IMG/VR virus record: IMGVR_UViG_3300044961_000337
Coordinates: 1-23,731 of that record
Strand: one strand, 5' to 3'
Source: a virus
DNA length: 23,731 nt
The stretch's first letter is position 1. Every line of letters begins with the position of its first letter. Below the pieces are notes generated by a model that was not told where the DNA came from, searched no databases, and saw nothing but the letters and a program-made list of their open reading frames with translations. Shown piece after piece: positions 1 through 23,731 of the stretch. The position numbers were made by a program, and so were the translations under genes.

Positions 1-26
1 CTGGCCATTCCAGGGAGACAAGCACG

Positions 27-467
27 ATGACTCTCCGCGACCTGTACTCCAATCTCAATCCGGTCATGGCCTTCGAGCCGGCTGTGGTCACGGCGGATGG
101 CAATGGCGCGACGATCGACACACGGGGCTACGACTCGGTGATGCTGGTGGCCGCGCTCGGGGCGACCGGCGACACCCTTTCAGGTTCAGTGAAGATCGAG
201 CTCGAGGTCGAGCATTCCGACGATGGCTCGTCCTGGTCGGACTGCGCCGACGCCGACCTTCACAAGGTCGTGACCGGCACGAACACTGGCACCTTCGCCG
301 TGATCGACTCGAACACCGAGGACCAAGCGGTCTATTCGACCGGTTATCGTGGCACAAAACGGTATGTGCGGATGGTGGCCAACCTGACCGGCACGCATAC
401 CAACGGCACCGAGATCGCCGGTGTGGCAATCCTCGGCCACGCCCACGGCGAGCCGGTCAACGTCTAA
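27..467 (+). CDS. Phage structural protein, beta-sandwich (head region)
   Basis: A 146-residue protein without signal peptide or membrane segment. It is rich in beta-strand patterns and contains EVEHSDDGSSWSD (about residues 60-72) followed by RYVRMVANL, the strand pattern of small beta-sandwich proteins found between the major capsid gene and the connector genes of siphoviruses. The same pattern (QHSTDNSVWSD, then RYLRIIG) recurs in the C-terminal extension of the tail tube protein at 2780-3499, so the two probably share a fold. GGGAGA at 14-19 is the ribosome binding site. It is the first complete gene here; an upstream frame ending at the TGA at 28-30 would overlap it by four bases (ATGA) and may be the end of the capsid gene. 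The role is inferred: a capsid decoration or head-completion protein. Confidence 0.7.
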   Translation: MTLRDLYSNLNPVMAFEPAVVTADGNGATIDTRGYDSVMLVAALGATGDTLSGSVKIELEVEHSDDGSSWSDCADADLHKVVTGTNTGTFAVIDSNTEDQAVYSTGYRGTKRYVRMVANLTGTHTNGTEIAGVAILGHAHGEPVNV

Positions 468-469
468 CG

Positions 470-700
470 ATGGCCCGCGTTCGGCTCATCGTACCGCTGC
501 GCTTCAACCTGACTGGCTACGACCGGGAGCCGATTGCGCTCCCGGTCGGCGAGCAGGACGTACCAGACGCCGTGGCGGCATTCGTCTCGGCCAACCCGGC
601 GGTCGGCAAGTTGCTGATGGACGACCGTGGATCGTCCGATGCCAACCTTGCCGACCGGCGGAAGCCGGTCGGCAAGCGCAAGGCCCAGTCAGGACGGTAG
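470..700 (+). CDS. Small phage protein, head-tail region
   Basis: A 76-residue protein starting two bases after the previous stop, with a basic C-terminus (RRKPVGKRKAQSGR). The N-terminal half (residues 1-45) has a strand-strand-helix pattern (RVRLIVPLRFNL, then DAVAAFVSANPAV). I do not recognise a family. Its position between the head protein and the gp6-like connector is where short, variable phage proteins commonly lie. It is tightly packed in the operon, which supports real translation. Confidence 0.55.
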   Translation: MARVRLIVPLRFNLTGYDREPIALPVGEQDVPDAVAAFVSANPAVGKLLMDDRGSSDANLADRRKPVGKRKAQSGR

Positions 701-720
701 TCGTCAATCCGCTGGTCACC

Positions 721-780
721 ATGGTCGTGGCAACCATGGCCCTAGTGGCTCTGCTGACCGCCAGACTGGAGGGTTTCTGA
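721..780 (+). CDS. Possible 19-residue hydrophobic peptide
   Basis: Between the stop at 700 and the connector gene at 782 there is an ATG-initiated reading frame of 19 codons ending in TGA at 778-780. The peptide is hydrophobic (MVVATMALVALL, then a basic-acidic tail) and could form one membrane helix. The ribosome binding site GGAGGG for the next gene lies inside its last codons. No clear ribosome binding site precedes it, so it may simply be spacer sequence. Confidence 0.2.
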   Translation: MVVATMALVALLTARLEGF

Positions 781-781
781 G

Positions 782-1384
782 TTGCCGATCACCAACGGCT
801 ATACCACGCTGGCAACGCTCAAGGTTCGTCTTGGCATCGCTGATACGTCCGATGACAGCGTGCTGGAGGCGATCGTCGAAAGCGTCAGCCGGGCGATCGA
901 CGATTATTGCCAGCGGCAGTTCTACGCGGTCAGTCAGACGCGCTATTTCACGGCCAGACGGCACGATCGTCTGCTTGTGGATGACATGCTGTCGGTGACG
1001 ACGCTCAAGACTGACGAGGATGGAGATGGGACTTACGAGACGACGTGGGCCAGCAGCGACTACCAACTGGCGCCATACAACGCCCAGCTTGAGTCCGTGC
1101 CGCAGCCATATACGGTGATCGAAACCTCTGAAAACGGCGATTACTGTTTCCCAGTTGGCATCCGGAAAGGCGTTCAAGTCGCAGGCTCGTGGGGTTTCTC
1201 GTCCACCACGCCGGACGTGGTTGAGCAGGCGTGTCTTTTCCAGGTGGCGCACGAGTTCCGGGCTCAGCCTGCCCCGCTTGGATTGGTCGGCAGCGGCGAG
1301 CTATCGGACCAGTTTCGGATAACCGGTCTTCACCCGGTGACGCGGCGCCTCCTGGAGCCATACCGGCGAATCGTGGTCACCTGA
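782..1384 (+). CDS. gp6-like head-tail connector protein
   Basis: A 200-residue protein starting with TTG, chosen because GGAGGG at 768-773 sits eight bases upstream and the N-terminus then reads as a usual connector (TTLATLKVRLGI...DDSVLEAIVESVSRAIDDYCQR). This helical start, followed by a beta-rich middle and a C-terminal segment with PDVVEQACLFQVAHEF, matches the HK97 gp6 / phage QLRG-type connector family, which forms a ring below the portal and joins head to tail. Length is slightly above the usual 100-190 residues. It is followed one base later by the gp10-like gene, the normal order. The family call rests on pattern recognition. Confidence 0.8.
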   Translation: MPITNGYTTLATLKVRLGIADTSDDSVLEAIVESVSRAIDDYCQRQFYAVSQTRYFTARRHDRLLVDDMLSVTTLKTDEDGDGTYETTWASSDYQLAPYNAQLESVPQPYTVIETSENGDYCFPVGIRKGVQVAGSWGFSSTTPDVVEQACLFQVAHEFRAQPAPLGLVGSGELSDQFRITGLHPVTRRLLEPYRRIVVT

Positions 1385-1385
1385 T

Positions 1386-1793
1386 ATGCCGGTCAAGCTC
1401 CGTGTCACCATCGAGGGGCACAAGGCATTGATGAAAGCCATCCGCGCCGATACAACGCTGGCGCCGCCGCTGCGAGAAACCTATGATCGGATTGGCGTGA
1501 TTGGCGTTGCTGCTGGGAGGTCGGCTGCTCCGGTCAACACCGGACAGCTACGCAGCTCGATCATGCATCGGGTGATGGGGCGGCAAGTCGCAACAGCCGT
1601 TTCGATCAGGGCGACGGCGACGCGATCGAGCCCGAAGCGGCGCCGATATCCATACCCAAAGCGGCTGGAGTATGACCGCAAGTCCAGACATCGCGGCTGG
1701 CTCAGGCAGGCGATCAAGCGCTCGTGGGCACGCATCCAGGCTGAGCTCAGGCGCACTGAGCAGGAGATCCAGCGTCAGTTCGGTGTTGGCTGA
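1386..1793 (+). CDS. HK97 gp10-like head-tail joining/tail completion protein
   Basis: A 135-residue basic protein. The segment AAPVNTGQLRSSI (about residues 47-59) is the hallmark of the HK97 gp10 family, in which an amphipathic helix precedes a conserved proline-x-x-x-G-x-L-R-x-S loop. The central part is unusually rich in arginine and lysine (SSPKRRRYPYPKRLEYDRKSRHR), and the C-terminus is a charged helix. In HK97-like phages this protein lies between the connector and tail terminator genes, as here, and is needed to complete tails. It starts one base after the connector stop and has no membrane segment. Confidence 0.75.
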   Translation: MPVKLRVTIEGHKALMKAIRADTTLAPPLRETYDRIGVIGVAAGRSAAPVNTGQLRSSIMHRVMGRQVATAVSIRATATRSSPKRRRYPYPKRLEYDRKSRHRGWLRQAIKRSWARIQAELRRTEQEIQRQFGVG

Positions 1794-1799
1794 GGCGGC

Positions 1800-2228
1800 G
1801 TGGTGGCAGATCTGAGCGCGATCAGGACGGGGCTGGCGGCCCGCTTCGCGACCATTGCGACGTTCCGCCATGCCTACGATGTGTGGCCGGACCAAGTCAA
1901 CACGCCATGCGCGATCGTGATGCCTGCCCAGAGTAGCCCGGCCGCATGGCGTGAGGCGTTGGGTGGAGCGCCGTCATTCACCTTCGAGGTCACGATATTG
2001 ATGTGCCCGTGGGCCGACCGCGGCCTGCCACGGGCACAGCGCGCACTGGATGAGGTGCTGGACGACACCGGGGCATCGAGCGTTCACGCGGCCATTCGCA
2101 GCGATCGCACGCTGGGCGGGACGGTTCACACCTGTGATGTGGCCGGCTTCACCGAGTACGGAGCGCTCGAGATGGTGAATGGGACCGTCTACCTCGGCTG
2201 CAAGCTGCTGGTAACAGTGTGGGCCTGA
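1800..2228 (+). CDS. Tail terminator-like protein
   Basis: A 142-residue protein starting with GTG (1800 or 1803) behind GAGG at 1792-1795. It begins with a helix (DLSAIRTGLAARFATI) and continues with strands PCAIVMPAQ and FTFEVTILM, then a helix and a final strand GCKLLVTVWA. This alpha-beta pattern and its place after the gp10-like gene and before the tail tube genes fit the tail terminator family (lambda gpU / minor tail protein type), which caps the tail tube when it has reached its final length. Sequence identity to named members is not obvious, so the assignment depends on order and fold pattern. Confidence 0.6.
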   Translation: MVADLSAIRTGLAARFATIATFRHAYDVWPDQVNTPCAIVMPAQSSPAAWREALGGAPSFTFEVTILMCPWADRGLPRAQRALDEVLDDTGASSVHAAIRSDRTLGGTVHTCDVAGFTEYGALEMVNGTVYLGCKLLVTVWA

Positions 2229-2247
2229 GTGTCGAGGGCATGAGCGG

Positions 2248-2490
2248 ATGGACTCGGCGATCGTTGGCGGCCTAATCCAAGCCGGGGCGCTCGGCATTGT
2301 CGCCGCATGGTTCATGTTCCGCGCGGAGTCCCGGATAGAAGGATTGCGGCGCGACGTCAATCGGCTGGCGTTGGTGATCGCGCTCGAGATCGCAACGCGC
2401 CAGAACGCGCCAGAGGCGACGAAGGTGCAAGCGCGTGAGCTGATCGAGGAGATCAAGGCGCTGCGCCAAAGCGATCCAATGCCTACCTAA
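2248..2490 (+). CDS. Small single-span membrane protein
   Basis: An 80-residue protein with one N-terminal membrane helix (residues 5-25, IVGGLIQAGALGIVAAWFMF) followed by a charged, probably coiled-coil segment (residues 26-75). GAGGG at 2234-2238 is the likely ribosome binding site. It lies next to a second small membrane protein and, with it, interrupts the usual terminator-tail tube order. Since no membrane protein lies beside the endolysin, this pair is a candidate holin or holin/antiholin pair. That is an inference; a membrane-anchored accessory protein is equally possible. Confidence 0.55.
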   Translation: MDSAIVGGLIQAGALGIVAAWFMFRAESRIEGLRRDVNRLALVIALEIATRQNAPEATKVQARELIEEIKALRQSDPMPT

Positions 2491-2503
2491 CCGAGGAGGA
2501 GAC

Positions 2504-2764
2504 GTGACTTTGACGACTGTGCTCAAGATCGTATGCATGACGGTGCTCGGCATACCGTCGCTGGTCGCAGCGACCCAGGGTGTTGAGCTATCTCCGACCG
2601 GCATGCTGATCCTTGGCATCCTGAACCTTGCAGCCGGCCTAACACTCTCCGAGCTCGAGCCATCACTCCGACGGGAACGGGTCAGCCCTGACCGCCTGAC
2701 GCCAGCGCAGACGCGCCAAGTGGCCGAAGAGTTGGATCGGCGGATGCGGGACACGCCGGCATAG
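2504..2764 (+). CDS. Small two-span membrane protein, holin candidate
   Basis: An 86-residue protein starting with GTG at 2504 behind a very strong ribosome binding site (GAGGAGGAG, 2493-2501). Two hydrophobic segments (about residues 5-23 and 30-48) are separated by a short polar turn and followed by a charged C-terminal tail (residues 50-86). This size and topology fit class II holins, which make pores that let the endolysin reach the cell wall. No homologue is recognised and it is 7 kb from the endolysin gene, so the function is tentative. Confidence 0.55.
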   Translation: MTLTTVLKIVCMTVLGIPSLVAATQGVELSPTGMLILGILNLAAGLTLSELEPSLRRERVSPDRLTPAQTRQVAEELDRRMRDTPA

Positions 2765-2779
2765 AAGGAACGCTGAGCG

Positions 2780-3499
2780 ATGGCGAGGCAGCATGGCAAA
2801 GACATACGGGTTTACCTCGGTGGCAGGGATGCCAGCGACGACCTGATGTCGATTGACGTCAAAGCGAGCGTCGAAGTGCACGACAGCACTACGTTCGCGG
2901 CAGGCGGTGACAAACGGTTCGACATTGGCCTGCGCAGCTGGACGGCCGACGTCGAGGCGTTCTATCAGCCAGGAACGGGTGGTATTGGCCAGCAACTGGA
3001 GGCCATCGGCAGCGACGCAGCTGGAGTTGGGGTGCTGTCGATCTACGACGATGATGCGGACGCCATCGGTGACACTGGCATCCTTGGCAGCGAGGCCATC
3101 TTCAAGAGCCGCGGGCAGCCGATCCGAATCAACGACCTGATCAAGCTGTCTGGATCGCTGGAGGGCAATGGGCGGCTTGGCCTCATCGGCAAGCTGCTGC
3201 ATCCGCACGGCTCCGAGACGGTCAGCTTCAACGGTGGAAGCCTTGACAATGGCGCGAGCTCGGCAAATGGAGGACGGGGGAGCGTTCACGTCACGGCCGT
3301 CACCGGCACTTGGACGCTCAAGGTCCAGCATTCCACGGACAACTCCGTTTGGAGCGACTTGATCACATTCACGGCGTTCTCGGCGGCCGGTGCACAGACG
3401 ATCGAGGTGACTGGAACTGTCAACCGTTACTTGCGGATTATTGGCACCGAGGACGCCGCCGGCACGATCACGTTCGTCGGTGGTTTCGCCCGCTATTGA
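2780..3499 (+). CDS. Major tail tube protein with C-terminal beta-sandwich extension
   Basis: A 239-residue protein. Residues 1-145 have the pattern of phage tail tube proteins: MARQHGKD, then VEVHDSTTFAAGGDKRF and an IRINDLIKLSGSLEG strand. The downstream protein at 3571-3972 has the same landmarks (HGKD, VETHDTTTLGDDDKEF, IRVNDMMKVTAT), so the two are paralogues. Residues 150-239 form an added domain with VQHSTDNSVWSD and RYLRIIG, resembling the head-region protein at 27-467. Such surface-exposed added domains occur on siphovirus tail tubes and may bind sugars or host surfaces. The ribosome binding site is a modest AAGGAAC at 2764-2770. Confidence 0.75.
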   Translation: MARQHGKDIRVYLGGRDASDDLMSIDVKASVEVHDSTTFAAGGDKRFDIGLRSWTADVEAFYQPGTGGIGQQLEAIGSDAAGVGVLSIYDDDADAIGDTGILGSEAIFKSRGQPIRINDLIKLSGSLEGNGRLGLIGKLLHPHGSETVSFNGGSLDNGASSANGGRGSVHVTAVTGTWTLKVQHSTDNSVWSDLITFTAFSAAGAQTIEVTGTVNRYLRIIGTEDAAGTITFVGGFARY

Positions 3500-3507
3500 T
3501 GGACCGC

Positions 3508-3546
3508 GTTCCATATGGAACGAGAGTCCGGCCCACCGTGGTGGGC
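3508..3546 (+). other. Two adjacent inverted repeats between the tail tube genes
   Basis: A perfect 14-bp palindrome (GTTCCATATGGAAC, 3508-3521) is followed ten bases later by a hairpin-forming 16-mer (GCCCACCGTGGTGGGC, 3531-3546; seven-base stem, or six with a four-base loop). They fill most of the 71-base gap between the two tail tube genes, which is long for this tightly packed operon. No T-run follows, so it is not a standard terminator. It could be an attenuator or mRNA-stability element that changes the ratio of the two proteins. Confidence 0.45.
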
Positions 3547-3570
3547 ATTCCTGTTTGAGGAGGCACGAAA

Positions 3571-3972
3571 ATGCCCCGAGTCCATGGCAAAGATCTGACC
3601 TCGCTCCAGGTCGATAACGCGGGTGGTACCGCTCAGAACCTGCTGGCCGAGACGATCGGCCTCGATTTCAAGCACTCGGTCGAGACGCATGACACCACGA
3701 CGCTCGGTGACGACGACAAGGAGTTCACGTCCGGCCTCAAGGGCGGAGATACATTCGACCACGAGCTGTTCTACAACAACACCTCCTCGACCGGGGTCTG
3801 GGCGATCCTGACCGGCCGGCTCGGCGTCGAGGGCACGCTGACGTTCAGTGATGGCACTCGGACCGTGACGATGGAGACCATCATCACGGCGCTCTCGCTG
3901 CCGATCAGGGTCAACGATATGATGAAGGTGACGGCGACGCACCAGATCACCGGAGCGGTGACGTACTCGTGA
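3571..3972 (+). CDS. Second tail tube-like protein (paralogue)
   Basis: A 133-residue protein sharing the tube-protein landmarks of its upstream neighbour: HGKD near the N-terminus, VETHDTTTLGDDDKEF at about 37-52, and IRVNDMMKVTA near the C-terminus. It lacks the C-terminal beta-sandwich extension. GAGGAGG at 3557-3563 is a strong ribosome binding site. The tail chaperone gene begins inside its stop codon (GTGA). This may be the main tube subunit, with the longer paralogue as a decorated minor form, or the reverse; the sequence cannot decide. Confidence 0.75.
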   Translation: MPRVHGKDLTSLQVDNAGGTAQNLLAETIGLDFKHSVETHDTTTLGDDDKEFTSGLKGGDTFDHELFYNNTSSTGVWAILTGRLGVEGTLTFSDGTRTVTMETIITALSLPIRVNDMMKVTATHQITGAVTYS

Positions 3973-4247
3973 GCAGTGCCGTGACTGAACCGAAGCGCGT
4001 GGATCTGGCCGGCGAGTTGGCTGGCAGGCATGTCCTCCTCGACCTCGAACAGGTTGACGTTGGACTGATCGAGGACCTATCGAGCCGGAATGTCACGATG
4101 ATGCTCGATGCTTTTGCGCGCCTCATCGTCGGCGGTGATCTGCCACATGGCACGGACCGGGTTGGGCTACGACGGCTGAAGCTGCAACAGATGAAGGCGC
4201 TCGGCGACGGGATCGACTCGGTAATCTCGATCCCAAACGCGACCTGA
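3969..4247 (+). CDS. Tail assembly chaperone, short form (gpG-like)
   Basis: A 92-residue protein starting with GTG that overlaps the tube gene stop by four bases. The N-terminal strand part (RVDLAGELAGRHVLLDL) and helices (MMLDAFARLIVGG, RLKLQQMKALGDGI) are compatible with gpG-type tail chaperones, which hold the tape measure protein before tube polymerisation. The position, between tube and tape measure genes, is diagnostic. The last codons contain a slippery heptamer (4232-4238) that produces the longer GT form. Confidence 0.8.
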   Translation: MSSAVTEPKRVDLAGELAGRHVLLDLEQVDVGLIEDLSSRNVTMMLDAFARLIVGGDLPHGTDRVGLRRLKLQQMKALGDGIDSVISIPNAT

Positions 4248-4444
4248 CCGAGTTCACCAAATGGGCGGCGGGGATGCACGCGGACCCGCCGCCAGAACTG
4301 GTCGGTCTGTATCTGCGTGCGCGGCTCTGCCGGCTCTTTCCGTCCTATCGGCTGGAGGAGATCCGTGGGCCAGTCCTGCTCGAGTTGCTGAAAGCAGCTC
4401 GCCTGCTCGATACCGTGGAGCAGGTCCACGCTAAGCCAGGATGA
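3969..4444 (+). CDS. Tail assembly chaperone, -1 frameshift fusion (gpGT-like)
   Basis: The frame at 3969 stops at 4245-4247, but the -1 frame stays open to TGA at 4442-4444. It encodes a natural-looking extension of about 68 residues: NLDPKRDLTEFTKWAAG leading to helices (LVGLYLRARLCRLFPSYRL, LLELLKAARLLDTVEQ). The switch point is the heptamer C-CCA-AAC at 4232-4238, read in the zero frame as CCA AAC and after slippage as CCC AAA. This is the X-XXY-YYZ form used for lambda G/GT and most siphovirus tail chaperones. No separate start with a ribosome binding site is seen for the T part. The fusion product recruits tube subunits in known systems. Confidence 0.82.
4232..4293 (+). promoter_or_regulatory. 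Programmed -1 frameshift signal: slippery heptamer and downstream stem-loop
   Basis: The slippery heptamer is at 4232-4238. Downstream, 4264-4272 (GGCGGCGGG) pairs perfectly with 4285-4293 (CCCGCCGCC), giving a nine-base GC stem and a 12-base loop. It starts 25 bases after the heptamer, further than the usual 5-9 bases, so its stimulatory role is uncertain. The heptamer itself is well supported by the reading frames. Confidence 0.7.
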
Positions 4445-4447
4445 CGC

Positions 4448-6796
4448 ATGCCGGCTAATCTCGATATCCGCATCACGGCAACGGATGCCGCCACGCCGGT
4501 TTTCGGCAAGGTCCAGCAGTCTGCCAGCGGGCTTAGCTCCAGCCTGAGCGAGTCGCTCGGCAAAGGCATTACGAACGTCATCTCCGGCTTGGGCCAGTTG
4601 AAGCTGGCCGCGGATGGCGTCCAGACCGTTTTCGATGGCATCAAGGGCATCGGCTCTGCCTTCGGGATCGGCGCCCTTTCGGAACTGGAGCAGACTCGAG
4701 CCAGCTTCATGGCGTTCACCAAGGACGCGGCTAAAACCGAACAGATCCTCCAGCAGGTCCGCGATGAGGCAGCGAAGACGCCGTTCTCCTTCGGCGAGAT
4801 GGCGAAAGCGGCGGCCAGCCTGATGCCGGTTGCGAAGCAAAGCGGCATGGCGCTGATGGATCTGGTCAAGGAGGCCGAGATCCTTGCCGCCTCCAACCCA
4901 ACGGAGGGGCTTGAGGGCGCATCGTTCGCGCTGCGCGAGGCGATGACCGGCGACTTCACGTCGATCATCGAGCGATTCAATTTAAGCCGCCAGACTATTA
5001 ACCAACTGAAGGCCGAAGGTGTGCCGGCTCTCGAGATCGTTCGTCGGGCGATGGCCGAGATGGGATTCGACTCCGACCTAATCGCTGCTAAGGCTGAGAC
5101 GCTCGAGGGGCGTTGGTCAACCTTCAAAGATACGCTCCAGACGCTGCAGATGCGGATCGGGCAGCCGATCTTCGACACGCTGAAAGAGGGGCTCGTCGGG
5201 CTCCAGGGTGCGCTGGATACGAATATGCCGCTCATGGAGTCAATGGCCGACTTGATCGCGGGTGGGTTGCGGCGGGCAATCGATTCCGGCAAAGAAACGA
5301 TCTCGGGTTTAGTTGCCGTCTGGAACAGTCTCAGGGAAGGCTTCGAGCGTGGCGGCATCATCGGAGCCATCCAGAATCTGGGTCCAATGCTTGGTCAGGC
5401 GCTCTCAAACCTCGGGAATCTAATTGCCAGCACCGTCGAGGGTTGGGCCAGGCGCTTCGCGGCCTGGGTTGACGGAGCCGAGCAACTCCAAGGCAGCGAA
5501 CTGGCCGCAATGGCGCAGGCCTTGTATACCTGGATTGGCACCGCGGCCGCGGCCATCGTCGAGAAGCTCGGACAATGGGCCGGGGCGTTTGTCGACTGGG
5601 TCGGGCCGAAGATCCCGCCGCTGCTCGCCGCGCTCGGGGACTACCTGTCCAGCATGTTGGGATGGGTGATCGATACGGCGCTACCGGCGATCATCGGGAA
5701 ACTCGCGGAGTGGGGCCTAGCATTTGTCGAGTGGATCGGTCCGCGGATCCCGCCGCTGCTCGCCGCGCTGGGCGGCTTGCTCTTGCAGTTGGTCGGCTGG
5801 ATCGCCTTTACGGCGCTACCTGCGATCATCGGAAAACTTGGTGAGTGGGCGCTCGCCTTCGTGACATGGGTGCCTGGGGCGATCGTCGATCTGCTCTACA
5901 AGCTTGGCGAGCTCGAGTTTCGGTTGCTCGGCTGGATCGGTGACCGGGTCGGCGACCTCGCGCGGGCGGCGCTCGACCTCGGATCTGGCCTGGTTGGTGG
6001 GATTCGCGACGGTATCGCCGACGCGCTTGGCTGGTTCTGGAGCTGGCTCCAGGATAATTTCATCGATCGGATCCCTGGCTTTGTGCGCGAGATGCTCGGG
6101 ATCAGATCGCCCTCTGGCGTGTTTATCGACATCGGGCGGAACATCGTCGAGGGACTGCGGGTCGGAATGGAGCGTCGTCTGCCGTCAATCGACGAGCTGA
6201 TCGAGCGGATGGTGGGACGGATCGCTGACGTCGGCGAAGTAGCCGACTGGCTCAGAGCGGCGATGCGGATCGCCGGGGTTGGTGATGACTGGCTACGTGG
6301 ACTCGTGCGCCTGGTCGATCTCGAGTCGAGCGGGAACCCGCGAGCCCGCAATCCGGAGTCGGTGAATGGCGAGCACGCTAGCGGTCTGCTCCAGACGTTG
6401 CCATCCACGTTCCGGTCCTATCGCGACCGCGACCTCCCGAACGACATTTTCAACCCCGTCGCCAATGCGGTGGCGGCTATCCGCTACATCAGCGACACCT
6501 ATGGCCACGTCAACAAGATCCCTGGCCTGTTCAGTGGCCGCTTTCGCGGGTATGCCGAGGGCGGGATCGCTTGGAACCGCCAACTAGCGTGGGTTGCCGA
6601 GCGAGAGCCTGAGCTAATCGTGCCGCTCTCAAGGCTCCGGCCCAGCCCGGCTGGCGGCGGTGGCGGCGTCTATATCGCGCCGGGCGCGATTGTTGTCCAA
6701 GGCTCCCTCGTCCATGAGCGCGATCTCGAGCAGGTTGTTATGGCGGCTATCGGTGGTGGTCTGCGCCACGGTATCCAACTCGGAGGTGGACGCTAA
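4448..6796 (+). CDS. Tail tape measure protein with C-terminal transglycosylase domain
   Basis: A 782-residue protein that sets tail length and is ejected with the DNA. Residues 1-270 show the usual tape measure N-terminus with a helix-rich region (ELEQTRASFMAFTKDAAKTE, PFSFGEMAKAAASLMP). Residues about 375-510 contain three 45-residue hydrophobic repeats (two close copies of KLxxWxxAFVxWxGPxIPPLLAAL and a diverged third), probably membrane-active. A GIRSPS motif, common in tape measures, follows. Residues 610-700 form a lytic transglycosylase (SLT) domain: DLESSGNP has the catalytic Glu at about 626, with GLLQTLPSTF and later segments typical of the fold. That domain would open peptidoglycan during DNA entry. 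By the usual length rule, the tail should be on the order of 100 nm. Confidence 0.9.
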   Translation: MPANLDIRITATDAATPVFGKVQQSASGLSSSLSESLGKGITNVISGLGQLKLAADGVQTVFDGIKGIGSAFGIGALSELEQTRASFMAFTKDAAKTEQILQQVRDEAAKTPFSFGEMAKAAASLMPVAKQSGMALMDLVKEAEILAASNPTEGLEGASFALREAMTGDFTSIIERFNLSRQTINQLKAEGVPALEIVRRAMAEMGFDSDLIAAKAETLEGRWSTFKDTLQTLQMRIGQPIFDTLKEGLVGLQGALDTNMPLMESMADLIAGGLRRAIDSGKETISGLVAVWNSLREGFERGGIIGAIQNLGPMLGQALSNLGNLIASTVEGWARRFAAWVDGAEQLQGSELAAMAQALYTWIGTAAAAIVEKLGQWAGAFVDWVGPKIPPLLAALGDYLSSMLGWVIDTALPAIIGKLAEWGLAFVEWIGPRIPPLLAALGGLLLQLVGWIAFTALPAIIGKLGEWALAFVTWVPGAIVDLLYKLGELEFRLLGWIGDRVGDLARAALDLGSGLVGGIRDGIADALGWFWSWLQDNFIDRIPGFVREMLGIRSPSGVFIDIGRNIVEGLRVGMERRLPSIDELIERMVGRIADVGEVADWLRAAMRIAGVGDDWLRGLVRLVDLESSGNPRARNPESVNGEHASGLLQTLPSTFRSYRDRDLPNDIFNPVANAVAAIRYISDTYGHVNKIPGLFSGRFRGYAEGGIAWNRQLAWVAEREPELIVPLSRLRPSPAGGGGGVYIAPGAIVVQGSLVHERDLEQVVMAAIGGGLRHGIQLGGGR

Positions 6797-7696
6797 GTGC
6801 CCGGCTCGACCAACTTTCCATCCTCGCTTGACAGCCACACCGGAGGCAATCCGTTTGGGTTTGCTGAGGTCGGGAACCTCGTCTCGACGCGGCTGTCAGC
6901 GGCAACCTCGAACTCGGACACGACGATCTCAGTCGTGTCGACGACTGGTTTTGCTAGTCGCGGGATCATCGTTATCGACCGGGAGGTCATCACCTATACT
7001 GGCACGACGGCAACCACCTTCACCGGCTGCACGCGCGGCGCCGGTGGCACCACGGCTTCCTCTCACCTCAAGAACCGATCGGTTTCCTCGGTGCCCGTGG
7101 CTGCCAATCACAACGACTTGGCGGCAGCGATCGTCGCGATTGAGACGGTGCTCGGCGCCGGAATCACGGCCAGCTTCGGGGTGATGCGCAAGATCGCTGA
7201 GGTCACCCTGGCGAGCGCAGCCGCCCAGATCGACTTCACCAACATCCCGCAGGTCTACCGGCACTTGCTGGTGATGCTGTACTCGCGCAATGACACCGCG
7301 GGGGCGAACCTCTTTGTGCGCTTGTCCTCGGACGGCACGACGTTCGACAGCGGTGCCAACTATGACTGGGAGCTGGTGTCAGCGAACAGCACAACGGTGA
7401 CTGGGTTCGGCGCGCTGGCGCAGACCTCGGGGCTCGTCGGCGCGCACGGCGCGGCTGCTGGGGTGATGTCGCTGTCGTCGATCCAATTCGGCGAGTATGC
7501 CAATAGCAGCTATCAGAAAGCGATCGTCGCTCAGCACAACCGCAAAGACGGCGTTGATGCGGCAATCAATTTATTCAGCGGCACTGACGCGGTCTGGTGG
7601 CGCAATACGGCCGCGATTCGGGGGATCCGCCTGTTCCCAGGTTCCGGCAATTTCGCGGCCGGTTCGCGGGCTACGCTCTACGGTCTGCCGGCCTGA
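6797..7696 (+). CDS. Phage tail fibre/receptor-binding protein
   Basis: A 299-residue protein starting with GTG immediately after the tape measure stop. Residues 28-95 form a small beta domain (TTISVVSTTGF, REVITYTGTTATTFTGCTRG), a module often repeated in phage tail proteins. Residues about 130-299 have a strand-rich C-terminal domain beginning with IDFTNIPQVYRHLLVMLYSR, a pattern I associate with receptor-binding or fibre tips. A linker of small residues joins them. It probably decorates the tail tip and contacts the host surface. No membrane or signal segment. Confidence 0.7.
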   Translation: MPGSTNFPSSLDSHTGGNPFGFAEVGNLVSTRLSAATSNSDTTISVVSTTGFASRGIIVIDREVITYTGTTATTFTGCTRGAGGTTASSHLKNRSVSSVPVAANHNDLAAAIVAIETVLGAGITASFGVMRKIAEVTLASAAAQIDFTNIPQVYRHLLVMLYSRNDTAGANLFVRLSSDGTTFDSGANYDWELVSANSTTVTGFGALAQTSGLVGAHGAAAGVMSLSSIQFGEYANSSYQKAIVAQHNRKDGVDAAINLFSGTDAVWWRNTAAIRGIRLFPGSGNFAAGSRATLYGLPA

Positions 7697-7705
7697 GGGG
7701 GCGCC

Positions 7706-7999
7706 ATGCAGCGCTTGATCGTCGATTGCGCTGGCTCGTCGGCGGGAGGCTCGCCCCCCACGACTCGGGTGGTCGAGCTAACCGGCGACGAACTCGCCGA
7801 GCACCAGGCCATGCAGGCCGTCGAGGCGGCGCGTGAGCAGGCTGCGGCGGACCGGCGAGCAGATTTGGAGACCAGGCGGGCCACGATCGTGGCGGAACTC
7901 CAGGCGATCCGAGACGCCACTGGCTGGGCGGCAGCGAAGCAGCCGCTGCTGCGGCTGCTGGTCTTCCTCATGCGGCGGCTTGGGGAGCGGGATAGCTGA
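7706..7999 (+). CDS. Small coiled-coil tail-associated protein
   Basis: A 97-residue protein. An N-terminal strand segment and VVELTGDELAEHQAMQ lead into a long charged helix (residues 35-70, EAAREQAAADRRADLETRR), probably a coiled coil, with a hydrophobic end (LLRLLVFLMRRL). Similar short proteins beginning with a strand pair and carrying a coiled coil lie beside tail-fibre genes in many phages. Its stop overlaps the next start (TGATG), showing translational coupling to the 617-residue tail protein. Confidence 0.55.
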   Translation: MQRLIVDCAGSSAGGSPPTTRVVELTGDELAEHQAMQAVEAAREQAAADRRADLETRRATIVAELQAIRDATGWAAAKQPLLRLLVFLMRRLGERDS

Positions 8000-9852
8000 T
8001 GAGCCGCTGGGGGAGCGCGAGCACTCTTTGGGGAGGGTCCGGTGACGCCGCGGCCGGCAGCCTAAACCAGCACCATGTCACGCTCGGCGGCGTCGGCCTG
8101 CTGCTCGCCCGCGGCGGCTACGACCGCTCAATCGCGCAGCAGTTCGCCGCCAAGCTGGTCACCGACGCCCTAACCAGCGACGCGAGGCTCGGCGAGCAGG
8201 AAGTGCTGCTCGACGATTGGTCCGGAGGTGAGGGCTACCTTCGCTATGACCCTGAGACCCCAAACCGCTACCGCCAGGGTTTCGGAATCGACGTCTATAC
8301 CGAGCCAGGTGCAGTCCAGCTGGGACCGCACGTCGTGACCGCACAGAGCACGGCCTTCAACGAACTGACAGTGGCCTATCCATATGGAGGCTCCCTATAC
8401 GTCGGAACCTCGGACGGCAAGATCTACAGCTGGAACGGCTCGAGCTGGAGTCTCTCGCACGATACCGGCAAGGCGGGCGGGATCCGCTCGATGACGACGT
8501 ACCAGAACCGTCTATATGTGGGCACCGGTACGGACGGCGCGGTGTTCAAATTTGACGGCACGACGTGGAGCACGGCCTTCACGGCCGCCTCCTCCACCGG
8601 CGTCTATGCGATGACGACTCACTACCGCCAGGCGGCGCAGTATCTATATATCGGCTCTGAGGCAGGTGGCGCGAACGACATGGCCCGAATCCACTTCTGG
8701 GACGACTCAGCGCTCTCGCTCGGCCAACTCGACACCGAGGAGCCGCGCGTGAGCGTCGCCGCGGTGTTGGGTGAGTATTGCTATTTCGTCGGCGTGGATA
8801 CCGCTGCACGGCGCAGCTCGGTCTATAGCGTCGATCAGAGCACGAGCGGCGGCCAGTGGCGCCACCATGTCAGCATGCCTGGCGTGACGATCGTGAGCGG
8901 CGCCGTATTTAACGATCTGCTCTATTTGGGAGATGCCAACGACGGTAAGATCTACAGTTGGGACGGCGAGAATCTGACGCTCGTCCACCAACTAGGCAGC
9001 GACGCTGCGCCGTATACGACCGCGATCCGCGGCATAAGCGTCTGGCGCGGGGCGCTCTGGATCTTCGCGCCAGACACCAGCGGCGGCACGCTGGGCCTGA
9101 TGCGCTACGACGGCACGAGCTGGTCGAGGCCGATCAGCGGACTGACGGGAACCACGCCGACGGGACTGGCGCAATATGCCGGCCAGCTATATATGCTCAC
9201 GGCCGCCACGGGTGCGGCGCAGTTATATCGGACGAACGGCACCATACGGGCCTCCGGTGAGGTCGAGAGCGGCCTGATCGACGCGCGCCTCTCGGGGACG
9301 AGCAAGCTCTGGCGCGGCGTGACGGTCTCACACTCTGCGCTCGTCTCGGGTCAGAGTGTGACGGTCCAGTACAAGCTCGAGGACAGCGGCTCATGGACGA
9401 CGCTCGGGACCAACTCGACCGTCGGCTCGACATCGGCGGATTTCGATTTCAGTAGCACGATCACTGCCAATCTGATCGCCTTCCGGATTTTGCTAGCGGG
9501 GACCGCCGGCAGCTCGTCGCCGCTTAAGGTATATGGTCTCTCGGCGCGATATCATCCGCAGCCTGCGGCGAAGCTCACCTGGTCGCTGTCCGTGCGCCTC
9601 GAGGGCACGGACAGCCGCAAAATGACCCGCATTGACGGTAGCGATGAGACAATGACCGGTGAGCAGATTTCAGCTGCCATCTGGGACCTGATTGACGTGA
9701 ACGAGCCGGTCGTGTTCACAGACATTGACGGGCAGGAGTATGACGTTCTGATCGACGAATACCGAGAGCAACTGGCTCCGAGCCTGCCACAAATCAACGC
9801 CGGGTCAGTCGGCTGGGAACTGGCCGGGCAGCTTCGCCTGATACAGGTATGA
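7999..9852 (+). CDS. Tail tip protein with beta-propeller repeats
   Basis: A 617-residue protein. Residues about 125-410 hold repeated blades with the signature LYVGTxDGxIYSWNGSSW (for example at residues about 131-148, again as LYVGTGTDGAVFKFDGTTW, and later LYLGDANDGKIYSWDG), a Kelch/propeller-like arrangement. Residues 420-530 look like a beta-sandwich, and the C-terminal 90 residues (LSVRLEG, DVNEPVVFTDIDGQEYDVLID) resemble tail attachment domains. The protein is likely a distal tail or receptor-binding component that recognises surface glycans. It is the last structural gene before the endolysin. Confidence 0.7.
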   Translation: MSRWGSASTLWGGSGDAAAGSLNQHHVTLGGVGLLLARGGYDRSIAQQFAAKLVTDALTSDARLGEQEVLLDDWSGGEGYLRYDPETPNRYRQGFGIDVYTEPGAVQLGPHVVTAQSTAFNELTVAYPYGGSLYVGTSDGKIYSWNGSSWSLSHDTGKAGGIRSMTTYQNRLYVGTGTDGAVFKFDGTTWSTAFTAASSTGVYAMTTHYRQAAQYLYIGSEAGGANDMARIHFWDDSALSLGQLDTEEPRVSVAAVLGEYCYFVGVDTAARRSSVYSVDQSTSGGQWRHHVSMPGVTIVSGAVFNDLLYLGDANDGKIYSWDGENLTLVHQLGSDAAPYTTAIRGISVWRGALWIFAPDTSGGTLGLMRYDGTSWSRPISGLTGTTPTGLAQYAGQLYMLTAATGAAQLYRTNGTIRASGEVESGLIDARLSGTSKLWRGVTVSHSALVSGQSVTVQYKLEDSGSWTTLGTNSTVGSTSADFDFSSTITANLIAFRILLAGTAGSSSPLKVYGLSARYHPQPAAKLTWSLSVRLEGTDSRKMTRIDGSDETMTGEQISAAIWDLIDVNEPVVFTDIDGQEYDVLIDEYREQLAPSLPQINAGSVGWELAGQLRLIQV

Positions 9853-10968
9853 ATGATGAGCACCGAGCTGCGAGCCTATGCGCGCGAGGTCGCCCGCCGG
9901 GAGGGGATCGACCCCGAGATGTTCGTGCGCCAGATCGACCAGGAGAGCGGGTTCGACCCGGACGCGTACAACGCGGCGAGCGGCGCCGCCGGCATTGCGC
10001 AGATCGTGGCGCGGTTCCATCCGGACGTGGACCCCTGGGACCCGATCGCCTCGCTCGACTACGCCGCGCGATGGATGGCGCAGCTCCGTGTCCAGCTCGG
10101 AACGTATCGTAAGGCGCTGGCGGCCTACAACTGGGGGCCGGGCAACGTCGCTCGGTGGGACGGCTCGCCGGACGGGCTGCCCGCCGAGACGCGCCACTAC
10201 CTGGACGTCATCCTCGGGCCCGGCTGGCCGGAGCCGGGTCAGGGCGGACCGGCGCCCGAGGAGGGCGCTGCCGACCAGTGGCTGCGCGTGGTCGAGGACG
10301 GCGTGCGGCTCAGGACTGAGCCCTCGACGTCGGCGCCGATCGTCACGCAGTTGAACCAGGGGACGCTCGTCGCGGCGCTCAGCCCCTTCGACTGGCGCCC
10401 GGTCCGCGTGGGCGAGCGCGTGGGCTGGATCGCATCCGACTTCCTCGCACCCGCCGAGACGCCCCCCGATCAGCCGCCCGCGGTCACCCGCTACCGCTTC
10501 GACCCGACGACGCCAACCGAGCTCCAGGTGCAGGACTGGACCTGTTCAATCAGATCGGTGATGTGGATGTTGAAGTCGATCGGGATCGCAGTGACCCCGG
10601 CCGAGGCCCAGGACGCAATGTCACCTCGGTACGTGAGCAGCGACCTCGGTCTGCTCGACGCGACGGGGGCCGGCATCGTGGAGGTGCTGCGCGAGCGCTG
10701 GCACCTTTCCGCGCGGAACGATCCCTCGGCGGCGTTCGACGAGGTGGCGGCGCTGGCCGGACGGGTCCCACTGGCGATCGGGCTGCGTAACTGGGGTGGA
10801 CGCGGCCAGGGCCACTGGAGCGCCGTCCGCGGCTTCGACAGCGCGCGACTGCTGCTGGCCAACCCGGCTGGGACGGGGCCGCGCTTCGGGCATCAGGCAC
10901 TGACGCGCTCCGATTTCGACGCGCGGGGCCCGGCGTCGATGGTCTGGATCCCGCTGGAGGACGGATGA
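9853..10968 (+). CDS. Three-domain endolysin: transglycosylase, SH3b, C39-like peptidase
   Basis: A 371-residue protein with no signal peptide. Residues 1-115 are a lytic transglycosylase/muramidase domain: QIDQESGFDP has the catalytic Glu31, and AAGIAQI and YNWGPGNV follow in order. Residues 140-200 are a bacterial SH3 domain (LRVVEDGVRLRTEPSTSAPIV) for wall binding. Residues 213-371 resemble a papain-fold C39-type peptidase: QVQDWTCS supplies Cys231 behind Gln residues, GHWSAVRGFD gives His321, and LANPAG gives Asn337. The protein should cut both glycan and peptide bonds. A start at 9856 is also possible. The sequence becomes clearly more GC-rich from here on. Confidence 0.82.
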   Translation: MMSTELRAYAREVARREGIDPEMFVRQIDQESGFDPDAYNAASGAAGIAQIVARFHPDVDPWDPIASLDYAARWMAQLRVQLGTYRKALAAYNWGPGNVARWDGSPDGLPAETRHYLDVILGPGWPEPGQGGPAPEEGAADQWLRVVEDGVRLRTEPSTSAPIVTQLNQGTLVAALSPFDWRPVRVGERVGWIASDFLAPAETPPDQPPAVTRYRFDPTTPTELQVQDWTCSIRSVMWMLKSIGIAVTPAEAQDAMSPRYVSSDLGLLDATGAGIVEVLRERWHLSARNDPSAAFDEVAALAGRVPLAIGLRNWGGRGQGHWSAVRGFDSARLLLANPAGTGPRFGHQALTRSDFDARGPASMVWIPLEDG

Positions 10969-10992
10969 TCGCTCAGCGACACGCTCGACGTC

Positions 10993-11280
10993 GTGATCGA
11001 CCAGGGATTCCACGGCTACCGCACGGAGCGGCTCAGGCTACTCGGCGTGAACACGCCCGAGCTGAAGGGGGCGACGCGAGCGGCCGGACTGGCCGCAAAG
11101 GCGTTCGTCGAGCGGTGGACGCACGGCGCCGACCATGACCAAGAGTGGCCGGAGATCGTCAAGACCGCCAAGAGCGACGCCTTCGGTCGCTTCCTGGCCG
11201 TCGTGTGGCGCACGTCGGACGCCCGCTGCCTCAACGACGACCTGCTCGACGCCGGCCACGCGGTGCCGTTCGCCGACTGA
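10993..11280 (+). CDS. Thermonuclease (SNase) family protein, N-terminus unclear
   Basis: The frame encodes the SNase fold core: RLRLLGVNTPELKG (metal/active-site loop, with Asn where staphylococcal nuclease has Asp40, then Glu43), and SDAFGRFLAVVW (Arg87 equivalent). SNase-like residues SDTLDVVID lie upstream of the first start codon (GTG 10993) but directly after the endolysin TGA (10966-10968), in the same frame as the endolysin. The first-strand Asp would therefore be lost with the GTG start. The ATG at 10965 overlaps the endolysin stop but is in another frame. The gene may be truncated, frameshifted or use an atypical start. It would degrade DNA or RNA if active. Confidence 0.6.
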   Translation: MIDQGFHGYRTERLRLLGVNTPELKGATRAAGLAAKAFVERWTHGADHDQEWPEIVKTAKSDAFGRFLAVVWRTSDARCLNDDLLDAGHAVPFAD

Positions 11281-11396
11281 GGTGCCAGGTGTCAGGACAC
11301 CATCGCCGAGGTCGATCGCGTGGTACCACAGCTGCTGCAGAGCCTCGGCCATGAGTTGCACTCGATTCACGCGTCCCCCAAACTGGCGCTCGCTGC
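11281..11396. other. Gap between convergent genes with short inverted repeats
   Basis: This gap separates the rightward nuclease gene from the leftward repressor gene. It contains GGTGTCAGGACACC (11288-11301; six-base stem, two-base centre) and the palindrome GTGGTACCAC (11320-11329). Either could aid termination of the converging transcripts, but neither has a T-run. No gene is recognised. Confidence 0.35.
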
Positions 11397-12380
11397 TCAC
11401 ACGAACTCGATGCCGAACAGCTCGGCTCGGCTGAGGCGGAAGCGCAGATAGACCGCCTGGCCCGGCTCCCGACCCAGATCCTCATTGACACCCCATCGGA
11501 CCGACGCGGCGGGCTGGTCGCCAGCGATCGGCGTCGCGTCCTCGAACGACCTACCCGGAATCGGCGCACCCGTCCGCGTTCGCGGCTCGATCCGGACACT
11601 CCCACCGCTCGCCGTCCTGACGTTCACGCGCAGCTGCTCGCTCGGCGGGTAGAACGCGGCGGTCGAGAACTCCCCGTCACCCTGGGCCTCCACCGCCATC
11701 AGCCGGCCATGCGGCCATCGCGCGTAGCCGGTCCGAACGATCGAGTCGAACCTCGGCGCCTTGTGCGGGATGTCGAAGCCGCTATACGGCAACACCCATG
11801 ATCCGTCCGGGAGCTCGGTCAGCTCGACGTGCGCGAACACATAACCGCTGTCCCACGCCCCAGGTGGCCCCTTCGTCAGGATGGGCGCCGTCGAAAGCCA
11901 GCTCCACACCTGGCCGTCGTGGCTCGACGCCAGGTGCACGCTCATCGAGTCGTCGGCATGGTCTATCAGCGCGTCGACCAGCCGCCGCTGGTCCGGCGTC
12001 ATGCTCGGGTACTTGCGGATGAACTCGGCGAGGGCGCGCGCCTTGGCGGGGCTCTTGACGCCTTCGGCGCGGATCAGCGCCTCGAGGTCGGGCATCGGCA
12101 CGTCGACGGCGAGGTCGGGATGGCTGCCGACCTCCGCTAGCTCACGGAGCGCCTCGGCATAGACGGCCGGGTCAAGCTCGCCGCTGAACGGATCGGTCGC
12201 CAGGCCGCGGGCGATGGCGCGGAGGCTGTCGCCGCTGATCCGGTCGCCGCGCAGCGCGGCGTAGACGGTCGGCCGGCTGACCCCGGCCAGCCGGGCCAGG
12301 GCGGCCGGCTGGAGCCGCTGGCGCTTCATCCAGACGTCCAGCGCATCTGCCAGGGCGGTCTTGTCGAGCACGCCGAGCAC
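11397..12380 (-). CDS. XRE-type repressor fused to a glycoside-hydrolase-like C-terminal region
   Basis: A 327-residue protein read leftward. The GTG at 12380 is preferred because GGAGG (rc of 12386-12390) precedes it by five bases and because the predicted transcript starts near 12395; the open frame extends further upstream but overlaps the promoter region and divergent gene. Residues 7-62 are a helix-turn-helix (LARLAGVSRPTVYAALRGD). Residues 63-145 are a helical linker. Residues 146-327 are unlike any repressor I know: HLASSHDGQVWSW, WDSGYVF and LPYSGFDIPHK resemble a propeller blade, and GYARWPHGRLMAVEA, LRVNVRTASGGSVRIE and YLRFRLSRAELFGIEF resemble the C-terminal beta-sandwich of glycosidase-like proteins. 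Position and promoter layout mark it as the lysogeny repressor. Confidence 0.72.
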   Translation of the reverse strand: MLGVLDKTALADALDVWMKRQRLQPAALARLAGVSRPTVYAALRGDRISGDSLRAIARGLATDPFSGELDPAVYAEALRELAEVGSHPDLAVDVPMPDLEALIRAEGVKSPAKARALAEFIRKYPSMTPDQRRLVDALIDHADDSMSVHLASSHDGQVWSWLSTAPILTKGPPGAWDSGYVFAHVELTELPDGSWVLPYSGFDIPHKAPRFDSIVRTGYARWPHGRLMAVEAQGDGEFSTAAFYPPSEQLRVNVRTASGGSVRIEPRTRTGAPIPGRSFEDATPIAGDQPAASVRWGVNEDLGREPGQAVYLRFRLSRAELFGIEFV

Positions 12381-12401
12381 GCCCACCTCCGTGTTTCCCG
12401 T

Positions 12402-12430
12402 ATCGTACAGCGCTTTTACAGGAGTGTCTA
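12402..12430 (-). promoter_or_regulatory. Leftward repressor promoter
   Basis: Read leftward, TAGACA (rc of 12425-12430; five of six -35 consensus bases) and TACGAT (rc of 12402-12407; four of six -10 bases) are separated by exactly 17 bases. Transcription would start near 12395, about 10-15 bases before the preferred repressor start. A TTTTACA element (12414-12420) lies in the spacer, where a bound repressor could regulate its own synthesis. Confidence 0.5.
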
Positions 12431-12477
12431 GCAATTCATCGTAAACCCCCTTGCGCTCTCGGGGCAAGTGTTTTACA
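12414..12477. promoter_or_regulatory. Candidate operator elements of the lysogeny switch
   Basis: Three related elements lie in the divergent control region: TTTTACA at 12414-12420, its inverted form GTAAAC at 12441-12446, and TTTTACA at 12471-12477. The first lies in the leftward promoter spacer, the second between the two -35 boxes and the third over the rightward -10 box. The second and third form an imperfect inverted repeat (CATCGTAAAC and GTTTTACAATGATG). This placement suits dual control by the two flanking helix-turn-helix proteins. Binding is inferred. Confidence 0.45.
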
Positions 12478-12479
12478 AT
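12451..12479 (+). promoter_or_regulatory. Rightward early promoter
   Basis: TTGCGC at 12451-12456 (three of six -35 bases) and TACAAT at 12474-12479 (five of six -10 bases) are 17 bases apart. Transcription would start near 12486, downstream of the ATGs at 12478 and 12481, which supports ATG 12511 as the start of the Cro-like gene. A TTTTACA element overlaps the -10 box. Confidence 0.55.
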
Positions 12480-12510
12480 GATGGCAATCACGCTTACGGA
12501 GCGATGGGGC

Positions 12511-12750
12511 ATGCATGTGGGAGAGCGCCTGCGTGAGCTGCGCAAGGCGCGCGGGTGGACGAAGACCGAGCTGGCGCGCCGAGCCGAGGTCTCGCGCCAG
12601 ACGGTGGTCTGCATCGAGCGCGAGGGTCACGACTACCCGATCAGCGACGTGATGCTCGCCCGCCTGGCGCTGGCGCTCGGGGTCCCGCTGGCGGAGCTGG
12701 ACCAGGACGCGGCGGTCCGCTTTGCGAAGCTGGTCGAGGTCGTCTCCTGA
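12511..12750 (+). CDS. Cro-like XRE-family regulator
   Basis: A 79-residue protein made almost entirely of one XRE helix-turn-helix domain: GERLRELRKARGWTKTELARRAEVSRQTV (residues 4-32) then ISDVMLARLALALGVPLAELD. ATG 12511 is chosen because the predicted promoter starts transcription near 12486 and GGAG at 12498-12501 lies nine bases upstream; GTG 12517 is an alternative. It diverges from the repressor gene across a short control region and heads the early operon, the position of cro in lambdoid phages. It probably represses the leftward promoter. Confidence 0.8.
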   Translation: MHVGERLRELRKARGWTKTELARRAEVSRQTVVCIEREGHDYPISDVMLARLALALGVPLAELDQDAAVRFAKLVEVVS

Positions 12751-13160
12751 TGGACGCGCCGCGTCCGCTCGTCGGGGTGGCGTGGGTCGCGCAGCGGACC
12801 GGCCTGCATCGGACCACGGTCCAGCAGGCGGCCGCGACGGGCCGGATCCCGGCCTATCGGGTGCTGTCGGACTGGCGGTTCGACCCCGACGAGATCGAGG
12901 CCTGGATCCAGGCCGGCTCGAACCGGCAGCTGGTGGCGGTCACGCCAGGGTCCGCGCCAGCGACCCGGGCGGCGCCGACGACTGGCCGACGGCGCGGTGG
13001 CGTGCCTGCCGGTGTGCCAAATCCACCCGCGCCGCTGGCGGTGCTCTTCCCCGCGGCGGCTCACCGCGGGGTCTACGACGAGGTGCCGGCTGAGTCACCG
13101 GCACGGCAGGCCGCACGCCGACGAGGGCGGAACAGGAAGGCGGCCGTCAGCGGGATCTGA
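12750..13160 (+). CDS. Excisionase/MerR-like helix-turn-helix protein
   Basis: A 136-residue protein whose start overlaps the Cro-like stop (TGATG). Residues 9-60 are an HTH_17-type winged helix: VAWVAQRTGLHRTTVQQAAATGRIPAYRV followed by DWRFDPDEIEAWI, the usual excisionase/MerR-like form with a recognition helix, a wing and a final helix ending in EAWI. Residues 65-136 are a low-complexity proline, alanine and arginine tail. No integrase is in the window, so it could be an excisionase or a general early regulator. The stop lies inside a strong hairpin. Confidence 0.7.
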   Translation: MDAPRPLVGVAWVAQRTGLHRTTVQQAAATGRIPAYRVLSDWRFDPDEIEAWIQAGSNRQLVAVTPGSAPATRAAPTTGRRRGGVPAGVPNPPAPLAVLFPAAAHRGVYDEVPAESPARQAARRRGRNRKAAVSGI

Positions 13161-13195
13161 CGGCCGCCCATTCGGTCGGGGTGGATGCCCCGACC
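13139..13195 (+). terminator. Tandem perfect hairpins after the excisionase-like gene
   Basis: Two perfect hairpins lie in tandem. The first pairs 13139-13149 (GGCGGCCGTCA) with 13158-13168, an 11-base stem with an eight-base loop, and includes the stop codon. The second pairs 13174-13181 (GGTCGGGG) with 13188-13195, an eight-base stem with a six-base loop. No T-run follows, so this would be a terminator of the GC-rich, T-poor type, an antitermination target, or an mRNA processing/stability element. It separates the regulator genes from the next early genes. Confidence 0.55.
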
Positions 13196-13210
13196 ACGCG
13201 AGGTGGTGCT

Positions 13211-13615
13211 GTGACAAGCATACCAAATGCTGGCCCCCAGGTGGGCGTGACGGCCGAGCTAGGGGCGATCGCTGAGAGGCGATCGTATGCCGTTGCGCTC
13301 TGGGACGGCCCGATCCAGGCGCTTTGGGACAGCCTGCTCTGGTACCAGGAGCAGGCCCGTCGCCTGGCCGAGCTGATCGCAGCCGGCAACCGCTCGCCGA
13401 GCGTCCGCGACGCCTGGCTCCGCTGCATGGACACGGTCGACGAGATCCTGGTCGAGATCGGCCAGCTGGAAGCCCAGGCGCGGGCCCAGGTCCGCGGGAT
13501 GGACGCGTTCATCGGCTGGGCGCGGCAGGGCTCGCGGATCGACGCGCTCCTGGCCGACCGCTTCCGCCGCCAGGAGGCGGGGCTGGCAGCGGACCAGCTG
13601 GTGGGGGGGGCCTGA
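13211..13615 (+). CDS. Early phage protein, helical, unknown function
   Basis: A 134-residue protein. GTG 13211 is chosen because GAGGTGG (13200-13206) lies just upstream; the earlier GTG at 13181 lies inside a hairpin. The protein is almost all helix, with amphipathic segments WDSLLWYQEQARRLAELIAAG and MDTVDEILVEIGQLEAQARAQV that could form a coiled coil. No family is recognised. An eight-G run (13603-13610) lies at its 3' end and serves as the probable ribosome binding site for the next gene; such runs are prone to length errors. Confidence 0.55.
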   Translation: MTSIPNAGPQVGVTAELGAIAERRSYAVALWDGPIQALWDSLLWYQEQARRLAELIAAGNRSPSVRDAWLRCMDTVDEILVEIGQLEAQARAQVRGMDAFIGWARQGSRIDALLADRFRRQEAGLAADQLVGGA

Positions 13616-13616
13616 G

Positions 13617-13889
13617 ATGGCGACGTTCGTCACCCTCACCGACTACTGGTCGGTCCACCGTGGGCGGGGGCGCCCCTGCCGGGTCACCGTCAACCTGGAC
13701 CTGGTGAAGACGATCCGCCGCCAGCCGGCGGGGCCGGAGGCCTACGGCTCGCCGAAGGGCGAGCACACCGAGATCTGGTTCGGCCGCTATGGCGACGACG
13801 CCGAGCGGGTGCTGGTCACCGAGACGCCGGCGCAGATCCTGGCCCAGGCCGGCCTGGGCCAGGTCCCGATCGGGGAGGTGATCGGATGA
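13617..13889 (+). CDS. FlbD-like small beta-rich protein
   Basis: A 90-residue protein. MATFVTLTDYW, RVTVNLDLVKTIRR, TEIWFGRYG and RVLVTETPAQILAQ follow the order seen in small FlbD-like phage proteins: a first strand, a VNLDLVKTI segment, a strand pair, then a final helix that begins ETPAQI. In this group a flagellar FlbD-type fold is reused for unknown phage functions. It starts one base after its neighbour and overlaps the WYL gene by four bases (ATGA), so the three are likely coexpressed. Confidence 0.55.
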   Translation: MATFVTLTDYWSVHRGRGRPCRVTVNLDLVKTIRRQPAGPEAYGSPKGEHTEIWFGRYGDDAERVLVTETPAQILAQAGLGQVPIGEVIG

Positions 13890-14782
13890 GCGCGCAGGTC
13901 AGCAGCAGCCGGCGGATGGTCGGCTACCGCTACCGCCGGATCTGGGCACTGGTCGAGACGATCGCCGCCGAGCCCGGCCACTCGCGGCGGGAGCTGGCCG
14001 ACCGGTTCTTCCTCTCGGATCGCCAGCTTCAGGACGACCTGACCCGGATCCGCGACGAGCTGGGGCTGCCGCTGGTCCGGTGCGGCGGCTACCGCTTCGC
14101 CGACGAGGGGGCGGGCGGAGGGGTCGGCTCCCCGTCCCTCCAGGAGGCCCAGCTGCTGGTGCTGGTGCTCGCGCTGGCGTGGCGCGAGCGCGCGGTGCCG
14201 AGGGAGCCGCTCGAGCGGCTGACGGCGAAGCTGCCGGGGATGTTCCCGCCGCACCTGCGCCCGCTGGTCGGCGAGACGCTGAAGGCGGTCCTGGCGCCGC
14301 GATCCAAGCCGGAGGGGCGGATCTTCACGGCGCTCGCGGACGCGATCGTCCACGGCAGCTGGGTGCAGTTGCACCGCCTTCCGATGGCACTGCCGCTGCT
14401 CGACTGCGCGGAGCCGGTCGTCAAGCCGGAGATCCTCCTGCCGTACCTGGGCGGCTGGTACCTGCTCGCCGAGACCGGTGCGGACGGCGTCTCGAGGATG
14501 TTCGACCTGGCGACGTTGACGGCGGTCACGGTCTCGCCCGAGGTCCCGCACCCGAAGGGGGGCGGCGATGAGCACGACGCGCGCCGCGGCCAGTTTCGCG
14601 ACCGACCTTCAGGCGGCCTGGGACGAGGCGCTGGCGGCGCGCGTCGACCACGAGGCCCGGTGCCAAGACGGCTGCCGGCTGGTGTACGGCCAGCACTGCG
14701 CGACAGGCGCCGTGCTGGCCGAGGCCGAGCAGCGGGCGTACCACGCGTGGTTCGCCACGCGCTTCCCAGGAGGGGACGATGA
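13886..14782 (+). CDS. WYL-domain transcriptional regulator
   Basis: The frame gives 298 residues. Residues 11-73 are a winged helix-turn-helix (HSRRELADRFFLSDRQLQDDL), and residues about 145-220 are a WYL domain with the literal GGWYLLAE at 189-196 and MFDLATLTAVTVS after it. WYL domains bind nucleic acid or nucleotides and often act as ligand-sensing regulators. Normal-looking sequence ends at about residue 227, exactly where the next gene starts; residues 228-298 are arginine-, glycine- and proline-rich and probably reflect overprinting by that gene in another frame, since no stop is present. The true functional end may be near 14567. Confidence 0.72.
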   Translation: MSAQVSSSRRMVGYRYRRIWALVETIAAEPGHSRRELADRFFLSDRQLQDDLTRIRDELGLPLVRCGGYRFADEGAGGGVGSPSLQEAQLLVLVLALAWRERAVPREPLERLTAKLPGMFPPHLRPLVGETLKAVLAPRSKPEGRIFTALADAIVHGSWVQLHRLPMALPLLDCAEPVVKPEILLPYLGGWYLLAETGADGVSRMFDLATLTAVTVSPEVPHPKGGGDEHDARRGQFRDRPSGGLGRGAGGARRPRGPVPRRLPAGVRPALRDRRRAGRGRAAGVPRVVRHALPRRGR

Positions 14783-14789
14783 GGTCTGA
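14568..14789 (+). CDS. Small Cys-containing protein, unknown function
   Basis: A 73-residue protein overlapping the WYL reading frame. It has an N-terminal amphipathic helix and HEARCQDGCRLVYGQHC (residues 28-44), in which three cysteines and two histidines could bind zinc, followed by a helix (AVLAEAEQRAYHAWFATRF). GGGGGGCGGCG just upstream is a weak ribosome binding site. Natural amino-acid composition, compared with the arginine-rich WYL frame, indicates that this is the coding frame here. It overlaps the start of the repeat protein. Confidence 0.55.
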   Translation: MSTTRAAASFATDLQAAWDEALAARVDHEARCQDGCRLVYGQHCATGAVLAEAEQRAYHAWFATRFPGGDDEV

Positions 14790-15648
14790 GCTGTTCAAGG
14801 TGCTGCGTGATGGACGGTCGTGTCATGGCGGCTCGTTGACGTGGCCGCTGCCGAGCCAGAACGAGGACGGCTCCTGGACGCCCGGCGAGTGGGTCGAGGT
14901 GTCAGGGCCGCTGTCGATGTGCTCGAACGGCCTCCATCTGACGACCAACCCACGGGAGTGGTACGTCGAAGCGGCGCAGGTCTACGCCGCCGAGTACGAC
15001 GGCGAGATCGTGCGGGACGACGGCTCGGACAAGGTCTGCGTTCGACGGGCGCGCCTGCTCTCCGAGGTCGCGTGGTCCGACCACGGCGTCTACCACGAGG
15101 GCCATCACGATCTCTACGGCAACGCCCAGGCGACGCTCTACGGCAACGCCCAGGCGAGGCTCTACGGCAACGCCCAGGCGACGCTCTACGGCAACGCCCA
15201 GGCGAGGCTCTACGACAACGCCCAGGCGACGCTCTACGGCAACGCCCAGGCGACGCTCTCCGGCAACGCCCAGGCGACGCTCTCCGGCAACGCCCAGGCG
15301 ACGCTCTCCGGCAACGCCCAGGCGACGCTCTACGGCAACGCCCAGGCGACGCTCTACGGCAACGCCCAGGCGAGGCTCTACGACAACGCCCAGGCGAGGC
15401 TCTACGACAACGCCCAGGCGACGCTCTACGGCAACGCCCAGGCGAGGCTCTACGGCAACGCCCAGGCGACGCTCTACGGCAACGCCCAGGCGACGCTCTA
15501 CGGCAACGCCCAGGCGACCAGCGATCGGTGGCACAGCCCGTCTGCGACGGTGGCACTCGCCCAACTCGCAGCCCACATCGACCGTCGCGGTGGGAAGCTC
15601 ATCCTCCGGTCGGCCGAGACGGAGGGGACTGATGGCCGGACACACTGA
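14779..15648 (+). CDS. DUF7666-like protein with 17 octapeptide repeats
   Basis: A 289-residue protein behind AGGAGGGG. Residues 1-110 match a phage domain I recognise by its pattern ([50 protein letters not shown]), probably the DUF7666 type. Residues 111-246 are seventeen 8-residue repeats of the form (T/R/D)L(Y/S)(G/D)NAQA. The repeats are near identical at DNA level, with 24-base units. Similar GNA/DNA-type repeats trail this domain in other phages and may form a beta-solenoid. The C-terminal 43 residues are ordinary. Function unknown; a binding or host-takeover role is possible. Confidence 0.72.
15109..15516 (+). repeat. Tandem 24-bp repeat array, 17 units
   Basis: Seventeen head-to-tail 24-bp units encode LYGNAQA-type octapeptides. 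Variation is limited to a few positions: TAC or TCC (Tyr/Ser), GGC or GAC (Gly/Asp), and ACG or AGG (Thr/Arg). Three TLSG units are adjacent (7-9) and two RLYD units are adjacent (12-13), as expected of recent slippage or unequal crossing over. Spacers are absent, so it is not a CRISPR array. Confidence 0.97.
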
Positions 15649-16015
15649 GATCTACCGACTCCTGAAGCAGATGGAGGGTGTGGTCTACGGCTCGGACGCG
15701 CTGTGTCTCGATGGGCTAGCGACGGCCGCCTGGACCGACGACGCGGCGCTTCGGCAGGTGGCCGGCCTGCTCCGGTCCGCCCTGCGCGTGCTCGATGGCG
15801 AGAGCGATGCGTGCGCCGTGGCCATGACGAGCCCGGCCCAGCAGTCCTCGGTGCAGATCGAGGGCCGCCAGAAGGGGCCGCCAGCGGTCACGGTGAAGGT
15901 GTACGACGCCGACCCGGCCGAGGCGCTGGTGGCAGCGACGACGCTCTACGACCAGGCCGTGGCGAAGTACAGCTCCAGCCATCTGGAGCACGAGGCGGCC
16001 CCGAGGACACGATGA
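15632..16015 (+). CDS. Early phage protein, unknown function
   Basis: A 127-residue protein. ATG 15632 is chosen because GGAGGGG (15620-15626) lies just upstream; it overlaps the repeat protein end. Residues 1-65 are helical ([34 protein letters not shown]), and residues 70-110 have strands (VQIEG, AVTVKVYDADPAEALVAA). No family is recognised. It overlaps the next frame by four bases (ATGA) and belongs to the same early operon. Confidence 0.55.
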   Translation: MAGHTEIYRLLKQMEGVVYGSDALCLDGLATAAWTDDAALRQVAGLLRSALRVLDGESDACAVAMTSPAQQSSVQIEGRQKGPPAVTVKVYDADPAEALVAATTLYDQAVAKYSSSHLEHEAAPRTR

Positions 16016-16029
16016 GGGGAAGGACCGAG

Positions 16030-16551
16030 ATGGACAGTGACCTGCTGATCGTCGCCGACGTGCTGGCGCGGCCCACGGCCGATCGCCGGCAGACACGGGC
16101 CGCCTCGCCGGCCGCCCAGCTGGGCTGGGATCCGAGCACCGCCGTGGCGATCCGCGAGGTCGCCGTCTGGCTCCGGTACGAGCTGCCGGAGCTGTGGTGG
16201 TCCGCTGACGAGGGTGAGGTTCAGCGGGTGGCGTGGTGGCTGATCGGCCTGCGCGCCCGCCTGATTGCGAGGGGGACCGTTGCGCCGACTCCGCTGGCTT
16301 GCCGATCTGTTCGACCTGTCGATCGCCGACGAAGCCGAGCTACGAGGTGTCGTCAAGGGCTTCGTCTGGGCGCTGCTCTACTTCTGCGCGCTGGCGTTGC
16401 TGGTGCCGTTGCTTGGAGGAGGCTCGCCTTGAGATTGACCGCGAACCACGTCAGGCGGAGCGTCGGGACCTGGATCGCCGCCCGCCTGGCGGCCCGGTCG
16501 CTGACCTGGGCCGGCTCGAAGGGCAGACCGATGCAAGGCACGGACGCCTAG
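16030..16551 (+). CDS. Early phage protein, frame possibly overrunning
   Basis: ATG 16030 has AGGGGAAGG (16016-16024) upstream; ATG 16012 is an alternative. Residues 1-83 look real: LLIVADVLARPTADRRQ, then AIREVAVWLRYELPELWWS and EVQRVAWWLIGLRARLIARG. After residue 84 the sequence turns arginine-rich (SVRPVDRRRSRATRCRQ), which coincides with the start of a small membrane protein in another frame at 16280. The frame has no stop until 16551. The functional protein may be shorter, or two genes share the same DNA. Function unknown. Confidence 0.45.
   Translation: MDSDLLIVADVLARPTADRRQTRAASPAAQLGWDPSTAVAIREVAVWLRYELPELWWSADEGEVQRVAWWLIGLRARLIARGTVAPTPLACRSVRPVDRRRSRATRCRQGLRLGAALLLRAGVAGAVAWRRLALRLTANHVRRSVGTWIAARLAARSLTWAGSKGRPMQGTDA
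16280..16432 (+). CDS. 50-residue single-span membrane protein, nested frame
   Basis: A TTG-initiated frame behind GAGGGGG (16269-16275). The protein has a polar N-terminus (RRLRWLADLFDLSIADEAEL) and a clear membrane helix (residues 28-46, FVWALLYFCALALLVPLL). Its composition is far more natural than the overlapping arginine-rich frame, supporting it as the coding frame of this stretch. The stop overlaps a TTG start at 16429 (TTGA). It might be a small membrane effector, such as a superinfection-exclusion protein, but nothing shows this directly. Confidence 0.5.
   Translation: MRRLRWLADLFDLSIADEAELRGVVKGFVWALLYFCALALLVPLLGGGSP
16429..16551 (+). CDS. Possible 40-residue basic protein
   Basis: A TTG start at 16429 is preceded by GGAGGAGG (16415-16422) at six bases, an excellent ribosome binding site, and it overlaps the previous stop (TTGA). 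The product (RLTANHVRRSVGTWIAARLAARS) is basic and probably helical. It lies in the same frame as the end of the 16030 frame, so it may instead be that protein's C-terminus. Function unknown. Confidence 0.35.
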   Translation: MRLTANHVRRSVGTWIAARLAARSLTWAGSKGRPMQGTDA

Positions 16552-16566
16552 AGAAGGGAGACGACG

Positions 16567-18267
16567 ATGCACGACGAGCGGGCGCTGAGCCGCCGCCAGG
16601 CGGGCGGCGCCATCGCGACCGAGCCGCCCACGAACCCGTGGGCGGAGGTCGGCCTGCTGAAGCCGCACCAGGCCGGTGCGGTCGTGGCGCGCCCACGGGT
16701 GGATGCGATCGCCACGATCAGCGCCGGCTTCAAGCAGGAGGGGCGCGACGGCCGCTTCTACCCGGTGGTCTCACGCGACGGGACGATCCACGTCTCGGCG
16801 CCGCCGGGCCAGGCACAGGGGCTGCGCGCGGCGCTGGCGGCGCGCGACCACAAGTCGCTGACGATCGCGTTCCTGAGCAACGACCCGGCCGAGATCCTCC
16901 AGCAGCGCTTCGCGCTCTACTCGGCGACGCGGCTGGAGGCGTACGGCGACGCCGAGAGCATCACGGTCATCCACCTGCGAGACACCGGCCGCAAGGACCG
17001 CAACGGCAAGCCGGTGACGGAGCCGGTCCGCGAGACGGTGCGTCGAGCGGAGCACCCGGACCGCTACGCCGCGCTGGCCGCGACGATGTCGGCGCAGTCG
17101 TCGCTCTACTTCGGGCTCGCCGAGTGGGGCGAGGACGGCCGGCCGCGGCTGGTCTTCCCGGACGGCTGGGGCTACTACCGACTGCGCTTCACCAGCCTCA
17201 ACAGCGCCGAGGCGATCAGGGGGGCGCTCTACCACCTGGCGAGCCTGACCGGCGGGCTGGTGGCCGGGGTGCCGCTGGAGCTGTCGATCGCCTACCAGGA
17301 CGTGGCCGGGCCCGACGGCTCGCGGCGGAACGTGCCGGTCTGGTCACTGCGCCTGAACCCGCCGGGGACGATCAAGCTGGAGGCGAGCCGGGTCCGCGAG
17401 ATCCTGGAGTTCGGCCTGGAGCAGGCCCGCACGCTCGCCCTGCCGGCGCCGCGCCCGGAGACGCTGGAGTACGCCCAGGAGGAGGGCCCAGACGTCGATC
17501 TGGATGCCGCGCGGGTGATCGACGGCGAGGTGGTCACGCCGTCGGTGCGCGACGTCGAGCGGCTGGCGGGCGGGGGGCCGATCCGCGACCCGAGGCGGTT
17601 CTGCCAGGACTTCATGCTGGCCGTCAAGGGCACGTCGCTGGTCGAGAAGGCGAACCGCCAGCAGTTCATGATCGCCGCCACCAGCGGGCGCTACGACAGC
17701 CTCAAGACGTTCGCCGAGTCGGCCACCCACCGCGAGGCGACGGAGCTGATGGCGGCGGCTGCGCGCTGGATCAACGAGGAGATCTCGGCGCGGGCTGAGG
17801 CGCCCGAGCCACGGCCGCTGACCGACGAGGAGGAGCGCCTCGTCGAGCGCTATCACGCGCTGTTCGGCGAGGACGAGGACGTGACTCCCGATCCGCCGCC
17901 GGCTGTCTCGCGGGCGCCGGCGGCGGTCCCGCCCGAGGTCCACAAGGCGGCCGTGCTGACGGGCGCGCCGGTCGCGGCGGCTGAGCCGGCCCGCTTCGAG
18001 CTGCCGGGCGAGCCGGACTGGCTGCGGAGCGACGAGCTGCCGCTGATGCTGGCGGCCTGGCAGGAGTGGCTGCGGGCGCTCGAGCACCTGGACCCGGTCT
18101 ACGCCGGCGAGTTGCCGAAGAGGCCACGGGCGCTCTCGAGCGCGAAGCTGGTCACGACGCTGCGCGGGATGGTCGGCTACGCCCGCGAGCGGTACGCCGA
18201 CATCTACGGCGACCCCGAAGACGACGTGGAGCCGACTGGCGAGCCGACGCTGGTCGACGCGTTCTAG
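16567..18267 (+). CDS. Recombination directionality factor-like / DNA metabolism protein
   Basis: A 566-residue protein. Residues about 191-275 contain RPRLVFPDGWGYYRLRFTS, then HLASLTGGLVAGVPLELSI and a final strand NVPVWSLRLNPP. I associate this pattern with a phage family near the recombination directionality factors of serine-integrase phages and with proteins annotated as hydrolase or metal-binding. Residues 1-150 contain FYPVVSRDGTIHV and a region compatible with DNA binding; residues 450-500 are a proline/alanine linker and the C-terminal 70 residues are helical. It begins the replication/recombination block. If a serine integrase exists outside this window, it could direct excision. 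Medium-low confidence in the family. Confidence 0.5.
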   Translation: MHDERALSRRQAGGAIATEPPTNPWAEVGLLKPHQAGAVVARPRVDAIATISAGFKQEGRDGRFYPVVSRDGTIHVSAPPGQAQGLRAALAARDHKSLTIAFLSNDPAEILQQRFALYSATRLEAYGDAESITVIHLRDTGRKDRNGKPVTEPVRETVRRAEHPDRYAALAATMSAQSSLYFGLAEWGEDGRPRLVFPDGWGYYRLRFTSLNSAEAIRGALYHLASLTGGLVAGVPLELSIAYQDVAGPDGSRRNVPVWSLRLNPPGTIKLEASRVREILEFGLEQARTLALPAPRPETLEYAQEEGPDVDLDAARVIDGEVVTPSVRDVERLAGGGPIRDPRRFCQDFMLAVKGTSLVEKANRQQFMIAATSGRYDSLKTFAESATHREATELMAAAARWINEEISARAEAPEPRPLTDEEERLVERYHALFGEDEDVTPDPPPAVSRAPAAVPPEVHKAAVLTGAPVAAAEPARFELPGEPDWLRSDELPLMLAAWQEWLRALEHLDPVYAGELPKRPRALSSAKLVTTLRGMVGYARERYADIYGDPEDDVEPTGEPTLVDAF

Positions 18268-18269
18268 CG

Positions 18270-19109
18270 ATGCCCGCGCAACGACTCCCCTGGATCAAGC
18301 TCTGGGAGCAGGCGATCGACCACCCGAAGGTGGCGCTGCTGTCGGACGCGCTGTTCCGGACCTGGATCCACGTGCTGGTGGCCGGGTCCCAGCAGCCCCA
18401 GCGCTGGCAGTTCGCGTCGGCCAGGCACGCGGCGATCGCCAGCGGTCGGCCTGTCGCGCACATGCGGAGGCTGGTCGAGGCACGTCTGCTCGACGCGACC
18501 GATGGGGGCGGGCTGGTGGTCCACGACTGGCGCCAGTGGCAGCAAGTGTACCCGTCCGACGTCAACCGCCAGCCCCACCGCGAACACTCCGCGAACACTC
18601 CGCGAACACTCCGCGAAGACTCCGCGAAGACTCCGCGAAGACTCCGCAGAGATAGAGATAGAGATAAAGACAGAGATGGAGACGGGAGACGAGAGACGAC
18701 TTTACCCCCCGGTCTAGACACAAGACCGGCATTGGAGATGTCCCGGGGAGGGGATGTTGCGGCGTCCCCCGCCCCGGCAACTCCCCCTGGGCAGGTCTCG
18801 GCGGGCGACGAGGCGCTGCTGGCGCCGCTGCTGGACGCCTTCGACGCGCTCGGGCTGAAGCGCCCGAAGCTGACCGGCTTCGAGCCGCGAGACGCGGCCG
18901 AGCTGCTCCAGCACTTCGAGCCGCTGACCATCGCGCGGTGCTGGCAGGACATCGCCGCTGGCGCCTGGGGCGACGAGTGGGACCGCCGGCACCTGAGCTT
19001 CAAGCTGCTCGCGAGCCACAACCGGCTGGAGAACTGGCAGCGCGAGCGCGAGGCAGACGCCGTCGTCGCCGACGACCTGGTCGGCGACGTGGACGTGGTG
19101 AGGGTCTGA
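18270..19109 (+). CDS. Phage replication initiator (DnaD/O-like)
   Basis: A 279-residue protein. ATG 18270 follows the previous stop by two bases. Residues 1-95 are an N-terminal winged-helix part (LPWIKLWEQAIDHPKVALLSDALFRTWIHVLV, then VAHMRRLVEARLLD and LVVHDWRQWQQ), as in phage replisome organisers. Residues 96-175 are a charged linker encoded by short DNA repeats (SANTPRTLREDSAKTPRRLRR, then RDRDRDKDRD). Residues 180-265 are a helical C-terminal domain (LLAPLLDAFDALGLKRP, DAAELLQHFEPL). Adjacent is a DnaC-like loader, the lambda O-P order. The linker-coding DNA likely holds the replication origin. Confidence 0.72.
   Translation: MPAQRLPWIKLWEQAIDHPKVALLSDALFRTWIHVLVAGSQQPQRWQFASARHAAIASGRPVAHMRRLVEARLLDATDGGGLVVHDWRQWQQVYPSDVNRQPHREHSANTPRTLREDSAKTPRRLRRDRDRDKDRDGDGRRETTLPPGLDTRPALEMSRGGDVAASPAPATPPGQVSAGDEALLAPLLDAFDALGLKRPKLTGFEPRDAAELLQHFEPLTIARCWQDIAAGAWGDEWDRRHLSFKLLASHNRLENWQREREADAVVADDLVGDVDVVRV
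18578..18643 (+). repeat. Six 11-bp iteron-like repeats
   Basis: Six consecutive, ungapped 11-bp units: CCGCGAACACT three times (18578-18610) then CCGCGAAGACT three times (18611-18643), followed by a diverged seventh. The period is not a multiple of three, so the repeat is a DNA rather than a protein property, and its length is close to one helical turn. It lies within the initiator gene, as iterons do in the lambda O gene. Putative origin binding sites. Confidence 0.85.
18648..18683 (+). repeat. Purine-rich hexamer array, possible DNA unwinding element
   Basis: Six hexamers, AGAGAT (four times), AAAGAC and GGAGAC, form a run of purines with scattered T or C directly after the iterons. AT content here is well above that of the surrounding high-GC sequence. 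It encodes RDRDRDKDRDGD. In lambda-type origins an AT-rich, strand-biased segment next to the iterons is where melting starts, so this is the natural candidate. Confidence 0.6.
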
Positions 19110-19110
19110 G

Positions 19111-19920
19111 ATGCAGAGCCTGCGTGATGCGCTGATCGGCGCCGGCTTCGGCCGGGCGCTCGAGCGGCTCGCCCCAGCCGCCCTCGAGCCGGCGCCGATC
19201 GACGAGGGGCCGGCGGAGAGCTGCCCGCGCTGCCGGGGCGCCGGCTATCTGCGGCACGACGTCCTGCCGGGCCACCCCGACTTCGGACGACTGGTGGAGT
19301 GCTCCTGCGAGATCGGCCAGCAGCGGGCGCAGCGGCGCCAGGAGCGGATCTGGGCGGAGGCGTCGATCCCGCCGAAGATGGCGAGCTACACGCTCGAGTC
19401 GCTGGCGAAGCGGAGCCCGCTGCTGGCCGAGCAGCTGCGGGCCTGGCAGCAGACCGACCGCTGGCTGGTGCTGTACGGGCCGAAGGGGACGTGCAAGACC
19501 GGCGCGGCGGTGGCGCTGCTGCTCGAGCACATCCGCGAGCACGGCCCGGGGACGGGGTTGTACGTCCCGACGCCGACGTTCCTGGCGCGGATCCGCAAGA
19601 CGTACGACGGCCGCTCGGGCGAGGCGCCGGACGAGATGGAGGTCCTGGAGACGCTGATCGCGGTGCCGTTCCTGGTGCTCGACGACGTCGGGACGGCCCA
19701 GCTCACGAAGTGGGGCCAGGAGAAGCTGTGGTGGGTCGTGAATGAGCGCGACCTGCACCACCGGGCGGAGGCGCCGCGGACGACGGTGGTGACGACCAAC
19801 CTGACGCTGCCGAAGCTGGCAGCGCACCTGGACGAGGAGGGGCGAACGTGGGACCGGATCCGGGGCTGGGCGACGCTGATCGAGACGACCGGCCGCAGCC
19901 AGCGGGGGATGGACCTGTGA
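19111..19920 (+). CDS. DnaC-like helicase loader, AAA+ ATPase
   Basis: A 269-residue protein. Residues 38-66 have a zinc-binding set (CPRC at 38-41, CSC at 64-66). The AAA+ core has a Walker A motif GPKGTCKT at 123-130, Walker B FLVLDD at 187-192, and a TTN sensor-1 at 228-230; the WDRI arginine near 249 is a plausible arginine finger. This order matches DnaC/DnaA-type loaders, which place the replicative helicase on melted origin DNA. It lies one base after the initiator gene and so gives the initiator-loader pair of lambda O and P. Its stop overlaps the next start (GTGA). Confidence 0.87.
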   Translation: MQSLRDALIGAGFGRALERLAPAALEPAPIDEGPAESCPRCRGAGYLRHDVLPGHPDFGRLVECSCEIGQQRAQRRQERIWAEASIPPKMASYTLESLAKRSPLLAEQLRAWQQTDRWLVLYGPKGTCKTGAAVALLLEHIREHGPGTGLYVPTPTFLARIRKTYDGRSGEAPDEMEVLETLIAVPFLVLDDVGTAQLTKWGQEKLWWVVNERDLHHRAEAPRTTVVTTNLTLPKLAAHLDEEGRTWDRIRGWATLIETTGRSQRGMDL

Positions 19921-20108
19921 GCGGCGCGGTCACCCTGCGCTGCCAGTGCGGCCGGCTGATGGTCGAGCGGGAGAACCGCCAGACCGGCCGCCGCTTCATG
20001 GGCTGCACCGGCTACCCCGAGTTCTGCACCGCGACGGCGAAGGTCCCGGCCTACCTCGAGCTGAGGCGCGCCGGGGCGGCTGAGTTGCCGGGGATGGAGG
20101 ATCTCTGA
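19917..20108 (+). CDS. Topoisomerase-type zinc ribbon protein
   Basis: A 63-residue protein starting with GTG overlapping the loader stop. CQCGRLMVERENRQTGRRFMGC (21 or so residues from about 9) and GYPEFC match the C4 zinc finger of type IA topoisomerase C-termini (CxCG, FxGCTxYPxC). The rest is a short tail. Stand-alone copies occur in phages and probably bind single-stranded DNA near replication genes. Confidence 0.75.
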   Translation: MSGAVTLRCQCGRLMVERENRQTGRRFMGCTGYPEFCTATAKVPAYLELRRAGAAELPGMEDL

Positions 20109-20110
20109 GC

Positions 20111-20791
20111 ATGCGACGAATCTATGTCGCGTCGAGCTGGCGGAACAGCTACCAGCCCGAGGTGGTCCGGGCGCTCCGCGCAGCGGGGCACCAGGTCTAT
20201 GACTTCCGCAACCCCAGGCCGGGCGACCACGGCTTCCAGTGGAGCGCCATCGACCCGGCCTGGCAGTCCTGGACGTCCGACGAGTACCGCGACGCGCTGA
20301 CCCATCCGATCGCCGAGGCGGGCTTCGCCAACGATTGGGGCGCCATGCAGTTGGCCGATACGGGGGTCCTGGTGCTCCCGAGCGGGCGGAGCGCCCACAT
20401 CGAGGCCGGCTACTTCGTCGGCGCGCGCAAGCCGCTCTACATCCTGCTGCTGGAGGAGCAGGAGCCCGAGCTGATGTACCGGATGGCCACCGGCATCTGC
20501 CTCTCGGTCGAACAGCTGCTCGGCGAGCTGGCGAGCCAGGCCGAGGCCGAGGCGACCGCCACACGGTTTCTGATCGACGGTCTGACGGAGGCCAGCCTCG
20601 CGGCCTCGGGGACATCACCCGAGGAGGTGCTCGGGTATCACCGCGAGCACCTGGCCAGCGGCTGCCGCTGCATGTTCGCGAAGGACGGCCAGACGACGTT
20701 GGGCTGGCAGGAGGGGGTGGTCCTGATCGTCAGCGAGCCGGAGCCTGACCTGGTGTGCATCACCGGCCACCGAGTGGAGGGGGAGTTGTGA
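20111..20791 (+). CDS. Nucleoside 2-deoxyribosyltransferase-like protein
   Basis: A 226-residue protein. Residues 1-130 match the NDT fold: RRIYVASSWRN, LRAAGHQVYDFRNP, AMQLADTGVLVLPSGRSAHIEAGYFVGARKP, with the likely catalytic Glu98 in SAHIEAG. Family members exchange bases on 2-deoxyribose or hydrolyse deoxynucleotides. Residues 140-226 form an extra C-terminal part absent from short NDTs (ASGCRCMFAKDGQTTLGWQEGVVLIV). The end overlaps the next gene (GTGA). It may prepare unusual nucleotides for DNA modification or salvage host DNA. Confidence 0.7.
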   Translation: MRRIYVASSWRNSYQPEVVRALRAAGHQVYDFRNPRPGDHGFQWSAIDPAWQSWTSDEYRDALTHPIAEAGFANDWGAMQLADTGVLVLPSGRSAHIEAGYFVGARKPLYILLLEEQEPELMYRMATGICLSVEQLLGELASQAEAEATATRFLIDGLTEASLAASGTSPEEVLGYHREHLASGCRCMFAKDGQTTLGWQEGVVLIVSEPEPDLVCITGHRVEGEL

Positions 20792-21510
20792 GCGACAGGA
20801 CGGCGATCGAGTGGGCCGACGCCAGCTGGAACCCGGTCAGGGTCGGGCCGCACCGCTGGTATTGCGAGAAGATCAGCCCTGGCTGCGACAACTGCTACGC
20901 CAGCACCTTCAACCGCCGCATGGGCGGCGAGACGTACCCGACTTTCCACGATGTCAGGATCGGCGACGGGTCCACGTCGCTGCCGAGCCTGGACGAGCGG
21001 GTGCTCGATCAGGTGTCATCCTGGCGGAAGCCGCGCCGCATCTTCGTCTGCTCGATGACGGACCTGTTCGGTGAATGGGTGCCCTTCGAGGTCATCGACC
21101 GGATCTTTTGCAAGATGTGGGCGGCCTCGCACCACCAGTACCTCGTGCTGACCAAGCGCCCTCGACGGATGCTCTACTTCCTGGCGTATCGCAGCGATCG
21201 GCTGGCGGATACGCCGGGCTCGCTAGGCATCCCGTCCTGGCCGCAGAACGTCTGGGCGGGCGTGACGATCGAGTCGGACCGTTACGTCTGGCGGGCCGAC
21301 CTGCTGCGGGCGGTGCCGGCCGCCGTGCGCTGGATCAGCGCCGAGCCGCTCCTGGGTCCGCTGGACTCGCTGAGCCTGCGCGGCATTCAGTGGCTGGTCG
21401 TTGGCGGCGAGAGCGGACCCGGGGCGCGTCGGATGGACCCCGAGTGGGCGCGGTCGCTCGTGAGCCGGTGCGAGGCCGCCGGTGTGCCGATCTTCGTGAA
21501 GCAGCTGTGA
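20788..21510 (+). CDS. DUF5131/Gp37-68-like phage protein, stop-truncated
   Basis: A 240-residue protein starting with GTG overlapping its neighbour. DRTAIEWADASWNPV begins the family pattern, CEKISPGCDNCYA (Cys26, Cys33, Cys36) is the cluster motif that led to a radical-SAM-like assignment, and FVCSMTDLFG, LVLTKRPRRM and ISAEPLLGPLD follow in the usual order, ending with IFVKQL. The same frame continues after TGA (21508-21510) for 33 codons with the family-like SAWAREHGATGSKADDP and WPVDLRIRQFP to the next TGA at 21612. The stop is therefore probably a nonsense mutation of an otherwise full-length gene. Function in phages is not established. Confidence 0.78.
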   Translation: MSDRTAIEWADASWNPVRVGPHRWYCEKISPGCDNCYASTFNRRMGGETYPTFHDVRIGDGSTSLPSLDERVLDQVSSWRKPRRIFVCSMTDLFGEWVPFEVIDRIFCKMWAASHHQYLVLTKRPRRMLYFLAYRSDRLADTPGSLGIPSWPQNVWAGVTIESDRYVWRADLLRAVPAAVRWISAEPLLGPLDSLSLRGIQWLVVGGESGPGARRMDPEWARSLVSRCEAAGVPIFVKQL

Positions 21511-21612
21511 AGCGCCTGGGCACGCGAGCATGGGGCGACAGGCAGCAAGGCGGACGATCCGGGTGCATGGCCGGTTGACCTGCGCATCCGGCAGTTCCCG
21601 GAGCAGCACTGA
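21511..21612 (+). pseudogene. In-frame C-terminal remainder of the DUF5131-like gene
   Basis: From 21511 the frame of the preceding gene continues uninterrupted for 33 codons to TGA at 21610-21612. The translated stretch (SAWAREHGATGSKADDPGAW, then VDLRIRQFPEQH) has the composition and motif order I remember for the family C-terminus (VKQLGSxWA...DPxxWPxDLRxRxFP). A glycine codon GGA changed to TGA would restore it. No ribosome binding site or start allows separate translation. Confidence 0.6.
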
Positions 21613-21622
21613 GGGAGGGAAG

Positions 21623-22014
21623 ATGGAGCAGCCAGAGATCGTGCTGACGGTCGAGAAGGCCGAGCAGCAGCCGACCGGGCCGTTCGCCCAGCTGATGCTG
21701 GGGCGCTGGGGGCCGAGCGCGCTGAGCTGTACGAGATCACCGTCATCTGCCCGCACGGCAGCCTGAAGGTGCAGGTCCTGGCGCGCGGCTGCGACCAGGC
21801 CCAGTGTGGCCACCCGGACGACGCCCACCAGCAGGTGGAGCGGATGCTCGAGGAGGCCTGCGAGGGGGTCCGCCGCGAGTTCCCGAAGAAGGCGCCCTGC
21901 CGGTGCGGCTTCGGCTACTGGGCGCAGCACGGGCCGGCCTACGAGATGGCGCGCCACATCGGCTCCGACAAGCTGATCGGCCTGGCCCCGAACGACTGTT
22001 TCAGCCCGAACTGA
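21623..22014 (+). pseudogene. Cys-rich early protein, frameshifted
   Basis: A strong ribosome binding site (GGGAGGGA, 21613-21620) precedes ATG 21623. The first frame gives MEQPEIVLTVEKAEQQPTG and stops at 21766 after a Ser/Arg-rich tail. The frame one base back is open from upstream and, from about 21700, reads naturally as ALGAERAELYEITVICPHGS then LARGCDQAQCGHPDDAHQQV and CRCGFGYWAQHGPAYEMARH up to 22014. Joining the two near the G-rich stretch 21700-21712 restores one protein of about 130 residues. It could be a mutation, an assembly error or programmed shift. The Cys/His spacing suggests metal binding. Confidence 0.55.
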
Positions 22015-22073
22015 GCGCGGGTTGCCGGCTCGCGGGGTGGGCGCGGGCCACCACACACCGAGGAGGGACCCAG

Positions 22074-22628
22074 ATGGTCACCGTGACCGATGCACGGCTC
22101 GACGCGAGCCTGGAGCACCTGCCGTACCCGATCCCCGAGGCCGGCGACTTCGTGGGGGCGCGCGGCTTCCTGCCGGCTGAGGACCTGGCGAAGATCGCCG
22201 ACGAGCTGATCCACGAGCACCCGGAGCAGATCGGCTTCCTCGAGGCGTACACGATCACCTGGCTCTGGAAGGCGAAGGCGACCCGACGGGCCTGGACCAA
22301 GGCGGCGACTGATGTGCTCGGCTACTTCGCGCAGGAGACCGACTTCGTGATCTGGCTCGGGGCCGACATCCTGCGCGAGGAGCAGTTCACCCACCGGCAG
22401 GTCCGGGCGCAGGTGTTCCACGAGCTGCTGCACATCGTCCAGGACGCCAAGGGCCGGGTGGGGGTGCGTTCGGAGCACGACTTCGAGGGGTACGTGGCCG
22501 AGCTGGAGGTGTTCGGCCCCTGGACGGCCGAGCTGGCGCGGGCGAAGCGGTCGTTCGACCGCAGCCCGGACGGGCTGGGGCCGCTCTTCGAGGGGCTGGA
22601 CGAGGAGGAGGACGTCGGTGTCCAGTAA
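22074..22628 (+). CDS. Phage metallopeptidase (HExxH)
   Basis: A 184-residue protein behind GAGGAGGGA. VFHELLHI (residues 115-122) has the HExxH zinc motif, and SEHDFEGYVAELEVFG supplies downstream His/Glu candidate ligands (His135, Glu138). The preceding FVIWLGADILREE and IGFLEAYTITWLW fit the family of putative phage metallopeptidases. In other phages, proteins of this kind may cut repressors or host factors, but no target is known here. It ends next to a hairpin. Confidence 0.75.
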   Translation: MVTVTDARLDASLEHLPYPIPEAGDFVGARGFLPAEDLAKIADELIHEHPEQIGFLEAYTITWLWKAKATRRAWTKAATDVLGYFAQETDFVIWLGADILREEQFTHRQVRAQVFHELLHIVQDAKGRVGVRSEHDFEGYVAELEVFGPWTAELARAKRSFDRSPDGLGPLFEGLDEEEDVGVQ

Positions 22629-22640
22629 GCGTGCGAAGCG

Positions 22641-22665
22641 GGAGGCGGCCGGTCAGGCCGCCTCC
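22641..22665 (+). terminator. Strong hairpin downstream of the metallopeptidase gene
   Basis: GGAGGCGGCC (22641-22650) pairs perfectly with GGCCGCCTCC (22656-22665): a ten-base stem with a five-base loop. It lies 12 bases after the metallopeptidase stop. No T-run follows. It may be a T-poor terminator, or it may hide the GGAGG of the stem from ribosomes and regulate the next gene. Confidence 0.5.
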
Positions 22666-22711
22666 GACCCGATGCGGGCGCGCCCGCTGATGCGCGTCGA
22701 GATCGCCATCC

Positions 22712-23128
22712 GTGCTGGGGGATGCCGGGGCGACGTGGGAACGCTCGGCGCCACTCCTGCCGTGCATCCGATCACTCGGCTACCCGGCCGCGCTGGTGGC
22801 CCAGGATGGTTTCGATCCCGACGCCGTCGACTGGTCGGCGTTCGATGTCCTGTTCATCGGCGGGAAGCCCGCGAGGCCTCGCGCTCGTGAGTGGAAGCGT
22901 TCGGAGTCGGGCGGATACGCGGCGATCCGCGAGGCGAAGCGCCGGGGGAAGTGGGTCCACGTCGGCCGGGTGAACGGCGGACCTTTCCTGCGCCAGCTCG
23001 CTGGCGCAGGAGCCGACTCGGCGGATGGGTCGCTGCTGACCTACAGCCCCGAGAAGTGGTGGCCGCTGCTCCTCAGGTGGTTCAGCGATTTGTCGGAGCA
23101 GCGTCCGCTGCTCGGGGAGGCTGTCTGA
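22712..23128 (+). CDS. TGT/DpdA-like transglycosylase, N-terminally shortened
   Basis: The frame encodes 138 residues. VLGDAGATWERSAPLLPCIRS, YPAALVAQDG, FDVLFIGG, REAKRRGKWVHVGRVN and GADSADGSL follow the order I associate with the C-terminal half of phage TGT-like/DpdA-type proteins; the last motif matches the position of the catalytic Asp in tRNA-guanine transglycosylases. Such enzymes exchange guanine for 7-deazaguanines. The N-terminal half is missing. The in-frame stop at 22688-22690 bounds the frame. ATG 22690 in the adjacent frame gives MRVEIAIRAGG before meeting this frame near 22715, suggesting a frameshift. An inactive remnant is possible. Confidence 0.5.
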   Translation: MLGDAGATWERSAPLLPCIRSLGYPAALVAQDGFDPDAVDWSAFDVLFIGGKPARPRAREWKRSESGGYAAIREAKRRGKWVHVGRVNGGPFLRQLAGAGADSADGSLLTYSPEKWWPLLLRWFSDLSEQRPLLGEAV

Positions 23129-23130
23129 GT

Positions 23131-23731
23131 GTGGCTGTACATCCCAGGACCTACGTCAGCCTGTTCGCCGGCATCGGCGCGCTTGACGATGCCATTGAGC
23201 GGGTCTTTCCATCGGCTCGCCCGCTCTTGTACGTGGAGAACGAGATCACAGCCGTGGCGCGGCTGGCGGCGCGTATGGAGGCGGGAACCCTCCGTGCGGC
23301 GCCTGTGTGGTCCGACGTTCGCTCGCTCCCCATCCGACTCTTCGCGGGCCGTGCGGACCTGGTTATCGGCGGCTTTCCCTGCCAGGACATCAGCCTCGCC
23401 GGGGGCGGCAGCGGCCTCCGTGGCCGGCGGTCCGTCCTGTTCTTCGCCCTCGCCGATGCCGTTCGCGAGCTGGGACCCCGCTACGTCTTCCTGGAGAACG
23501 TCGCAGCGCTCACTCTTCGAGGGCTCGACGCCGTTCTCGGGACGCTGGCCGGCTTCGGGTTCGATGCGGAATGGGGCTGCCTACGAGCGTCCGACGTTGG
23601 CGCGCCACATCGACGAGATCGCTGGTGGTGCCTCGCCTGGCAACGCTCCGCTCTGGGCGACCCCGAACGCAGCGAACGTGAACGACGGCGAGCGCCCGGA
23701 GACGTGGCGAGCGCGGCCTGCCGCGCTCGCC
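23131..23731 (+). CDS. C5-cytosine DNA methyltransferase (3' end outside the window)
   Basis: A frame open to the end of the window gives 200 residues. GTG 23131 follows GGGGAGG (23114-23120). Motif I is TYVSLFAGIGALDDAIE (residues 7-23), binding S-adenosylmethionine. Motif IV GGFPCQDIS has the catalytic Cys84. Motif VI is ENV (122-124), and motif VIII is RASDVGAPHRRDRWW (152-166). The target-recognition domain and the rest lie beyond 23731. It methylates cytosine at C5, likely for protection from restriction or as an orphan methylase. No cognate restriction gene is visible. Confidence 0.9.
   Translation, partial: MAVHPRTYVSLFAGIGALDDAIERVFPSARPLLYVENEITAVARLAARMEAGTLRAAPVWSDVRSLPIRLFAGRADLVIGGFPCQDISLAGGGSGLRGRRSVLFFALADAVRELGPRYVFLENVAALTLRGLDAVLGTLAGFGFDAEWGCLRASDVGAPHRRDRWWCLAWQRSALGDPERSERERRRAPGDVASAACRAR

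Follow-up and report, generated by a model that had tools for sequence, protein, structure and literature searches.

A phage repressor reading frame that continues into the tail of a cellular glycosidase-like gene

Results

In a virus record from an environmental collection (IMGVR_UViG_3300044961_000337), a 23,731-nt fragment that was analyzed at its full length and is referred to here as the window, a single minus-strand frame runs from an XRE repressor part directly into the 3' end of a glycosidase-like gene of apparently cellular origin. A phage/host junction of the specialized-transduction type best fits the locus, and we give it about an even chance of being correct. The frame starts at a GTG at 12380, directly downstream of a GGAGGT ribosome site, and ends at a TGA at 11399-11397. 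The initial annotation had described one uninterrupted frame, and frame analysis places its 327 codons at exactly 11397-12380, on the minus strand. A plus-strand reading of this interval was rejected because it is interrupted by stops. Two separate genes, with the tail starting at M146, were also rejected, as no Shine-Dalgarno sequence precedes M146 and the frame is continuous.

The repressor part comprises residues 1 to ~140 (11961..12380, minus strand). HTH_3 (E 3.9e-6) and HTH_26 (E 3.6e-5) match residues 14-64 above the Pfam cut-off, in agreement with the XRE helix-turn-helix first proposed for the start of the frame, and the PHROG match is to transcriptional repressor. An AF2 model built from a shallow two-row alignment predicts helices up to residue 143, with a helical linker after the helix-turn-helix, and the XRE part is probably still working as a repressor. 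Two plus-strand genes face it. The first is Cro-like XRE (12451..12750; HTH_31, 5e-12), with 49% identity to its counterpart in L055, a contig of a related phage; the second is an excisionase-like HTH_17 gene (12735..13160), a type that L055 also has. A minus-strand Cro/C1-type helix-turn-helix gene that diverges from a Cro-like gene followed by HTH_17 is the usual anatomy of an immunity region, and this layout together with the synteny with L055 supports the original assignment of the locus to the lysogeny switch. The divergent promoters and operator-like repeats described at the same time fared less well: a consensus scan returned a single promoter-like match, TAGACA-17-TACGAT, ahead of the repressor gene (12402..12430, minus strand), and the candidate operator repeats are weak, namely a 15-nt pair that matches at 73% and a tandem pair of 9-nt units. 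Close relatives of the XRE part were absent from the phages, plasmids and viral contigs searched, and comparison with 294 Planctomycetota genomes gave one weak helix-turn-helix match that is not convincing.

Residues ~139-327 align over their full length with Planctomycetota glycosidase-like proteins at 45-31% identity (best 45%, E 1.2e-51), and by this homology the corresponding DNA (11400..11960, minus strand), which continues the XRE frame, is where a cellular glycosidase-like gene ends. The last propeller blade lies at ~139-230 and a C-terminal all-beta domain at ~231-327, which agrees with the last propeller blade plus beta-sandwich that the initial annotation had recognized from residue patterns of glycosidase-like proteins. 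The homologs are long, non-XRE proteins in cellular genomes, mostly of 460-690 aa and some longer. Three of them (L023, L024 and L034) share the last blade, the C-terminal beta-domain and a remote similarity to GH117 anhydro-galactosidases, and none of the three matched a Pfam family. However, the best homologs also hold the earlier blades of the propeller, which are absent from the window, whereas the fusion has only the last ~187 residues and not a complete propeller with an active site. Most of the enzyme is missing, and the truncated tail is probably a non-catalytic passenger.

The glycosidase-like family is, judging from its matches, abundant in Planctomycetota, with 23 in one Pirellulales genome alone, and it may also occur in other phyla, in-depth sampling having covered Planctomycetota. 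A seven-sequence alignment of the family has 30 invariant columns, and of 34 family-invariant residues 30 are conserved in the tail, compared with 30 of 32-34 in full-length members, a level of retention that fits recent capture, would also fit a constrained function and is not decisive. Codon usage does not separate the tail from the phage genes. One further homolog, in the Pirellulales contig L014 (3-890), is cut by its own contig end and sits beside a frame (~1300-1692) that on visual inspection looks like a phage terminase.

A structure prediction had been suggested as a check on the tail, and its outcome is mixed. Modeled alone, the C-terminal domain is predicted to be all-beta (pLDDT 73), but the AF2 model of the whole fusion, from the shallow two-row alignment, had a mean pLDDT of 53 and is uninformative for the lone blade, which was not confidently modeled (pLDDT <50). 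Fold matches are at background: Foldseek with the C-terminal domain returned nothing at E<=0.001, and the best VIA score was a Z of 6.2 among many unrelated beta domains. A GH117 chain is absent from the VIA match list for this domain, which excludes nothing, and a profile search from the tail family reached propeller structures, GH117 among them, at weak and remote similarity. We rejected a phage origin for the tail domain, since single-sequence and profile searches gave no viral relative. The search for other XRE proteins with the same C-terminus next to phage genes, another suggested check, found none, there being no second fusion in the phages, plasmids, viral contigs or Planctomycetota genomes searched. 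A literature search for an XRE/propeller fusion likewise found none.

Two features had been overlooked in the initial annotation, the first of which is the start of another gene at the stop of the fusion. On the same strand, just past the stop, is encoded the N-terminus WYHAIDLGDGVLTPG, which matches SAM-dependent methyltransferases. The truncated 5' end of this gene (11284..11400, minus strand) comprises 39 codons from a GTG at 11400, which overlaps the glycosidase-like stop as GTGA, or begins at an ATG at 11352. Directly after the fusion stop the minus strand reads VSSERQFGGRVNRVQLMAEALQQLWYHAIDLGDGVLTPG, and then ends beside the plus-strand stop of a nuclease gene. The stretch WYHxIDLGDGVxTPG corresponds to the N-terminus of class I methyltransferases, with 40-61% identity to three, all of which carry Pfam Methyltransf_23. 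The best match, at 61% identity, is on a Methylobacterium plasmid and begins at the annotated start, and similar N-termini are found in two Planctomycetota genomes. The hits are modest singly (E 0.06, 0.001), yet they agree in motif and position. Among nine relatives of the glycosidase-like gene that were inspected, none is followed by a methyltransferase start.

The alignments of the tail and of the methyltransferase delimit a putative block of cellular DNA of ~680 bp (11281..11960). With the end of one gene overlapping the start of the next, the block resembles a single uninterrupted stretch of an operon from a cell, set between phage sequences. It is thus apparent host DNA inside a phage genome and carries the 3' end of the glycosidase-like gene and the 5' end of the methyltransferase gene. 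The presence of a neighboring cellular methyltransferase start in the same stretch suggests a random piece of chromosome rather than a selected domain. The left edge adjoins the nuclease stop and the right edge lies at ~11950-12000, a position that is not exactly placeable. The two edges share no long repeat, only 9-mers, and no long repeat connects them with sequence elsewhere in the window; an att core is not recognizable at either edge.

The second overlooked feature is the lack of an integrase: neither a tyrosine nor a serine integrase was found in the 23.7-kb window. The last phage gene before the block encodes an SNase-like nuclease (10993..11280, plus strand; Pfam SNase) whose C-terminus is natural, as phage homologs stop at the same place. 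It is preceded by an endolysin gene (9853..10968, plus strand) with an SLT transglycosylase, an SH3 and a C-terminal peptidase-like part, the product of which is 69% identical to that of L055 over residues 144-368. L055 is the closest relative of the lysis module and the only syntenic relative, although a distant one. Its gene order is endolysin, tyrosine integrase (minus), lipoprotein-like (minus), ImmA-like (minus) and XRE (minus) facing Cro-like (plus) and HTH_17 (plus), and its ImmA-like peptidase matches Peptidase_M78 below the cut-off. The locus in the window resembles XRE repressor regions with an ImmA-like partner, such as that of L055, in position, in divergence from a Cro-like gene and in the size of the XRE part, but where L055 has its integrase, lipoprotein-like and ImmA-like genes the window carries the cellular block. 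Since the nuclease ends naturally, the outer genes are the same as in L055 and an integrase is absent, the block appears to replace the part of the region in which the integrase would lie. An integrase could sit beyond the ends of the window, which is a fragment.

Discussion

In phages of the lambda-bio type, host DNA has replaced the integrase region, which lies between the late genes and the repressor. The block appears to occupy the same place, and there is perhaps one chance in two that the fusion results from read-through across a junction of phage and host DNA left by aberrant excision of this kind. A prophage would have been located beside, or inside, a cellular operon consisting of the glycosidase-like gene followed by the methyltransferase gene. 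Aberrant excision would then have produced a circle that took along ~680 bp of the adjoining host sequence and left behind the integrase region, with the integrase and, if present, ImmA. As in lambda-bio, one edge is expected at an attachment-site junction and the other would be illegitimate; we infer that the former is the edge beside the nuclease stop (~11281) and the latter the edge inside the 3' end of the XRE gene (~11960), where the frame was left open by chance, so that the repressor would now read through into the tail of the captured gene. The locus differs from lambda-bio in that only ~680 bp of host DNA is present, in that the repressor frame is lengthened by a join within its 3' end, and in that excision is deduced from the arrangement of the genes. 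That aberrant prophage excision can yield hybrids in which viral DNA is joined to neighboring host DNA is textbook knowledge (PMC6687093).

In favor of excision, pieces of two unrelated cellular genes abut in natural operon order, and the tail homologs occur in long non-XRE cellular frames, with none found in a viral, phage or XRE context. Against it, no second contig spans either junction among the viral contigs searched, and no host genome carrying the glycosidase-like/methyltransferase operon was found. In addition, transducing variants are uncommon and are not often the main form recovered in an assembly. Excision predicts that an att core lies near 11281, that the phage is integrase-minus, and that the XRE part works while its tail is a passenger. 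Should the contig prove right, it provides a snapshot of host-gene pickup by an uncultured phage, in which the captured host DNA, the slot that the integrase vacated and the new fusion can all still be read. It also cautions that an odd fusion of domains at an immunity locus may be the scar of a phage/host join and not a new regulator.

The joins are supported by no second contig or read, and for this reason it is quite possible, though less likely than excision, that the contig is an assembly chimera in which cellular reads, perhaps planctomycete, were joined into a phage contig and the fusion gene does not exist. The evidence comes from a single contig of an environmental collection, with no second copy across the junctions in viral contigs, and the Planctomycetota genomes searched hold no convincing relative of the XRE part. 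However, two independent wrong joins 680 bp apart would be needed, with no long shared repeat at the edges or in the rest of the window to promote them. Furthermore, little of the XRE part is missing and its frame is kept, the nuclease gene is whole, and the position of the block coincides exactly with the integrase slot. Should the contig prove wrong, it would still be a useful example of how a chimera can appear.

It is unlikely that the switch depends on a host-derived domain, whether as an active repressor with a captured glycosidase tail or through a repressor whose 3' end was swapped with a host gene on integration. In mycobacteriophage BPs, attP lies within the repressor gene, gene 33, and integration exchanges the repressor 3' end (PMC4557955). 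An attachment site of this type would account for a repressor 3' end that meets host DNA near the usual end of small XRE proteins, and in both cases that end depends on a phage/host junction. Yet the BPs integrase adjoins the repressor, whereas none was found here, and the second edge at the nuclease requires another event. In BPs the repressor gains 33 residues that include an ssrA-like degradation tag, not ~187 residues of enzyme tail, and in contrast to the integration-dependent immunity of BPs there is no evidence of two repressor forms. A BPs-like origin is accordingly quite improbable.

In a functional fusion, the blade and beta-domain would tune the repressor through glycan binding or oligomerization and so link lysogeny to carbohydrate state, a link that the initial annotation had offered as one option; the fusion is in frame, conserved residues are retained and the C-terminal domain has weak fold similarity to carbohydrate-binding modules (Z 6.2, rmsd 3.1, 85 aligned), but this is very improbable given that a Z of 6 is within background, that the tail begins mid-propeller and not at a domain boundary, with a poorly predicted blade and most of the enzyme absent, that no other XRE fusion was found, and that a methyltransferase fragment travels with it. 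That annotation was right to offer a captured fragment as its other option. Its observations are partly confirmed and its interpretation is partly supported: a captured fragment fits, but sugar sensing and a role as a new regulator are not supported.

Other Features of the Window

The window contains tail, lysis, immunity and replication modules. Proteins encoded at 1430-8400 are 99.7-100% identical to those of a contig from another sample (IMGVR_UViG_3300045902_000036), which stops short of the immunity region. Two adjacent major-tail-protein-like genes (2780-3499 and 3571-3972) have ~34% mutual identity over ~139 residues. GC3 shifts at the endolysin (9853), from 0.72-0.85 in the tail genes to mostly 0.82-0.96 from the endolysin onward, which suggests modules of different origin. 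A plus-strand gene at 14779-15648 has an N-terminal DUF7666 match and a 24-base tandem repeat (15112-15518; 17 copies at 96%) that encodes repeated LYGNAQAT units. At 16567-18267 is a protein resembling Gp3-like recombination directionality factors (PF18897), though the window is without a serine integrase; it had no match in 246 Planctomycetota genomes. Finally, a replication initiator-like gene contains tandem repeats at 18578-18683, with 6.4 copies of an 11-nt unit and 3.1 copies of a 12-nt unit.
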